Positions 1-64,000 of a stretch of 64,000 bases of DNA are shown one piece after another. Under the pieces are notes generated by a model. That model did no database searches. It was not told the DNA's origin and worked only from the letters and a program-made list of their open reading frames with translations. The position numbers and the translations under genes were made by a program. Source of the DNA: Gracilimonas tropica DSM 19535 (GTDB lineage: Bacteria > Bacteroidota > Rhodothermia > Balneolales > Balneolaceae); the NCBI RefSeq assembly GCF_000375425.1, contig NZ_AQXG01000013.1:1-64000 (forward strand), written 5' to 3'. Position 1 is the first letter of the stretch. Every line of letters begins with the position of its first letter.

Positions 1-43
1 TCGATTATGAGTCGACTGCTCTAACCAACTGAGCTACGGGCCC
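1..43 (-). tRNA. tRNA with CAT anticodon (elongator Met or Ile2), 5' part only
   Basis: The reverse complement reads GGGCCCG as acceptor strand, TA, the D arm GCTC...GAGC, then anticodon stem GTCGA and loop CTCATAA with anticodon CAT. The 3' half lies outside the window. CAT could be elongator methionine or lysidine-modified Ile2; the stem resembles both and the missing half is needed to decide. The gene points away from the virus-like element, so the element lies on its 5' side. That is unusual for tRNA-targeted integration, which normally uses the 3' end. Confidence 0.9.
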
Positions 44-48
44 TTTAG

Positions 49-198
49 TTAATTAAACGACGATTTACCCAAGAATTGCTTTGAGCATGAAAGCTCATGT
101 ACACCAAGACGTACACCAAAGAGATTTTGTACACCAAGATTACGCAGTTTTTGACTGCTGGCGTTATTTTTTCTGATTGTGTAGATGATGACTTGCAT
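49..198 (-). CDS. possible 49-aa small ORF next to the tRNA
   Basis: An ATG at 196-198 behind an AAAAGGA-like stretch opens 49 codons ending in TAA at 49-51, six bases from the tRNA 5' end. The product would contain three LGV/FGV units, encoded by the GTACACCAA direct repeats. No family is recognised. It may simply be an open frame over repeated recombinase-binding DNA. The rest of 44-259 shows no other gene. Confidence 0.2.
   Translation of the reverse strand: MQVIIYTIRKNNASSQKLRNLGVQNLFGVRLGVHELSCSKQFLGKSSFN
99..137. repeat. three direct copies of GTACACCAA beside the tRNA
   Basis: GTACACCAA occurs at 99-107, 111-119 and 129-137, between the tRNA and the repressor gene. Short direct repeats in this position are typical of arm-type binding sites of tyrosine recombinases near attachment sites, but no integrase gene is visible in the window, so this role is inference. 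The repeats are spaced by multiples of three and lie in frame in a 49-codon ORF, so a coding repeat is the alternative. Confidence 0.5.
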
Positions 199-259
199 TC
201 CTTTTTAGTCGCTTACTTAGGGAAGTAAATATAGGGATTATTCTCAGCTCAATTCAAAA

Positions 260-643
260 TTAATTCCCTCTATTTTTTAGAAAATCAGTTAGAGTCTCAG
301 CTAACTTGATTTGTATGTCGGATGCTTCCTTCATTCCTTCTTCAGATTCATCAAATTGATAATCCAAGATTTCTTTAAGTGCCAACTCTGCCCTCTCTCT
401 TTTTGATAAATCCTTAACTCCCTTCTCAAATGGCTCCCCCTCTCCAGTTAGTAGCCAAGTTCCATTACATCCGGTACCAATTACAATTCGAGCGAGTACC
501 TCTGATCTTGACTTTTTGATGCACTCATTTTTTAAATCAGTAATTAACGAATAGTTGTTAATACCACATTTCTTTAAAAAATCTGTTGCAGAATCGTAAC
601 TATTGCTAATTAAAATATTTCTTTCAGCGATTGGGATTTTCAT
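260..643 (-). CDS. CI-like phage repressor (short form)
   Basis: A 127-aa protein whose segment around residues 55-72, ending WLLTGEGEPF, is the hallmark seen after the HTH of many CI/C2-type phage repressors. The N-terminal 50 residues fit the helical DNA-binding part. No S24 peptidase domain follows; the last 50 residues look helical and may dimerise. It is transcribed divergently from the early operon, with a perfect inverted repeat at 704-725 in between, the usual layout of a lysogeny switch. The ATG is at 641-643. The likely role is to silence the rightward early promoter. Confidence 0.75.
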   Translation of the reverse strand: MKIPIAERNILISNSYDSATDFLKKCGINNYSLITDLKNECIKKSRSEVLARIVIGTGCNGTWLLTGEGEPFEKGVKDLSKRERAELALKEILDYQFDESEEGMKEASDIQIKLAETLTDFLKNRGN

Positions 644-703
644 TTGTAGACTTGACTTGTATTAATGCCGAGGGTTAACTTATAGATAATTAATTAAAAA
701 TAA

Positions 704-725
704 TTTACTTACATAAGTAAGTAAA
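704..725. promoter_or_regulatory. palindromic operator in the repressor/early-gene intergenic region
   Basis: TTTACTTA and TAAGTAAA form a perfect 8-bp inverted repeat around a 6-bp spacer, 15 bp before the ATG of the first early gene and about 60 bp from the repressor start. It is the only strong dyad in the 97-bp divergent gap. It is presumably bound by the CI-like repressor and/or the Cro-like product. Confidence 0.65.
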
Positions 726-740
726 TAACTAAATATAGCC

Positions 741-1001
741 ATGTCGAATCAAATAACAGATACACACTACAAATTAAAGGTAGCTCTGTTAGTGAGGAGA
801 ATAGGGATCAAAGAGTTCGCTAATAGTTTAGTAAAACCTGATGGCACGATAGGGATCTCTCACCAAGCACTAATCAGAGTAGCTCAGGAAAAGGAAAAAA
901 CACCGTGGATCAGAAGTGTGATTCACAAAACTATAAAAGAAACCAGTAAAAATTACCCTAACATTTGGGAGGAATTATTCGAAAAAAATGACGCAAACTA
1001 A
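741..1001 (+). CDS. small early protein, Cro-like position
   Basis: An 86-aa protein, first gene rightward from the operator. Residues 12-50 (helices around REFA-like IGIKEFANSL and ISHQALIRVAQ) could form a helix-turn-helix, and the acidic C-terminus follows. No family is clearly recognised; location suggests an early regulator analogous to Cro or a host-factor-like protein. It overlaps the next gene by 14 bp, so the two are probably translationally coupled. Confidence 0.5.
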   Translation: MSNQITDTHYKLKVALLVRRIGIKEFANSLVKPDGTIGISHQALIRVAQEKEKTPWIRSVIHKTIKETSKNYPNIWEELFEKNDAN

Positions 1002-1248
1002 ACAGGACCAATTATTTAAAGTAATAAGTGGCATTGAAACCCAACTTGATCACGTCAGGTCCCTACTTATTGACGAGGTTCCTACTGGAGAATGGATTGA
1101 TACCAAAGAATTTTCAGATAGATCAACTTTAAATCATAAAACTGTATGCAATTATGTAGGAAAGGGTACGATCAAAAACGCTAAAAAAATTGGGAAAAGA
1201 TACTTTATTCATATTTCAGAACTGGAAAGATGGCCAAAGAAAAAATAA
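988..1248 (+). CDS. helix-turn-helix protein, excisionase/MerR-like
   Basis: An 86-aa protein. Residues 32-80 follow the HTH_17 pattern: an opening W-I-D-T-K-E-F-S, a second helix with N-H-K-T-V-C-N-Y-V, then basic residues and I-S-E-L-E-R-W, as in excisionase-type DNA-binding domains. The N-terminal 30 residues look coiled-coil. It overlaps both neighbours (14 and 19 bp), inside the early operon. It could be an excisionase, a replication initiator accessory or a regulator; with no integrase in view, the excisionase role is unsupported. Confidence 0.6.
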   Translation: MTQTKQDQLFKVISGIETQLDHVRSLLIDEVPTGEWIDTKEFSDRSTLNHKTVCNYVGKGTIKNAKKIGKRYFIHISELERWPKKK

Positions 1249-1442
1249 GAAAGCTCTCTCAGTCTGAATTAAATGGAATTAATAGGCTAAACATATTAGG
1301 GCTTGCGGCTTTGATTGTATCCAGCAAAGAATTAAAAAGTTTTTCAGAATTTTATCATCGTGAAGAAAATAGCGATTTAAGACAGGTCTTAAAGATACTC
1401 TCGAAAACTCATCAACAACTTAACCGAGTGATCTTACAGTAG
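1230..1442 (+). CDS. small helical early protein, unknown
   Basis: A 70-aa basic, helix-rich protein with no recognised motif. It overlaps the HTH gene by 19 bp and precedes the primase by 12 bp, so it is part of the early/replication transcript. A role in replication is inferred only from context. Confidence 0.5.
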   Translation: MAKEKIRKLSQSELNGINRLNILGLAALIVSSKELKSFSEFYHREENSDLRQVLKILSKTHQQLNRVILQ

Positions 1443-1454
1443 ATCAATACTACA

Positions 1455-2219
1455 TTGACATTCAATGAGGCAGTACTTCATATAAGAGAGGCATCCAGAG
1501 ATGATATTGTGCATCTCGTTTCTGCAAGAATCTCTTTAAAAAGATCTGGTCATTCCTTCTCGGCTTGTTGCCCCTTTCATGAGGACAAAACGGCATCATT
1601 TTTTGTACACAGCACAAAAGGTTTTTTCAAATGCTTTGGTTGCTCAGCAAAAGGCGATGCCATTAGGTTTGTTTCACTCTTTGATGGATTAAGTTTTACT
1701 GAAACGATCTATTTACTAGCACAACAATATCACATTCAAATTTCAACAACCAATAGAAAAAAGTACCAAAAAACCGTTCAGAAAGAAGACGAAATTCTTC
1801 CAGGATATTCTGTCCTAAAATCAGAAATTCTAAAGACCAACCAAATTTATGTAGCATTTAAGCAAGGTAATGCACCTTTCACCCCAATTTTTTTTATAAA
1901 TGGTAGCCTAAGCCTTGATGCTGCAAAATTGGTTAAGAAACGAGCTCAAAAAATCATTTTTGTGGCTCAAGACACTTCCTGGAACATACTCAAACCATCC
2001 TTTGAGGCCGCACTAAACGCCGGTCTGGAGGTTTTCGCTATTCCAAATAATTCCGCTGAATTCCAGGAAATGGACTGGGTGGACTTTTGCTCTGCTCAGA
2101 ATACCCAAATTATAACAAAGAAAGATGTGATACAGCTTATTGCAGGGATACCTGATAACATAGCCAGATCTGTATACATCACCTATGCAACAGATAATTT
2201 CAAAGAAAAAAATAGATAA
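1455..2219 (+). CDS. CHC2 zinc-finger primase-like protein
   Basis: A 254-aa protein with a TTG start at 1455. Residues 1-100 match the DnaG-type zinc-binding domain: C39-P-F-H42, then C60-F-G-C63, followed by KGDAI and a helical segment ending in LAQQY. This domain recognises the template in bacterial and phage primases. The rest does not show an obvious Toprim catalytic core, and at 254 aa the protein is far shorter than DnaG, so the catalytic half may be degenerate or supplied by the next gene. The stop overlaps the ATG of the helicase by one base, implying tight coupling in a primase-helicase module. Confidence 0.85.
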   Translation: MTFNEAVLHIREASRDDIVHLVSARISLKRSGHSFSACCPFHEDKTASFFVHSTKGFFKCFGCSAKGDAIRFVSLFDGLSFTETIYLLAQQYHIQISTTNRKKYQKTVQKEDEILPGYSVLKSEILKTNQIYVAFKQGNAPFTPIFFINGSLSLDAAKLVKKRAQKIIFVAQDTSWNILKPSFEAALNAGLEVFAIPNNSAEFQEMDWVDFCSAQNTQIITKKDVIQLIAGIPDNIARSVYITYATDNFKEKNR

Positions 2220-4534
2220 TGACAAACCCCTTGTTCAACGCTGAGTTTTGGCGTTGGTATCTGCGGAATGAATTTAAAGAGTTTGCCCAGTTAGCAGATA
2301 CAACCACCATTATTGAGAAAGTCCCGAACATTTTCAGTGAAAACAATCCCGATTCTTTTCTCACCCTAAACCTCGACACGGAAATCTGCAGAGATTCAGA
2401 GAGCAATGAATTCAATATGGTTGAATTTATTGCCATAAAAGAAGACTGCGAACGACAGTATGTTGAAATGGCCCTGGCAGTTGACTACGAACGGTGGTTG
2501 GCACAAAAATTCCAGGAAAATGCGGCCAAAGAGTATGAGCGAGATTTCGATAACTACCAATGGGTACGCAAGCGTGGCGGAGAAAAAATCCCGGTCACTG
2601 ACTTCGACCTTATTCTTGAATCCATTATCGAAAAATGGAATCCTGAGAAGAAAGAATGGGAACGTACCTATGTGGGACAGCTTCGTTACCTCCAGGGAGG
2701 TATACCCATGTACAAACCCTTTAATTTTGAGCCCAGCCAAACGCACAGTGTCGAAGAATTTTCCAAAAGCGTATGGAATAAAGATGTGCTTCAGGTGAAA
2801 AACATGAAAAACGAAGACATGCGAAGCTTTTGGCTGCATGTGAACATAGAATTTAAACCCCGTATTGTTCGGGAATTTGACCACTTTGGCATAATATCTT
2901 TTGAAAAAACCCGGTATCTGTTGGCTGGAAATGTGCTGGTAAGCTTTCCCAAAAAAACTTCTGAACGTATTAAACTTATTGCTCAACGAGACGGGGCTTT
3001 TCCCGTGGGTGAAAATAAGTTTTTAAAGCCTCCTGAAGACGCCATTTATCTCCCCCATTACGAGCTCGGGTTTGCCAACTCAGAGGGATTCTTCCAAAGT
3101 GCTGAGGAGAGCTTGTACGACGACCAAGAATTTTTCGAGAAACTGTTGGAAATAGAATACCATTTTTGTGGTATGGTCGGTGGCGACACTGAATTCAGGA
3201 ACTGGGGAAAGATCATTGTAGCTTACGTGTTTTCTTTTGTCTTTTTCGATGAGATATATGCCCTTCATAAACACATCATCTTCCTCTACCTGTATGGTGA
3301 GGGAAACGTGGGTAAAGGTGAAATGGCCAAGCTTATTCAGGATTTTTTTGGAATCAATCACCTGGATAGTTTGAATACCCCACCGGCTCGTTCGGTCGAT
3401 GAGGCGCTGGAGCAAAAATCCCATATTCCCCAATGGATTGACGAGCACGTTCCCCAAGTCCCTGGTAAAAAAGCCAAGATTGAAGACCAGATCTGGAACT
3501 CCTGGTTTGAACTCAAGCCACGGCCTACCAACATCAAAAAAGGCAACAAATGGGGCAAGGAGCATAAAGTGGTGCGCACCATGCCTCTTTTTTGCAGTAA
3601 CTTTCTCCCAGCCACCGATCATCTGCTTAGCCGCTCGCTGATCATTCATTACAGCAAAAAGACGCGTGGGCCTGAAGATCACGTAAAGGAACTGCTTAAT
3701 GACCGGGTTACTCTTCAGCGGCTGATGCTTTCTTTTCTAAAAAACTACCATCTTCTCAACCGAAAAGACTTCATTCGGGATATGGAACGCATCAGGCTCA
3801 AGCTCAAAGAAGCGGTAAAAAACGAGCTGGGCGATAAAATGAAAGATGTTGTGCTTCAAGACCGGCAAATTAACCAGTTTGCTTCGCTTGTTACGGTTTC
3901 CTATTGGCTCAATCCTGACTATAGAGGCATGATTTCCGGTGTAATATGTGAACTGGAAGTGATCAAAGACAAAGCCATTTATGACGATCACTACCGAAAC
4001 TTCACAAAGGAACGTAATGATGAACGGCTCCTCTCGGTTACCGGGCAGGAGCTTTTCCTTTTTGCCCGTGATGAAGTCGTTAAAACCGCCATCCGCTACT
4101 CCTCCCAGGATCCACTTACTGAATTCATTGAAACGATTGGCACGCTGATTCAATCTTTAAAGGTTACCATTCATCACTTCAACTGGACCAAGGACGGCAC
4201 GCTCAAAATTTGGGCCAAGGCGATCTGGGACATCTATGAGTATGAAAAAAGAGGCACCGATGGTATGGTTCGCCGGGATATTGTGGACGAGAAGCTGCGA
4301 GATTTAAGCGATCTGACTCCGGAGGGCGAACTTAAGGTAGTCAACTGGACCATTGTTGACCAATATTCTAACCTGAAGACCGATACAATCCGGCAAAGAG
4401 GGTATTACATCCCAAATGCAGTACAGAAAGAACTGTTTCGCAATGCTTTTAACTGGGACCGTTTTAAACCAGCCGGAAGCCAGCCCTGGACAGGAAACAC
4501 CCAGCCGGCCCGAGAAGAAATAGCTTCGGCGTGA
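2219..4534 (+). CDS. SF3-type replicative helicase / primase-associated ATPase
   Basis: A 771-aa protein. Its centre holds a Walker A (GEGNVGKGE, about residues 359-367), a QWIDEH segment about 40-50 residues later that could serve as Walker B, and a hydrophobic-CSNxxP segment near 455-466 typical of motif C in superfamily 3 helicases. The N-terminal 300 residues may be a primase-polymerase or DNA-binding region; the C-terminal 250 look helical. SF3 helicases work as hexamers at origins of phages and plasmids. Here the gene directly precedes an iteron-like array, supporting an origin-specific initiator helicase. Its 3' end overlaps a terminator hairpin. Confidence 0.85.
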   Translation: MTNPLFNAEFWRWYLRNEFKEFAQLADTTTIIEKVPNIFSENNPDSFLTLNLDTEICRDSESNEFNMVEFIAIKEDCERQYVEMALAVDYERWLAQKFQENAAKEYERDFDNYQWVRKRGGEKIPVTDFDLILESIIEKWNPEKKEWERTYVGQLRYLQGGIPMYKPFNFEPSQTHSVEEFSKSVWNKDVLQVKNMKNEDMRSFWLHVNIEFKPRIVREFDHFGIISFEKTRYLLAGNVLVSFPKKTSERIKLIAQRDGAFPVGENKFLKPPEDAIYLPHYELGFANSEGFFQSAEESLYDDQEFFEKLLEIEYHFCGMVGGDTEFRNWGKIIVAYVFSFVFFDEIYALHKHIIFLYLYGEGNVGKGEMAKLIQDFFGINHLDSLNTPPARSVDEALEQKSHIPQWIDEHVPQVPGKKAKIEDQIWNSWFELKPRPTNIKKGNKWGKEHKVVRTMPLFCSNFLPATDHLLSRSLIIHYSKKTRGPEDHVKELLNDRVTLQRLMLSFLKNYHLLNRKDFIRDMERIRLKLKEAVKNELGDKMKDVVLQDRQINQFASLVTVSYWLNPDYRGMISGVICELEVIKDKAIYDDHYRNFTKERNDERLLSVTGQELFLFARDEVVKTAIRYSSQDPLTEFIETIGTLIQSLKVTIHHFNWTKDGTLKIWAKAIWDIYEYEKRGTDGMVRRDIVDEKLRDLSDLTPEGELKVVNWTIVDQYSNLKTDTIRQRGYYIPNAVQKELFRNAFNWDRFKPAGSQPWTGNTQPAREEIASA

Positions 4535-4545
4535 GCTATTTTTTT
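4519..4545 (+). terminator. intrinsic terminator at the end of the early operon
   Basis: AATAGCT (4519-4525) pairs with AGCTATT (4534-4540) around an 8-base loop, followed by a T run to 4545. The helicase stop codon (4532-4534) lies inside the hairpin. It should separate the early replication transcript from the iteron array and late genes. Confidence 0.75.
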
Positions 4546-4584
4546 ATCCATAGAATAGAAAAGCCCGAAAAAGAAGAAAATATA

Positions 4585-4867
4585 TGTTTCAATGTTTCAA
4601 GATACTAAAAACACACTCTATGATACTTTAACTACACTTTTTTATGAAACTTTTGCTGAAACATTTATGAAACACCATGAAACATTCCCTCTTTTTTCTG
4701 AAACTGGAATGTTTCATCTGTGTTTCACGAGCATTTTATCTAAACCATTGAAATTATTTACCCAAAAATTAACTACAAATCGGCGTGAAACAGGACTGTT
4801 TCAGCAAATGTTTCATAACAATCGCCCTCTGATCATATGCAGGCACATTTTTTAGGTATTTGAAACA
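4585..4867. repeat. iteron-like array of TGTTTCA/TGAAACA, candidate origin
   Basis: Eleven exact copies of the heptamer occur in both orientations. TGTTTCA starts at 4585, 4593, 4710, 4721, 4797 and 4809; TGAAACA starts at 4657, 4668, 4678, 4786 and 4861. TGAAACT variants sit at 4645 and 4699. Within clusters the spacing is 10-12 bp (for example 4657/4668/4678, 4710/4721, 4786/4797/4809), about one helical turn, so bound proteins would line up on one face. The stretch is AT-rich and lies between the helicase and the next gene. This fits a replication origin or a multi-site regulatory region. An 87-codon ORF across it is best explained by the repeats. Confidence 0.75.
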
Positions 4868-4920
4868 TTTTTTTGGAATAAAATGAGTTTTACCGGAAAA
4901 TCAGTACAAAACCATCACCC

Positions 4921-5175
4921 ATGAAAAATCCCATGCAAACCAATCCATCCAGGCAAGAAGTTATTGACCGTGAAGTAATGACCATCAAAGAAGCCCAGGT
5001 TTACGTTGAAGAAAAAACCGGCATGAAAAGCAGCCTCTTTTACGATTGCGTGCGCCCTCTGTTATTCCCGCGTCCCATGGCTATTAATCACCGAACCAAC
5101 AAACCGGCTCACTTTGTAGTGGCCAAAGAACACGTCGAGCAGGTAATATTCAGCATGAAAAAACAAATTGAGTAA
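4921..5175 (+). CDS. small HTH-like protein after the iterons
   Basis: An 84-aa protein starting MKNPMQ. Residues 19-75 (MTIKEAQVYVEEKTG, then a short loop and FVVAKEHVEQVIF) resemble a winged-helix or excisionase-type fold in which MTIKEAQ begins the recognition unit. It stands alone with 55 bp after the last iteron. Its position makes it a candidate iteron-binding or late-transcription regulator, but this is inference. Confidence 0.5.
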   Translation: MKNPMQTNPSRQEVIDREVMTIKEAQVYVEEKTGMKSSLFYDCVRPLLFPRPMAINHRTNKPAHFVVAKEHVEQVIFSMKKQIE

Positions 5176-5328
5176 GAAAGCACCATTCCATTTTGCTCAA
5201 TAAATTTTTTCCAATTTTTTGTGCTTACTGAAAATTATTTCTTGCTCACATCCTCTTCTATTCCTCCAGGGGCTATTTAAAGCCATTGGTTTCCTGCCTA
5301 TTCTGTGTTCGAACCAAACAGAACACAG

Positions 5329-6057
5329 ATGGCAGATCATTCAGAACATGTACGTGAGGCCCTTCCCGATGAAAAAGTTGGGGGAGCTATTAAAGCGACT
5401 CCTGGTCGGCCTCCGGCTGAGTTTTATTCCAGCTCTTTACACTCGAATCCAAATTATTCAATAGCTGGTAATTATTACCATGAGCGCTGTCTTCAACTTG
5501 AAGGTCAGTTGAATGATGCAAATCGGAAAAACCAGCAAATCACCGATGAGCTTTTTCAAGCCCGAAAAGACCTTTCCCAGGATAAAACAGAACTACTTTT
5601 AGCCCATCAAAATGAAATTGCCCGGCTAAAAGAAGAATTCCGGGATAAAATGGATGGACTTAAAGAAGCTCATAGTTCAAAAGTAAGTGAACTGGAGAAA
5701 TCTATCGATCAGTTAGATCGCGAGCAGTTCAGAAAAGATTTGGAATATAAAGCCTCCCAACAATCTCCTGGTAACCAGATTACCGAGCATTTATTAAAGA
5801 AATCCCCTGACCTTGTTGACGCTATTGGGGGTATTATCAGCATCATTTCCGGACAACGCCATGGAATGGGACCTATTCCAATGACGCCTGGCTCAACCCC
5901 TTTTACTTCTGATGTCGGAGGGGAATATGCCTCAGGAGCTACCGAGTTCGGTTCTGCCGAGACTGATCTCCACAATGATCACTCATCAACCACCGATGAT
6001 CCGGCTGCAAAAAACGAACAAACAGAGAATCTGGAAACCGCAAAATCTGAGCAATGA
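5329..6057 (+). CDS. coiled-coil protein with acidic low-complexity tail
   Basis: About 242 aa from the ATG at 5329; a GTG at 5305 in the same frame would add eight residues. Residues 55-150 are a strong heptad coiled coil (repeated L/E/K/Q). A Gly/Ile helix (DAIGGIISIISG) follows near 170, then a Ser/Thr/Asp/Glu-rich tail. No family is recognised. The shape suggests a scaffold, assembly or structural component. The stop overlaps the next ATG by 4 bp, so it opens the late operon. The gap 5176-5328 holds no other gene and probably the late promoter. Confidence 0.6.
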   Translation: MADHSEHVREALPDEKVGGAIKATPGRPPAEFYSSSLHSNPNYSIAGNYYHERCLQLEGQLNDANRKNQQITDELFQARKDLSQDKTELLLAHQNEIARLKEEFRDKMDGLKEAHSSKVSELEKSIDQLDREQFRKDLEYKASQQSPGNQITEHLLKKSPDLVDAIGGIISIISGQRHGMGPIPMTPGSTPFTSDVGGEYASGATEFGSAETDLHNDHSSTTDDPAAKNEQTENLETAKSEQ

Positions 6058-6482
6058 CTACTCACCAACCATACATGAATCTAATACGGTCTGCTTTAGA
6101 CTTTATGAATGTGGATGCGCCCTCTACCTCCCGATACATTAGCTATGTCCACACGATTCAAAATCAAATTCAGATCATTGAAAAACTGGAAAAAAGATCG
6201 TTAACCGTTTCAGACTGGATAAAAATCGCTATTGAGTTGGGTAGACAAGCACTGGAGAGAGATATTGGCCCAAAACGAATTGCAGAAAGCATATATCCCC
6301 TTGTGGATGGATCAAGGCAATTTTCAAGCTACGCCAAACTCTCTGCCGGTGCTGCTACCCATCTTTTATTGATTTGGACAGGAACCCTCCGATCCATCAG
6401 ACCCGAGGAGCGAATGTTGTTAGTCAATGTAATCGCCGAACTCCAAAAAATTTATCTCATCCGAAACAAAGTGAACCTATGA
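6054..6482 (+). CDS. unknown helical late protein
   Basis: A 142-aa protein, mostly helical, with one hydrophobic segment around residues 100-116 (AAATHLLLIWTG-like). It overlaps both neighbours by 4 bp in the late operon. No known domain is recognised; it may be a small membrane-associated virion or assembly protein. Confidence 0.55.
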   Translation: MTTHQPYMNLIRSALDFMNVDAPSTSRYISYVHTIQNQIQIIEKLEKRSLTVSDWIKIAIELGRQALERDIGPKRIAESIYPLVDGSRQFSSYAKLSAGAATHLLLIWTGTLRSIRPEERMLLVNVIAELQKIYLIRNKVNL

Positions 6483-6700
6483 GCAAGGTAGAGACAAAAA
6501 CTATTTCTCAAGTCCGTAATAGCCTTTTTTCTATTGCCGGAACTGAAGGTATCACAGCAGTTACCCGCAATGGTGCATTTATAGGTGTTTTAATCACTTG
6601 TGGTGAATCTACCTCAGAATGGGCTGCCCTTCGTCGAAGACGAGTATTAGATAACCCGGTTCATACCATAACAGAACTTACCAAAGGAGTGCTCGGGTAA
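6479..6700 (+). CDS. small protein with Phd/YefM-like features
   Basis: A 73-aa protein from ATG 6479, overlapping the previous stop by 4 bp. The order ISQVRNSLF ... ITAVTRNGAFIGVLI resembles the N-terminal beta-alpha pattern of Phd/YefM antitoxins (isatelr ... itrhGkpvavl). No toxin partner follows. It could be a DNA-binding regulator of the late operon; the similarity is by eye and weak. Longer in-frame starts upstream overlap the preceding gene and are less likely. Confidence 0.45.
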   Translation: MSKVETKTISQVRNSLFSIAGTEGITAVTRNGAFIGVLITCGESTSEWAALRRRRVLDNPVHTITELTKGVLG

Positions 6701-7713
6701 TGCAGAGCTCCTACGTCAATATATTACCAGATACCCAGCAGCAATACACCAGAGCACGGGCTGTGGATGCTTCTTTGGGAGCATCCACAGTACCTCTTTC
6801 TACCCGACGCCAGGCGTATCCTGGTGTGGAAGGCGTGCTTTCGGCGGCCAGCAGGCTGGTTACCAAATATACCGGCGACGAACGCATTCGCTCACTGGCC
6901 CTCAAAATTACAAGCACGATCCGGCGGCACCGACTTACCGGCCAACCCGACCTGCGAAACATTGACGCTATTGCCACTGCCATATACAAATGGATGGTAC
7001 GCAACGTGAATTACGTGCGGGACCCGTGGGATGTCGAGCGTATTCAATCGCCCTTTGTCACCATAACCCAACGGGCCGGAGACTGTGACGATCATGCCAT
7101 TTTAGGGGCAGCGCTCCTGCAAAGCTTAGGTATTCAAACAGGCTTTCGCATTGTATCGCGAACCGGACGCCACTTTGAACATATTTACGCGGTGTACCAA
7201 TCACCTACCGGCTGGAAGTCATTCGACACAACGGTACTGAAATACCCCGGTTACGTGTTTGACGAACGGCTCATTAAAAAATCCAGGCACGTCACCAACC
7301 AGATGCCAGAAGGTTTGGGGTTTGATCCCATTACGCTACTTACCACGGCTACCACAATGGCCAGTACCGGGATGACACTCAAAAATACCTTGTCCAACAT
7401 ATTTGGAGCCAAAGATAAGGATGAGCGTCAATTGCGCGGAGCACTGCGAGACTACCTCATGCAGCGGGGCGTACAGTCTGAGGTGATCAGTCTTTCCCAA
7501 AAAGACAATGCCACCCTCCAACGCTACGCGCAGATTATAGATGAACTTGGTGCCCCAGCGGTTCAGCGACTAAACCGTTACGGGCAACTTTCCCCGGTTT
7601 GGGTTACTCAACAACAAGCAGCAAATAAAACCAAAAAAATGGGGCTGTATGCCGGCATTGCCATTGGAACCCTGGTTCTGATTGGTGGCGGGTATATGCT
7701 TCTAAACAAATAG
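6700..7713 (+). CDS. transglutaminase-like cysteine protein with C-terminal membrane helix
   Basis: A 337-aa protein. C129 in the segment RAGDCDDH, H161 in HFEHIYAVY and D176 in SFD form the Cys-His-Asp triad of the transglutaminase-like/papain-fold superfamily; in bacteria and phages such domains are usually peptidases or amidases. The last 22 residues form one membrane helix rich in Gly/Ile with a short K tail. It starts on the previous stop codon (TAATG). It begins the block of membrane-anchored virion candidates, so a virion-associated peptidase for entry or maturation is plausible. Confidence 0.8.
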   Translation: MQSSYVNILPDTQQQYTRARAVDASLGASTVPLSTRRQAYPGVEGVLSAASRLVTKYTGDERIRSLALKITSTIRRHRLTGQPDLRNIDAIATAIYKWMVRNVNYVRDPWDVERIQSPFVTITQRAGDCDDHAILGAALLQSLGIQTGFRIVSRTGRHFEHIYAVYQSPTGWKSFDTTVLKYPGYVFDERLIKKSRHVTNQMPEGLGFDPITLLTTATTMASTGMTLKNTLSNIFGAKDKDERQLRGALRDYLMQRGVQSEVISLSQKDNATLQRYAQIIDELGAPAVQRLNRYGQLSPVWVTQQQAANKTKKMGLYAGIAIGTLVLIGGGYMLLNK

Positions 7714-7716
7714 ACC

Positions 7717-8139
7717 ATGAGTAAAAGTGGATTTATCATTCCCTTAGAGGATACTGTAATTGGTGAAGATGACGCGGTTATTGCCGTGGCCATTAGTCCC
7801 GGACTCGGAAACTGGGAAGAAACCGACCCGTGCCGGTACACCAATCAAAGCTGTAAAGGCAAAATGTTCGGCAAGCTGAAAAGCTGCCGTCGCCAGCGCG
7901 AAAAGAGTCAGGCGCTATGCAAAGCGCACGAAGCTTCCTTACAAAAGAAAGCCCAGTGGGAAGGTCAGCGCGAGGAAATGATGCAGGCGCTCCAGACCAA
8001 TATCACGACGACTGCCCAGCATCAACAAACGGCCAATTCAACCATGAAGTCAGGCATTGCCGTGGGCGGTGTTGCTCTTACCGGAGCTATTGCTTTGGCG
8101 GTTTTAATGCTGAAACGAAAAAAGAAATCTTCTAACTAA
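7717..8139 (+). CDS. small C-terminally membrane-anchored protein, Cys-rich middle
   Basis: A 140-aa protein starting MSKSGFII and carrying SPGLGN near residue 28, a motif shared with the gene at 23877. Residues 37-70 hold four cysteines and many basic residues, possibly a metal- or nucleic-acid-binding segment. A C-terminal helix (about 112-131) ends in KRKKK. No family is recognised. Likely a virion membrane protein: membrane anchor at the C-terminus, soluble N-terminus. Confidence 0.6.
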   Translation: MSKSGFIIPLEDTVIGEDDAVIAVAISPGLGNWEETDPCRYTNQSCKGKMFGKLKSCRRQREKSQALCKAHEASLQKKAQWEGQREEMMQALQTNITTTAQHQQTANSTMKSGIAVGGVALTGAIALAVLMLKRKKKSSN

Positions 8140-8151
8140 GCAGGCTTTTTT

Positions 8152-8475
8152 ATGACCAACCAACCCAGCGGATATACCAGTTTTGATCTTCTCAACCAGA
8201 AAGCGGCAACTGTTACCCAGCCCACTCAAACCAAATTTGGTTCGGCCTTAACCTCTATCAGTGACCTACTTAAGACGGCGACCAATACCTTTGTGACCAT
8301 AGACGGGGTCGTCAATAAAGGCGGCAACAGGTCCGGTGGCGGACAACCGACCGTTTTATATCCAAGCCAAGGTGCACCGATCTCCAATGGTTCGAATGAC
8401 CTAATTAAGTATGCAGGCATAGCAGGCATCGCCATAGGCGGTGGCATTATACTACTCAAAGTGCTGAAGAAGTAA
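8152..8475 (+). CDS. small C-terminally membrane-anchored protein
   Basis: A 107-aa protein starting MTNQPSGYTS, with the SGY signature seen in its neighbours. The middle is Gly/Ser-rich and soluble. The last 20 residues form a Gly/Ile/Ala helix with GIAIGGG and a KVLKK end. It sits 12 bp after its neighbour in the same operon. It is inferred to be a minor membrane protein of the virion. Confidence 0.55.
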   Translation: MTNQPSGYTSFDLLNQKAATVTQPTQTKFGSALTSISDLLKTATNTFVTIDGVVNKGGNRSGGGQPTVLYPSQGAPISNGSNDLIKYAGIAGIAIGGGIILLKVLKK

Positions 8476-8477
8476 GT

Positions 8478-8747
8478 ATGCAAGCCGGACGAATTTCAAC
8501 ATTTCTGGATGGTGGCGTTCCAGGTGGCCATGTCCCAATGGTATTGCCAGAGGTAGAAGACACTTCCTACGAACAGCCTGATATGCAGGTCATTGAAGTG
8601 GGTGAAGGTGAAGTGCCAACAGCCAAAAAACTGTGCCAGCGACTTCAGGAGCAGCCGATATCCCTTTTGCAGTGGATTCGGGATAACCAGAACAACTTAC
8701 TATTCGCAGGTGGCCTGTATGTAGGTTACCGCTTGCTACGGAGGTAA
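8478..8747 (+). CDS. small C-terminally membrane-anchored protein
   Basis: An 89-aa acidic protein with one C-terminal helix (about residues 70-85, LLFAGGLYVGY) ending LLRR. It starts 2 bp after the previous stop and ends 1 bp before the next ATG. No family is recognised; topology and context match the other small membrane proteins of the block. Confidence 0.55.
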   Translation: MQAGRISTFLDGGVPGGHVPMVLPEVEDTSYEQPDMQVIEVGEGEVPTAKKLCQRLQEQPISLLQWIRDNQNNLLFAGGLYVGYRLLRR

Positions 8748-8748
8748 G

Positions 8749-9432
8749 ATGAACGCGCAATCAGGATATATTGACACCGGGCTCGGGCAGCTCAGCCTGT
8801 CCAGCAATATTATTAGCTCCGAGGCTGTAGAACTTCGCATTATCGGGCGTAACCCCGCCTCGGGGAACCCGCCCAGCGGGGTTCCGTTTTCGCTTGACCT
8901 TGAAATTGAAACCTTCCGCAATTGGGCCAAAGTACTATTTGTACCGTTTATGGCGAGCTGGGGGCAATGCCCTGACGCCCTTGTGATAGTACGCTCTGAG
9001 CAAACCGGATCGGTGTTAGGCTTTCAGCGGTTCCGAACGTCGATGATGGATAATTGTCGCGCAAAAGGTCGCATTATCTTTGACCGCTCATTTGTTCCTA
9101 CCTCCGGCCACAAAGTAATTTTTGAAGTGTACCCCGACAATATTGATTTGGACCGGCTATCTGACTCAGATTTGATCGAAAAGTCTGCTCCTGTTTCCCT
9201 TGACCTGGACCAACAAACCGGCCAGCAGTCCGGGGTGTATTCTCCTCCCACAGAGTCATGGTACAAAATTCCAGATATCAATCCTGGTTCTACCATTAAC
9301 GAAGTAAATAAACTACTCAAGCGTATACTCATTTTAGGAGGCATTGGGGCAAGTCTGATTTATGTAGCGCCTATGCTTCCGGGACTTCGGGCTGGTATTA
9401 AAGCGATTGCCCCTAAAGGAGTTAAGCAATGA
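8749..9432 (+). CDS. beta-rich ectodomain protein with C-terminal helix
   Basis: A 227-aa protein with N-terminal signature QSGYIDTGLG. Residues 25-165 look beta-rich with two cysteines (in QCPD and NCRAK), compatible with a jelly-roll or immunoglobulin-like domain. One membrane helix spans about 196-212. It overlaps the next gene by 4 bp. The coding DNA at 8851-8883 contains nested GC-rich inverted repeats (AACCCCGC/GCGGGGTT around CGGG/CCCG) that could fold in mRNA. Possibly a penton or spike-base component; this is inference. Confidence 0.55.
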   Translation: MNAQSGYIDTGLGQLSLSSNIISSEAVELRIIGRNPASGNPPSGVPFSLDLEIETFRNWAKVLFVPFMASWGQCPDALVIVRSEQTGSVLGFQRFRTSMMDNCRAKGRIIFDRSFVPTSGHKVIFEVYPDNIDLDRLSDSDLIEKSAPVSLDLDQQTGQQSGVYSPPTESWYKIPDINPGSTINEVNKLLKRILILGGIGASLIYVAPMLPGLRAGIKAIAPKGVKQ

Positions 9433-9821
9433 GGTCTGAATTTGTATTAGATACCAGCTCCGGCCTACATGGAATGGACGACTACCTGAAGCGCACCTCG
9501 CAGAATGCTTTAAAATTATTTGCAGGTAAGCTTCAGGACGCCACCAGCGGACGCCGTGGCCAGCTCGCCACCATAGGACTCAACCTGGCCAACCTGACTA
9601 CCAGTAAAGCGGGCATCAACGGGGTATATGAGCAGAACGCCGGAGTCATTGACGCCTACTTCGAGCATGTAGATTTGGTAGCCCTGTCAGAGAAACTTGC
9701 TTCTGCTGAACCATTATCTGGCTCAGCTAAATCAACACTGGTAAAGTATGGCTCTTCGCTTCTCATCGGTATCATAATAGGTGTGCTTGTACATCGAACT
9801 TTTAACTCATCAACAAAATAA
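9429..9821 (+). CDS. small C-terminally membrane-anchored protein
   Basis: A 130-aa protein with a helical body and one C-terminal membrane helix (about 107-123, LLIGIIIGVLV). It overlaps the previous gene by 4 bp and the next by 1 bp (TAATG). The N-terminal DTSSGLHG loosely matches the GLG signature of its neighbours. No family is recognised. Confidence 0.55.
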   Translation: MRSEFVLDTSSGLHGMDDYLKRTSQNALKLFAGKLQDATSGRRGQLATIGLNLANLTTSKAGINGVYEQNAGVIDAYFEHVDLVALSEKLASAEPLSGSAKSTLVKYGSSLLIGIIIGVLVHRTFNSSTK

Positions 9822-10141
9822 TGACGATCAAAAAAGGAGATTCAGGCCAGTCGGTCATACGATTACAAGTAGGGCTGCAAAAAATGGGAATCTCGTTACC
9901 TATATATGGTATTGACGGAAAGTTTGGGCCTGAAACAGAATCGGCTGTAAAACAAGCCCAGCGACGATTTTCGCTTCCGGTTACCGGAGTAGCAGATGCA
10001 CAGTTATTGTCCCAACTCGGCATATCCAATACACCCAAAGGAGCAAACGCACCTACTAAAACCATACTGATAAAGACTATTGCAACAGGTATTGCCATCG
10101 GAGCTTTATTTGTATTCGTAAAAAAAATGAGGAGTCGCTGA
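9821..10141 (+). CDS. peptidoglycan-binding protein with C-terminal membrane helix
   Basis: A 106-aa protein. Residues 1-65 match the PG_binding_1 fold: KGDSGQSVIRLQ, a GIDGKFGPET turn, AVKQAQ and LPVTGVAD. This domain binds bacterial cell wall. A membrane helix (about 82-99, GIAIGALFVFV) with basic end anchors it. A wall-binding domain on a virion-membrane anchor suits genome delivery or entry. It is part of the tightly packed late operon. Confidence 0.85.
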   Translation: MTIKKGDSGQSVIRLQVGLQKMGISLPIYGIDGKFGPETESAVKQAQRRFSLPVTGVADAQLLSQLGISNTPKGANAPTKTILIKTIATGIAIGALFVFVKKMRSR

Positions 10142-10142
10142 C

Positions 10143-11561
10143 ATGGACAACCAACAGACCGTGAGCGCCAAAGAGCTTGCAAAAATAAACATCAAGGGCA
10201 TTAAGATTGCCAGACCCTATGGAACACTCTTAGGGGAACCTGAGAAAAATGCGGTGATCTTTATTTGGGGTGAGAAAGGAGCTGGCAAATCCACCTTTAG
10301 TTTAGGCTTGGCTAATGCTCTAGCCCAACACGGACGAGTGGAATACATCCCCGCCGAAGAGCATTTTGGGAAAACGCTGATAGATCGTGTGAAGCGTCTT
10401 AACGCCACCCACGATAGCCTAAACTTCACCAAATGGAAATCGCTCACCTCGCTGAAGGAAACCCTGCTGAAAAACAGGTCCGCCTTTTGCGTACTGGATT
10501 CAATTTCTGTAATCGATGCTAAAGATGCATCCACGGTGGAACTGGCCCAATGGTGCCGGGAGCAAGGTATTGGGTTCATTATGGTGGCCCATGCGACCAA
10601 AGACGGAAAGTACAAAGGCAATACCAGCATTGCCCACGAGTGTGACATTGAAATCAGAGTCACTAAAGAGGGACTCGCCGAAACCGAAAAAAACCGGTAT
10701 CAGATGTTAAATGCTATTAGTGTTCCTTTTGGAGCGGCCGCAGATAATAAACCCGAGTCATCCCTACCTGCACTAACGAAGGCGCAGCATAAGCATGTGG
10801 AAGATCAGCTTTCCAAAAACGAGTCGGCTACCGATGATGAGCTTCATCAATTTTTCCAGGATGAAATTGGCTTAACCCTCGAACAGGCTACACATTGGAT
10901 ATCAAAGCGAGGAACCTATTTAATGAATCCAAAGCATGCTGAGCCCCGAAATAATCCTGTCGAGCTCCCTTTTACCATCTCACTCAAGCAAATCGACAAA
11001 CTCCACAAGCTTCGCTCGTGGAAACGGGTGAACTCTCTGCTCGGCTCCAAGATGCCGTGCTACGCCAAACAGCACTCCGGGGAATCCGAACGGGCCACGC
11101 TCAGCATTCGCTATGTGTCCGACTACTACAACAAACGCTATATCGTGGAGCTACTTATTGACGGAGAGCTGAAAACACAGATTTGCACCGAGGGGGCCAA
11201 AGGCGGGTTTGCCGCATCGTGGGCTCAGCTGGTGAAAAAGCATGGCAACCTGGAAGTGCAGATTCTGGCCCAGGATCACGCCAAAAAAGTACTGGGCGCT
11301 CGCGAATACCGCAGGCAAGAAAAGCTTCAGGGAAGCTCTACTGATTGTCCTCCCGCAGGAAAGGCCAAGACGAAGAAAAAACCCAAGCGAAAGCCTACTC
11401 CGCCCAAGAAGAAAACGGCTAAGAAAAAATCGGCGGCAAAGAAATCCAAACCGGCACCTAAGCCTAAGAAGCAGGCCACTCCAAAGGCTGAAGTGGATCT
11501 GGAAGCGGCCCGAAAAAGCCAGGCCAAACTCGACGCCTTTTTAGAAAAAGTACTTAGCTAA
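10143..11561 (+). CDS. RecA/RadA-fold ATPase with histone-H1-like tail
   Basis: A 472-aa protein. Walker A is GEKGAGKST (residues 43-51), Walker B-like hydrophobics CVLDS near 114-120, and IMVAHATKDG near 142 is a sensor-like segment, as in RadA/KaiC/DnaB-type ATPases rather than FtsK/HerA packaging ATPases. A separate domain begins after an R-N-N-P motif (269-272). The last 80 residues are Lys/Pro/Ala repeats like histone H1 tails and should bind DNA. In a tailless virus it could drive genome packaging or condensation; an alternative is a recombination ATPase. It starts 1 bp after its neighbour. Confidence 0.75.
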   Translation: MDNQQTVSAKELAKINIKGIKIARPYGTLLGEPEKNAVIFIWGEKGAGKSTFSLGLANALAQHGRVEYIPAEEHFGKTLIDRVKRLNATHDSLNFTKWKSLTSLKETLLKNRSAFCVLDSISVIDAKDASTVELAQWCREQGIGFIMVAHATKDGKYKGNTSIAHECDIEIRVTKEGLAETEKNRYQMLNAISVPFGAAADNKPESSLPALTKAQHKHVEDQLSKNESATDDELHQFFQDEIGLTLEQATHWISKRGTYLMNPKHAEPRNNPVELPFTISLKQIDKLHKLRSWKRVNSLLGSKMPCYAKQHSGESERATLSIRYVSDYYNKRYIVELLIDGELKTQICTEGAKGGFAASWAQLVKKHGNLEVQILAQDHAKKVLGAREYRRQEKLQGSSTDCPPAGKAKTKKKPKRKPTPPKKKTAKKKSAAKKSKPAPKPKKQATPKAEVDLEAARKSQAKLDAFLEKVLS

Positions 11562-11564
11562 GCC

Positions 11565-14500
11565 ATGCCAGCAGTTAAAACAAATATCGACCAGATTACG
11601 CACCTGTCCACCGGCGACTTTGATCACTGGCTGGGCGACTGGGACGCCGACGGGATTGTCAATATTGACGATCCCAATCCGCTTACTCCGGGCGATACTG
11701 CCCCGGTTTCTGAGGCCGAACTGGCCCCGCAGATCAAGGCAGTGATTGAGGCGAAAAACAACTACATCCCAGCCCTGAAAAAAGTTATGAACGGACTTAT
11801 CGGGATGAATTTAGCTATTGTCGTCAAGGGGCGCATTAAAGAAGTGTATTCCACTTTGGGTAAACTCATTCGCAAGCGGTTTCCATTTACGGAAAAAATA
11901 GCCACCAAGTCTGGAGAAAAATACACCACAGGCCTGACCGATGTGGCGGGTTGTATGGCGATTGCTGAAATGCAGGAGCAGGTGGATCAGATTGTGAAGC
12001 GCATACTTTCGGGCGAATTAGGTGAAGTCTGGGAACACGAAGACAAATATAAACATCCGGCCAATGGCTACCGCGCCCATCATTTTATCCTCGTAGTGGA
12101 CGAGCAGTACCCGGTCGAAATCCAGGTAAAAACCAAACGCATGTCCATGATTTCGGCGGCCTCGCACCAGCCCTATAAAGTGGGCCAGCTTAACGGAGCC
12201 TTACTGGAAGAATTGACCCAACTCGCATGGAAAGCCGACCAGGGCGACGCCGAATCAGCGAAGAAATTGGAGCCGTATTTGGCCGACCTGGAAGCCCTTG
12301 AAACCCAGCTTACTCTTCGATCCAATCCAAGTGGAGAACTTCAGCAACTTCAGGCGGATTTTGAGCAGACCATAGGCAAACTGGCACTGGCGTTTCAGCT
12401 GGACAAGTTTCCGGCGGAGCATATGCAGGAAGCCCTGGAACTATTTCGGGCACACGGTCGCATCATCGGCGTCGATTTTGACGGGGTATTTAATCGAGCC
12501 TCTTCCAAAGAATTGCAGCCATCAAAGCAACCCAAAAAGAAATCAACCCAATCAACTTTTAGGTTTAGCGATACCGAGCTCTCCGATTATGCGCCCATCA
12601 AGCTAACCGCTTCCGAGCGTCGCAAGGCCAACGAAGCGGCTATCGCTGTACTTCAAAAAGAAGACCGGGCGATTACCAAATCCGATATCGAGGTGCTACG
12701 TTCGTACACCGGGGCCGGTGGTTTAGGCTATACCGAATCCACCGAGCAGTCCAAACGTGGCCTGCTAAATGAGCACTACACCTCGTACACCGTGGTCAAA
12801 CTCATTTGGGACAAGCTTCAACAGATGGGCGTTACGGGAGGCAATATTTTAGAGCCGGGAGCTGGCGTGGGCAACTTTGCAGGATTCCTTCCCGACCGCG
12901 AGAAATTCCGCATGGTTATGATCGAACGATCGGCCATCAGCTCACGCATAGCACGTCTTTTGTACCCGATGCAGACCGTGAGACACGAGAATTTTGCGGA
13001 CACCGATCTTTCCCTGTACAACCTTACCGGTGTGGTTGGAAATGTGCCTTTTGGCGACCTGAAAATTCATACCACCCGCGACCCGCTGGCTCCGCTTAGC
13101 CCCCGCATTCACGACTACTTTATACTTAAATCACTGGATGCTCTGAAGCCCGGTGGGTTTCTGGCCGTGATCACCTCAACCGGCACAATGGACAAAAAAG
13201 ACCCGTCCATTCGGCAGGCTATGATACAACGTGCCCGCTTTGTCGGGGCCTACCGGTTGCCTTCCACGGCGTTTAAAGACAACGCCGATACCACCGTAAC
13301 GACCGATATTCTCTTTTTCCAAAAGTATGGGGAGCACCAAGGAGCAATCCATCCGGATGTGGACTCCAAGCTCAACCGACTTTTTGCACAGGAAGATCTG
13401 ATTGAAAGTCAGGTATCCTATAATGGTGAAACCTATACCGCTTTTTACAATCCCTTCTTCAAAGAGCATCCCGAGCATGTGTTAGGCGAACATATTCAGG
13501 GGCATCATGTACAGTTTTATTCCCGTATGGGCGTTAAAGGCGAGCTTTCCGAAAACCTTATTCAACAAGTGCTTTCTGACGGTCTAAGCTTTCCTTACGC
13601 GCTTCCGGGCGAAATGCCGCTCTATAACATTCCCGATGATGGCATTATGCTCGAGCTGACACGACCCTACCATCCGGGGAATATCGTCTTCCACGAGAAC
13701 CATTTTTACGAAAAGCAGCGACGGTTTTTCAAGCGACTTACCCTCAAAGGCGGCACCGGACTGGAGGCCCGAATTGCCTCCGCTTGCCTGCTGCTGGATA
13801 AATACGACGATTATATCACGGCACTGGCGCAGGAAACGGGCGAAAAAGATGCCCTGCGAGCAGAATTCAAGCAGCTTTTATCGGGTCACATCGAGCAGTA
13901 CGGGGTTCCCGATGAAGACGAAGACATTCGCAAGATGTTCAAGTTTGACAACCGGCTTTACAAGCTCACGACCCTGGTGAAACGAGACCCGCTTAACGGG
14001 GAACTGGTTTACGCCGACATTATCGACGCCGATTCCATGTTCAACCGCAACTACGTACCAGCGGTAAAGGATTCGGACGATCTGGCTGAGCTGGCCATGT
14101 TCGGGCGCAGTATTGGCGAGACCTTAGATCTTGACTTCTACCAGTCGGTGTACAAAGGGGGAACATCCAGCAAAGAAGACCTGGAACAAGCATTGGAAGA
14201 TCACCCCGATTTTTACTGGAATCCGGCCACTTCAAACCACGAGTTTCGCTACCAGTACCTTTCCGGCAACGTGCGAGAAAAACTGCAACTGGCCCAGGAG
14301 CACGAGCTGGAAAAGAACATCGAAGCCTTGCAAGCGGTCGTGCCTGAATGGATCGACGTGTACAACATTACCGTGGACCCGCAGCACGTGTTTACCTACC
14401 TGCCTGCCAAAGCCATTGAAGAGTGGATTGCTGGTGAAATGAACTATGATAAGGTGGAAACCGGTCTGGTCAAAGACAAAGCAGACTTGGGCAACCGGTT

Positions 14501-17500
14501 CTACATGAAGCTGCGAAAATGGGGCCGGTATATTTCCCCCGGTGATGAAACGCAAGACGACATTAACCTCGGCTGGGGCGAGACGCCATTCACCAAAATC
14601 ATCAATTCCTACATTCAGGACAGCACGTTTCCGCTTAAGTTCTATGATGAGGACGATACCCTGATGCCCTCGATGACGCTCAAAGAAGCCCAGTCGATGA
14701 AAGGCGAACGCGGCCAGATGCTTATTGAACGGGCGCGAAAAATACAGCGCCAGAACAACAACCGGATGCTCACGCACGTGCCCAAAAAGTTCAACAACTG
14801 GGTGCGCACCAAAGCTTCATCTGAAATTCGGAGCCTGATCGAAACCGCCTACAACCAGACCTATAACGCCGTAATCAATCCACCTTTTGACGGGCGCACC
14901 CTTCGTGTTCGCGGCATGAGCGATACCTTCTACGGGGTGAAAGACTTCACCGTGTACAAGCACAATCGCGCTATTGCCGAAAAGTTGGTCTGGAACGGCA
15001 AGGGTGCCAACTGCCACGATGTGGGAGCGGGAAAAACACTGGCCTCTATTATCACGTCTCAAGTACTCCTCCAGCAGGGAGCCGCTCGAAAGCCCATGTT
15101 TGTCGTGCCCGGCAAAGTGCAGGAAAAATGGGTAGAGGAATACCTGATGCTATTTCCCGACGCCAACGTCCTCAATATGAAAATGGCCTCCGGCGACAAA
15201 CACAAAGAACTTACAATGGCCCAGATTTACAACTGGGACGCCATCTTTATCGCCGACCACGCGTTTAAATCGCTTCCTCTATCCCCAGCTGAGCAGGCCC
15301 GAGTTTACACCGAGCGCATCGACTACTTCAACCAGATGCTGGAAAATTTCGAGGATCTGCTTGAGGAAGACGAGGCTATCTCGAAAGCGGCTAAAACCTC
15401 CATGATGAAACGCATGGAAAAGCAGATGGAGCAGTGGGAAACCAAGCTTCGCAATGTGGCCCACGCCAAACGCCTTGAAACCGATATTTTCTTTGACGAG
15501 CTGGGCGTGGATTGCCTGTTTTTTGACGAGGCGCATTTCTATAAAAACGCTTTGGGATCGGCTAAAGCGGCCAAATTGGGAATCTCGGCGAATAAACCTT
15601 CCCAGCGCGCTGAAGACGCCCTGCAAAAAACGCGGTGGCTGTTCAGCAAAGTGGGCCATAAAAACGTGTTTGTGCTTACCGCCACTCCCGTGGTGAATTC
15701 CCCGGTCGAAGTGTGGCACATGCTTAACCTGTGCGCCCCGGATCTGCTCGCCAAGTACGAAATCGAAAACCTCGACAACTTCATTAACCTGTTTGTCCGG
15801 GAAGAAGAAAAGATCGTTAAAAAGACCAACGGGGAATACCGCTCCGAGCGCGTGGTGGCCGGGTACTACAACCTGCCTGAAATGCGCAAGATCATTGACG
15901 AGGTGATGGACATCAAGAGCTACGATCAGCTCATCGGATTCTACAAAGAGTTTCCCGACTACATTCAGGACGAATCCGGAAACACGGTCAATGGTAAAGA
16001 CGGAAAGCCCAAGGTGCTCCAGCCCAAATTCAAGCGCCCCAAGGCCAGCACTCGCAACGTGATTATTGAACCCAGCGAGCTGCATAAGCTGCTTTTTGAT
16101 GACATTATCCTCCGAGCCAACGAGGTCATTGCCTGCATGAAAGACCGGCAGTGTGAGACCCGCGACAACTTCCTCGTAATTACTGGTGATGGCAGCAAGA
16201 TTGCGACCGACCTGCGGGTGTACGACAAGGATTTTGAAGGTATTGATCGCTCCTACCTCAAGCTTGGAGCGATGGTTGAAAACGTGGCCGCTTCTTATGG
16301 TGCCCGTTCCAATCCGGCTCCCGAATTGGTGCCGGAAGATGTGTACGGCGACTACTTTCACCGGCCTGGACGAGGACAGATAGCTGTCACTCCTCCGCAC
16401 CTGCGCCAGAACCCATCCCATATTGAAGTCATTACCAGCAAGGGCGTGGTAAAAGAAAAAAGCGGCTATTGGGTGGTATGGGATGAGAAGAAAGAAATTT
16501 ATCAGCCCCGGCATATACTGGAGCCCAAAAAATCAGAACACACATGGAGCGAAGGCATCTTTGGCAGCGAAAAAGAAGCTACCCAGCGCGCCCAAAAGCT
16601 CAACAAAGAATGGGAGCAGATTAAAGCCAGCCGTTCCAACCCGAATAACCCTGCCATTCGCAACCAGATTATTTTCTGCGACTGGATCAGCCTTCATCAA
16701 TCTCAGGGAGGGAGCTTCCATCAGCTCATCAAATCCGAGTTGGTCAAAGCTGGAATCCCCAAAGAACAGATTGCGATCATCAACGGGGCAATCATTGGCA
16801 CCGGCAAAGACGGCAAAGACTATTTTGTGAGCAACAAAGACGACAAGGAAGCGCTTAAGAAAGAAGTGCAGGATGATTTTAACCAGGGCAAGTACCGGGT
16901 GGTCATTGGCAACCAGTCCATTGCCGAAGGCATGAACCTTCAGAAGTGGACCACCGACATGCACCATATGGACGTGCCCTACACGCCTTCGCAAATCCAG
17001 CAGCGCAATGGGCGCGGACTTCGTCAGGGGAACCAGTACCCCGAAGTACAGATTCATTACTACCTGATGCAGGACTCCTTTGATCAGTACCGCCTCGAAC
17101 TGGTCTCCAAAAAGCAAAGCTGGATTGATGACCTGTTCTTTGGCACCGGGCGTGAAGTCTCTACCGGTGGCGACTCAGAGTCACTGGAATACGAGCAGAT
17201 GGTCGCCGCGACCAACTCCGATCCGCGAGTAAAACAATTTTTCGAAGCTTTAGCTCAAAAGAACGTACTCGATGACCGGATTGACAACCTGGAATCTGAA
17301 GTACAACGACTACAGGCCAGCCAAACGCAGGCGACCACCGATATCCAGACGAGACAGGATCGCATGAAAAGTGTGGTAGAGCGGGAATCGGCTTTGCAAA
17401 ACTCGAAGCTTCCCGAAAGCGCTGATATAGCCCTCAAAGAGAACCTGTTTGACGTGCAGTACGGGTGGAACGGCGAGCCGTACCAGCTTGATATCCAACT

Positions 17501-18794
17501 AAGCGCCGACTCCAAACGCATTTCCGGCTACCGCATGAAAACAGTCCTGGACGTGCCCGAAAACAACGCCAATGGGCGCGTGTGGTTTCACCTGATCCCG
17601 GACAGCAATATCGCTGACCGCTCGTTTTACAACAAGCAGACGTGGGGGTCGATCAAGCGCATGGCCTCCAAAGAGCTTGGCAACGCCTTTGGGTGGACGC
17701 TGGAAGAAAAGACCGGGCAAGGAAAATCCATCTCCGGCAACCTTGGCAACATCATTGCCACGGAGGAAGATTTTTACAACCAGTACGGCATCGACATTGA
17801 AGCCGAAAAAGCCCGAAAAGACGAGGCCGGAAACGAGCAAAGCTTCAAGGCCATCAAAGAAACCGCCGGGATGTTTACCATTAAAAAGTGGCAGCCGATT
17901 ATCACCAGAAAACTGGCTGGGCTATTCCTGGAACTCGAAAAAGCGTGGATCAGAACCTCTGAGAGCCGCATGGAACTGCTTAGCACTGAGCTAAAGCAAA
18001 CCGAGAAAACCCTGGCCGAACTTCAAAAGGTGCTGGCAGGTACCAAAACCGAGCTGGAAGCGGCCAAAATCGCTCGGGAGAACAACCAGAAGACCGTGAT
18101 CGAACTCAACGATGTGGTCAACCAGCTGGTGGCGGTGAGTTACGATGACCGCAACGAGCTCTACGAAGAAATCAACCGCATCGCCCCGAAATACAAGATC
18201 CGAAAGATTATTACCGTCCGTGATGTTGGGGCGCTGAAAGGCAATGCCCCCAAAGGTTCGCCCCAGCTTCGCGAAAACAAGGCAGATACGATTCCAGCAA
18301 CATCGCCAAAACGGCATGGCGTACTCAAAACCCTCTACGAAGAACCGCTGGTGTATTCCGGCATCGTCAAAGAGCTGGAGTACATCGACGCCAAAGGCTA
18401 CATGCAGCGCATCCAGGCCGAATCCGATGATCTGGCCATGATCATAAACGCCAAAGGCACCACTATTTATGTGTTTCCAACCAGTTTAATGAGGCTCTCC
18501 AAGGGAGCCTACAACAACCCGAAAGCCGCTGAAATGTTTGAGGAGTTTCATCATTTCCCGGCAGACGACTACGATTATGAGCTGTTTCCGCCTGCGGGTG
18601 AGAAACTGATCAGTGCCGGTTACGCTGACCGCATCATGTATGTGAGCGATAAGATTATCTACGCCGATGACGAAAAAGGCAAAGACAATCACTATTTCCA
18701 CTACTTCGATGCGGGCAAGCGACCGGTGTTTAAATACGGTGATGTGTACATCATCGCTAACGTCAACATAGACGGCAGGGGCATTCTTAATTGA
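11565..18794 (+). CDS. 2409-aa RelA/SpoT + DNA methyltransferase + SNF2 helicase fusion, DarB-like
   Basis: A giant multidomain protein. Residues about 60-215 form a RelA/SpoT-type synthetase domain (GRIKEVYST, TDVAGC, EIQVKT), although the usual Arg after D-x-x-G is not seen. Residues about 380-640 form an N6-adenine methyltransferase: LEPGAGVGNF near 425 and NVPF near 493. An SNF2-like helicase follows: GAGKT near 1151, DEAH near 1320, TATPVVNS, and QQRNGRGLRQG near 1812. The C-terminal third is helical and coiled-coil. Methyltransferase plus helicase resembles phage P1 DarB, an antirestriction protein carried in the virion. R-x-N-P motifs lie in linkers at 252, 1581, 1614 and 1690. The gene takes up more than a quarter of the element. 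Confidence 0.8.
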   Translation: MPAVKTNIDQITHLSTGDFDHWLGDWDADGIVNIDDPNPLTPGDTAPVSEAELAPQIKAVIEAKNNYIPALKKVMNGLIGMNLAIVVKGRIKEVYSTLGKLIRKRFPFTEKIATKSGEKYTTGLTDVAGCMAIAEMQEQVDQIVKRILSGELGEVWEHEDKYKHPANGYRAHHFILVVDEQYPVEIQVKTKRMSMISAASHQPYKVGQLNGALLEELTQLAWKADQGDAESAKKLEPYLADLEALETQLTLRSNPSGELQQLQADFEQTIGKLALAFQLDKFPAEHMQEALELFRAHGRIIGVDFDGVFNRASSKELQPSKQPKKKSTQSTFRFSDTELSDYAPIKLTASERRKANEAAIAVLQKEDRAITKSDIEVLRSYTGAGGLGYTESTEQSKRGLLNEHYTSYTVVKLIWDKLQQMGVTGGNILEPGAGVGNFAGFLPDREKFRMVMIERSAISSRIARLLYPMQTVRHENFADTDLSLYNLTGVVGNVPFGDLKIHTTRDPLAPLSPRIHDYFILKSLDALKPGGFLAVITSTGTMDKKDPSIRQAMIQRARFVGAYRLPSTAFKDNADTTVTTDILFFQKYGEHQGAIHPDVDSKLNRLFAQEDLIESQVSYNGETYTAFYNPFFKEHPEHVLGEHIQGHHVQFYSRMGVKGELSENLIQQVLSDGLSFPYALPGEMPLYNIPDDGIMLELTRPYHPGNIVFHENHFYEKQRRFFKRLTLKGGTGLEARIASACLLLDKYDDYITALAQETGEKDALRAEFKQLLSGHIEQYGVPDEDEDIRKMFKFDNRLYKLTTLVKRDPLNGELVYADIIDADSMFNRNYVPAVKDSDDLAELAMFGRSIGETLDLDFYQSVYKGGTSSKEDLEQALEDHPDFYWNPATSNHEFRYQYLSGNVREKLQLAQEHELEKNIEALQAVVPEWIDVYNITVDPQHVFTYLPAKAIEEWIAGEMNYDKVETGLVKDKADLGNRFYMKLRKWGRYISPGDETQDDINLGWGETPFTKIINSYIQDSTFPLKFYDEDDTLMPSMTLKEAQSMKGERGQMLIERARKIQRQNNNRMLTHVPKKFNNWVRTKASSEIRSLIETAYNQTYNAVINPPFDGRTLRVRGMSDTFYGVKDFTVYKHNRAIAEKLVWNGKGANCHDVGAGKTLASIITSQVLLQQGAARKPMFVVPGKVQEKWVEEYLMLFPDANVLNMKMASGDKHKELTMAQIYNWDAIFIADHAFKSLPLSPAEQARVYTERIDYFNQMLENFEDLLEEDEAISKAAKTSMMKRMEKQMEQWETKLRNVAHAKRLETDIFFDELGVDCLFFDEAHFYKNALGSAKAAKLGISANKPSQRAEDALQKTRWLFSKVGHKNVFVLTATPVVNSPVEVWHMLNLCAPDLLAKYEIENLDNFINLFVREEEKIVKKTNGEYRSERVVAGYYNLPEMRKIIDEVMDIKSYDQLIGFYKEFPDYIQDESGNTVNGKDGKPKVLQPKFKRPKASTRNVIIEPSELHKLLFDDIILRANEVIACMKDRQCETRDNFLVITGDGSKIATDLRVYDKDFEGIDRSYLKLGAMVENVAASYGARSNPAPELVPEDVYGDYFHRPGRGQIAVTPPHLRQNPSHIEVITSKGVVKEKSGYWVVWDEKKEIYQPRHILEPKKSEHTWSEGIFGSEKEATQRAQKLNKEWEQIKASRSNPNNPAIRNQIIFCDWISLHQSQGGSFHQLIKSELVKAGIPKEQIAIINGAIIGTGKDGKDYFVSNKDDKEALKKEVQDDFNQGKYRVVIGNQSIAEGMNLQKWTTDMHHMDVPYTPSQIQQRNGRGLRQGNQYPEVQIHYYLMQDSFDQYRLELVSKKQSWIDDLFFGTGREVSTGGDSESLEYEQMVAATNSDPRVKQFFEALAQKNVLDDRIDNLESEVQRLQASQTQATTDIQTRQDRMKSVVERESALQNSKLPESADIALKENLFDVQYGWNGEPYQLDIQLSADSKRISGYRMKTVLDVPENNANGRVWFHLIPDSNIADRSFYNKQTWGSIKRMASKELGNAFGWTLEEKTGQGKSISGNLGNIIATEEDFYNQYGIDIEAEKARKDEAGNEQSFKAIKETAGMFTIKKWQPIITRKLAGLFLELEKAWIRTSESRMELLSTELKQTEKTLAELQKVLAGTKTELEAAKIARENNQKTVIELNDVVNQLVAVSYDDRNELYEEINRIAPKYKIRKIITVRDVGALKGNAPKGSPQLRENKADTIPATSPKRHGVLKTLYEEPLVYSGIVKELEYIDAKGYMQRIQAESDDLAMIINAKGTTIYVFPTSLMRLSKGAYNNPKAAEMFEEFHHFPADDYDYELFPPAGEKLISAGYADRIMYVSDKIIYADDEKGKDNHYFHYFDAGKRPVFKYGDVYIIANVNIDGRGILN

Positions 18795-18822
18795 ACCACC
18801 CGCCAGAACAACGAAGGCACCT

Positions 18823-19326
18823 ATGAAAGAACGCGTGTTCGCCAAGAACCCTTCCGAGCTACAAATCATCGAAAACCCAAATAAACGACGCAGTACCATG
18901 ACAAAAGAAAGCAAAATCACTACCGAGAAGGCGGTCTCTGAATTCAAGCAGCAGGCTATCACCGCCGGATACATTCTTGGTGGACAAGCGGTGGCCGCCC
19001 AGATGAATGCCCTGGCCGTCCCCATGCTGACAGGCAACGCTTCGGCTACCATTCAACAAGCAACCAGAGCGGGCATTCCGCTCACTGCCGGTGTACTCCT
19101 GACCCTGATGTCTAAGAACAAACACGTTCGAGGACTGGCCATGGGTATGGGCGTGCAAGGCGTAATGGAAGTCATCAAATTTATTATGCCCGACTGGACG
19201 CCCCAGCAAGGCCTGATGGACGGATCCAGCTACGTGTATGACAGCCTGCCTGAAATCCAGGAAAAAACCCATCACGTTGAAGACGTAGAAAACTCGTTGG
19301 ATGTTGATAACACCATCGAAGTATAG
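18823..19326 (+). CDS. hydrophobic membrane protein, unknown
   Basis: A 167-aa protein. The N-terminus carries A-K-N-P-S-E, like the R-x-N-P linkers of the preceding giant protein. Residues about 45-120 are hydrophobic, Gly/Ala/Met-rich, with two or three possible membrane segments. The C-terminal tail is acidic. It lies directly before the capsid candidate, a position often used by scaffold or major membrane proteins in tailless viruses; this role is inferred. An internal ATG at 18898 is an alternative start. Confidence 0.55.
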   Translation: MKERVFAKNPSELQIIENPNKRRSTMTKESKITTEKAVSEFKQQAITAGYILGGQAVAAQMNALAVPMLTGNASATIQQATRAGIPLTAGVLLTLMSKNKHVRGLAMGMGVQGVMEVIKFIMPDWTPQQGLMDGSSYVYDSLPEIQEKTHHVEDVENSLDVDNTIEV

Positions 19327-19419
19327 CGTGACCCACACTCATAGCTCTGTGTTGCAAAAGGGGTACTGGTAATACCGAAACGGCAAACCGCCAACTTCTA
19401 AACCTTTTAACACACCATT

Positions 19420-20031
19420 ATGAGCAACAAAATCTCCAAAAAAGCCCTAGTTCCTGCCACAGCCCGTATCAAAACCTATTTTGACACCCGAAAAGTGCAA
19501 CAAAACCAATCCGTCCTTAATTTTTTCCCAGCAAATGCTGACCGTAAGCTCACGCGGGACAACTATGTGAGCAATCCATTTCCCGGAGCCATGAAGCGCC
19601 GAATTCTGGGCTTGTCCTTTGAACTCACCAAGCAGTTCATCGAAGACGACGCCGCAAACGGCATCGACGCGCGTGCCATTGTAAACGGGCTCAAAGACGC
19701 CGCCATCCTGCTTCAGGCGGACAACGACAACAAGGAATTCCTCCGTGCCCCCATGAGCGAGTTCTCCAATTTTTCCGGTACAGGTATTCAGTTTACCTCA
19801 GCCACCAACAACACCGCTGACGCCTTGGCCGAATACCGACGACTGGTAACCATGAAGTCGGCAAGTGAGTACCGCCTGGCCGACCCGTTTGACCTGGCCA
19901 TCAATCAAACGGTATCTCTTGCCGTCCATTTTGATGATGCTTCGGTATTTCCTACCTCCGAAAACTGGAATCAATCCGGTCAGGGAGAGTTATGGCTCCG
20001 GGCTTCCCTGGTAGTGGCAGAAGTTGAGTAA
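19420..20031 (+). CDS. candidate major capsid protein 1
   Basis: A 203-aa protein without signal or membrane helix, with Asn/Asp/Ser-rich loops and a beta-rich C-terminal half (residues 95-203), consistent with a single jelly roll. It has its own 93-bp leader (with small GC hairpins) and is followed at once by a strong terminator, as expected for a very abundant virion protein. Together with the next gene it could form a two-capsid-protein shell as in Halopanivirales. No sequence family is recognised, so the call rests on size, position and terminator. Confidence 0.5.
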   Translation: MSNKISKKALVPATARIKTYFDTRKVQQNQSVLNFFPANADRKLTRDNYVSNPFPGAMKRRILGLSFELTKQFIEDDAANGIDARAIVNGLKDAAILLQADNDNKEFLRAPMSEFSNFSGTGIQFTSATNNTADALAEYRRLVTMKSASEYRLADPFDLAINQTVSLAVHFDDASVFPTSENWNQSGQGELWLRASLVVAEVE

Positions 20032-20040
20032 CCCATCCCG

Positions 20041-20081
20041 TCCCGCCGGTTCCGGTTCTCTGGTTCCGGCGGGATTTTTTT
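20041..20081 (+). terminator. strong intrinsic terminator after capsid candidate 1
   Basis: TCCCGCCGG (20041-20049) pairs with CCGGCGGGA (20066-20074) around a 16-base loop, followed by a seven-T run. It isolates or partially attenuates the 203-aa gene from the downstream structural genes, allowing differential expression. Confidence 0.85.
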
Positions 20082-20112
20082 AACGCAAATCTTTTCTACC
20101 ACTAAGCAAGCC

Positions 20113-20889
20113 ATGAAGATTATATCCAATTTTATCCCTCCTAAAGAAAGTTCGGCCTACAATCCGGCCAAATCGGTCGATGTGCAGCCCGGTGCAACGG
20201 CTCACCTGACTATGAACGGCATGGGTGGAGAGCGCTACGGCATCCGAAAGATTCTTCCGTTCAGCGCCAACATGAATACCATTTTGATTTCGGCTCGTCT
20301 GAATGAAGACCTCTACCTGTTTCGAGATGTCCAGCTTTCTGTCGTGCACAACCTGTTCAGATCCATAGACGGGCTATTTGCTCCCTTCATCATTCAGAAG
20401 AACAACCATATCGTGTTTGAACTCACCAATACCGGTGCTGTCAAACAAACTGTCAACATTCAGCTTGTGGGCTATGACCAGTTTGCCCTGTCCAAACTCA
20501 GCGCGGCCTACCAGCAGGTTGGAGCTTCGGTTCCCGTGCCCCGGTTCCTGTATGGCCATAGCACGGTTCCAGCTGGTGGGCTCAACATTGATCTGGGCGT
20601 GAAAAGCAAAAGCGTGGACGTGCAGGTTCGGCGCATGGCCATGAGCAGCAACCAGCCCGGAGCCATTACCGCCTCGATGAAAGTGTACAACACCACGGTT
20701 CGCGATGAAGTGTTCCTGGAACAGGTGAACGACGAGTTCAACGACAAGTACATCAACGTGCCTTTTGTGGTGGGATCGAACGTGCCCTTTGACGTGTACG
20801 CTTCCAACTACGGTGCCCAGCCCGCTGAGGTAAGTTTCCTCTGCGAGAGCTACGTGCAGCCGAGAACCGGATTCACCCCAGCGGATTAA
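20113..20889 (+). CDS. candidate major capsid protein 2 / jelly-roll structural protein
   Basis: A 258-aa soluble protein predicted to be almost all beta: alternating hydrophobic strands from residue 20 to 250, Gly/Asn turns, no Cys cluster and no membrane helix. Its length suits a one- or two-jelly-roll virion protein. It begins 31 bp after a terminator and heads an operon of fibre- and lysis-like genes. The P23-77/SH1 lineage uses paired capsid proteins of similar sizes; the assignment here is by analogy only. Confidence 0.5.
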   Translation: MKIISNFIPPKESSAYNPAKSVDVQPGATAHLTMNGMGGERYGIRKILPFSANMNTILISARLNEDLYLFRDVQLSVVHNLFRSIDGLFAPFIIQKNNHIVFELTNTGAVKQTVNIQLVGYDQFALSKLSAAYQQVGASVPVPRFLYGHSTVPAGGLNIDLGVKSKSVDVQVRRMAMSSNQPGAITASMKVYNTTVRDEVFLEQVNDEFNDKYINVPFVVGSNVPFDVYASNYGAQPAEVSFLCESYVQPRTGFTPAD

Positions 20890-20891
20890 TC

Positions 20892-21305
20892 ATGCTAAAC
20901 GATCTGATTAAAGTACTCTGCGAGCTGGCTGCCAACGTGGAAGCGCTGGTAAAAAACCTGCAAAACACGCAAGGCGCACAGTCCAGCCAGGCGCGGATTG
21001 CCTCCTCCATATCCCCGGTAATGAAACAGGGCGAGCAGCCCGTTCGCCTGGTCAACGAAAACCCGCACCGGCTTGGGGTGATTATCCAGAATAGCAGCGA
21101 AGGCGAGCTGATGATTGCCATGGATAGCCAGCGGATCTCGGACAAGTACTACACTTTCAAACTGCGAGCTGGTGAAACACTGCACTTTGATCTTCGCCGA
21201 TTTGGCGAGCTCTACAAAGGCGGTTTTATGGGTCTGTGGGATGAAGCCACGAATCCCGGAGCCGAATCCAAAGCCCTGGTAACCGAAATCTTTTGGACGA
21301 GCTAA
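20892..21305 (+). CDS. small beta-rich structural protein with N-terminal coiled coil
   Basis: A 137-aa protein. Residues 1-35 form an amphipathic helix or coiled coil (LIKVLCELAANVEALVKNL); residues 50-137 look like a small beta barrel. It starts 2 bp after its neighbour. It may be a spike, vertex or fibre-adaptor protein. No family recognised. Confidence 0.5.
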   Translation: MLNDLIKVLCELAANVEALVKNLQNTQGAQSSQARIASSISPVMKQGEQPVRLVNENPHRLGVIIQNSSEGELMIAMDSQRISDKYYTFKLRAGETLHFDLRRFGELYKGGFMGLWDEATNPGAESKALVTEIFWTS

Positions 21306-21306
21306 G

Positions 21307-21885
21307 ATGAGCAAAATTAGCGGTCAGGAATTTGGCCTTAACGAGGCTTTTAAAATGCGAGTCGTGAGTGGAATGCTTGTGGACGGCTCCATTTTGATCT
21401 CGTGGGCCACCGGAGAACCGGCATCGAGCCAGATTGACTGGGGCTGGGACGATTCAGTACCGTTTCAGACACCGGAAGTTCACGCCGAACCGGAAGAAAT
21501 GGTGCGCTATCACCAGCTCTTCCTTCCACAAACCTTGGTCGATCAGCGGCATTATTTCCGCGTTCGCTCGCGAACAGAGCACGGTAAATCGGGAATCTCG
21601 GATATCTATATGGTCGTGGTTCCTCCGGATCTGGACATAAAAAACCGGGGCCGAATGGCTACTGAGATTGAGTTGGAACTGGTGCTGGTCAAAGCCACCA
21701 ATATTGACTGCACGAACTTTCCAGTCACCTCTTTGTCGGGTTACCGAACCGAGCCCATTGCCTCGGGGCAACCTGCCTTGATTGAACATGTAAACACCGA
21801 GCCGTCTGCCTTGGATAAAGTCGCCACAGCGAGTCCGGATACTAACAGCTCGCTGTCCACCAGAATCACCTATACCATTACATAA
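21307..21885 (+). CDS. fibronectin-III-like structural protein
   Basis: A 192-aa protein. Residues 8-105 follow the FN3 pattern: GSILISWATGEPAS early, hydrophobic strands, and YFRVRSRTEHGKSG before a final strand ending VVVPP. FN3-like domains are common on phage surfaces, where they bind carbohydrate. The C-terminal 80 residues are unassigned. It starts 1 bp after the previous stop within the structural operon, and is likely exposed on the virion or part of a spike. Confidence 0.6.
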   Translation: MSKISGQEFGLNEAFKMRVVSGMLVDGSILISWATGEPASSQIDWGWDDSVPFQTPEVHAEPEEMVRYHQLFLPQTLVDQRHYFRVRSRTEHGKSGISDIYMVVVPPDLDIKNRGRMATEIELELVLVKATNIDCTNFPVTSLSGYRTEPIASGQPALIEHVNTEPSALDKVATASPDTNSSLSTRITYTIT

Positions 21886-21911
21886 ACCCATATTTGCATA
21901 AACAAACCCCC

Positions 21912-23315
21912 ATGAAAACCATCACAACGGATTTAAACGTCGGAAAAACGGCAAGCGGTCTTGACATGTACTGCGACCTCTCCCTGGAACAGCGGCACCT
22001 GTACCGCATGAAATGTGAAAGCTTTGTTGGAAACCTGCTCAAATGGATGCGCATTCAAATGGGTAAAACCAATCAGGACGAGTACTGGGATGGCTATAAT
22101 ACCCGAAAGCTCATCGCCAATATCATTAGCATCGTGGTTTCCGGTGATGATTTGATTATAGAGCTTTCCGATTACCACGAATACAACACCGTGGATCACG
22201 ACCTGATTACTATTCAGGGAGTTATTGGTCTGGAGGGATTAAACGGGGTGTACTATCACGACAACACCAAGGGACCGTTTCCACTTGACCGCCATAGCCG
22301 GTACAAGTATTACATTCGCGGAATTGTTCCACACCTGACCGGGGTGTGGGATGGAAATTCAGGAGTTTCAATAGCGGCTAAATACCGAATCCAGTGGGCG
22401 TCTAATGATTATCACTTGCCAATTAACTGGAATCCCATTATTGGCATGAGCAATCAGGCCGTGAAAGCCTCAGATTTATGCCTTCCTGGGTATTTCAAGC
22501 GGGGGTGCACCCAAGGTGCTGTGTCCATTACTTCGCTGATTACCGACCAGGAAAGTTCCAAGTTTACGCTCTCGCGACCGTTCACGAACATGTCTGGAGC
22601 TATTCGGGACATTAAGGAAATTGGGATCATGTCCGGTGATTACCGCAGCGCCTATATGCTAATGGCTCGCGACGTATTAGGGGCCCCGATTAGCCTTGGA
22701 GACACCTCCACCTTGTCGCTGGATTACGAGATTATCTCCATGATTGAGAACTTCAACCAGGACACCGATGCTGGTGGCACTAACGGCGGGTGGACCGAGA
22801 ACTTTATGTACATCCTGCACCGGATTGCCAATCCCAGCGCCCAGTACAACTGGGAAAACGAGTTTCACTTTACCGCCGGTTTAGGAGGCGGTGGTACGGG
22901 TGTGAATTTTAGTTACGACCGAAATCTACATGGTTGGCAATTTGGCGTTCGCGTAGGCGAGTCCAACAAATTTGTGTCCATGACCGACCAGTCGCTTACC
23001 CCTGACAGCGCTGAAATCAATGGCATTCCTCACGGGTATGGCGATGGAGAGCTAGTGCATCACGGCACGCATATCGGAGAGCTGGTGATCGATGATGTGG
23101 CCAACGAGGTATACTTCCCGGTGGAACGCATTTTTGAAAACCGGGGCACAACACCAATTACCGTTCGTGAAATTGGCTTGTTTGGCAATAAAAACAACTC
23201 AAGCAATATTTCCCCACACCTTTTAGCTCGAAAAGCGCTGGCACCGGTCGATCAGTTTACAATCGGAGCAGGTGAAACCGCTAAGGTCACTTTCAACTGC
23301 AAGGCCATTGTATAA
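21912..23315 (+). CDS. candidate receptor-binding/fibre protein
   Basis: About 467 aa from the ATG at 21912; an in-frame TTG at 21894 is less likely. It has no membrane helix and is rich in beta segments, Gly and aromatic residues. The C-terminal third (EIGLFGNKNN, VTVREIGLF-like) recalls phage tail-collar and distal fibre proteins in which 'vrEiGLfg' is a common motif. It precedes the lytic enzyme by zero bases. A spike or fibre for host recognition is likely, but no named family is certain. Confidence 0.5.
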   Translation: MKTITTDLNVGKTASGLDMYCDLSLEQRHLYRMKCESFVGNLLKWMRIQMGKTNQDEYWDGYNTRKLIANIISIVVSGDDLIIELSDYHEYNTVDHDLITIQGVIGLEGLNGVYYHDNTKGPFPLDRHSRYKYYIRGIVPHLTGVWDGNSGVSIAAKYRIQWASNDYHLPINWNPIIGMSNQAVKASDLCLPGYFKRGCTQGAVSITSLITDQESSKFTLSRPFTNMSGAIRDIKEIGIMSGDYRSAYMLMARDVLGAPISLGDTSTLSLDYEIISMIENFNQDTDAGGTNGGWTENFMYILHRIANPSAQYNWENEFHFTAGLGGGGTGVNFSYDRNLHGWQFGVRVGESNKFVSMTDQSLTPDSAEINGIPHGYGDGELVHHGTHIGELVIDDVANEVYFPVERIFENRGTTPITVREIGLFGNKNNSSNISPHLLARKALAPVDQFTIGAGETAKVTFNCKAIV

Positions 23316-23870
23316 GTGAGTAGTGCGCTGTCCATATCCTCCCAGCTCAGCTATCTTCGGGTCAATGGCATTCTGGGGCATTTCTATGAGGCTTCTCGGG
23401 TGCATAACGTGCCCGTTTCCCTGCTGTTGGCCATCGCCTCCAGGGAGAGCCATATGGGCTTAGCCCTCGATAGCAACTGGACGGGCGATAATGGCAATGG
23501 CATCGGCATCATGCAAATTGACCGGAGGTATCATTCGGGCTTTACCAGCTCCCATGCCAACAGCGACCACCGCGCCAACATCCACTATGGCAGCAAGTTC
23601 CTGGCGGACCTGATCGGCAAGTTTGGCGGTAAGCTCACCCCAGCTGTGTCCGCTTACAACGCGGGATACACTAAAGTCAGAAATACCATTAGTGCCGGCA
23701 TCGATCCGAACCTGGTTACCACCGGGCAAAATTACGCCTCCGATGTGCTTCACCGCCAAGAAATCGTGGAATCGGTTATGGGCATTTCCAAAGCGTCCAC
23801 GGCCAGCATGGTACTTTTGCCACTAATCATCACAGGATTTATTTCCTACCAAATCTTTAACTCTCAATAA
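23316..23870 (+). CDS. membrane-anchored lytic transglycosylase
   Basis: A 184-aa protein with GTG start directly after the previous stop. The lysozyme/SLT fold is clear: catalytic E44 in SRESH, GIGIMQID near 67-74, and AVSAYNAGY near 108. It cleaves the glycan backbone of peptidoglycan. A hydrophobic C-terminal helix (about 163-180) anchors it, matching the other virion membrane proteins and suggesting an entry enzyme for local wall penetration rather than a free endolysin. Confidence 0.9.
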   Translation: MSSALSISSQLSYLRVNGILGHFYEASRVHNVPVSLLLAIASRESHMGLALDSNWTGDNGNGIGIMQIDRRYHSGFTSSHANSDHRANIHYGSKFLADLIGKFGGKLTPAVSAYNAGYTKVRNTISAGIDPNLVTTGQNYASDVLHRQEIVESVMGISKASTASMVLLPLIITGFISYQIFNSQ

Positions 23871-23876
23871 ACCACC

Positions 23877-24248
23877 ATGAAATCATCTTCCGGATACATA
23901 TACAGCGAGAAAAGCTCTCCCGGTTTGGGAAACATAATGCTTGATCCGAATCTACCCACCGAATTAAATACCGCCATCCAACCAACTTTATCTGTAAACA
24001 CAAGGCGAAACAGCCCTTCCATTGTTGCAGGTGTACCTCCAAGAATCAGAACTCCTTTTCGTCCAAGATTGCCTAAAATAAAACCAGTTATTCAAGATTT
24101 GAGTGAAAAAGCTAAAGAGGCTACCAAACCGAGCAATGCAAAAAGCGAGCCTGTGGCAACCCAGAAAAAACCGATCAACAAGAAAATGATCGCGCTGGCC
24201 GGTGCTGGGATTGTTGGAGCCGGAATCCTCTTTAAAATCTTACGCTAA
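23877..24248 (+). CDS. small C-terminally membrane-anchored protein, Pro/Lys-rich
   Basis: A 123-aa protein beginning MKSSSGYIYS with SPGLGN at residues 18-23, a signature shared with the gene at 7717. The middle is basic and Pro-rich; the last 20 residues form a Gly/Ala/Ile membrane helix ending KILR. Probably a minor virion membrane protein. Confidence 0.55.
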   Translation: MKSSSGYIYSEKSSPGLGNIMLDPNLPTELNTAIQPTLSVNTRRNSPSIVAGVPPRIRTPFRPRLPKIKPVIQDLSEKAKEATKPSNAKSEPVATQKKPINKKMIALAGAGIVGAGILFKILR

Positions 24249-24268
24249 CCTAACAAGGAAAACCAACC

Positions 24269-24502
24269 ATGAGTAAATCAAGCTATACCTCTGATACCGG
24301 CCTTGGATGCGGCTGCGGTTGCAACGGAGCCGGAATCGGTTCTTCTCCCGTAGTGGACGTTAAAAACGCCGAAGCCGAAAACACCAAAACGGACTTAGTG
24401 GATACCGCCAAAAAATACATCAACGGCGACGTGCCCATGAAGTACAAAGCCGCTGCCATTGCCCTTGGTGCTGGTTTTCTGTGGCTAAAGTTCAAGAAAT
24501 AG
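24269..24502 (+). CDS. small membrane protein with Gly-Cys cluster
   Basis: A 77-aa protein. The N-terminus reads SSY...DTGLGCGCGCNGAG: four cysteines alternating with glycine next to the GLG signature of its neighbours. A C-terminal helix (about 58-73) ends FKK. The Cys cluster could bind metal, be lipidated or crosslink; none of this can be told from sequence. It lies in the lysis/virion operon. Confidence 0.55.
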   Translation: MSKSSYTSDTGLGCGCGCNGAGIGSSPVVDVKNAEAENTKTDLVDTAKKYINGDVPMKYKAAAIALGAGFLWLKFKK

Positions 24503-24506
24503 CCCC

Positions 24507-25082
24507 ATGAAACGAGCCGACTACATTGCCCTTATAGAAAGCTATGGGGGCTATTTTTCCTTGTCCGATTTTGAAATCCAGGGGGATATCACCCGAATGG
24601 ATATGGATTTTCTGCGCTCATTTTTAGCATGGAGAGGTTGGTCAGGAACCAAAACCCTGATCACTTCCGCTTGGCGAGATGGAGACCCGAAATCTCACGG
24701 TAAAGGTCTGGCCATTGACTGCCTTTTGTTTACCGAATGGCTTACCAAACAGGCAAGCCCGCTTCAGCACTGGCTGCTTGCAACCACCTGGCCCTTTCAG
24801 GGGGTAGGGTTGTATTTCGACTGGCAGTTCACACATAAACTGAACCTAATGAAGATTCCGGCTATTGGCCTGCATGTGGACGGGTGGAGTGGCAAACAAA
24901 TCAACGAGCGGCCCCTGCGATGGCTCCGGATTGATGACCATTACTACTACCAGTCGACGAAAACCGGACGGTTTTACTGCCGACAGAACAAACAAACCAT
25001 AACGCTTCAACAAGCCATTCAGGACTACGAGCAACGCTATGAGCAAATCACCAAAGCCCGAGCATTACCTCAGCAAGTATAA
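24507..25082 (+). CDS. M15-type D,D-/L,D-peptidase, endolysin-like
   Basis: A 191-aa soluble protein. The zinc-peptidase signature is present: S63-H64-x-x-G-x-A-x-D71 and H123-x-D125 (GLHVDGW), the metal ligands and catalytic residues of family M15 (VanX/VanY-like), with which phages cut peptide stems of peptidoglycan. There is no signal peptide, so export would need a holin; small membrane proteins follow immediately. It overlaps the next gene by 44 bp, as lysis genes often do. Confidence 0.85.
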   Translation: MKRADYIALIESYGGYFSLSDFEIQGDITRMDMDFLRSFLAWRGWSGTKTLITSAWRDGDPKSHGKGLAIDCLLFTEWLTKQASPLQHWLLATTWPFQGVGLYFDWQFTHKLNLMKIPAIGLHVDGWSGKQINERPLRWLRIDDHYYYQSTKTGRFYCRQNKQTITLQQAIQDYEQRYEQITKARALPQQV

Positions 25083-25326
25083 AGAGCTGATCATTACGAC
25101 CATCATTTGCCTTTTTTTGACTGGCATTTACGACTCGATCAATAACCAGACCGCTGAAATAAAACGGTGGTATGAGCTAATGATCAATATCCGGGCCGAG
25201 CAAAAGATTCAGGGTGTGGACCTGGAATCATTGAAGCAGTCTATCGAGTCCTACCAAAGTAAAACCGACCAGGAACTAACCAATCACGAACAACGCATTC
25301 AGTCTCTTGAACGAGGGAGTGAATAA
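25039..25326 (+). CDS. small protein with N-terminal membrane helix and coiled coil (spanin/holin-like)
   Basis: A 95-aa protein. One membrane helix lies near residues 15-33 (LIITTIICLFLTGIY), then a long heptad coiled coil to the end. Overlap with the endolysin-like gene by 44 bp in another frame is typical of lysis cassettes. The topology matches an inner-membrane spanin or anti-holin; sequence alone does not decide. Confidence 0.6.
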   Translation: MSKSPKPEHYLSKYKELIITTIICLFLTGIYDSINNQTAEIKRWYELMINIRAEQKIQGVDLESLKQSIESYQSKTDQELTNHEQRIQSLERGSE

Positions 25327-25357
25327 GCGGTATTACCCTAAATTAGCCTTATTACCC

Positions 25358-25624
25358 ATGAAAAAACTACTTAGAAACGTCATCAAATCGGTACCAACAC
25401 TTATCACCTTATTCAGAAAAGAAACCCCGCAGGAAGGAAAAGACATTGCTAAAAGCGGGCTAACCAGCTTAGGTATATCCGGTATGATTACTACTGGGCG
25501 AATTAATGCCGGTGAAATAGATGAGACGGTACTTATTATTCTCGCTATCGTTGAAGCTATTGGATATGTGTATGGCGTGATTGCTCTGTTAGCAGGAAGT
25601 GCACAAGCAAACCCAAATACTTAA
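25358..25624 (+). CDS. small two-helix membrane protein (holin-like)
   Basis: About 88 aa from ATG 25358; an upstream TTG frame start overlaps the previous gene and is less likely. Two hydrophobic segments (residues about 35-48 and 55-80) separated by a short charged turn, with basic N-terminus, fit a class II holin. It is the last gene of the element's lysis block. Confidence 0.6.
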   Translation: MKKLLRNVIKSVPTLITLFRKETPQEGKDIAKSGLTSLGISGMITTGRINAGEIDETVLIILAIVEAIGYVYGVIALLAGSAQANPNT

Positions 25625-25687
25625 CGATGAGTCTGTAAAGGCAACTATTTATTTTGCTCGCAAGTCGCCGCCTTACGACAAATTGCT

Positions 25688-26509
25688 TTATCTTTGAGCC
25701 TTAGATCTAAGATTCAATAAATTTGATTTTGTGCTGTCCAACTTAAACTCAAAATACTCACCAAGTTGCTCATCTTGTACTTTTGTTCCAGTCATTTTTG
25801 AGGAATGGGTCATTAGGTAATAAGGATGTATAAATTCATAAGAAAACATTTCATAATAACCATCCTTTGAATTTATACTCGGTAGAGTATATCGTGAGTA
25901 CTCTGTTAATATTTCAGTTAATTCATAACTCTGAGGTAGCTGATAAAAGGTAAACTCTAACCCGTCGATGAAGTCGTATCCATTCGACATTTCAGTTACT
26001 AAGTAAATTTCACGAGAGCCGTTAATCATGTAATCAGAACGTAATCCCTTGATTCTATTCCCTGAATAGATCGGTTGATCTGAAAGGTATTTGAATTCAA
26101 GACTATCTCCTTTGACTTTCCATATGGTTAAATAATTTGTCCCCCCCTCAAATTGATTATTCCTAAATAGTACTAATTGTATTTTTTCTTCGGGAATATT
26201 AAGTACAAAGTTAAATCTTTGATTTTTCGGGATTGAAATAATTGAGTATGTAGATGTAGAGGTTCCATTCCACCCAGGAAACTTATTCTGAAGCTCTCGA
26301 GAATTTTTTCCAATAAAAAATTCATGGAATTGTGATTCCAGAGGTTTATTCTTTTCAAATTTTTGATCACTTGGCCAATCAGAAGGTTTGTTCACTGGGG
26401 TTGTAACCAAAACTGCCGAAAAGTCTCGAAGATCATCTTTGTGAATAGTTTGAGAATGGCTGCTGCTGCAATAAAAAACTGCTATTATAATTGAAATTAT
26501 TATTCGCAT
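25688..26509 (-). CDS. secreted protein of unknown function
   Basis: About 273 aa from the ATG at 26509; a longer frame adds 15 residues before the signal. A signal peptide is clear (basic MR, hydrophobic IIISIIIAVFY, small residues CSSSHSQ; the Cys does not fit a clean lipobox). The mature part is beta/alpha mixed with many aromatics and no recognised domain. It is the first gene beyond the virus-like element, on the opposite strand, and is AT-rich. Confidence 0.6.
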   Translation of the reverse strand: MRIIISIIIAVFYCSSSHSQTIHKDDLRDFSAVLVTTPVNKPSDWPSDQKFEKNKPLESQFHEFFIGKNSRELQNKFPGWNGTSTSTYSIISIPKNQRFNFVLNIPEEKIQLVLFRNNQFEGGTNYLTIWKVKGDSLEFKYLSDQPIYSGNRIKGLRSDYMINGSREIYLVTEMSNGYDFIDGLEFTFYQLPQSYELTEILTEYSRYTLPSINSKDGYYEMFSYEFIHPYYLMTHSSKMTGTKVQDEQLGEYFEFKLDSTKSNLLNLRSKAQR

Positions 26510-26606
26510 AATTATTACTTCTATTAATTTACTACTGACGATCCGACCTTTCAATTGTCCATCATCGAGTTCTAAAGTGTCTTTTTAATATGTTTGAGAA
26601 CCGTAA

Positions 26607-26876
26607 TTACAAACGATCATCAAGCCATTTCCATTGATCCTTACTTAACCAACCTTGTTTGGGGTTTGTTACTTTAATTACCAATAGCCTATCATTTGCG
26701 TCAAAATATGCTGTTAGTTTATCGGATACAGTTTGTGGAGAATCATTAGTATAAATACAGTATTCTGAACCACCAATTTTTATGTAATCGTAACTCTTAA
26801 TGATATTCAATACTTTTTTATAGTCTTCACTGGTTGGCTCTTTATGTAATTCATATACAATGATTAGTACTTGCAT
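26607..26876 (-). CDS. small Cas2-like / SinR-annotated ferredoxin-fold protein
   Basis: 89 aa from ATG 26876. The layout is MQVLIIVYELHK, a helix, YxYIKIGGSEYCIYT, a helix and DRLLVIKVTNP, a small ferredoxin-like fold resembling stand-alone Cas2-like proteins often labelled SinR. Such proteins sit in accessory regions and may be nucleases or antitoxin-like. No CRISPR or Cas1 is nearby, so an adaptation role is unlikely. Confidence 0.5.
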   Translation of the reverse strand: MQVLIIVYELHKEPTSEDYKKVLNIIKSYDYIKIGGSEYCIYTNDSPQTVSDKLTAYFDANDRLLVIKVTNPKQGWLSKDQWKWLDDRL

Positions 26877-26967
26877 AATTTTCCCCGAATTGTGATTCAA
26901 CATTTGAATTAAAGTAGTTTCTATCAGTTTTAAATACTCAAATTAAATTTCAAATACCAATAAACTC

Positions 26968-27351
26968 ATGGATAATCAATTTCGAATGCAAAGAGATCTT
27001 GACTTAATTCGCGCTATTTTATTTAAAATATCTAATGAGCCTGCGGAGGAAGTTAGATTTAGACCAGTTGAAATAGAGGGATATAACGAGGAAACTATTG
27101 GGTACCATGTTTGGCTCCTTGGAGATGGTGGATATTTAGATATCACAACCAATGAGACAGCAGGTGGCTCTTTTGCACACGTTCAAGTAAATGAAATCAA
27201 ATGGAAAGGTCAGGAATTTATTGATGCCGCTCGTAACCAAAATATTTGGGAAAAATTCAAAGTAAAAGTTGTAGAAAAGGGTGGTTCGATTCCTTTTTCA
27301 ATTGCAACCGAAGTTCTTACTTCTATAGCGAAAAATGAATTTGGGGTTTGA
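26968..27351 (+). CDS. DUF2513 family protein
   Basis: A 127-aa protein. The opening R-D-L-D-L-I-R-A-I-L, the centre G-Y-H-V-W-L-L and the later W-K-G-Q-E-F-I-D-A-A-R are characteristic of DUF2513, a winged-helix-like family frequent in mobile and accessory regions and sometimes near toxin-antitoxin genes. Function is not established. It is monocistronic with its own terminator. Confidence 0.8.
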   Translation: MDNQFRMQRDLDLIRAILFKISNEPAEEVRFRPVEIEGYNEETIGYHVWLLGDGGYLDITTNETAGGSFAHVQVNEIKWKGQEFIDAARNQNIWEKFKVKVVEKGGSIPFSIATEVLTSIAKNEFGV

Positions 27352-27375
27352 GAAACCTATCTCATCATTTTTTTT
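27349..27375 (+). terminator. intrinsic terminator after the DUF2513 gene
   Basis: TGAGA (27349-27353, including the stop codon) pairs with TCTCA (27360-27364), then TCA and an eight-T run. The stem is short but the T run is strong. Confidence 0.55.
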
Positions 27376-27518
27376 ATACCATATTTTATGCGCCTTATAT
27401 TAATAACGAATATAGAATTTCATATTACCCAATATGGAAATGATGAACATTTTTAATACGTTTGAGTAATAAGAAACTGCTACTTTTGTTATATTAGGTG
27501 TTCCTAAAAAATCAACAA

Positions 27519-28127
27519 ATGCATTCTTTACACAACATAGCGTCTTATATCCTGAATAAATACCCGGGAGAAATCACCCCGATGAAGCTCCAAAAGCTTC
27601 TGTACTATGTAAAGGTATGGACTCTTGTAGCGGATCAGAAAATGATCAAATCTTCTGATGCATTCTTTGCTTGGAAGCATGGGCCGGTTAATCCTGGTAT
27701 TTACCACGAGTATAAAGAGTACAAAAATAAGCCTATTGAAGATACTCCGAACTTCAACCCACTTTCTAAAGAGGAAAAGGAAGTGGTGGATTTTATCTTG
27801 GATAGCTATGGCTTCTATAACGCTATTACACTATCTAAAGCAACTCACGCTGAAGATCCCTGGATTAACAAGAGAGAAGTAAATGGTAGAATTACCGATC
27901 AGGAGATTCTGGATTATTACACCTATGAATCATTTGCTAAAAACTTCCCGTTAACCAAGAATCAGGGTTATTATCCCCCCAATACGATTTCCCATTATGC
28001 CTTTATTTTTGATATGGACAAATCGGATAAAGCAGCGGAAGTAATGTTTGATTCTATCGAGGAATACAAAAGTCTCTTTTCAAAAGCTTCTGAAGACTAT
28101 ACATTCCTTGTAAATCAGATTAACTGA
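27519..28127 (+). CDS. DUF4065 (Panacea/SocA-like) antitoxin candidate
   Basis: About 202 aa from ATG 27519; an in-frame GTG at 27498 is less likely. The N-terminus follows the DUF4065 pattern: ASYIL, the TPMKLQKLLYYV stretch, then FAWKHGPVNPGIY. This domain neutralises many unrelated toxins (Panacea) and in SocA is a protease adaptor. The Fic gene begins 2 bp downstream, so the pair is a likely toxin-antitoxin module. The C-terminal 60 residues are unassigned and may confer toxin specificity. Confidence 0.85.
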   Translation: MHSLHNIASYILNKYPGEITPMKLQKLLYYVKVWTLVADQKMIKSSDAFFAWKHGPVNPGIYHEYKEYKNKPIEDTPNFNPLSKEEKEVVDFILDSYGFYNAITLSKATHAEDPWINKREVNGRITDQEILDYYTYESFAKNFPLTKNQGYYPPNTISHYAFIFDMDKSDKAAEVMFDSIEEYKSLFSKASEDYTFLVNQIN

Positions 28128-28129
28128 TT

Positions 28130-28807
28130 TTGAGTGATAGTGCTGAGTTAGAGCAACTACGGGAACTAATCGAGCTATTTCCTGCCGAGTACTCAATGGA
28201 TGATGTTGAAGAAGCGAACCGAGTAGCCCGGACTCGCTTTGATGCTTTGGATAATCAGCTCATTCCTTATCTGGTTAGTGTTTTCAAAACAGGCGATGCA
28301 CGGCCTTCTGTAAACATTTATCTTAAGCTTTGTGGGTCTTTCCATACACTAATTTTCAAAGAAATAATTTCAATAAATGGGGAATTTAGAAATTCAGCCC
28401 ATGATGGTTCCGGTTCTGTATATTTTGGCGGACAAAAAAGGCAAGAGCTTAAACCAAGATTTACCGGTTCCAGACCTGAGAACATTGAAAATGATCTTAA
28501 GGAGGCATTTAAATTTATCATAGACCTTAAGAGCTATACTCCCGTTGACAATGCTCTTCGATTTTATCAAAAATTCGTTTTTACACATCCGTTCTATGAT
28601 GGGAATGGAAGAATCGCTCGGCTTTTTGTGAACCTGTATTTACTTGCTAATGGAAAATTCATTGATTGGAAAAATCTGCAAGACAAAGGAAATTTTCTTA
28701 GAAAATTAAACTACTATCATGACACCGGGAAAGAAGAACATTTTGAGTGGTGGGCGAAAGTTTGCTACAAATTTGTGTATGATATTTCAGATGAGGATGA
28801 GAGGTGA
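28130..28807 (+). CDS. fic: Fic/DOC family AMP-transferase, toxin candidate
   Basis: A 225-aa protein with TTG start at 28130, two bases after the antitoxin stop. The canonical motif H153-P-F-Y-D-G-N-G-R-I-A-R164 is intact, with the catalytic His and phosphate-binding Gly-Asn-Gly-Arg, so AMPylation activity is expected. No inhibitory S/T-xxx-E-G-N helix is evident near the termini, in line with control by the separate DUF4065 protein. The weak TTG start would keep toxin below antitoxin. It converges with the TcmP gene with only 2 bp between the stops. Confidence 0.9.
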   Translation: MSDSAELEQLRELIELFPAEYSMDDVEEANRVARTRFDALDNQLIPYLVSVFKTGDARPSVNIYLKLCGSFHTLIFKEIISINGEFRNSAHDGSGSVYFGGQKRQELKPRFTGSRPENIENDLKEAFKFIIDLKSYTPVDNALRFYQKFVFTHPFYDGNGRIARLFVNLYLLANGKFIDWKNLQDKGNFLRKLNYYHDTGKEEHFEWWAKVCYKFVYDISDEDER

Positions 28808-28809
28808 AA

Positions 28810-30045
28810 TTAAAATTGGAAGATTTGCTGTCTTGGTATAAAGATTAAATCATCATCATTGATTCTGTCTTTATTCTTTTTTGGATTATCATTTTTAGTA
28901 GTCAATTTAATTTCTTTCTTGCGGCTTAAATCACTGATAGAGTTATAAATCATATCTTTTGTAGCAGGAGTATCATTTATGTGTTTAAGGAAGAATTCTT
29001 TTGCTTTAATAGGGGTATAAGATAGATTCTGCGGTATTTCAGATAATAGCTTAATTTTATTGTCGACTTCATCTTCACTACTAAAAGTCATAGTACTCTG
29101 CCTTGTATAATCAATATCATATTTGGGATTATAACTTGGGAAAACCTTTAAACCAGTTTTAGTTTCACTTACAAAATGATTTTTGAATTGCCAATGTAGC
29201 TTTTGCATTTCATCTTTTGCTTTTGGACTCATTGAAAGGTGTAGCAACCAATATGAACGAGTACTTTCGCTGGATTTTATAAAAAAGTTCGTCATATACT
29301 CTGCCTTAGTTTTTGACTTAAAATCTTTATATAAGGCAAATTGAATATTCTCTCGCCACCTTTTTTGTTTCTTTTGCTCGTCCAGAGATGCCAAATCAAA
29401 ATCTAAATTTAGCTTATCTAATATACTCCGGCACGCTAGAGTATTGGACATATAGTCAATCAATGAATCGACGTTAAAAGTCAAAATGACTTCAGCTTTT
29501 GGAAGTTCTCTAAAAATTTTATTGAGGACTTTAATCGATACTTCTGAATATCCATATTGATCTAAAAAAAATATAGTCCTATGAGCTCGACCCTTTTTCT
29601 TAATATCACTAATTATTTCGTTTATCCTATTTTGGAAAGTATCTTGGATAACAAATATGCTACTATCTAGTCTCGAGTTATATTTTTTTTGTATTTGATC
29701 TCTTAAAAAAGCTGCAGAACTTGGTTCCTTTTCTACAAAGTAATACCGAGAATGTAGCTTAAATTTTTTTTGCAATGATAATACAGTAGCAGCTGTCTCT
29801 ATAGTATCAATCATCAAAAGTGGTGAGCCATCATGTATTTCCCCTGAAGAGGTTATGTATTTCCCTCCCCCAGCAAAGCCATCAACTAAATTTAATCGAA
29901 GCATGCTTGAGTATGGATACCCCCCAACGATTTCAACATATATCCTTAAATACTCTTTAAGTACTTCATGCTTCCGGATGCTGTGAACATCTATTTTGGG
30001 ATAGTCTGTACTCGAGGAATGCCAAACATATTTATCATTTTTCAT
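28810..30045 (-). CDS. tcmP: three-Cys-motif partner protein TcmP (long form)
   Basis: A 411-aa protein. LVDGFAGGGKY near residue 55 is a Rossmann methyltransferase-type motif I, and FFLDQYGYSEV near 165 occupies the DPFG-like motif IV position, as in TcmP proteins. These are named for genomic pairing with three-Cys-motif (Gp37/Gp68, DUF5131) proteins. The C-terminal 100 residues add a helical, probably winged-helix part. It lies 79 bp downstream of the DUF5131 gene. Function is unproven; a nucleic-acid modification or defence role is plausible. Confidence 0.8.
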   Translation of the reverse strand: MKNDKYVWHSSSTDYPKIDVHSIRKHEVLKEYLRIYVEIVGGYPYSSMLRLNLVDGFAGGGKYITSSGEIHDGSPLLMIDTIETAATVLSLQKKFKLHSRYYFVEKEPSSAAFLRDQIQKKYNSRLDSSIFVIQDTFQNRINEIISDIKKKGRAHRTIFFLDQYGYSEVSIKVLNKIFRELPKAEVILTFNVDSLIDYMSNTLACRSILDKLNLDFDLASLDEQKKQKRWRENIQFALYKDFKSKTKAEYMTNFFIKSSESTRSYWLLHLSMSPKAKDEMQKLHWQFKNHFVSETKTGLKVFPSYNPKYDIDYTRQSTMTFSSEDEVDNKIKLLSEIPQNLSYTPIKAKEFFLKHINDTPATKDMIYNSISDLSRKKEIKLTTKNDNPKKNKDRINDDDLIFIPRQQIFQF

Positions 30046-30124
30046 TAGCCCCTTTATTTGAATGACTTTACATCATTTTAATAAAAAATATTAAACTAAT
30101 AAAAAACTAACCCTTATTTATAAT

Positions 30125-30856
30125 TTATATAGAGAACTCAACAGGCATACTTGGCATGTCATCCCAAGTCTTACCCTCCAACTTTCTTCCAGCTTTTTTC
30201 TTATTTGTACCTCCCCATTGTTTGAAGAAGAAAGGAACGTTAGCCTTATTACATTGTCTCTTGATATCAAGAACCCATTCTGGCTTCATTGGTCTTGGTG
30301 TTCTTCCACTCTCACCACCAACAATTACCCAATCAATCCCACCAAGATTCATTTCAGGTAGAGGTCCAATTAATGGTTCACAGGATAGAAATTTAGTCTT
30401 AGCTTTTGTCTGTGACAGAATGTCAATTCTTTCCATTACTCTTTGATCTTCTACAGAAGTTCCCATCCAAATATTCTCAGACCAATTGAGTTCATTAGCA
30501 TTATCATATTCCAATAGCAGCTCTGTACGCTTGGTTAAAACCTGAAATACATGCTGTGGATTGTCATTCATAACCTTAAATACTTTTTGGATAAATTCTA
30601 ATGGAACTTCCGGATGAAATAAGTCGCTCATAGAATTAACAAATACAACTCTGGATTTTGACCAACTATATGGTTCCTCTAAGGTAGAGGGGTGAGTTCT
30701 GACTTTAAACCCATCTTTATATTTGTCTACACCCATAGCTTTTAGCCTTTGAGACATAATTTCTGCATAACAAAACTTACATCCTTGGGAAACTTTACTA
30801 CAACCCGTAACCGGGTTCCATGTTAACTCTGTCCATTCAATTGAAGATTTTCCCAT
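30125..30856 (-). CDS. DUF5131 / phage Gp37-Gp68 family three-Cys-motif protein
   Basis: A 243-aa protein. WNPVTGC19-x6-C26-x2-C29-YAE near the N-terminus is the three-Cys motif, probably an iron-sulfur or metal site related to radical-SAM enzymes. VNSMSDLFH, TKRTE, WMGTSVEDQ and IVGGESG are further family marks, and the length is typical. It is encoded 1 bp after a TcmP gene and before a second one, so the three likely work together. Occurrence in phages and defence islands suggests nucleic-acid modification; chemistry unknown. Confidence 0.9.
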   Translation of the reverse strand: MGKSSIEWTELTWNPVTGCSKVSQGCKFCYAEIMSQRLKAMGVDKYKDGFKVRTHPSTLEEPYSWSKSRVVFVNSMSDLFHPEVPLEFIQKVFKVMNDNPQHVFQVLTKRTELLLEYDNANELNWSENIWMGTSVEDQRVMERIDILSQTKAKTKFLSCEPLIGPLPEMNLGGIDWVIVGGESGRTPRPMKPEWVLDIKRQCNKANVPFFFKQWGGTNKKKAGRKLEGKTWDDMPSMPVEFSI

Positions 30857-30857
30857 A

Positions 30858-31733
30858 CTAAGAATTTTGAATTATGTAATTAGCGATTTTGTGAGCGGTT
30901 TTATTATTACTGGCAAAAATAAAATGAAATAGAGGTGCACCAGAATTATTATCAAGTCTAAGTGCAGGTTCGGTTACATGTTTCCAAACACTTTTAAGCC
31001 TTTTAATGTACAAAGATGAAATTTTATCAATGGGATCAACAATTTTTTTTACCTCTGTGTTAGTACTAAAAAAATTGCCTTGACCAGTTTGGATATAAAA
31101 TTCTTTTCGTATTTGGTCTTCTTTCATTCCAAAAAAGCTTTCCAACTTTTTGATATTCTTTAATAATCCTTTTTTATCAAGCAACCGATTTACTATAACA
31201 GCCGTTGGTAACAGTAGCCAGATATCTGACCTTGTGTTAGAGAACCTTTCAATGCTTTTCCAATTAATGTGCATCCCGAACGGGTCTAACAAGATCAATG
31301 CTACGTGTTGATGTTTCTTTAGAACATTGGCAAGCTTTAGGAGTTCTTTGTTGCAGTCTGTTGCTCTAAAAATTAGTTTCTTTTGCTCATCATTATTTAT
31401 TTGGGAGAGTTTAGTTTCCAGACTTTGCAATCTTTGTTGACTTAATTCTATGAAATAATAGTAGTCAAAATTAAAAGGTGCTTTTAAGCTGACTATCCTT
31501 TCAGCTGCACCTCGATAAACAAACTGCTCTTCTTGTGTAATTGATTGAAAAAGAGGTATCTCACTTTTTATTTTTTTTCCTTGACCGTCACCTGCAAATC
31601 CATCAAAATATATCTTACCCCACCTTGGTTGCTTGTTTAAAATGGTTAAATAAGACTTAACGTAATTTTCAAAAGCATTTAACTTCTGATTAGTCCAAGG
31701 TCCGCCCCATTCTTTCTTGCTAGATTTTGACAT
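30858..31733 (-). CDS. tcmP: three-Cys-motif partner protein TcmP (short form)
   Basis: A 291-aa protein. YFDGFAGDGQG near residue 45 and LILLDPFGMHI near 145 are the methyltransferase-like motifs I and IV of TcmP. It is clearly diverged from the 411-aa TcmP two genes downstream, so this locus has two paralogues flanking one three-Cys protein. It starts 60 bp after the end of the restriction gene, so the whole minus-strand set could be one transcript. Confidence 0.85.
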   Translation of the reverse strand: MSKSSKKEWGGPWTNQKLNAFENYVKSYLTILNKQPRWGKIYFDGFAGDGQGKKIKSEIPLFQSITQEEQFVYRGAAERIVSLKAPFNFDYYYFIELSQQRLQSLETKLSQINNDEQKKLIFRATDCNKELLKLANVLKKHQHVALILLDPFGMHINWKSIERFSNTRSDIWLLLPTAVIVNRLLDKKGLLKNIKKLESFFGMKEDQIRKEFYIQTGQGNFFSTNTEVKKIVDPIDKISSLYIKRLKSVWKHVTEPALRLDNNSGAPLFHFIFASNNKTAHKIANYIIQNS

Positions 31734-31793
31734 TGGTAAATATTTGTTTGACGCTACTTTTCAAAGTAAACATAAATTGTACATATATTCAAA

Positions 31794-34700
31794 TTAGTTA
31801 ACTTTTATTTCATCAATCTTCTGCATCAACCGGTCAGTCTCCATCAGCGCCACAATGATTTTTTGATAATGGCGAATTTCATCTATAGATAACTCTCGAT
31901 CACGACGGTCTTTGAGCCATTTCTCGGCAGGTTGGTAGCCTCCGATGTAGAACTCCCAGGCTTTTTTGGGTACGTTGCCGAAATACTGTTCTTCGTTAAT
32001 CCACACTTTGCCGGTGGTTTCATCATCGTCTTCCGGAATAAAACCGGGATCGGTTTTTGTAAGCCGGTTGGAAATTACATTACTTCCTGCAATGGGGTAG
32101 GTGGTTATAAATTCTTCTACAACTGGATGCTCCAGTAAGTGAATTTGGCGCAGCTTTCCACCAAGTTCTATAAGTTGCCAAAAAAGCTCGGGATCTTTTG
32201 GGTAAGGTACTCTTGGGAAGTCGATCTTCAGAAACTCTTTGTATTTCTCGCGGTAACTTGGGGAATGCAATACAGCATAGATATAATCGAGCAGATCAAT
32301 AGGGGCAAACGTGCCCTCGGTTAATTCCTTCTCAGGTACAAACTTTAGCCCGAGTTTCCTCGCTATTTCCTGAACGATCTTCTTATCTAAATTGGGCGTG
32401 CGCTCGGTCTGACCATCGAGGGTTTGTTGGGTAGATTCTTCGGGGTAAAGGTAGAGTGGATATACTACATTTTGTTCTTTTGTTTTATTGGAAATGACAC
32501 ACATTTCAGCAATTGAATCAGTTATAAAAATGTGATAGAAATTATTGCCAGCCAATTGTCTCGGAGCAAGCAAAGCTAAATTATTTTTTTTATAAAGTTG
32601 ATTCATCACTTCAGGTCGTGGCCAATCAATCATTTCTTCACTATAATAAACTGGACGCTTGTCAAATGGACGATAGTTCAAGTTTGCTATATTTTCTCCT
32701 ATTGAATGTTCAGATATAGCTTTTCTTGCCTCGCTTACTTTCCAACCCCTTGTATCACCCTGCTTATACTTTCCTGCCTTTTTGTGTCCAAAAAACTCAT
32801 TACGAATATATTCATCACTTTTACTCTAATCCCTAAATCTATCGATCTTCTCTTGTAAAGTATTTTTGTCATAATCAATTACGAGGAAATCTCTTGATGT
32901 TTGTATTCCAACACTGTTTAATTTGAATAAATCGACCAGGGCTATGCCGGAATAATATTCTTTACTATCAATATTATTGGCAGGTTTAAACTGAAAAAAA
33001 GGTTCTTTCGGTTCTAACTTTTCAAAATCAAAACTTTCAATATTATTATTGAGTAGTTCAGAATATTTATGTGATCTTTTTCCAATAATACTATGGTGAA
33101 ATACCCCATTAGTTTTCAACTGATTCGATTTTATGAAAAGATTAATAGATACACCCTGCTGAATATCAAATACATTTTCATCATTTACATTATCACCAGA
33201 AAATACTTCTTGTTTTGCACTTCCATTTAAATCAATGCAATAAATTAGATCAAAATTATTCATTAATTGCCACCTCATTCCTCTGAAGGTGGGATTAAAC
33301 AAGAAGCTATGATTATTTACAAATGCTAAAACACCTTCGCCATTTTTCTCGACAAAATGTTGTCCGTAGCGAATAAACTTCACATAATCATCATGGAGCC
33401 AGTGTTTTCGTTCACCAAAATGCTCTCCATCTATGTATTTATAGTCTTCAATAAGTTCAGAAATCCATTCCCCCATATTTGAGGAAATTCCACTGTACGG
33501 CGGGTTTCCCAAAACCACCATCACCGGAGTATCGCGTTTGATATGGTTGGCTTCATTGGCTTCTTCACTCAACCAACCAGCAAAGAGGGTTCCGGTATCA
33601 GGGTGGTGTTCTTCCAGAGAATTGGTGAGATACACGCGAAAGCGTTGACTACCACTTGGCTCTACACCAGTTTCGCGAAGCAGCAAATCTAGTTTCAGGT
33701 GGGCCATTGCGTAACTAGCCATCAAGATCTCAAATCCGTTCAGTCGAGGAATGAGATGCTCTTCCACATAAGTAGCCCAGATGCCTTGCTGTCCTTCAAA
33801 TTTGGAATGGATTTGTTTGATCACTTCCGCCAAAAAGGTACCGGTTCCCGTTGCGGGGTCCAAAATCTGCACTTTATGCACTTCGCGTTCTTCTTCCACC
33901 ATACCGTCTTTGTGGCGTTTGTCGTGGGTGGGCACTTTTACCTTCACTTTTGTTTTGGAGGTGTCCGCCAGCCCGTCTTTCAGTCCAAATTCGTCTTTTA
34001 GAATATCATCGACCGCTCGTACAATAAAGTTCACCACCGGCTCCGGTGTGTACCAGACTCCGCGGCTTTTCCGAAGCTTAGGATCGTATTCAGCCAAGAA
34101 CGTTTCATAAAAATGAATGATGGGGTCTTGCTGCTGTGTAGCTTTACCAAAGTTCTTGAGAAGACCATCTACATCAGTAGCTCTGAAAATATCAGCTAAC
34201 CCATCTACCACCCATACAATACGATCATCCAGGTCATAACCTGCAATGTATTGGAAGAGCTTACGAAGGAATGGATTGGTTTTTGGAATAAGAGCAGCGG
34301 CCTCATGTCGATCAAAGGTATCCAAGGTCGAATCGTGTAATCGAGCTGCAAACATACCATATGCAATCGTCTGTGCATAGATATCTGCAAATTCCTTAGC
34401 GCTGATATCGTGAATCAAGACGTTCTGAAAGGCAGTCAATTGTTCCCGCAGAGTATTGTTAGCTGACTCGTTTACCTTATCTTTCTGCTTTTCCTCATCG
34501 GCATTCAGGGCTTTCTCAATTACATCAGCGAGGATTCGTGCTTTACCGGCCATCATCTTCGACAGCTTATTGGCACTGCGGATGGTTTGCCCGACATGAG
34601 TCCCAAAATCTTTGATGATGTTTTCGAACTCGTCGTAATTCTCAGTCAACCCAACTATGCTACCATCTTTGATTTCAGCAATATCAACGGAGGTCAGGAA

Positions 34701-35036
34701 TTCTCCATCCCGATATACACGGAAATTGAGGTAATCAGTAAAGATCAGATTCGGAAGACCGGTTTTGTAGCGTTCAAACTGCTCCTTATTCTTCTTCTTA
34801 CCCTCAAGATCTGGATCGCCTATGTCTTTGGCTTCAATATATCCAACTGGAATTTTGCCTTTGGTGAGGATATAGTCAGGGGCTCCAACATCTGTTCTTG
34901 AGGGTTCATTGGTGATGAGCAGGCCGGGTAATAAATCACCAAGAAGTGTTTGAAGGTCTCCTCTGTAACTGTGTTCCCGCGAAATACCTGCTTTATATCT
35001 TAGGTTTAACTGATCGACGTATTCCTGAATGGTCAT
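31794..35036 (-). pseudogene. type ISP/IIG-like restriction-methyltransferase, split by one in-frame TAG
   Basis: One frame of 1081 codons is cut after residue 736 by a TAG at 32826-32828; reading continues in the same frame to 31794, so the only lesion is that codon. N-terminus: PD-(D/E)xK nuclease with P53-D54 and E68-A-K70. Centre: N6-adenine methyltransferase with DPATGTG near 390 and NPPY near 509. C-terminus: target recognition region beginning around NYRPFDKRPVYY. The family cuts and methylates DNA with one polypeptide. The first part alone keeps nuclease and methyltransferase but loses most of the recognition domain; a TTG at 32679-32681 could restart the rest. A nonsense mutation, phase-variable state or sequencing error are all possible. 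Confidence 0.85.
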
Positions 35037-35265
35037 AGATAAACAATTTGGTTGGCGCTTAGGCTAACAAAATCAGGGCTTAAAGACAATGATTAGTTCA
35101 TGCAAGCAAAAGAGATGATTATTCTAGAAGAATCCTAAAACTTTACTCGGCACTTTTTTCTGAAAGTAATTCTTCAGCATATTTCATTAGTGACTTTGTA
35201 ACAAGTAGAACATGTTCACAATCATGCTTTATAATTTATATTTCCTCAATGGAATAGGAATTGGA

Positions 35266-36193
35266 TTTCCCCACCTAGATTAGTTATTCCCCAACAACTC
35301 AAACTAAGGAGGACACCATGATTCACGTAGGAATCGATTTACATAGCCGAAATATGACACTTGTAGCCATTAATGACAACGGAAAATTGTTGGTTGAGGA
35401 AAAGCTAACCACTACCCTGCTAACCTCGGCCAATTCTTCAGGTGCTTTACCGATCCCGTGCAGGCCGTGGTAGAATGCACCAGCTACTGGTATTGGGTCG
35501 CCGACTGGTGTGATGCCAACAAGGTGCCATTAACTCTCGCCAACGCCAAGATGCTCAAAGCCATCAACCATACCAAGGTAAAGACCGAATCGGTGGATGC
35601 TCGCACGCTAGCCAAGTTGCTTCGAGTTGGCTTGATTCCCGAGGCCCGTCAGTGCCATAGAGATCGGCGCGATCTTCGCGAACTCACCCGCGCCCAGCTT
35701 CGAGTGGGAAACAGCGCCACCGTATCAGGAACAAAGATGGCTACCGCTACCTGCGGATCGCCTTCAATCAGGCAGCTATTATCGCCTACCGGGATTACCC
35801 GGTGGTGAAGGATTTTATAAGAAAGTAACCCGGCGAAGCGGCAAGCATGTGGCTCGTACGTTAGTCGGCAAAGAGCTGGCCAAGATCGTATGGCACATGT
35901 TCAGCAAGGACGAAGCCTACAAAGGATTTAAAGGCAGGATGACCCGAATTACCACCCAAACCTACTGGCCACAACCCATAAGCCCGCGCGCATAACAGAG
36001 CGGCTACCCTGAAGGGCAGTCAGGCTCGCATTGTTTGATTGGGACATGGGTTATTGGTTCGGCTTTAAAACTGGGATGGTTCCGAGGCTCGGAACAGTAC
36101 CGACAAATATGTTGCGAACAAGCCCGTAAAGATATTTAGACGCCGGTAGAACTCTTAAATTTTAACGAGAACGTAACAACTATGGTGGGGAAA
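35266..36193 (+). mobile_element. decayed IS110/IS1111-type insertion sequence
   Basis: TTTCCCCACC (35266-35275) and GGTGGGGAAA (36184-36193) are perfect 10-bp inverted repeats that bracket transposase remnants; subterminal repeats of this kind mark the IS1111 subgroup. At 928 bp it is shorter than intact members because of an internal deletion. It separates the restriction/TcmP cluster from the five-gene operon. The flank 35037-35265 shows no intact gene. Confidence 0.7.
35318..35995 (+). pseudogene. IS110-family transposase remnant with frameshifts and internal deletion
   Basis: After an AAGGAGG ribosome site, the ATG at 35318 starts HVGIDLHSRNMTLVAI, the DEDD N-terminus of IS110 transposases. 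The frame breaks near 35415 and resumes in another frame as QAVVECTSYWYWVADWC with the DARTLAKLLR segment. A deletion near 35700 joins this to a C-terminal piece with IAFNQAAIIAYRDYP, and a one-base deletion near 35816 shifts the final part, which contains HVARTLVGKELAKIVWHM. The protein cannot be made; the strong RBS is a relic. Confidence 0.85.
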
Positions 36194-36417
36194 CTACGTG
36201 ACCTTGACATTGTCCTTTTTTAAAAAAGTTATACTGTTTCAGGAATATCTAAAGTACAAAGAATTATATATTGACTACAGATTCGCATACATTTGTGGGA
36301 AATTACTTTAGTTTAATATATGTACACCAACTATGTAAATAAATTTAATTTAAACTATAATGTCATTCTCTTAAATTAGAAAAGAAACTACTTGTACAAT
36401 GCTAAATAGATCAGACC

Positions 36418-38340
36418 TTGGGAAGAGAATTTAAAACAGAACTAAGTGAAATAGATAAAACATTAGTTGAAGCTTTGGAAATAGATATCTCTATACTAAA
36501 AAAAGCTCTTAGTGAAAATATTCGAGAAGATTTACTGATAGTCGGGTCAGGAGGTTCTTTTAGTGTAGCAAAGCTAATAAGCACCTGCCATAATGATATA
36601 GGGGGAAATGCTGAGGCAGTAACTCCTCTTATGCTACTAGAAAGAAAAGATCAAATTATTAATAAAGTAGTTGTTTTAATAAGTGCAAGTGGCAGGAACA
36701 ACGACATATTATTTGCCACAAAATTAGCAATGATCGCTCAGAGTAAAAAAATCTTGGCTTTAACTTTGACAGGTGAAAATAAATTAGCAGAAAAAATTAA
36801 ACCTTATACAAGGTCAAAGCATATTTCTTATAACTTTTCATACGGGAAAGATGGGTTCTTGTCAGTCAATTCTTTAGTTGCCTACTTTACAATCATATTG
36901 AGGGCATATAGTGATTTTCATGATGCGAATTATATCCTCAAAAAAGATAAGTTCTTAAAGTCTAAACTAGTTTTAGAAGTAGAGAATTTTGCCAATAAAA
37001 TTGATGAAAAAGTTGAAACTATTTCACTTTTGTATAGCGCAAAATATGAAGCTATTGCAACAGATCTTGAGTCAAAACTAGTTGAAGCAGGATTATTTAA
37101 CCCTCAAATAAGTGATGTTAGAAACTTTGCTCATGGAAGACATAACTGGTTTGATAAGAAAAAAAATAATACCGTTCTATTGTCTATAATAAGTGGTCAA
37201 GATTTAGCAATTGCAAAAAAAACTATCAAAGAAATTCCAGACTCAATACCAAAATTATTATTGAATCCTGGTGAAAATAGAGTTGATGAGAATTTATATT
37301 TACTAAAACCTTTATTTCATCTCGTGAATTTGTTAGGTGAAAAAAGAGGTATCGACCCTGGTAGACCAGGTATTCCAAAATTTGGAAGAAAGATTTATAA
37401 TCTAGCTTTCCAAAGCCAATATTTAAAAGAATTTAATAGAGTTAAAGTCGATGAAGTAAAACTCAAAAAAAAAGAAGTATATGCTTTACAGAATAAATTG
37501 AATGTAGTGGATCTTAATTCTTTAAAAAGCTCAATACTAAAGTATTGGTATAATAATTATAAAGAATACTTAAATAAGATTAGATCAACAAAATTTAAGG
37601 CTATAGTATTTGATTATGATGAAACACTATGTAGTTCTCAAAGAAGATATTTAGGGCCAAGTGAATCGATGAAAAATTATCTAAATAAAATTTTAGATAA
37701 TGACCTAATTGTTGGGGTTGCCACAGGTAGGGGGAAATCTGTACATAATGATTTAAAGAAAATTATTAATGAAGAATACCAAGATAGAGTTTTAATTGCT
37801 TACTACAATGGCAGCATAATTGGAAAGCTAAGTGATGGTATACCAAACATTAAAATTAAAACTTATGCTAATTTAGCAAAGTTGAAAGATCAAATATCTC
37901 TAATACCAGAAATTGATGAATATTTATTATTTAAATTAAGACCAACTCAGTTGTCAATTAACTTAAAGTACAAGAAAAACTCAGAGTGGGTTATTGGTTT
38001 AATTCAAGATTCTATTCGAAAATTCGATGATTTAAAAATGGTTTGGTCATCACATTCAATAGATATAATACCAAAGGAAGTTAGTAAGTTGAGTATTATT
38101 AATAGATTGAATACAATTAGTTCTGAAAATGAAATATTAATGTTGGGTGATCAAGGTAAATATCCAGGTAATGATTTTGATTTGTTAAATTCAAAATATT
38201 CTTTGAGTGTTGATGATACAAATTCAATTACCGACAGATGTTGGTATTTAGCTGATGGATATGTTAAAGGGGTAGATGCTACTCACTATTATTTAGATAG
38301 AATAAAGTATTATTCGGGTTACTTTAAAATCAAATTATAA
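36418..38340 (+). CDS. SIS sugar-phosphate isomerase fused to HAD phosphatase
   Basis: A 640-aa protein with TTG start (the only initiator after the upstream in-frame stop at 36403). Residues about 20-180 form a SIS domain: LLIVGSGGSFSVAK and VLISASGRNND, the phosphosugar-binding loops; a second, weaker SIS-like half may follow. Residues 395-635 form a HAD phosphatase: D399-Y-D401-E-T, VATGRGKS, and GDQGKYPGNDFD near 577. Together they could isomerise and dephosphorylate a sugar phosphate. First gene of an AT-rich operon; its stop overlaps the next ATG. Confidence 0.8.
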   Translation: MGREFKTELSEIDKTLVEALEIDISILKKALSENIREDLLIVGSGGSFSVAKLISTCHNDIGGNAEAVTPLMLLERKDQIINKVVVLISASGRNNDILFATKLAMIAQSKKILALTLTGENKLAEKIKPYTRSKHISYNFSYGKDGFLSVNSLVAYFTIILRAYSDFHDANYILKKDKFLKSKLVLEVENFANKIDEKVETISLLYSAKYEAIATDLESKLVEAGLFNPQISDVRNFAHGRHNWFDKKKNNTVLLSIISGQDLAIAKKTIKEIPDSIPKLLLNPGENRVDENLYLLKPLFHLVNLLGEKRGIDPGRPGIPKFGRKIYNLAFQSQYLKEFNRVKVDEVKLKKKEVYALQNKLNVVDLNSLKSSILKYWYNNYKEYLNKIRSTKFKAIVFDYDETLCSSQRRYLGPSESMKNYLNKILDNDLIVGVATGRGKSVHNDLKKIINEEYQDRVLIAYYNGSIIGKLSDGIPNIKIKTYANLAKLKDQISLIPEIDEYLLFKLRPTQLSINLKYKKNSEWVIGLIQDSIRKFDDLKMVWSSHSIDIIPKEVSKLSIINRLNTISSENEILMLGDQGKYPGNDFDLLNSKYSLSVDDTNSITDRCWYLADGYVKGVDATHYYLDRIKYYSGYFKIKL

Positions 38341-39464
38341 TGAGACGAGAACTTGCAGATAAATTGCTTGCAAAGGTATTAGAATGGGAGCCCGAGGATG
38401 TATCAAAGAATCTAGCTAATATAGAAATGTTGTCTCGTCTAAAGTATGATGAGTATCAGCAGTTTTTTCCGGGAATGAGATTTACCGAGAGTTTGGCAAT
38501 TTGGCTAAATCAATTTAGAACGGTTGAAGAAAGAAAGAAAATGTTAGAGTTAGTTCTTAATAAACTAATCTACATTTCTAACAAAGAGATGAATGAGCTA
38601 GTTTCTCAGGTGTATCCTGATAATCTTAGGCATCACCTTATAGATGTTGTTGCTAATCAATTAGGGAAGTCAAAATATTCCATTAATCAAATAGTCAACA
38701 CAAATGATTTTAGATTTAATCTAAGAAAAACACTATTTCTTGGGCTTAGTGATGGTGCGAGGACTGATGTAATTCGTCGATATAATCCCTTTATATCTCA
38801 TGAACAATTGTTACCATTTTATTTGGTGCCAGACGAAAAGATTGAAGAACTATTAAAAGAGTTAAAATTAGATCTTGATAAAATTGATTCTAAGCTGTTT
38901 CAAAATGATGATAACAAATTTCATAACCTTGTATTATTAGATGACTTTACTGCAAGTGGGACAAGCTACTTTAAGTTTGATGGAAGCAAATTCCGAGGCA
39001 AGGTTAACAAAATTCTTAACAAGATTTCTGGAAAGGATAAATTTCGCAATTTATTTAACCTCGATAAGCTGAATATATTTTTGATTATATATATATCCAC
39101 ATCGCATGCAATAAATGTTATAAATGATGCTATAAAGAGCTGGGAGGAAGAGAATGGGAAAATATATAATAGAATCAATTTTCAGGCAGTATACGAACTA
39201 CCAAAAGACATAAAGATTGTTGCTGGCGATACCCAAACCTGTGAAGTTCTAAAAGAATATTATGACAGTTCTATTGAGACAAACAGTTATAAAAAAGGAA
39301 AACATGATCATCCATATTTAGGATTTGATGAATGTGGGCTGCCTTTAATTTTACATCATAATACGCCTAACAATTCTTTGCCGATTTTATGGAATGAAAG
39401 AAGTACTGATGGATCAGGTGGTTTTGTTGGATTATTTCCTAGAGTAAGTAGACATAAAACTTAA
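38340..39464 (+). CDS. phosphoribosyltransferase-like protein of conflict-system type
   Basis: A 374-aa protein. LVLLDDFTASGTS (D201, D202, T204, G207, T208) is the PRPP-binding signature of type I phosphoribosyltransferases, preceded by a helical N-terminal domain of about 190 residues and followed by IYISTSHA and a C-terminal segment. It resembles a PRTase-like family I recall being listed among prokaryotic conflict elements (PRTase-CE), a recollection not checked. It may transfer phosphoribose to a base or protein. It overlaps the SIS-HAD gene by one base. Confidence 0.75.
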   Translation: MRRELADKLLAKVLEWEPEDVSKNLANIEMLSRLKYDEYQQFFPGMRFTESLAIWLNQFRTVEERKKMLELVLNKLIYISNKEMNELVSQVYPDNLRHHLIDVVANQLGKSKYSINQIVNTNDFRFNLRKTLFLGLSDGARTDVIRRYNPFISHEQLLPFYLVPDEKIEELLKELKLDLDKIDSKLFQNDDNKFHNLVLLDDFTASGTSYFKFDGSKFRGKVNKILNKISGKDKFRNLFNLDKLNIFLIIYISTSHAINVINDAIKSWEEENGKIYNRINFQAVYELPKDIKIVAGDTQTCEVLKEYYDSSIETNSYKKGKHDHPYLGFDECGLPLILHHNTPNNSLPILWNERSTDGSGGFVGLFPRVSRHKT

Positions 39465-39465
39465 T

Positions 39466-41445
39466 ATGAGAGAAAGAAATCCATTTTTATTAAGAACAGC
39501 TGAAAGGATAAACAATGACGATGATTTTATAAGCCTTTTTAGCCCTAATAGTCTAGATTTGATAATTGAAAATTTGGAAGGCCATTCTTTGTGGAATCAA
39601 TTTTACAGATTTCAAAGTTCACCAGGTGGGGGAAAAACTTCACTTCTTAGACTTTTTGATCCAAGCATATTAACTAGGATACCAGAAATTGTTGAATCAA
39701 GTGTCGAATCAAATGAGGATTTAAAAGGATTATTAAAAAAACTAGTAGAGATAGATGCAATAAGAAAGGATTACAAATTAGGGGCTTTATGTGTTTATAA
39801 TTCTTGTGCAAGTAATTATAATAGTATTATAAATTTGGGTATAGATGAGCAAAAGAAAAATCGACTTTTTCTATCATTAATAAATGCTAGGATATTAATT
39901 TCATTTCTACGTACATCATTAGAATACATTAAGAAGTACATCCCTGATTGTAATCCAGAAACCGAACTTTCTAAAATAAAATTTGATGTTTCACCAAATA
40001 CTAGTGTTCCATCATCCTTTAATCTTAATATGGACGGCTTTGAGCTATATAATTGGTGTGCAAAGCTAGAGAAAAGCATTTACAGAGAAATAGATGGGTT
40101 TGAGAATGAAGACAACAACGAGCTCATCCAAGAGAGCTTATATTCTGTTCAATTGCTTGAGTATGGCCAAGTGCATTATTCAGGTGAAATTCATTTTCCC
40201 AAAAGGTTTGCCATTATGTTTGATGATGTCCAAAAACTTGGATTTGAACAGCAAAAATTATTAGTGAAAAACCTGCTTGAATTAAGACCATCTGTAGGTG
40301 TTTGGTTTGCTGAGAGATTAGACTTGATGAGTTTGGATGAAATGTTGACAGATGAATCAGTTACTGAGGGTAGAGACTTTGTAAAATCTATTAACATAGA
40401 AGACTTATACAGAGGTCCAACGAACACATTTAAGAATTTTGCAAATAGTGTGGCTCAGAAACGGGTTGAGAGGGCTCGTGACATTAATATTTCTTCATTT
40501 CCCGGAAGTCTAGAAAAAAACCCTGATATTCCTAAAGATAGATTAGAGTCAGGCTATGGTAAAATTGTAAAATCAATAAAAAAAATTCCTGTTAAAGAAG
40601 ATATATATGGAAGTTGGCTAAGCTATATAGACAATTCAGAAATGAGTATTTATAATAAATTATTAGAGCTAAAATATGCTCAATTATTAATTGAAAGGAA
40701 TGAGAAAAAGCCAGAACGTAATTTAAGTTTATTTAACTTCGATTTAACAGTTGAAGAGTTTGAACAAAGGAAAAAGTCAATTACTAAATGGATTCCTGAG
40801 TATTTAGTTTCTAAAGAATTAGGTATCCCTTATTACTTTGGCTTTGAAAAATTAGTTGACTTATCAAGCTCAAATATAGAACAATTTTTAGCTTTGTCAG
40901 GAAGACTATTTGAAGAAATCATTTCCAATAGAGTTTTAAGTCGAAATGTTTCCATAATGCCCGCAAAACAAGAGCAAATCTTAAAAAAAGAAGCACAACG
41001 AAGGTGGGATGATATTACTAGGCTTTCTAACCATGAACGGATTCTCAACTTACTTACATCAATTGCTAAGTTTTGTAGAAATGAAAATGATAAGGATGGT
41101 TTTCCCTATTCAGGTGTTACTGGAATCGGTATTGAGCAAATTGATAAAGATAACCTAATAAACAGAGACAATTGGAAAAATAGCCCCTTTTATGAAGATA
41201 TTACTCAAACCTTAAGTGTTGCAATTGCAAATAATTTGTTAGAGGTAGTGAATAATAGAAAACAGGGTACTAAAGGAGCCCCCCCAAAGACACTTTTTTA
41301 TTTGAATAGGTGGATATGTTTAAAGTTTGACTTACCTCTTTCATACGCAGGATGGAGAACGATTAACTTAGACCAAATGGGTAGGTGGGTTAAACATGGA
41401 TATGATGGGGAAATCACCCAAACAAAGAGTATATATGAAAATTGA
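39466..41445 (+). CDS. P-loop ATPase (STAND/ORC-like) of the five-gene operon
   Basis: A 659-aa protein starting 1 bp after the PRTase stop. Walker A is SPGGGKTSL (G54-T58); Walker B is IMFDDVQ (D253, D254). The spacing of about 195 residues between them is long. The C-terminal 200 residues look like winged-helix or helical repeats. The order resembles AAA/ORC-Cdc6-like or STAND ATPases that act as sensors in defence systems. It probably senses or regulates rather than making the small molecule. It overlaps the next gene by 11 bp. Confidence 0.7.
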   Translation: MRERNPFLLRTAERINNDDDFISLFSPNSLDLIIENLEGHSLWNQFYRFQSSPGGGKTSLLRLFDPSILTRIPEIVESSVESNEDLKGLLKKLVEIDAIRKDYKLGALCVYNSCASNYNSIINLGIDEQKKNRLFLSLINARILISFLRTSLEYIKKYIPDCNPETELSKIKFDVSPNTSVPSSFNLNMDGFELYNWCAKLEKSIYREIDGFENEDNNELIQESLYSVQLLEYGQVHYSGEIHFPKRFAIMFDDVQKLGFEQQKLLVKNLLELRPSVGVWFAERLDLMSLDEMLTDESVTEGRDFVKSINIEDLYRGPTNTFKNFANSVAQKRVERARDINISSFPGSLEKNPDIPKDRLESGYGKIVKSIKKIPVKEDIYGSWLSYIDNSEMSIYNKLLELKYAQLLIERNEKKPERNLSLFNFDLTVEEFEQRKKSITKWIPEYLVSKELGIPYYFGFEKLVDLSSSNIEQFLALSGRLFEEIISNRVLSRNVSIMPAKQEQILKKEAQRRWDDITRLSNHERILNLLTSIAKFCRNENDKDGFPYSGVTGIGIEQIDKDNLINRDNWKNSPFYEDITQTLSVAIANNLLEVVNNRKQGTKGAPPKTLFYLNRWICLKFDLPLSYAGWRTINLDQMGRWVKHGYDGEITQTKSIYEN

Positions 41446-42586
41446 TTCGATGAATTGGGACCCTTATTACTACGCGGATAGAGAGAGTATTCCTGGGCTC
41501 TGGGATGATATAGTAAATGACAACCAAAATATTATTTACATAATGGCGAAGGGTTTTGATCCAAGGATGAATTCTTTTCCTATTGAACTAAAGGATATTT
41601 TAAAATCTAATATTAAGTTTCATGTTTTAGATATTGAAGGAAAAGATGGACCTAATAAAGACTTAACAGATAAAAATTGGAATGAATTAGAGCCTATTCT
41701 TTCTTCAAAAAATATAGAGATTGATGTTGAGCCTGTGGAAATGTGGAAAACGCAGCAGAATTCAAAGACTCGAATTGGACCTACAAAAGTTAAAGAAATA
41801 GTTGGTAATGGTTTAATTGATAATTACGATACAATTGTTATTGATATCAGTTCAATGCCAAGGGCTATATATTTTTCTTTAATTTCAGCTATTTTAGACT
41901 TAACAAGGAAGGAAAATAGAAAGGGCAATCGAGTTAATGTTTTTATAAATGTTGTTGAAAACCCAGAGTTAGATAGGAAAATTTCAAGTTCGGGGGTTGA
42001 TGATAAAGCGGAATTCATTCCTCAACTTGGAGGACACTTTGAAGAAAAGTCATCAGACTTTAGCTTAAAAGCTGGGATTAGCATTCCTAAAATTTGGATA
42101 CCAATTTTAGGTGAAAAACAACACCCAAAACTCGAAAAAATCCATGAGTCTGTCAATCCTGATGAAATAAGCCCAGTTATTCCATTTCCATCAATTAATC
42201 CAAGAAGGACTGATGATTTATTAATAGATTACAGAGAATTATTGTTTGATAGATTCAGAGTTGAATATGAGAATTTAATCTATGCAAGTGAATCAAATCC
42301 ATTTCAATTGTACAGACTACTATTTCGATCAATTACAAGGTATATCGATGCATTTAAATCCCTAGGAGGGTGTAAAATAGCTATATCATCACTTTCAAGT
42401 AAGCTCTTGTCAATTGGTGCATTATTAGTTAGCTACGATTCTTATCGGATACATGATGAATCAGTTGGCCTTATTCATGTTGGAGGAAGTCAATACCATA
42501 TCGACTCTGAATACCTCAAGAATTATTCTAAGGAAAATGAAAAACTTAATACACTGTGGGTAGATGGAACACCCTATGAACAATAA
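41435..42586 (+). CDS. unknown Rossmann-like protein of the five-gene operon
   Basis: About 383 aa from ATG 41435 (an ATG at 41396 in frame adds 13 residues and lengthens the overlap). Residues 20-175 alternate strands and helices: IIYIMAKGFDPR, FHVLDIEG and TIVIDISSMPRA, like a Rossmannoid or CARF-type sensor or nucleotide-binding domain. The second half is helical. No family is recognised. Its position between the ATPase and the kinase, with 11-bp overlaps on both sides, shows it is an obligate member of the operon. Confidence 0.65.
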   Translation: MKIDSMNWDPYYYADRESIPGLWDDIVNDNQNIIYIMAKGFDPRMNSFPIELKDILKSNIKFHVLDIEGKDGPNKDLTDKNWNELEPILSSKNIEIDVEPVEMWKTQQNSKTRIGPTKVKEIVGNGLIDNYDTIVIDISSMPRAIYFSLISAILDLTRKENRKGNRVNVFINVVENPELDRKISSSGVDDKAEFIPQLGGHFEEKSSDFSLKAGISIPKIWIPILGEKQHPKLEKIHESVNPDEISPVIPFPSINPRRTDDLLIDYRELLFDRFRVEYENLIYASESNPFQLYRLLFRSITRYIDAFKSLGGCKIAISSLSSKLLSIGALLVSYDSYRIHDESVGLIHVGGSQYHIDSEYLKNYSKENEKLNTLWVDGTPYEQ

Positions 42587-43607
42587 AACTTGTGTCGGGG
42601 CTGGTTTAGTAGCCTTAGATATTATTTTAAATGGAAGTAAAGAAAAACAACCTATAATCTCTACAGGGGGTACTTGCGGAAATGTTCTGTCAATTCTAGC
42701 TTTCTTAGGTTGGAAAACAATTCCTATTGCCAGATTAGGTTTAAATGATGCGTCAAATAAAATTCTTGAGGATCTTAAAAAAAATGGTGTAGACACAACA
42801 TTAGTGGAAGCTAGTGAGTCTGGTAATACACCAATTATAATTCATAGAATTATAAAAAAAGACAATAAAATTACTCATAGGTTTGAGTTTAAAGATCCTG
42901 ATAACGGAAATTGGCTGCCCAGATATAAACCTGTCCTTAGTAAAGACGTGGAAAGAATTGTAAATAAGAACAATGAAAAAAGCCCAAGAGTATTTTTCTT
43001 TGACAAGATAAGTAGGTCGACAATTAATTTTGCTAAGCATTATAAAAAACAAGGATCGGTTATTTACTTCGAACCATCTTCTTATGGTAGGAATCTTAAA
43101 ATGTTTAACGAATGTTTAGATGTCGCAGATATCTTAAAATTTTCTGAAGATAGAATTGATGATCATTTAGAAAAAAAACAAAAAGTACCTATAGAAATTA
43201 TTACAAGGGGTAGTCAAGGCATTATCTATAGATATAAAAGGGGTACAAAATCCTCCGGGTGGATAACTCAAAAAGCAATGAAAGTATTAGATTTTAAAGA
43301 TAGTGCCGGATCAGGTGATTGGTGTTCAGCTGGTATAATCAGCCTATTATTCGCTGAAGATAAATTTAATATCAAAAAATTAAACGGTAATAGCATTGAT
43401 AGGGCAATCAGATTTGGCCAAGTTTTAGGTGCATTAAACTGTATGTTTGATGGAGCTAGGGGGCTAATGTATTCTTTAAATTCAAATCAGCTCGATGAGA
43501 CTTTATTAAAAGAAGAACAGTTTAGTCTTAATGATTTAAATTTATACGAGAAGGAGAGGTTGATTAAACTTGACAAAAAAACTAGTATTAAAAGTTTATA
43601 CTATTGA
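42576..43607 (+). CDS. PfkB-family sugar/nucleoside kinase
   Basis: About 343 aa from ATG 42576. Family marks: VGAGLVALD at the N-terminus, STGGTCGNVL (substrate loop), and D242-S-A-G-S-G-D248 (PfkB signature 2 with catalytic Asp). The kinase transfers ATP phosphate to a sugar, nucleoside or similar alcohol. With the SIS isomerase, HAD phosphatase and PRTase it completes a set able to build or recycle a ribose-phosphate compound. Last gene of the operon. Confidence 0.85.
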   Translation: MNNKTCVGAGLVALDIILNGSKEKQPIISTGGTCGNVLSILAFLGWKTIPIARLGLNDASNKILEDLKKNGVDTTLVEASESGNTPIIIHRIIKKDNKITHRFEFKDPDNGNWLPRYKPVLSKDVERIVNKNNEKSPRVFFFDKISRSTINFAKHYKKQGSVIYFEPSSYGRNLKMFNECLDVADILKFSEDRIDDHLEKKQKVPIEIITRGSQGIIYRYKRGTKSSGWITQKAMKVLDFKDSAGSGDWCSAGIISLLFAEDKFNIKKLNGNSIDRAIRFGQVLGALNCMFDGARGLMYSLNSNQLDETLLKEEQFSLNDLNLYEKERLIKLDKKTSIKSLYY

Positions 43608-43717
43608 TAAGTAGCTACCTTCCTGTTAGAGATTGAAAGTATAACGACCCAATTTTGGGGAAGCCGACGCCCTTATATCAACTAGCAGACGTCATTCGAT
43701 TATTTTTAACTGCACTC

Positions 43718-44848
43718 CTACCCAATCACATTCACCAGCTCAAAAATTGGTAGATATAGAGCCACAATAATTCCACCTACAATCAAGCCGATAAAAACGA
43801 TCAAGAAGGGTTCTATTACTGAGGTAAGCCCTTCCACCATGATGTCCGTTTCTTCTTCATAAAGATCGGCCACCTGGGAAAGCATTTCATCAAGATTGGC
43901 TGTTTCTTCACCTACATTGATCATTTGAATAACCATCTCCGGAAAAATGACACTCCCGGATAAGGATTGTTTAAAACTCTTTCCTTTACGAATGGATGAA
44001 GACATGATTCCCACCTCTTTTTGAAGAATCAGGTTATTGGATGATCCTTTTAAAATATTCAACGCATCGGACAAGGTAACTCCGCTATGCAGCAACGTCG
44101 ATAGTGTTTTGGTAAACTGGCTGACTAAACTTTTGGTATACAAATCGCCAAAGTACGGGATTCGAAAAAGCAGGCGATCTACAAACGTCCGACCCTTTTG
44201 GGTTTTGATCCCATAATTGATTCCTATCCCGATTAAAATAAGTCCAATGCCGATACCGATTCCATTATTTGTCAGAAAATTGCTGACTGCCAGAATTAAC
44301 TGGGTGGGGACGGGCAGTTCCGCCTGGAAATCCTGGTACATATCCACAAACGTGGGAACGACAAAAATAAGCAGAAAACTAACCGCTGCAATGGCTACCC
44401 CAATTATCATCCCCGGATAGGCTAAGGCCATACGAATGCGCTGCTTCAGTTTGTAGGCTTTTTCCCGGTAAGAAGAGAGGCGCAGCATGACCTCATCCAA
44501 AGTACCTGAGACTTCTCCTACTTTAGTTAGCTGGCGGTAGATATCGTCAAATACCCTGGGGTGTTTTTCAAATGATTTTGCCAGGCTATTCCCCTTTTTG
44601 ACCGATTTGCGAACTCCCGAAACGATCTCTTTAAATTTAGTATGAGATGTTTGTGCTTCGGCCGTCTCTAAAGCCTTCATAAGAGGCAGCCGTGCCTTTA
44701 GCATTACCCCTAAATTCCGTGTGAAATCAATGATTTCCTTTTCCGGGATCCTGGATATAAAGGGAATATCTATGTCTTTTTTGAGTAGGCTTTTGTCGGA
44801 AGACTTCCCGGATAATTGCTTTTCTATGGATGCTGGGTATTTTGCCAT
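43718..44848 (-). CDS. gspF: type II secretion/type IV pilus inner-membrane protein GspF/PilC
   Basis: About 376 aa from the ATG at 44848, which overlaps the upstream stop (TAATG); a start ten codons earlier is less likely. Two T2SSF domains are visible: residues about 45-170 and 250-370, each with an 'F..L..ll..G..l..aL' pattern (FTRNLGVMLKARLPLMKALE; FTKTLSTLLHSGVTLSDAL). Three membrane helices lie near 150-175, 195-220 and 345-370. It forms the platform that couples the ATPase to pseudopilus assembly. It ends the operon. Confidence 0.9.
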   Translation of the reverse strand: MAKYPASIEKQLSGKSSDKSLLKKDIDIPFISRIPEKEIIDFTRNLGVMLKARLPLMKALETAEAQTSHTKFKEIVSGVRKSVKKGNSLAKSFEKHPRVFDDIYRQLTKVGEVSGTLDEVMLRLSSYREKAYKLKQRIRMALAYPGMIIGVAIAAVSFLLIFVVPTFVDMYQDFQAELPVPTQLILAVSNFLTNNGIGIGIGLILIGIGINYGIKTQKGRTFVDRLLFRIPYFGDLYTKSLVSQFTKTLSTLLHSGVTLSDALNILKGSSNNLILQKEVGIMSSSIRKGKSFKQSLSGSVIFPEMVIQMINVGEETANLDEMLSQVADLYEEETDIMVEGLTSVIEPFLIVFIGLIVGGIIVALYLPIFELVNVIG

Positions 44849-45336
44849 TATAATTCCTCGCCTTTCATGGACTTCCACAAAGTTGGTTTTCGCACATAAA
44901 TAAATGCAGAATCTTGCATTTCCCTGGCACCTTTTTTTAGAAAGAAATGATAGGCAATGACATTCGATTCGCCGTCCTGACGTTCGGAAATAAAAATGCC
45001 CACACTATCCTGTGGAGCCAATAATGTGGATCCGTTGATGGTTAACTTTCTTTCCTTCCAGGCATAATGTCTGCTAACCCCTCTTTCAAGATACACGGTT
45101 AATGTTGTATCGGTATATACCGTAGATTCTGTCCTCATTAAATCATTGTACAATTGATCATTTACCATCTGAAAATCATTATAAAAAGATATTTGATCAC
45201 TCCAGGCAGCCATTCTTCCGCTTACAAATAGAAAGGTTACTGAGACCAAACTCACAACTACCGACAGAACAGCCAGCGAGACCATTATTTCTACCAGCGT
45301 ATATCCTTTTTCCGAATGTATTATTCGTCGTACCAT
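44848..45336 (-). CDS. minor pseudopilin, GspJ-like
   Basis: A 162-aa protein. The type IV prepilin signal is G^YTLVE (Glu at +5) followed by a hydrophobic helix (residues 11-33). The rest is a beta-rich globular head. It overlaps the next upstream gene by 16 bp. Class assignment to GspJ is by order and length. Confidence 0.8.
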   Translation of the reverse strand: MVRRIIHSEKGYTLVEIMVSLAVLSVVVSLVSVTFLFVSGRMAAWSDQISFYNDFQMVNDQLYNDLMRTESTVYTDTTLTVYLERGVSRHYAWKERKLTINGSTLLAPQDSVGIFISERQDGESNVIAYHFFLKKGAREMQDSAFIYVRKPTLWKSMKGEEL

Positions 45337-45671
45337 AGCCGTTTGGTTTTCAGTGTTATATGCGGTGAGCGCAAGGTGTCTTCTTTGAAAACCGATACTT
45401 CAATTGTATATAACACTTCATTTTCTGAGCTTACCGTGGTTCTTACCCACCATGTTGAATCTTTCAATGCAGTAAAAGAAGCCTCTTTCCGGGTAATTAG
45501 TGACTGTTCCATCGCGGTTTTAGCCAGGTTAAATGAAGTGATTTTTTCTCTTGCTAATGGATTATTCCCGGTTACGCCCAGAAACATGGCCGCCGGCACC
45601 AACACGGCTAACAGAATAGCCAATGCTACCAATGTTTCCACCAAACTATAACCATGTTCTTCTTTAATCAT
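45321..45671 (-). CDS. minor pseudopilin, GspI-like
   Basis: A 116-aa protein with prepilin signal HG^YSLVETLVAL (Glu +5) and a single N-terminal helix, short head as in GspI. It overlaps both neighbours (16 and 4 bp). Processing by the prepilin peptidase at 59866 is expected. Confidence 0.8.
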   Translation of the reverse strand: MIKEEHGYSLVETLVALAILLAVLVPAAMFLGVTGNNPLAREKITSFNLAKTAMEQSLITRKEASFTALKDSTWWVRTTVSSENEVLYTIEVSVFKEDTLRSPHITLKTKRLWYDE

Positions 45672-47029
45672 TGCACCTCAAACCAGTCTAAGATGTGATA
45701 TTGGGGCTGTTCTGTAAAACCAAGCGGGATTACATAATTCTCCGGCCTTTCTGAAATATCTATTTCCGCATCCTTCAGCCAATTTATATAAGATGAAGGA
45801 GATTCGTAAAAATAAAACTGATGTGTAAGCACACTGCCTGATACTTTCCCTTCAAGTTCTGTTTGTCCCAGGGTATACATACCTCCCCGTACCACCGCCT
45901 GATCAGATACTCTCACACGAAATAAGCCCGAAGTAAAATTACTGGATTGAACCGGATATATAATCGTGCCATCTACTTTTGCTTGGTCTCGTACATCAAT
46001 AATTAGCTCCTGTCGTTCTGCTGAAAATTCCTGACTGGTGTATAGCATACTGGGATATCTTAAATAGGCGTTGTCACGGATAATAATATCATTTCCGGAA
46101 ATGGCCTGGGTACTTAATTCAGCACCCCCTCCTACTTGAAGTGATTTTCCCGCGTATATAAGCATGTTTTCTCCTGAAATATTCCCTCCGGCCATTAACG
46201 TATCCCTGACAATGAGTTTTGAGAATACTCCAAAGTGATATTTCCCATTAATGGTTGCATTCCCGTTTATAACGATCGTAAGATCCCTGGGAAAGGATAT
46301 AGAATCCCGGGAAGACCAGGATATACTTTCGTCAAAAAAAAGCGTGTCTTTGGGTTCTGCATTCACTTCTGCCATCCCGTCGTAATTACTTAGAAAAGTC
46401 CGTAATTGCCCGTTTTCCAGTAATTTGATAAAATGTGTTTTCTGGTGCTCAAGAAAGTTAGCATCAAACAACGGCAACAAAGATCCGGATTCTCGATTTA
46501 ATTCTCCTTCCACATCTCCACTGAAGGGACTGCCTTTGAAATCAGTAGTTTGGGTTCCTTCTTGCCCGGTTAAGACATCTCCTTTTAGTTGTGTTGATCC
46601 GGTCAGCATTAGTACCGAATTGGTATCCCCTAATACAACCGCATTTTGAAATGCATCAATTTTCCCATCTCCTGCAAGTACGCGGATGATTTTCTTTTTT
46701 CCCTGTACTTCGGCAGTAGAATGAATATCCATAAAACCACCATAAACATTGGCTCTGATAGTAATCTCTGTGCTATCCTGCTCCTGGAATGTAAATGTAG
46801 TATCATTTATTACGGACTGATAAGGATACGCATTCAAAAAAGAGTAAACCCCAGCTTCAGCAGCATACCGTGCTTTGACTTCATTGATGTCTTGTTGAAT
46901 AAACCTATTCTGTAAATAAATGCCGGAAAGAACTACCCCGATAAAAAGGCTGATAATTACGATGATTATGAGAACAGAGGCCAGAGCCGAACCTTCTTCA
47001 TTTTGTATTTGAAAAGAAAAGTACTTCAT
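45668..47029 (-). CDS. PilX/GspK-like secretion-system protein with beta-helical body
   Basis: A 453-aa protein. The N-terminus has EGSALASVLIIIVIIS and then RYAAEAG, the pattern of PilX/GspK-type minor pseudopilins that lack the canonical Phe-Glu start. The body has repeated short strands (GNATING, GGNISG, GGAEL) like a bactofilin-type or beta-helix. It may cap the pseudopilus. It is the first gene after the toxin locus and overlaps the GspI-like gene by 4 bp. Confidence 0.65.
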   Translation of the reverse strand: MKYFSFQIQNEEGSALASVLIIIVIISLFIGVVLSGIYLQNRFIQQDINEVKARYAAEAGVYSFLNAYPYQSVINDTTFTFQEQDSTEITIRANVYGGFMDIHSTAEVQGKKKIIRVLAGDGKIDAFQNAVVLGDTNSVLMLTGSTQLKGDVLTGQEGTQTTDFKGSPFSGDVEGELNRESGSLLPLFDANFLEHQKTHFIKLLENGQLRTFLSNYDGMAEVNAEPKDTLFFDESISWSSRDSISFPRDLTIVINGNATINGKYHFGVFSKLIVRDTLMAGGNISGENMLIYAGKSLQVGGGAELSTQAISGNDIIIRDNAYLRYPSMLYTSQEFSAERQELIIDVRDQAKVDGTIIYPVQSSNFTSGLFRVRVSDQAVVRGGMYTLGQTELEGKVSGSVLTHQFYFYESPSSYINWLKDAEIDISERPENYVIPLGFTEQPQYHILDWFEVQ

Positions 47030-47186
47030 GGGCTGAAAGTACTAAAAATTTACCGAATTGCAGTTTTTGGTCCGTTGCTTTAAGAAAATGTTTTATCATA
47101 ATACAAAGGCATTGTATAGCCTTCATATGGCATTGCGAAGAGGAGCCACCTGCAATGAAGGAAAGTTTCCATTACTGTATCCCTAT

Positions 47187-47390
47187 TCACCTCACTTGGA
47201 CCGGGAGGTCCGTTAAGGCATTCCCAACGGGGTCGTTAGGAACGTCCGATTCTCTACTTTTAACTGGTACATAAATGGGGAGGGGCTCAATATCATGGGT
47301 GATGACCGCTATCGGTGTTACATTGTTGGCCAATAAAACAGACGGAAAAAACAGGCACAGACTAATCATAAGAATGGATAAATATCTCAT
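47187..47390 (-). pseudogene. truncated third copy of the secreted Rhs-tip gene
   Basis: A 67-aa ORF whose first 34 residues (signal peptide, then NNVTPIAVITHDI) nearly match the starts of the two tip genes at 47853 and 50110, then diverge into unrelated sequence. The PKD domain, Rhs core and toxin are missing. Upstream DNA (47391-47421) also matches the 3' end of the CBM20-TPR gene, so this is a recombination scar of that junction. Confidence 0.75.
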
Positions 47391-47506
47391 TTTATTCCCT
47401 CGTCATCTCCCTTCAATGTTTGCCTAAACTTCATGTTCTAATATGTTGTTTCTTATATGATTATATTTCCTATATCTCTTTACATGGAACGTTTTTTGTT
47501 TTGTGA

Positions 47507-47851
47507 TTACTTTATAAAAATAAAATCATCACGTACCTTCCCATCCCATTCTTCACCATATGAAACAAGTTCTATAAAATTTAACCTACCTTTTTTTACA
47601 TCTACTTCATATGCTAGTCCATGTTTTAAACCATTCATTTGTACTGATTCATCAGAGCCTAAAGAACCATCTTCTATTTCAAGGTCCAAAGTTTTTCCGG
47701 CTTCAATGCAATAAGTAATATTTATATACATTCCAACACCAGTATTTTCTCTACTCTCAACTTTAAGAAAGGGAATGTGATTCTTTATTAATGGATACTT
47801 ATTTGAAAGCCTTTCAAGAATTGCCAGTTCAAGTTTATTTAGTTTGTCCAT
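47507..47851 (-). CDS. candidate immunity protein for the 47853 toxin
   Basis: A 114-aa cytoplasmic-type protein with no signal peptide, 1 bp after the stop of the toxin-tip gene. An N-terminal helix is followed by a beta-rich acidic body. No family is recognised. In polymorphic toxin loci the gene directly downstream of the toxin normally encodes its antidote, which is the basis of the call. Confidence 0.6.
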   Translation of the reverse strand: MDKLNKLELAILERLSNKYPLIKNHIPFLKVESRENTGVGMYINITYCIEAGKTLDLEIEDGSLGSDESVQMNGLKHGLAYEVDVKKGRLNFIELVSYGEEWDGKVRDDFIFIK

Positions 47852-47852
47852 T

Positions 47853-49199
47853 CTATTCTAATCCTTTTCTACTAAATGAAGACAGAATAACCTTTCCATC
47901 CTCAACTTTACCACCAATAAGTCGAACATCCATTCCCCTAACATTAATAATATTTCCCAAATTTCCCGACGGTAGAATACCTCTTGCATTTGGAGTCAAT
48001 TTTCCTGCTTTCAATGCTTCATTAGCAACAGTTTGTACTGCTTTAAAAGCTTCTTCTTGAGAACCAAACTTCATGACTAAACTTTCTAGCGCGTGCTCTG
48101 ATTTTCCAAAAATATGATTTAAACGATTTAGTGGTATACGTGTAGCATCATCGCCAAGAGTTCTTACCGCCTGGCCAAGAGAATTCCCTACATTATCTAC
48201 AGGACCCGGGATGTAGTCTGCTCCTGGATTAGGATCAAGAGCACCTAATGTTGTACCGACTACAGTTGTGGTTGTCCCGGGATTTGATAACGCGGCATTA
48301 CTTGAAGTTACTAATCCTGAACCTATATACGGAGCTGCATAAACAGCTCCAACTGTAACTGCTGTTGTAGTTGTTGCATAGGCAAGTCTTGCTGTTACCC
48401 GACTTTGCGCCGCCCGGTCTCCCAAGGTAGCATGTACCACATCAACAATACTACCAATACCACCAAACATCTGTGAAGTTAAACAACAACTAGAAGGAGC
48501 TTTTCCATCTGGATCCCACAAATTAACCGGATTATTCAACGAGTAGTTGTAAGGGCTCCATCCCGGGTAGTCATCTACCTTCGGATCAATACTCAACCAT
48601 ATCCCCGTTACCGGATCCAGGTATCGTGCCCCAGCATAGGTTAAATCCAAACCGATCTCGTTATCACGCTCATGGCCAGTATATTTATACAGATCATCCG
48701 GGTTCGATACATTTGAGCTCCTCCCAGGCATAACCAGACCAAACGGATAATAGTCATCGTAGCCCAAAGGCTCCCCCTCTTCATCTACCGTCACGCGCAC
48801 GCTTCCCAAGTGGTCTTTCACATAAAAGTATCGCTGCTGGGAGCGGCGAACCGTGTAGGTCTTGGTAACCTCCGAAGACCAGGTATATTCATCATCGCGT
48901 ACTTTTAGTTTTACCGTCACCGTTTTGCTTTGCTGGCCACTGGTAAGCGAAAATGTAACGGTTGGGGTAGATGAGGTATAGGTTGAACCATCAATGGTCC
49001 AGCTATAAGCGGTAATATAACTTCCGGATTCATCCCGGTCATAACTGCCGGTGCCGTCAAAGGTGACCGATTCCCCGTCAAAGAAAAAGTCCCGGCTTAT
49101 ATCATTGGTGATGACCGCTATCGGCGTTACATTGTTGGCCAATAAAACGGCCGGGAAAAACAGGCACAGACTAATCAATATTGTTGAGTATAATCTCAT
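47853..49199 (-). CDS. secreted PKD-Rhs core protein with C-terminal toxin (tip 1)
   Basis: A 448-aa protein. Signal peptide 1-21; PKD domain about 22-115 (VTFDGTGSYD, TVKLKVRD); Rhs core about 118-220 (YFYVKDHLGSVR, ARYLDPVTGIW, the DPDG cleavage-type motif). There are no YD repeats of its own. The tip (about 225-448) ends in a region with LNHIFGKSEHALE, recalling BECR-fold RNase-type toxins, but this is not certain. Its first 680 bp duplicate those of the gene at 50110. The immunity candidate follows by 1 bp. Confidence 0.8.
   Translation of the reverse strand: MRLYSTILISLCLFFPAVLLANNVTPIAVITNDISRDFFFDGESVTFDGTGSYDRDESGSYITAYSWTIDGSTYTSSTPTVTFSLTSGQQSKTVTVKLKVRDDEYTWSSEVTKTYTVRRSQQRYFYVKDHLGSVRVTVDEEGEPLGYDDYYPFGLVMPGRSSNVSNPDDLYKYTGHERDNEIGLDLTYAGARYLDPVTGIWLSIDPKVDDYPGWSPYNYSLNNPVNLWDPDGKAPSSCCLTSQMFGGIGSIVDVVHATLGDRAAQSRVTARLAYATTTTAVTVGAVYAAPYIGSGLVTSSNAALSNPGTTTTVVGTTLGALDPNPGADYIPGPVDNVGNSLGQAVRTLGDDATRIPLNRLNHIFGKSEHALESLVMKFGSQEEAFKAVQTVANEALKAGKLTPNARGILPSGNLGNIINVRGMDVRLIGGKVEDGKVILSSFSRKGLE
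48520..49199. repeat. 680-bp duplicated Rhs-core module, copy 1
   Basis: This stretch and 50762-51441 are nearly identical and equal in length, covering signal peptide, PKD and Rhs core up to the DPDG motif. Similarity stops abruptly where the toxin tips begin, the classic boundary for tip exchange by recombination. Confidence 0.9.
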
Positions 49200-49304
49200 T
49201 ATTTGTAATGTATGATTGTTATCAAACCCTTATAGGGATATACTTGATTTAAATAATTATTTGTAGTCTAATGCTCTTTTTAAGACAAGCTCAAATATCA
49301 AAAT

Positions 49305-49796
49305 CTAATAAGTAGGATATACAAAACTATATTTGCCAGAATTCATCTTTTCTACAATATCGGGGGGTGTGACTACTATACCAATGTCATATCCTTTCTG
49401 TTCATCATTTAGTATTCCTACCTTTTCAAAATCTTTATTTAATTCCCATATATACCATTCTTCTGAAGTAGTAACCTCAGGATTTCCATAATCCAAGCTA
49501 TCACGAAACCGGGGTCTTTCTAAATTAGTGGGGATTTTTAGATTTCCTATCTTACACCATAAACTCATTTTTATACCAAGTTTAATATTCACATGTGCAT
49601 AAAAATCAATTTTACTTTTCTGTAAATCCTCTAAATTAATTGTTTGATTCATTTCGAATTTATCCTTAAAAACTCTTATCACCTCACTATTTAATTGAGT
49701 TTCGTCTATCATCATATATTGAAAATACCCTTTAATATTCCCTTTAAGAGGTACTTCAAAAACATCACCTTTTGTTATTCTTTGTCTTGTTGTCAT
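49305..49796 (-). CDS. Imm26-like candidate immunity protein
   Basis: A 163-aa protein. The start TKGDVFEVPLKGNIKGYFQYMMI resembles the Imm26 family opening (kGdvfaipl...y.y.qv). A C-terminal acidic segment follows. It lies downstream of tip 2 and of the 88-aa ORF. It may neutralise tip 2 or an older, lost tip. Confidence 0.55.
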   Translation of the reverse strand: MTTRQRITKGDVFEVPLKGNIKGYFQYMMIDETQLNSEVIRVFKDKFEMNQTINLEDLQKSKIDFYAHVNIKLGIKMSLWCKIGNLKIPTNLERPRFRDSLDYGNPEVTTSEEWYIWELNKDFEKVGILNDEQKGYDIGIVVTPPDIVEKMNSGKYSFVYPTY

Positions 49797-49837
49797 TTAC
49801 TTTATACCATAACTTTAGATAAACTCTTCAAGTCCAA

Positions 49838-50104
49838 TCATAATAAAGTCAATGCTAATTTCTGAAGTTGATTAACAGTGGAGTCATTATTGCACGTTTC
49901 TTTGAGTTTAACATTTAAAGTTTCACTGAAACCAGAAGAAGCTAGTCCCTTTTTCACCAAAGAGATATCTTGAATGAGTCCATCAATCACATACCAATCT
50001 TCATCAGTCATGATTGATTTTTCTTTCTTTGAGCCGCTTCTTGCCCAGCTATCTATATCGCCATCGTATCGTTTATAGACCTTTATTTTATCTTCAGTTA
50101 TCAT
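49838..50104 (-). CDS. candidate immunity protein for the 50110 toxin
   Basis: An 88-aa, helix-rich protein with no signal peptide, 5 bp after the stop of the tip-2 gene. No family is recognised; position alone suggests an immunity role. Confidence 0.5.
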   Translation of the reverse strand: MITEDKIKVYKRYDGDIDSWARSGSKKEKSIMTDEDWYVIDGLIQDISLVKKGLASSGFSETLNVKLKETCNNDSTVNQLQKLALTLL

Positions 50105-50109
50105 TTGTG

Positions 50110-51441
50110 CTATTTTACAGTGTGAAAGATGATATTGTTATTTCTGAGGATCGGGTATTCAATTCGCCTCCAAGTACTTCTTAAACTTACACCAGCAGCA
50201 TTCTGAAACACATTTATATTTCCTGTTGCACCTCTTGCAAAATTTCTTGACAATCCATCCCAAATGGGACTTGATACTGAACGAGGTAGATAAGGACTTA
50301 TAGTATTCATGATACGCCCACTTGTTGTCATTTCAAGGGTCTTCATACCGTTAGATTTTGCAAAATTCATAGCTGAGTTTTTTGCAATATCACCTCCAGA
50401 CCAAAACACTCTCCCACCCCTACCAGCAGAAGTTATTTTTGCTGCCGCACCAGCCGGGCCACCAGCTATCCAAGCCATTGGGTTTTTAGCCACAGTCAAT
50501 GAGGTAGTATGTCTCATTGCATCAAACTGAATTATTGTCGCTCCTAAATTCGAAGCATCAATTTCTGGACCTGAACCAAAAAGTTTACCCCAGAATGAAG
50601 TATTCTCATTGTAGTGTGCCTGAATATCTGCTTGTCCTTTTCCTACATATTCATACCCTTCAGGAGCATCGTCTTCCGAAAACACATCATCTCTCCATTC
50701 ATAAACCCCTGTATCTGAATTTCTCACCCAATCAGTAGGGGCCTCACCGTCAGGGTCTATCAAATTAACCGGATTATTCAACGAGTAGTTGTAAGGGCTC
50801 CATCCCGGGTAGTCATCTACCTTTGGATCAATACTCAACCAAATTCCCGTTACCGGATCCAGATATCGTGCCCCGGCATAGGTTAAGTCCAAACCGATCT
50901 CGTTATCCCGCTCATGGCCGGTGTACTTATACATATCATCCGGATTGGATACATTTGAGCTCCTCCCGGGCATAACCAGACCAAACGGATAATAGTCATC
51001 GTAGCCAATTGGTTCCCCCTCTTCATCTACTGTCACCCGCACACTTCCCAAGTGGTCTTTCACATAAAAGTATCGCTGCTGGGAGCGGCGAACCGTGTAG
51101 GTCTTGGTAATCTCCGAAGACCAGGTATTTTCATCATCCCGTACTTTTAGTTTTACCGCCACCGTTTTGCTTTGCTGGCCACTGGTCAGGGAAAACGTTA
51201 CTGTTGGTGTTGACGAAGTGTAGATTGAACCGTCAATGGTCCAGCTATAAGCGGTGATGGAACTTCCGGATTCATCGCGGTCATAGCTGCCGGTGCCGTC
51301 AAAGGTGACCGACTCCCCGTCAAAGAAAAAATCCCGGTTTATATCATGGGTGATGACCGCTATCGGTGTTACATTGTTGGCCAGCAACAATGAAGGAAAA
51401 AGCAGGCATATACTAAACGTTAGCAGGGAAGAGAACTTCAT
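50110..51441 (-). CDS. secreted PKD-Rhs core protein with C-terminal toxin (tip 2)
   Basis: A 443-aa protein with the same signal peptide, PKD and Rhs core as tip 1 and a different C-terminus (about 225-443). The tip has GGRVFWSGGDIAK, LEMTTSGRIM and a terminal IFHTV; it is a recognisable toxin-style tail but I cannot name its family. The ATG overlaps the stop of the CBM20-TPR gene (ATGA), so it is coupled to that gene and to the large Rhs shell upstream. The usual YD barrel is absent here. Confidence 0.8.
   Translation of the reverse strand: MKFSSLLTFSICLLFPSLLLANNVTPIAVITHDINRDFFFDGESVTFDGTGSYDRDESGSSITAYSWTIDGSIYTSSTPTVTFSLTSGQQSKTVAVKLKVRDDENTWSSEITKTYTVRRSQQRYFYVKDHLGSVRVTVDEEGEPIGYDDYYPFGLVMPGRSSNVSNPDDMYKYTGHERDNEIGLDLTYAGARYLDPVTGIWLSIDPKVDDYPGWSPYNYSLNNPVNLIDPDGEAPTDWVRNSDTGVYEWRDDVFSEDDAPEGYEYVGKGQADIQAHYNENTSFWGKLFGSGPEIDASNLGATIIQFDAMRHTTSLTVAKNPMAWIAGGPAGAAAKITSAGRGGRVFWSGGDIAKNSAMNFAKSNGMKTLEMTTSGRIMNTISPYLPRSVSSPIWDGLSRNFARGATGNINVFQNAAGVSLRSTWRRIEYPILRNNNIIFHTVK
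50762..51441. repeat. 680-bp duplicated Rhs-core module, copy 2
   Basis: Partner of 48520-49199; same length and order. The promoter-proximal end of the third, truncated copy (about 47290-47390) matches this copy better than copy 1 (ITHDI rather than ITNDI). Confidence 0.9.
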
Positions 51442-53066
51442 TTTGGTCCCTCCTCATCTTCGTGTAATGTTTTTAACCGTTCGTTGCCTTTATATTTTTC
51501 TTTTAATTTAGTTTTGAGCTGACTTGCCTGTTCTTTTTTTCCGCTACCCTCTAACACAACAACTTTTAAAAAATCACGATTTTCTAATACTTTTGGAGAA
51601 ACTTGAAGTGAGTCGATATCATTAATCGTTGACCATGCTTCTTCATACCTGCGTTCTTTAGCCTGTTTACGAGCTAATTTGATGGCTGCTTTTGACCGTT
51701 CATTTGGTGTTCCTGTTTGCGACATCCTCCATAACGTCTGTTCATAATCAAAGTGATCATTTAAACGCTTATGGGCATTAGCAATTTGGTTTAGCCAACC
51801 ATAAGCTTTAGTACTATCCTTATAGATTTTCTGCTGAGCCTGCTGGATTCCAACACGAATACTATCCTCGTCGGAATCATACAGGTAACTTATAGTTAAA
51901 GCTTCTTCGCTGTAAGTACCGGCTAAAGTTGTTTCTCCTTCATAATTTGCCATAACATTTCTAAAGTATTCCCTGGCTTTTGAGTTCTTGCCTGAATTGA
52001 GCCATAGTTCACCCTTTAAATATTCAAAATAACTGTTTCGACTATCGGTAATTCCTTCTTCATTTTGTTTGGCCTCTATAAACTCAATAGCAGCTTCTGT
52101 ACCATCCCGTTGACTGATATGCTTCGCATAGTGAAAATGGAAGTCATCAATACCTGAGTCATATGTATTAACTGCTTTATATTTTTGATAGGTTTTAATT
52201 GCCTGGTCCAAATTATTATCATTGAGTTCCTTCATGGCTAGTCCATAAGCATAATTGGTAGCCCAAAAAGTTTCCCCCAAATGCTCCTGCACTACTGTAT
52301 AATTATCAATACTTTTTAAATCCTCAGTAGGGATAATTTTTCCACTTGCCGGGTCATATTTCATAGAAATTTGTTGATCGGGAACGTCCATTTCTAACAA
52401 GGCAATGTGATTTGCATGTCCGGGAATATATTCCCACTCCCATTTGTCTTCTAGGAGCCATGCAAACTTAAACTCTAAATCGCGAATAGTCCCATACGGA
52501 AGCATAACCGTTGTGGACCAAACTCCCGGCCGAACTTCCTGCATCACTTTCCTTTCATTTAACCCGAAACTTAGCTCTCCCCGATTACCCATTAAAGCAA
52601 TACCTTCAGGATCATCACCGTTAAACTTCATATCTGAGGCATCTAAACTAAAAGTGACCTGCGTAAGTGTTGAGGTTAAACCCGGATCGTTTCTACCTGA
52701 AAAATATACTGTCTCCGGTCCTGAATTAACCAATCCTAATAAAGACCTGTTTGCTCTATCTTCCCAGATCTCAGTACCATCACCTTTGAGAATCAAAAAC
52801 TTGTATTGAGCTTCTAATTCATTATCCGGTATTTCTAATGTTCCTTCAAAAATTGATTCGTTTTTCGAAAACTGGGAAAGCACTAATTGACCATCTTCAG
52901 TCCAATTTCCAAGAAGAGGAATACTGCCTCTCACAACTATCTTATCACCTTGCTGATAATCTGCATATTTAAGATTTACAGAAAAATTAATCTCTGTTTG
53001 TGCCTGAGCTGAAAAAGTACCAATTGAAAACCAACTTATAGCGAAGCATACTAATATTTTTTTCAT
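51438..53066 (-). CDS. secreted CBM20-like and TPR protein in the Rhs operon
   Basis: About 542 aa from ATG 53066, which puts a clean signal peptide (MKKILVCFAISWFS...AQAQ) at the N-terminus; an ATG 11 codons upstream is less likely. Residues about 25-125 resemble a starch-binding CBM20 (VRGSIPLLGNW), and a second related beta domain spans about 135-240. Residues 270-540 are helical TPR-like repeats. It lies between the Rhs shell and tip 2, overlapping the latter by 4 bp. It could be a surface chaperone or carbohydrate-binding adaptor for the Rhs complex. Confidence 0.7.
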   Translation of the reverse strand: MKKILVCFAISWFSIGTFSAQAQTEINFSVNLKYADYQQGDKIVVRGSIPLLGNWTEDGQLVLSQFSKNESIFEGTLEIPDNELEAQYKFLILKGDGTEIWEDRANRSLLGLVNSGPETVYFSGRNDPGLTSTLTQVTFSLDASDMKFNGDDPEGIALMGNRGELSFGLNERKVMQEVRPGVWSTTVMLPYGTIRDLEFKFAWLLEDKWEWEYIPGHANHIALLEMDVPDQQISMKYDPASGKIIPTEDLKSIDNYTVVQEHLGETFWATNYAYGLAMKELNDNNLDQAIKTYQKYKAVNTYDSGIDDFHFHYAKHISQRDGTEAAIEFIEAKQNEEGITDSRNSYFEYLKGELWLNSGKNSKAREYFRNVMANYEGETTLAGTYSEEALTISYLYDSDEDSIRVGIQQAQQKIYKDSTKAYGWLNQIANAHKRLNDHFDYEQTLWRMSQTGTPNERSKAAIKLARKQAKERRYEEAWSTINDIDSLQVSPKVLENRDFLKVVVLEGSGKKEQASQLKTKLKEKYKGNERLKTLHEDEEGPK

Positions 53067-53112
53067 CGTTGGTAGTAATATTTTATTTGAATTTCTCATG
53101 TCTTTATTCCCT

Positions 53113-56100
53113 TTAGTTTGCTTTCCCTATTATTTCCCCGCCAACTATAACATTATGGAACTGTAGACTACCATTCTGATCAAAAACCGCTAATGTTTCC
53201 CCATTAGCTCCACGTACATATAGGTTTCCGGTTCCCCCATATACACTTTTCGACACTCTTTGACCTTCAGGGTTATAGCGGTATTGAAGTAAGCTTGACC
53301 CAGCAATTGTACGCAAAGGCATATTGGCTAAGTTATAGGTAATTTTCTTTAAATTATGAAGCTGATTTTTAATCAAGTTTCCATTCGCATCGTAATCAAC
53401 ATCAAACTGCATATAACTAGCCCCTTCTTCTAAATAATTAATTCGATTACTGCCAGAATGGAATTGCATCGTCATGTAACCAGTTGCACCAGCATCACCA
53501 TTTTGATTATTCCTAATATAACTTCTCAGGTTTCCATTTTTGTCATACTGAATGTAGTAAACATCAAAGGCCGAACTGGAATACCCGCTACCAGATCTAT
53601 CTGCTTCTATTAAACGATTTACATTATCATAGCTATATAAATAACTCTGATCTGGTTTATTAATTAATTTAGTATCAAAACCCCAAGTTTGCTTGGCAAT
53701 TGTTCCATCATATTGCCTGTAAGAGCTAGATACTGAACTATCGAAATACTCCAATTTTTGGAAAAACCGGTCCTCTTGGGGATCTGACCCAACACTTCCT
53801 GTATTGTTAATTCCTGTCAACCATCCTCTGGTATCATACGAGTAATCTATTGTCTGAGCTTTTTCGCCAAGAATAAACTGTTGAACCTGACCATCCGACT
53901 GATACGTATATTCTGCTGAAGTTAACCATTCCCCTGAATTACCTGTTAGACTTGTTTCTGCTTTAATTACTCGGTTTAGCCCATCATAAGTGTAGCGCTG
54001 GTAGAAGCTATCAGCCCCCCCAGGGTCAAATCTTAGCTCAATCAAATTTCCATTTCCATCATAATCATATTCAATTCTTTTAGAAAGCATCACGCCATCA
54101 TCTCTCCTTAGTTGTTGAACAACCCATTCCACCAACCCATCTTCATTGTAACTATAATATGTTTTACTTGGGGTTTGAGAAAAATTATTGGGATTATAAT
54201 AAATTACCTGTGACAGATTACCAGATAGGTACCTCGCACCACTGTAGCCACTTTCATACCCGTATTTATATTCAACTAATTTACGCTTATCGGATGAAGG
54301 AAATGAGGAACTATTAGCCTCTGCTGCCGTAAAAGATGTACTTCCAAAGTACTCTCCAGTTTCAATAATGCGACTTAAGTCATCATACTTGTTATAAGTA
54401 TATTTATATGGAGAAAACGAGAAGTTACCACTTGTAGCGTGGTATTGGTCCTGACTATTCTGGGCTTCTCCATGAAATTGATAAATACCAGAGGACACCG
54501 TCATTGAGCTTTCTACATCGTAAGTATCCCCGGGTAGCGATTTCTCATAAAATGCAACATTATGATCATCATCACTTAGCGTAATATCATACCCATCATA
54601 AAACAGATCAATTATAGAAAACTGATATTTAAGAAGCCCTGTTTTTGCAACCGATAATGTTTTAGTAACAGAAGGGTTTCCATAATATCCTAAATCCTGG
54701 GAAGAATAAGAGCCACTTAATTTATGTTCAGCCGTTTGAACAAACCTTAAATTACCGATGTTATCATATTTATAATCTATCCAATTACCTTGGTCAGGTA
54801 ATTTTTTTCGAGTTAAACGTGATAATGCATTGTACTCATATTTCGTTATAAACCCTTTAGGATCTTTAACTCTATTTAAATTTCCTAAATCATCGTAACC
54901 AAACTCTGTTACAAGATCAGAAGAACTTTTTATGCCATTATTATCCATATCAACAACAGAGGCAATTTTTCTACCTGACCCATCCACATATTCTAATCTT
55001 TGCTTTCCATTCGGATCATTTACTATCGTTTTATGTAACGTATTCGCTCCGTATGATTTAAAAGAAGAGAACGTTTCCGAACTTGTGTTATATAAGTATG
55101 TATAGTTTGTTACTTTCGTGGAAGGCAGATCTCCACCAGTACCTGGTAAACGAACCTCTTCAGGTCTTCTGAGGGGATCAATGTAATAATCGGTTTCCGT
55201 TTTAGCTGTTGAATTTGGTCGGGTAGTCGATACCTTCCGGTTCATATTGTCATAAGTGTGAGATATATTTATCGACTCACCCCCGATAGCATTTCCGCCG
55301 AATGAAACCTCATCCAAGAGGTTTCCATTATCGTCCAGATTCTTTTTTGATCCATTGACGTGGGCTAAAGCCTTAATCTCAGCTTCACTTAGAGCTTCAT
55401 TGAAGACATGGAATTCATCAATATTGCCTGTAAAATCTCCCCAAGGGGTTGTTGGACGTGCCTTACCTAAAGTTAAAGGAGAACTTCCACTATAATCTAA
55501 GCTCCCATTCCAATACAAATTACTCCAACTTTTAATCAATTCACCGTCTAAATAAAGTTTTGTGGGAGTACTACTACTACCGTTATAAGTTAAAGCCAGG
55601 TGATACCATTTATCATTTACTAAACCAGCCGAAATATACTGTTTCCCTTCATATGCAGGTGTATCAATGTAAATTTCTATATTCGAGCCAAAGCTACCTA
55701 TCTCAATATTATCATTACTTGCCGAAGAAGAATTGGCAACTAAAACATTTCTAATACTATGATTCGTTGCAGAGAAATTTGTCTTATCCCTTTTAAACCA
55801 TAATACAATCGAGAATTGGTTGGGACTATCCAATTCAGGAATGTCACCAAGACTTAGTGTATGATTAAGGCTGTACGGATCATCCCCATCAATTCTCAAT
55901 CCACCCCCAATTATACCCCCACCTTTGAACTGACTAGAATATGAATCACTCAATTGGGTTCCATTATCATCATACATAGAACTATAAATCAATTCTCCAT
56001 TTTCTCTTTTACCTATCAAATTATTACTAAAATTCCATGTACCTATATGAGAGTTACTCGAATAGGAACCATTATAGGTTACTATTTCTTCATTATTTTC

Positions 56101-59100
56101 AGAAATAGAATAATCAATCCATGAATTAATCCGGTTTTGTTCGTCCCTGGTATGTTTCAATCTTCCTAAATCGTCGTATCTATAAGAATTTCTAATCCCA
56201 TTTGGATCTGATACGCCAGAAATTTTCAAAAATTTAGCATCTATGCTTTGCGAAAGCGCTACTGCATCTTTTGGATAGATTCTTAAATTATCAAATTTTT
56301 GATCTGGTGAACTACTTGCCGCATATAAACCAATACCACCACTAGCATAATAAGAGGAATCAGTGTAATCAATTAACTTTTTTCCACTTATTATTGCTTT
56401 AATGTTCCCACCAGAAATAATAATTTTCAAGTGAACAGGCACATCAAAGTCTAGCAAAATCGAAGATAAACTAGAACTGGATAACAAAGTGTGGTCTTTA
56501 TATAATTTTAGGTCTTTTGTACCTGAAGAAAGATTTCTTATCTGCACCCTATAGTAGTCAGTATTACTAGAATGAGATCTAAATATCGCTTGTGCATAGA
56601 TACCATTTGAAGCTGGGTGAATATCCATTTCAATGACCTGATTGCCAGAATTTAAATCTGAGTTCAGATTGTGCCAAATTATACCATTGCTTCCTCCAGT
56701 GTATTCCAAGTATCCGTTGTTTGCTGACCATGTTCCCGAATCAACGTACCAGCCGCTTAAGCTACTTGTCGGCTCTGCTCTATAGTTATTTGTATAATCT
56801 TTATCTTCAAAATCTTCTAGAAAAGTACTACTATAATCTGCGTTTTTAAAAATACCTTTCGGAATGCCATCTTTCGAGGTTGAGTAAATAGAATTGTTAA
56901 TTCCATTTGCGTTAGTATAATTGTATGGGTTTCCATATTTGTCATAATCGCCATTAAGATCAACGACCTTAAATTCAGAAGAAGAACTAGCTCCTATTTC
57001 TCTTACATTTATATAATTAAGAAGTGCTGTGCTATCAAATGGAACATAATATTGCTTGTATTCATAGTACTGAGTTTCTGCAAGCCAATTTTTTTCGGTT
57101 ACACTCATTAAAAGATCTACCTGATTGTTTTTTCTTATATAAGCATTATATGGAACAGGTTGGTCGTAGGCGTAAACGTATTCAGTTTTTTTACCAGATA
57201 TTTTATCCTCAATGTTTTTTAATAAACCATTTCCATTATAAAACTCTTTCTCTACCCAAGATTTTGTAAGTGTTATCCCCGAATAATACATATCATCTTT
57301 TTCTTCAAGGAGGGATAACCAGTAAGAAAGACCGAATCCAGTAAAAGTACTAATATCATCTTGTAACTCTTTTGTTCTGTTAAGTGTGGTTCTTTTGACT
57401 AAAGCTTGACTATCGTTATACCATTCTTCTTTAATTAAGTCTCCACTCTTTTTTAACGTTACATCAAAAATCTGTTGAGATGTTTTCCCCGTATTTACTC
57501 CATAATCGAAATCCAGATGGTTTACATTATAATACCTTTCAATAGAAGATCCATCAGGCCTGTTTTCCTTTATTTTTCCATATATAGGAGTTTGATTTGT
57601 CAACTTTGAAAACCAATGAGTTGGGGGGATTTCAGGTTGCCTTGAATATTCTCCTCCTGTAGAAAAGTTAATACTATGATACTCCACCGGGTCTACATAT
57701 ATTCTTCCCACATCTTGAATCCAACTACTACTTGAAGACTTATATGAGTAATAAGAATATGTATAAGTTTTGCTTACTCCTTCAGTAGTTATAGTTTGTG
57801 ATTTTAGTCTGTATCCAAAACCAAGATGAGTTTCAACTGGACTTGCATTTATCCCCTGACCCGACGGTCTCGTATTCCCTTCATGATACCAATCTAAAAC
57901 ATACTCATCGCTTTCATAATCAAACTCAATTGAGGACGCATTTGGGTAAACTACTTTTTTTAAGCTCCACATCTTGACATCACTATCCGCTGGCTCATAG
58001 TTTATGCTACCTTCAAGGTCTAATAATGAATTTGTGTTAAAATATCCATCCGGGCCAATCATCGATTCATCTGGGTTATTATTGGCGGACCTATAATATT
58101 GTAACATGTCACGATCCCCAGTTTGATCATAATCGTTGTTTCTTTTTAGTGTATTCGTTCCAGATTCAAGATGACTGCTTTGTATTACATCATGATAGGA
58201 GAATGTATACTTCACAGGGTCCAGCCCTTGCTCTCTGGTAAGCTCCACACTCTTTAACATCGACCGTTCTTCATCATAACCTGGTGTTGCCTCCCCAACC
58301 GAATAGTAATTTAACTTAAATTGCTTTATTGGATTTGTTAATCCTGATATCACATTACTTGTTAAATCATTTTCATATAGTCTAATTTCTTTTAACCTTC
58401 TTTTTTTTTCCCCATTCACATCTCCTGACACAGGTTTGAAATCATCCTCAAATGGCCAAGGATTATCGTTATCGTAGATGTAAAAATTTAATGTTTCTGT
58501 TTCAAAATATTGTTCATCGTATTTATCACTCCATTTCCTATCTAATAATTCGCTTATTGGATTATAAGGTTCTTCCTCAGTAAAAAATTCAGCTATATGC
58601 GTTGGTGTTACAATATATTTTATATAAGTCTCTTCAAAAGATCGCATTCCATCATTAAAAATAAACGCAGAGCAATTTCCATACTGTTCAACTTTGTGCA
58701 AATCTTCCGTTGTGTATTCGAATTTCTTAGTTTCTTGTGTTGGAGAAAATTCATAAAAAATTCGGATCCATGAACCATTGTGGTTTTGCCCATTTGACGT
58801 TTCCATTGGATCAAATCCATCTTCCCCTAATTTCATGAAACCTGGTGTTAATACTGAAGTCAAAAGCCATTTATGAAATGGTGCTTTTTCTGAGGTATGT
58901 AGATTCATATTCTTTGGTTGGCAAGTATTCCATCCTTGTCTTTCCCATCCATCGCGCGAATTAGCACCAAATAATGCCTTATCAAACACATATATAATGC
59001 CCGATTCATCCTTTATAATAAATCGATGATTTTCGTCATTATATGTAATACTCCATTTCTTCCAATCTTCAACCACAAATTTCATTTGCCCATTTGATGT

Positions 59101-59745
59101 TTCATCTGATTGGAAAACAGTCACAGAACGCCCATCGGGCAACTTTACAATAAAACGATCTGCAGCCTCTTGTACATTTTCATATGGAGCGCCATAAATA
59201 GAAGGAATGTTATCATCTGTGCTTCCTCCAAATTGAATTTTTTGCACATATGATTCAGAAAAAGACCAACCTAAGCCAACCCATCCAGCTTCTTGTACTA
59301 CTTTTATTCCTGGTGAATAAGTTAAACTCAATGGATAACTTAGCTTTCTTCCAAGCACATCAAATATGGGAATAGAAAATGAAATATCACCATAGGCATT
59401 CGGCTGAACTTTACTAGCAGAACTGCTTGTAAAAGAACTTAAATCTATTTCTCCATTTGTGATTTGTGCCTTAACACGATCATCAAATCCCCCAAAAACA
59501 TAGTCTGGCGTTTGAGCTATACTGCATTCAACGGCGAATAGTGGAAAAAATAGTGTAAGAGAACCTAATAAAATTTTATTTACTCCTGCCCTATATTCTT
59601 TATTCTTGAAGTTGGCAATAAACTTATTGCCCTTTCTGGTAATTGAATTTAGCTTTATTAAGAATAGATTCATCAATCCGCCAAAAATAATACTTGTATT
59701 ATTTTTTGGCATTGTCTTACTATCTAAAGTGTTTTTCACTATCAT
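53113..59745 (-). CDS. 2210-aa secreted Rhs/YD-repeat shell protein lacking the Rhs core
   Basis: A signal-peptide-like stretch sits unusually deep (residues about 55-80), behind a basic region; M25 is an alternative start. Residues 85-960 resemble SpvB/TcaC-like and YD-repeat N-terminal regions. A concanavalin-like domain spans about 965-1158 and a LamG-like one about 1285-1465. YD repeats (YDNxGNLxx, YDxxGRL) fill about 1500-2200. The protein ends at NGETLAVFDQNGSLQFHN...GEIIGKAN, exactly before the point where the Rhs core would start. Those cores are encoded separately at 47853 and 50110. It should form the hollow barrel; tips come from other genes. Confidence 0.85.
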   Translation of the reverse strand: MIVKNTLDSKTMPKNNTSIIFGGLMNLFLIKLNSITRKGNKFIANFKNKEYRAGVNKILLGSLTLFFPLFAVECSIAQTPDYVFGGFDDRVKAQITNGEIDLSSFTSSSASKVQPNAYGDISFSIPIFDVLGRKLSYPLSLTYSPGIKVVQEAGWVGLGWSFSESYVQKIQFGGSTDDNIPSIYGAPYENVQEAADRFIVKLPDGRSVTVFQSDETSNGQMKFVVEDWKKWSITYNDENHRFIIKDESGIIYVFDKALFGANSRDGWERQGWNTCQPKNMNLHTSEKAPFHKWLLTSVLTPGFMKLGEDGFDPMETSNGQNHNGSWIRIFYEFSPTQETKKFEYTTEDLHKVEQYGNCSAFIFNDGMRSFEETYIKYIVTPTHIAEFFTEEEPYNPISELLDRKWSDKYDEQYFETETLNFYIYDNDNPWPFEDDFKPVSGDVNGEKKRRLKEIRLYENDLTSNVISGLTNPIKQFKLNYYSVGEATPGYDEERSMLKSVELTREQGLDPVKYTFSYHDVIQSSHLESGTNTLKRNNDYDQTGDRDMLQYYRSANNNPDESMIGPDGYFNTNSLLDLEGSINYEPADSDVKMWSLKKVVYPNASSIEFDYESDEYVLDWYHEGNTRPSGQGINASPVETHLGFGYRLKSQTITTEGVSKTYTYSYYSYKSSSSSWIQDVGRIYVDPVEYHSINFSTGGEYSRQPEIPPTHWFSKLTNQTPIYGKIKENRPDGSSIERYYNVNHLDFDYGVNTGKTSQQIFDVTLKKSGDLIKEEWYNDSQALVKRTTLNRTKELQDDISTFTGFGLSYWLSLLEEKDDMYYSGITLTKSWVEKEFYNGNGLLKNIEDKISGKKTEYVYAYDQPVPYNAYIRKNNQVDLLMSVTEKNWLAETQYYEYKQYYVPFDSTALLNYINVREIGASSSSEFKVVDLNGDYDKYGNPYNYTNANGINNSIYSTSKDGIPKGIFKNADYSSTFLEDFEDKDYTNNYRAEPTSSLSGWYVDSGTWSANNGYLEYTGGSNGIIWHNLNSDLNSGNQVIEMDIHPASNGIYAQAIFRSHSSNTDYYRVQIRNLSSGTKDLKLYKDHTLLSSSSLSSILLDFDVPVHLKIIISGGNIKAIISGKKLIDYTDSSYYASGGIGLYAASSSPDQKFDNLRIYPKDAVALSQSIDAKFLKISGVSDPNGIRNSYRYDDLGRLKHTRDEQNRINSWIDYSISENNEEIVTYNGSYSSNSHIGTWNFSNNLIGKRENGELIYSSMYDDNGTQLSDSYSSQFKGGGIIGGGLRIDGDDPYSLNHTLSLGDIPELDSPNQFSIVLWFKRDKTNFSATNHSIRNVLVANSSSASNDNIEIGSFGSNIEIYIDTPAYEGKQYISAGLVNDKWYHLALTYNGSSSTPTKLYLDGELIKSWSNLYWNGSLDYSGSSPLTLGKARPTTPWGDFTGNIDEFHVFNEALSEAEIKALAHVNGSKKNLDDNGNLLDEVSFGGNAIGGESINISHTYDNMNRKVSTTRPNSTAKTETDYYIDPLRRPEEVRLPGTGGDLPSTKVTNYTYLYNTSSETFSSFKSYGANTLHKTIVNDPNGKQRLEYVDGSGRKIASVVDMDNNGIKSSSDLVTEFGYDDLGNLNRVKDPKGFITKYEYNALSRLTRKKLPDQGNWIDYKYDNIGNLRFVQTAEHKLSGSYSSQDLGYYGNPSVTKTLSVAKTGLLKYQFSIIDLFYDGYDITLSDDDHNVAFYEKSLPGDTYDVESSMTVSSGIYQFHGEAQNSQDQYHATSGNFSFSPYKYTYNKYDDLSRIIETGEYFGSTSFTAAEANSSSFPSSDKRKLVEYKYGYESGYSGARYLSGNLSQVIYYNPNNFSQTPSKTYYSYNEDGLVEWVVQQLRRDDGVMLSKRIEYDYDGNGNLIELRFDPGGADSFYQRYTYDGLNRVIKAETSLTGNSGEWLTSAEYTYQSDGQVQQFILGEKAQTIDYSYDTRGWLTGINNTGSVGSDPQEDRFFQKLEYFDSSVSSSYRQYDGTIAKQTWGFDTKLINKPDQSYLYSYDNVNRLIEADRSGSGYSSSAFDVYYIQYDKNGNLRSYIRNNQNGDAGATGYMTMQFHSGSNRINYLEEGASYMQFDVDYDANGNLIKNQLHNLKKITYNLANMPLRTIAGSSLLQYRYNPEGQRVSKSVYGGTGNLYVRGANGETLAVFDQNGSLQFHNVIVGGEIIGKAN

Positions 59746-59865
59746 GGCATATGACTGTTAAATATTACTATTTCATTTTTTAATCATTGCCTTATAGCTG
59801 TCCCTTAAACCTTGATTCTAAATACTCTTTTCAAATTTTAATTGCAAATATTTTTATCCAAAAGA

Positions 59866-60519
59866 TCAATTTTTTAATGCAATTAACGATAAGATAATAT
59901 GATGGAATAGAAAAGCTTCTACTAACATATATCCTATAACTATATGTGGAGCAAAAGATAAGGACGAGTAGTTATCCTTTTTGTCAAGTATTTTGAACAC
60001 CGAAAAAAATCCTCCGGATAGAATAGCAAAATACAGAATCCAAAAAATATTCCATCCCGTAAGAAGTCCCAACACTAAGATAAGTTTGATATCCCCCCAA
60101 CCGAACCCAGGCTTTCCCCATAATTTACCGGCACCCCAGCGAATACCAATAAACAATAGCGAAACCAACACTGCCGGTATTAAGTATGTTGCATTTGTAA
60201 GATCTGTGAACAAAAGATAAAACCAGCCCGCCATGCCAATGTAAAGCAGCCTGTTCGGAATTACCCCACTGTAAGCATCAATACATCCTATGAGAAGTAG
60301 CAACCCAAAAATATAGCAAACCAATATGGGTAAATTTTCCAAATATAGAATCAGAAGAGTGAATCCCATTGCTGTCAAAAAATAGAACAAGAACCAATTC
60401 CATTTGACTGAACTACTTTTTAATTCTTCAATATTTGTTGATAGTAATTTTGGCTGAAAAAAAGCGACATAGCCTCCAGTCACTGCCAAAAAAAAGATCA
60501 GAACCCCATGTAAGAACAT
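59866..60519 (-). CDS. A24 prepilin peptidase without N-terminal methylase domain
   Basis: A 217-aa polytopic membrane protein. The catalytic aspartates are D81 in CIDAYSGVIPN and D143 in GWGDIK, the two signatures of GspO/PilD peptidases. The N-terminal cytoplasmic zinc/methylase domain of PilD is missing, as in short archaeal-like forms. It cleaves the leader of the pseudopilins in this operon. It is 120 bp from the toxin locus. Confidence 0.9.
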   Translation of the reverse strand: MFLHGVLIFFLAVTGGYVAFFQPKLLSTNIEELKSSSVKWNWFLFYFLTAMGFTLLILYLENLPILVCYIFGLLLLIGCIDAYSGVIPNRLLYIGMAGWFYLLFTDLTNATYLIPAVLVSLLFIGIRWGAGKLWGKPGFGWGDIKLILVLGLLTGWNIFWILYFAILSGGFFSVFKILDKKDNYSSLSFAPHIVIGYMLVEAFLFHHIILSLIALKN

Positions 60520-60520
60520 T

Positions 60521-60949
60521 TCAATCGGGGACTACTTGCTCTATATTGCCGGTTTCCGTCACCTGCCATTGATTGAACTCGCCATCGTTATCAAAGTCTA
60601 TTACAGAGGTGGCTAGGGCTGTATAACTGTTAGGACCCGCCTCAGTTATCTCTATTTCATACCGGGCCCTTCCTCCTTCCGTAATCAGCTGCTCTTGCTC
60701 AAACCCCAGAGATGCAAAATCAGTAGAATAGGTGTCGTTCTCCAATCGGTAGGTTTTTTGAAGAGTATGTAAAAAACTCAATTGTGTTTTAGCCTCTGTT
60801 GTCTTAGCCCGGGTAGTTACATTTTGATATAGCGGTACGGCTATCATCACCAAAATTCCAATGATGGCCAATACGATTAACAATTCGGTCAACGAGAAAC
60901 CATGTTCCTCTTTTTGAAACTTTTCAAATTTTTTAGGTAACCACATCAT
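60521..60949 (-). CDS. gspG: major pseudopilin, GspG-like
   Basis: A 142-aa protein. Prepilin site HG^FSLTELLIVLAIIGILV with Glu +5 and the long hydrophobic helix; then KAQLSFLHTLQKTYRLENDTY, the GspG/PilE-type alpha1 C-half, and a short C-terminal head. Two in-frame ATGs compete at the start. It is 1 bp upstream of the peptidase and processed by it. Confidence 0.9.
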   Translation of the reverse strand: MMWLPKKFEKFQKEEHGFSLTELLIVLAIIGILVMIAVPLYQNVTTRAKTTEAKTQLSFLHTLQKTYRLENDTYSTDFASLGFEQEQLITEGGRARYEIEITEAGPNSYTALATSVIDFDNDGEFNQWQVTETGNIEQVVPD

Positions 60950-60956
60950 AGCTTGT

Positions 60957-61415
60957 TCAATTTAAGTTAACAGTAAAGGCATTACCCTCGTGGACAAGAC
61001 GCACTGAATCCCGGTAAATTTTCTCTACTAAAATAGTATTAAAAGTATCTTTTTCTTCCACAAAAAATGTTTGTCCCCGCTGATCCCTCAATATAGCCAT
61101 CCCCTCCATAACTCCATTCAGGGTTATATTTGGTTGCCTATATTCTTCTTCATTTGGCTCAGATGCCGGTTGCTCCTGCTTCGTCTTAAACCCGGCAGGA
61201 ATGCTAAATGGATTACGATTCCCCCTTGAATAATTGTATCCATCAAATTCCGGTATCGAATATTCTTCATCGGTAATATTTGCATAAATCTGAGACTGCC
61301 CGGTCTCTTCTTCCCCCGACATCTCGGAAAAACTAAAAAAATTCCATCCCCATACTGTAATAACAACAGCAAATAGAACAATTTTTCCAAGTGTAGTTTC
61401 GAAGAACTTTTTCAT
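60957..61415 (-). CDS. GspC/PilP-like inner-membrane linker protein
   Basis: A 152-aa protein. One membrane helix near residues 10-28, an acidic linker, then a homology-region-like beta domain (ITLNGVMEGMAILRDQRGQTFFVEEKD) typical of PilP/GspC, which connects the inner-membrane platform to the secretin. It overlaps the PilO-like gene by 4 bp. Confidence 0.75.
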   Translation of the reverse strand: MKKFFETTLGKIVLFAVVITVWGWNFFSFSEMSGEEETGQSQIYANITDEEYSIPEFDGYNYSRGNRNPFSIPAGFKTKQEQPASEPNEEEYRQPNITLNGVMEGMAILRDQRGQTFFVEEKDTFNTILVEKIYRDSVRLVHEGNAFTVNLN

Positions 61416-61954
61416 TCTGGTTCCCCCAGCAACGTGACTTCAAGTTCCACCGCCCCTGAAATCAATTCATTCGACTCAGAGTTTGTTTCCAGCGCAATAG
61501 TTTTAGTAGTCACTAAATAGCTACCTTGTTCTAATTTATTTACGAATCTTGCTATGCCATGATAATTTCCTTCAACTTTAAGCCGTAGTTGCCGGGTCAT
61601 ATATTCATCTCCAACACTTTCAGAGACCGGTTGTATGCGTTTAATATCTATCACGGAGGATTCAGCATATTCAAAAAAGGTTTCTATCACTTTTGAAAAC
61701 TCTTCCTGTTTCGCCAGATTGATAACCATTTGCTGCATCCCCGTATCTAAACGATTCTGACGTTCTTCTAAAATCGCAAGCCGCTCTTGCCAGTTACTCA
61801 TAAAACTAATTTGCTCTTTTTGTTCGCCAAGCAAGGTTGCCTTTTTGTACACAACCGAGGCATAGGGAAGAAGCACAAATCCAAACAACACCAGGAACAC
61901 TCCTGCCAATATCCCGGCAAGCCACCTCCACCTATATTTTATATTTTGTACCAT
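61412..61954 (-). CDS. PilO/GspM-like assembly protein
   Basis: A 180-aa protein with one N-terminal membrane helix (about 11-33), a coiled coil (35-75) and a ferredoxin-like C-terminal domain (VEGNYHGIARFVNKLEQG is the PilO hallmark). It forms the periplasmic ring with PilN. It overlaps neighbours by 1 and 4 bp. Confidence 0.85.
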   Translation of the reverse strand: MVQNIKYRWRWLAGILAGVFLVLFGFVLLPYASVVYKKATLLGEQKEQISFMSNWQERLAILEERQNRLDTGMQQMVINLAKQEEFSKVIETFFEYAESSVIDIKRIQPVSESVGDEYMTRQLRLKVEGNYHGIARFVNKLEQGSYLVTTKTIALETNSESNELISGAVELEVTLLGEPE

Positions 61955-63384
61955 CAGTAGGAAACCTCAACTCTGAGCTGAAATTGATTGACCTGGACTG
62001 GACCCAAGGATCTGGCATTAGAGATCTCTTCCGGAGAGGTTTTGCGACTGGATAAAAGCTCCACTTTCTTAACATGCTTATGGTCTTCCAAAGCTCCCAT
62101 AAAATCGGCGATCATGGTTTCCCGAGGTGCTATTCCATATATTTGTGCCAAGTATTCCTTAGACTCCGTGTGCCTGATGCTCAACTCCTGTAGCCAAACT
62201 TCAGTTGGTATTTCATTGCTGACCAGCTCAAATAACCTGGCAGAGTTTCTTCTTTTATCTACTAAATTTCGTACCTGTTGATACGACAATGTTGCAAGAT
62301 TTACCTGCTCAGTTTTATCATTTACCAGTTCAATCTTATCGGATAACTGATCCAAAACCTGATTGGTCTCTGTCAGATTTACATCTAAAAATCCTTCGAT
62401 TGCAAAAAGAATGAGTAAAATCACAATCAGGGCTGGAAAAAGCAGCACGCCGGTACGATAGCATTCTTTTTTCTCTTCCCAATCTCTTCCTTTTTCTCTC
62501 TCTTCTTCCAGGGAGAAATTAAACCCGTCCAAATTTGGATACATTGATTTCAGTGCAATGCCACAGGCCAGGGCATATTCAGGATCTATTTTTTCAAGAC
62601 CTAATTTTGCCTCAAGGGGGAAAATAGTCTTCACAGGGCGGCTGACTTGTTCATTTGATCCAGTGGTTCCAACAGGCTTTTCAACATATAGCGGAATGGC
62701 ATACTGCCGCAGATCAAGGGATATTTCTTCGGTTTTTAAATAGGAGTCCGCCTCCTCTATCATAATGCTAAAATCTTCCTGTCCAATTTCTAAGACATTG
62801 GTTAGCAATCCGTTTTGATAATTGCAGAGCAGATTTTGACTATTTTCTACTATGGTAGCTGCTGGTCCTTTGGTAAACGATTCCTCATAAATTTGGGCAT
62901 ATCCCAATTCACTAATCCCCGTTGTTATAAGGACCGGGTGCAACTCATGAATTCCTATTATATTAATGTATCGGTCTGTTATTTCTTTATTGACCACTTG
63001 GAATATACACCGGCGATGGTCTTCATCCACTTCAACTACATGCGTTCCAACTTCTACTGAAGCCTCATATTGAGCGGCATATTCCTCTTTCCTGCCTTGT
63101 ATCCATTTTTTGATTTCCTCAGATTCTTCAAAAAAGGGCATGTCCTCTACTTCAATACCCATTAAAATATCTTTGAAACTGCACGATAATTGATAAGCAT
63201 CGGCTTGTATCTCTTCTTTTATTTCACCAAGATACTGTTCCAGCGCGGATGCACCACCCCGATTCATTTTTCCATGGCTCACATATGATATCTTGCTTCC
63301 AATATGATTTAACTCTACCCAACGAATCGAATCATTTCTAACATCCAGTGCTACAACAGTATGTTCAATGAAAGGAAACTTCAT
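61954..63384 (-). CDS. PilM/PilN fusion, GspL-like
   Basis: A 476-aa protein. Residues 1-290 resemble the actin-like PilM/GspL cytoplasmic fold (VVALDVRNDSIRWVEL). A membrane helix lies near 312-332, followed by a PilN-type coiled coil and ferredoxin-like domain (LLDKRRN-type helix, QLRVEV end). Fusion of PilM and PilN is the arrangement of T2SS GspL. It starts 6 bp after the secretin. Confidence 0.85.
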   Translation of the reverse strand: MKFPFIEHTVVALDVRNDSIRWVELNHIGSKISYVSHGKMNRGGASALEQYLGEIKEEIQADAYQLSCSFKDILMGIEVEDMPFFEESEEIKKWIQGRKEEYAAQYEASVEVGTHVVEVDEDHRRCIFQVVNKEITDRYINIIGIHELHPVLITTGISELGYAQIYEESFTKGPAATIVENSQNLLCNYQNGLLTNVLEIGQEDFSIMIEEADSYLKTEEISLDLRQYAIPLYVEKPVGTTGSNEQVSRPVKTIFPLEAKLGLEKIDPEYALACGIALKSMYPNLDGFNFSLEEEREKGRDWEEKKECYRTGVLLFPALIVILLILFAIEGFLDVNLTETNQVLDQLSDKIELVNDKTEQVNLATLSYQQVRNLVDKRRNSARLFELVSNEIPTEVWLQELSIRHTESKEYLAQIYGIAPRETMIADFMGALEDHKHVKKVELLSSRKTSPEEISNARSLGPVQVNQFQLRVEVSY

Positions 63385-63389
63385 ATATA

Positions 63390-64000
63390 CTACTCATCTA
63401 TACTCAAGTCCAATTTGTCCCGCAGCCGGTTCCAGCGCAAGTTGTCATCCCCATCTCCATAAAATACATGGGGAGTAATAAATATAACCAGCTCTGATTT
63501 ATCCATACTGGTGTACTTATTCCTGAACAAGCGGCCCAGCAGAGGTATGTCACCCAAAATTGGAACTTTATTTAAATTTTCCACCTCAGATTCCTGGATT
63601 AAACCTCCAAGAATAATAGTCTCTCCATCTTTAAGACGCACTGTTGAATCAAGAACTCTGCTATTGATGGTTGGAGGCACTTCCGCACTAAGATTGCCAA
63701 CCGGAGTATTAAATTCCGGATGAATTTCAGCCGTCACTTCTCCAGACGCACTTACCCAAGGAGTAATTTCTAATAAAACATTGGCTTCAATTTGTTCAAA
63801 CCTTTCTGTTTCCTGGGTCACAATTTGGTTCGGAGACTGTAATGGTGTGGTAGATTTTAGTAAAAAATATTGTGTTGTTCCTATTTCAATACTGGCCGTG
63901 TGCCCGTTAAGAGTTGAAATTTGAGGCCGTGATTTAATATTCACCAAACCCTCCTGACTCAGCGCTTGTATTCTGAAATAGAAATCATTCGGCAAACGGC
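63390..64000 (-). CDS. gspD: secretin (GspD/PilQ), C-terminal part only
   Basis: At least 201 residues; the gene runs off the right edge. The secretin core is clear: VPPTINSRVLDSTVRLKDGETIILGGL-type motif (quoted in parts: STVRLKDGE, IILGGLIQ), VPILGDIPLLGRLF and ELVIFITPH. It forms the outer-membrane channel. It is the most upstream gene of the operon in view; no GspE ATPase is in the window. Confidence 0.95.
   Translation of the reverse strand, partial: RLPNDFYFRIQALSQEGLVNIKSRPQISTLNGHTASIEIGTTQYFLLKSTTPLQSPNQIVTQETERFEQIEANVLLEITPWVSASGEVTAEIHPEFNTPVGNLSAEVPPTINSRVLDSTVRLKDGETIILGGLIQESEVENLNKVPILGDIPLLGRLFRNKYTSMDKSELVIFITPHVFYGDGDDNLRWNRLRDKLDLSIDE

Follow-up and report, generated by a model that had tools for sequence, protein, structure and literature searches.

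A mobile five-gene set joining a CARF6-type sensor and an ORC/CDC6-like ATPase to sugar-phosphate enzymes: a candidate immune system in Gracilimonas tropica

The five genes at 36418..43607 of the window (the whole stretch of 64,000 nucleotides of Gracilimonas tropica DSM 19535 that was analysed) belong to a mobile gene set whose sequences diverge as two modules, and which we read, with a probability of around 0.5, as an immune system against viruses or plasmids. The antiviral action, the ligand, the substrate, the direction and the effector are what we infer. The pairing of a sensor and an ATPase switch with sugar-handling enzymes suggests that such a system would probably be built on a small molecule.

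The operon and its predicted proteins

The five open reading frames were confirmed without internal stops at the coordinates of Table 1. The operon proposed in the sequence-only reading is real, with homologues of its members co-occurring at 83 other loci, above chance. The overlaps of 1 to 11 bp attributed to all its genes hold for genes 1 and 2, which share one base, but not for genes 2 and 3, which are separated by a gap of one base. The longest frame of gene 4 overlaps gene 3 by 50 bases and its first 15 residues had pLDDT < 50 in the AlphaFold2 model; considering this low pLDDT and that relatives begin downstream, the predicted start is more likely Met14 (41435, an 11-base overlap) or Met19 (41450, a 4-base gap). 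The overlap of gene 5 with gene 4 is 23 bases if counted from the ATG at 42564 and 11 bases if counted from the next ATG.

Table 1. Genes of the operon in the window
Gene	Product	Coordinates	Strand	Basis
1	SIS-HAD fusion, 640 aa	36418..38340	+	profile matches
2	PRTase-CE phosphoribosyltransferase-type, 374 aa	38340..39464	+	PF24390, PADLOC
3	ORC/CDC6-like AAA+ ATPase, 659 aa	39466..41445	+	PF24389
4	CARF6-type sensor	41450..42586 (longest ORF from 41396)	+	PADLOC CARF6
5	PfkB (ribokinase/fructokinase-type) sugar kinase, 347 aa	42564..43607	+	PF00294

The operon is AT-rich, as had been described (G+C = 31.2%), and the adjoining restriction genes and insertion sequence relic were recognised as a type ISP restriction gene in two open reading frames and an IS110 remnant, the latter matching with 27.5 bits, below the cut-off of 29. 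Promoter-like sites numbered 36 against a shuffled expectation of 36.7, and repeats were judged chance-like on inspection. The only match of the Rfam scan of the window was a tRNA fragment at bases 1-43, with nothing near the operon.

In gene 1, the SIS lobe (about 36475-37155) is of the sugar-phosphate isomerase/deaminase type (Pfam SIS 0.0026, 18 bits versus a cut-off of 25), and the HAD-IIB lobe (about 37600-38190) is of the sugar-phosphatase type, with an NCBIfam match of 5.8e-10 and 39.6 bits, just below the cut-off of 41.8. Against the PDB, the gene 1 profile matched 8eol, a glucosamine-6-phosphate deaminase-type SIS (3.4e-7, residues 20-246), the HAD hydrolase 4qjb (1.9e-8) and, weakly, the fructosamine deglycase 3eua (0.06). 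Gene 5 matched Pfam PfkB at 1e-14 and, as a profile, the fructokinase 5ey7 at 7.6e-19; its single sequence had no PDB match at 0.001.

Gene 2 matched PRTase-CE at 9.9e-26 (91.6 bits versus a cut-off of 27) and PADLOC PRTase_III-A at 8.8e-20, and carries a PRPP-loop-like motif, DDFTASGTS, at residues 201-209. The Pfam match and the acidic pair of the loop place it in PRTase-CE, with a putative phosphoribosyltransferase activity. Gene 3 was assigned to the ORC-CDC6-like family by a match of 6.7e-28 (98.2 bits versus a cut-off of 27) together with Walker A (GGGKT, 54-58) and Walker B (D253), and the order of its strands and helices points to a probable C-terminal winged helix. Its AlphaFold2 model had a pLDDT of 89, and ORC subunits led the Foldseek ranking, with no row at E < 0.001 and rmsd of at least 15 Å in the leading rows; RdrA chains came 4th and 5th, as weak matches (E 4.5e-3 and worse, rmsd > 25 Å). 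A different genome of the phylum has PRTase-CE and an ATPase-like region within a single open frame.

The protein of gene 4 had been taken as an unknown Rossmann-like sensor or effector; the sensor half of this proposal agrees with a CARF6-type ligand sensor, while no added effector domain was seen. The protein matched no Pfam family and matched PADLOC CARF6 (PDLC01910) at 1.1e-93 over positions 1-348 of 348. Its model (pLDDT 91.2) shows two Rossmann-like lobes, so that a full-length profile match and a Rossmann-like CARF fold coincide in assigning it to CARF6. Local Foldseek matches included Csa3 with cA4 at ranks 37 and 40, the former with an rmsd of 4.1 over 141 columns but a weak TM on the query of about 0.25. 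The top PDB rows, KCC and KaiC, had rmsd near 20 Å and were judged tandem-Rossmann artefacts, and the rows from the viral library were taken for generic Rossmann matches. Sequence searches against solved structures found no relative of either the PRTase or CARF6, and none of the five proteins was recognised in profile searches as a nuclease, NADase or membrane effector.

The catalytic residues of HAD, PRTase and PfkB are intact in all 61 operons compared, these being eight HAD positions, D201, D202 and G207 of the PRTase, and G35, G36, N40, G249, G251 and D252 of PfkB. Four of five SIS positions are equally invariant and the fifth, S47, is kept in 60/61. In the ATPase, K57 and D253 are kept in 61/61, T58 in 57/61 and D254 in 51/61. 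All the residues that had been named beforehand (HAD D401, PRTase D201, Walker K57 and PfkB D252) are therefore identical throughout. D252 is the D248 of the sequence-only reading if the next ATG of gene 5 is its start.

Linkage of the genes and their divergence as two modules

The loci compared were the best 80 of 331 gene 2 relatives in species genomes plus 3 viral contigs (IMG/VR), and they span 16 phyla, two of them archaeal. At these 83 loci, found via gene 2, gene 3 was present in 83, gene 1 in 82, gene 4 in 77 and gene 5 in 75. Where the contig left room for the whole set, SIS-HAD, PRTase, ORC and CARF were all present (60/60), with PfkB in 58 and NADAR in the other 2; NADAR occurs in 14 of the 83 loci. 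The set is rare, SIS-HAD and CARF each being found in 1 of 395 genomes of the phylum, the window's own.

Judged by sequence distances, the genes diverge as two modules, SIS-HAD with PfkB and PRTase with ORC and CARF. Distance correlations were 0.84 for SIS-PfkB, 0.76 for PRT-ORC, 0.75 for PRT-CARF and 0.87 for ORC-CARF, versus 0.31-0.51 across modules. It was also possible to see two plasmid loci with two PRT-ORC-CARF trios and a single SIS-HAD/PfkB/NADAR set. A linear route of isomerisation, phosphorylation, transfer and dephosphorylation had been suggested, and it finds no support in that form, since the divergence of the PRTase follows that of the ATPase and the sensor and not that of the sugar enzymes.

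In the immune system that we propose, the PRTase, the ORC-like ATPase and CARF6 (module A) would be the unit that senses and acts. Its ATPase would detect a cue from the invader, probably nucleic acid, and CARF6 would bind a small ligand which in most hosts would not be the cyclic oligoadenylate of Cas10; jointly they may license the PRTase to use PRPP and transfer a phosphoribosyl group to a base or an amine. The outcome could be harm, through PRPP drain or a mark, or the production of a signal. SIS-HAD and PfkB, sometimes with NADAR (module B), would handle the sugar-phosphate side and set the level of the same small molecule, more likely by removing or recycling the PRTase product and so holding the system off. 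NADAR domains are described as ribosyl N-glycosidases in excerpts of PMC9503650, an activity that would oppose the PRTase; since they are found in only 14 loci, the pairing of a PRTase writer with a NADAR eraser cannot be a general feature. We tentatively propose, at somewhat less than even odds, that the signalling is cyclase-free in bacteria and archaea: CARF would read a sugar-phosphate or phosphoribosyl metabolite and the ORC-like ATPase would command a PRTase effector, checked by the isomerase-phosphatase-kinase module.

The opposite direction is unlikely, though it is the strongest of the alternatives: SIS-HAD and PfkB would build a phosphorylated sugar or a nucleotide-like messenger, the PRTase would finish it, CARF6 would sense it and the ATPase would act. 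The invariable presence of SIS-HAD at loci with room and the kept catalytic residues are consistent with synthesis, as is the precedent of the Ter systems, where a PRTase and a HAD are proposed in excerpts of PMC7824862 to make a nucleoside-like signal; in an operon that lacks a cyclase, the CARF sensor also needs some source of ligand. However, such a pathway has no visible effector other than, perhaps, the ATPase or the PRTase, and the co-divergence of the PRTase with the sensor trio argues against it.

Mobility and defence neighbourhood

Plasmids carry the operon set, and it also occupies a variable site. Among 72,556 plasmid records, SIS-HAD was matched in 17, PRTase in 18 and CARF in 17, with 16 common to all three, and the 17 plasmid records comprised 8 conjugative, 1 mobilizable and 8 non-mobilizable. 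A phage origin was rejected, as neither gene 4 nor gene 2 had a match in 50,697 phage records; 3 IMG/VR contigs carry the operon, so some carriage by viral or virus-like DNA is possible.

Defence-type proteins were 13 of 187 flanking proteins and 0 of 187 controls (p 2e-4; PADLOC, E<=1e-60), the neighbours of one locus not being independent in these counts. They include BREX, Gabija, type I restriction, Shedu and Abi genes; such proteins are a minority of the flanking proteins that were scanned. The flanking set consisted of 187 scanned of 214 selected open reading frames at 74 loci (up to two per side, of at least 110 aa), nine loci having been dropped as near-copies or viral (L055, L061, L064, L065, L076, L080 and L098-L100), and the control of 187 scanned of 190, with 6 of 20 control stretches that did not exist. 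At E 1e-10 the first batch gave 139 families (25 listed) and its control 11. These families mostly had one protein each and, by name, were often housekeeping-like paralogues. As proteins could not be counted at E 1e-10, E<=1e-60 was adopted; it was picked after the first batch, in which it left 6 names, and then applied to the second, which gave 7 plain names and 3 less specific ones, with 0 in the control. Each family name had a single member, so that the same protein may stand behind two names. The frames omitted by hand were L046:2-1084, L092:7425-8183 and L069:14718-17213 in the first batch and L092:7425-8183, L019:3498-7718 and L081:17278-21096 in the second; the rest of the 27 were not drawn.

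In six Bacteroidales operons CARF is followed by AbiE, AbiL or PDC-S01 (L092 was assigned by clustering), and a further one outside the clade of six, L086, is without an Abi insert. A consistent housekeeping context, which would speak against defence, did not appear: among 828 flanking open reading frames the largest recurring cluster was present at 6 of 83 loci. One recurring cluster, near 6 loci of which three are close kin and two near-identical, looks like an efflux pump, and was the only recurring transporter recognised among nine clusters found in at least four loci. Proximity to defence genes and carriage on mobile DNA, taken here as the genomic marks of an antiviral system, are both seen for the gene set. 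Taking into account the patchy presence, the plasmid and variable sites, the defence neighbours and the Abi genes, the earlier proposal of a candidate defence system is supported, its whole basis being genomic context.

The restriction genes near the operon in the window could also suit a modification system, in which the PRTase would add a ribosyl-phosphate mark to DNA, RNA or protein (the host's own nucleic acid or the target) and module B would tailor or remove it. The ORC-like ATPase is of a DNA-binding type, and excerpts of PMC9503650 describe N-glycosidic ribosyl links as the target of NADAR proteins; nevertheless, the operon has no fixed restriction partner and its neighbours vary, and we consider this improbable. 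An ordinary operon for salvage of sugars or Amadori products on plasmids is more doubtful still. The SIS and PfkB profiles do match deaminase/isomerase-type SIS and fructokinases, but the linkage to CARF and ORC genes at every locus with room, the defence neighbours, the Abi inserts and the rarity are difficult to reconcile with it.

Comparison with known systems

Cyclic oligoadenylates are the main ligands known for CARF domains. Cas10 was sought with one profile in 48 of the 80 host genomes, several of them MAGs; its palm was matched over the cut-off in 10/48 and at E 0.001 in 15/48, the E. coli control also being matched. The window genome had no match over the cut-off, and its sub-threshold one was in a frame that on visual inspection has a GGDEF-like motif. 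That CARF6 senses Cas10 cyclic oligoadenylate as a type III CRISPR accessory is very remote: the CARF fold, the Csa3-cA4 matches, the PRTase_III-A label of related PRTases in PADLOC and those 10 hosts are in its favour, but 38/48 hosts had no Cas10 over the cut-off, which disfavours Cas10-driven signalling. A widespread CARF reader with no cyclase in its operon and a full set of sugar-phosphate enzymes points to an unidentified class of immune small molecules. As the gene set spans 16 phyla, with archaeal MAGs among its hosts, working out a single case would account for many islands that carry no annotation.

Three of the families are already named in Pfam and PADLOC. A literature search, covering sources other than the likeliest ones for these families, found no description of the five-gene set; among the matches listed, PRTase-CE did not occur as a term and CARF6 appeared in an unrelated context only. 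Likely sources for these families are Burroughs and Aravind 2020 (J Bacteriol) and, on CARF classification, Makarova 2020 (NAR). NADAR and PRTase domains are among the predicted systems in excerpts of the DefensePredictor paper (PMC13092281).

The five proteins matched no CD-NTase, the mark of CBASS. Csm6 and Csx1 are CARF-based signalling proteins of type III CRISPR, and the operon resembles such signalling (Csa3, Can2) in its CARF-like Rossmann sensor with a local fold match to Csa3 with cA4; it differs in being without Cas10 and in a CARF6 with no nuclease domain seen. RADAR pairs the ATPase RdrA with the deaminase RdrB, and shares with the operon an AAA+ ATPase beside a small-molecule nucleotide enzyme, whereas the operon is without a deaminase and its RdrA structural matches are weak. 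Fructosamine (frl-type) catabolism uses pairs of SIS and PfkB kinase, of the same isomerase/deaminase-type fold and kinase family; in contrast, the SIS of the operon is joined to a HAD, lies beside PRTase, ORC and CARF, and is mobile and in a defence context.

Type III retrons and the DprA-PRTase system have PRTases as effectors, or as proposed effectors, beside a DNA-binding partner, according to excerpts of PMC12548924 and PMC9122126. The operon would share this arrangement, but its five proteins include neither a reverse transcriptase nor DprA, no Rfam RNA lies near it, and a sugar-phosphate module is always present. In the Ter systems, with TerB/TerD sensors, a PRTase and a HAD phosphatase are proposed to make a nucleoside-like signal that is read by a ligand-binding protein (excerpts of PMC7824862). 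The operon likewise has a PRTase, a HAD and a predicted ligand-binding sensor; its five proteins matched no TerB, TerC, TerD or other Ter-named family and, unlike those systems, its sensor is of CARF type and it includes an ORC ATPase, SIS and PfkB.

The five genes as a unit

The sequence-only reading had taken the five genes for one operon, and we confirmed that all five open reading frames lie at 36418-43607 on one strand, with no break from start to stop. The search that it had called for, for co-occurring homologues of the five genes, showed that they do belong together as a unit. Gene 2, searched against 84,980 species genomes, gave 331 stretches encoding a relative, and the best 80 of these, together with 3 viral contigs, formed the 83 loci compared. 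PRTase and ORC were present in all 83, SIS-HAD in 82, CARF in 77, PfkB in 75 and the accessory NADAR gene in 14; apart from PfkB in L087 and L100, missing genes corresponded to contig ends. Where the contig extends far enough (2.5 kb upstream of PRTase and 6 kb downstream; n = 60), SIS-HAD, PRTase, ORC and CARF, the four core genes, were found in 60/60 and PfkB in 58/60, the other two having NADAR instead. The genes touch, with median gaps of -4, -1, 1 and -4 bases between neighbours at most 400 bases apart (in order, 63/78, 82/82, 76/76 and 54/70 pairs). The PRTase tree covered 16 phyla, with sequences mostly grouped by phylum and two archaeal phyla, Thermoplasmatota and Nitrososphaerota, represented by one MAG each.

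When 72,556 plasmid records were searched, genes 1, 2 and 4 matched 17, 18 and 17 records, 16 of them common to the three, and gene 3, more diverged, matched 10. Fifteen of the 17 gene 4 records were inspected for gene content. The four core genes were together in 14 of these, in varying order (PfkB was not seen in one, L009), and NADAR was annotated in 8 of the 15. The fifteenth, L017, was clearly degraded: its PRTase and CARF were each split over two ORFs, as was the gene standing where SIS-HAD is expected, which was assigned from position only because L017 is absent from the gene 1 plasmid matches.

Features of the window and of compared loci
Location	Feature	Description
36418..38340 (+)	Gene 1, SIS-HAD	SIS domain (Pfam 0.0026, below cut-off) fused to HAD-IIB phosphatase (NCBIfam 5.8e-10, 39.6 bits versus 41.8)
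38340..39464 (+)	Gene 2, PRTase	PRTase-CE (9.9e-26)
39466..41445 (+)	Gene 3, ATPase	ORC-CDC6-like (6.7e-28)
41450..42586 (+)	Gene 4, CARF6	PADLOC CARF6 (1.1e-93); no family found in the Pfam search
42564..43607 (+)	Gene 5, PfkB	PfkB (1e-14)
11565-18794 and 19420-25082	~50% G+C block	2409-aa protein with RelA/SpoT, SNF2 and helicase regions, then SLT transglycosylase and unnamed genes; resembles a mobile element distinct from the AT-rich island next to it
27498-28807	SocA/Panacea antitoxin-type gene	Adjoins Fic gene; probable toxin-antitoxin pair
28810-31733	DUF5131 gene	Flanked by two TcmP-type genes; match PADLOC candidates PDC-M41 and PDC-M30
31794-35036	Type ISP restriction-modification gene	Split over two ORFs, therefore probably broken
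L008:13374-14999 (plasmid)	Patatin phospholipase	Between two PRTase/ORC/CARF trios, opposite strand
L012:16974-18428 (plasmid)	Caspase-family gene (annotated)	Adjoins the system
L126:12837-19287 (sister genome G297)	Operon's site	Different genes
L132:1-3026 (same phylum)	Single open frame	P-loop ATPase-like region and PRTase-CE domain (labels and ATPase motif by eye)

Two modules and their predicted structures

The system is modular and its motifs are retained. In 61 complete non-redundant operons, the window's among them, pairwise distances correlated at 0.84 between SIS-HAD and PfkB (module B) and at 0.75-0.87 within PRTase/ORC/CARF (module A), and correlations across the two modules were lower (0.31-0.51). 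The checked residues of HAD, PRTase, PfkB and CARF were kept in 61/61 operons, one of five checked SIS positions in 60/61, and T58 and D254 of the ATPase in 57/61 and 51/61. In each of two rhizobial plasmids, L008 and L010, the PRTase/ORC/CARF trio is present twice but SIS-HAD/PfkB/NADAR only once. PRTase-CE occurred in 2/395 phylum genomes, the window's own and that of L132, whose fused frame adjoins a protein labelled by eye as restriction-endonuclease-like.

Profiles built from 55-61 sequences were searched against solved structures. The SIS lobe resembled glucosamine-6-phosphate deaminase/isomerase-type proteins (8eol, 3.4e-7), the HAD lobe HAD sugar phosphatases (4qjb, 1.9e-8) and gene 5 fructokinases (5ey7, 7.6e-19); for PRTase, ATPase and CARF6 this search found no clear solved relative. 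The CARF6 model (pLDDT 91.2) had two Rossmann-like lobes and no third domain was seen in it. Its top Foldseek rows superposed poorly (rmsd near 20 Å), and Csa3 supplied the first rows with rmsd <5 Å, among them an entry with cA4 (6w11) at rank 37, whose rmsd was 4.1 over 141 columns and whose TM was 0.47 on target and 0.25 on query. For the ATPase model (pLDDT 89), Foldseek ranked Drosophila ORC first and RADAR RdrA 4th, with no match under 0.001 and rmsd of at least 15 Å in the leading rows; the order of strands and helices suggests a winged helix at 551-613.

Considering that Cas10 is the cyclic oligoadenylate source in type III CRISPR, a Cas10 palm profile was run on 48 of 80 host genomes, several of them incomplete MAGs. 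It passed the cut-off in 10/48 and matched at E 0.001 in 15/48, and is not fully specific, since an E. coli control also passes. The window genome gave only a sub-threshold match, which reads as a GGDEF protein. From these counts, CARF6 appears to be independent of Cas10 in the majority of tested hosts.

Mobility and defence context

The operon is mobile. Genes 1 and 4 were found in 1/395 phylum genomes, the window's own, and were absent from the seven same-genus genomes in that draw. In G297, similarity reaches as far as the adjoining secretion gene, which ends at window base 43718, and then stops; other genes occupy the site (42 kb of contig examined), which is therefore variable, and one of them is 43% identical to a DUF6527-named protein beside the Bradyrhizobium operon. 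Six rhizobial-type plasmid loci (L007, L008, L010, L011, L012, L014) have an RHE_PE00001 family gene close by, possibly marking an insertion hotspot.

The surroundings are a defence context, as the sequence-only reading had supposed. Two batches of flank proteins (90 and 97, out of 214 selected) were scanned, and the first gave by Pfam 4/90 integrases plus conjugation genes. At E<=1e-60, 13 of the 187 had plain defence names (GajA, GajB, PglZ, BrxL, SduA, AbiEi, NsnA, two PDC, two type I methylases and two type I endonucleases), against none of the 187 control proteins, which came from 14 stretches in as many host genomes (Fisher 2e-4); three further names, dGTPase, TniQ and C3a139, were less specific. 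Nine flank-ORF clusters recur in at least 4 of the 83 loci. We read one, present in 6 loci, as an efflux-pump family and two, present in 5 each, as integrases and Fic-like proteins; among the others we recognise relaxases, type I methylases and the AbiE pair. All six loci of a Bacteroidales clade carry extra genes after CARF: AbiE in L071, L073 and L094, and in L092 by clustering with these, AbiL in L091 and PDC-S01 in L097. PfkB follows the insert in the five with a long enough contig; L086, Bacteroidales outside the clade, has no insert after CARF.

Proposed mechanism and known systems

Three of the families already have names in Pfam and PADLOC, so others have noticed parts of the set; a description of the whole was not found in the literature searched, whose coverage leaves aside the likeliest sources. 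We file the set as an ATPase/PRTase/CARF conflict system with a sugar-phosphate module always present. On infection, the ATPase and CARF6 would license PRTase action, and control of a metabolite would fall to the sugar module. The main rival, a plausible alternative, gives module B the opposite direction, messenger synthesis, which has been proposed for Ter systems (PMC7824862). We lean towards module B being an off-switch for two reasons: the accessory NADAR, a ribosyl N-glycosidase (PMC9503650), could undo the action of the PRTase, and in retrons and a DprA system PRTases serve, or are proposed to serve, as effectors (PMC12548924 and PMC9122126).
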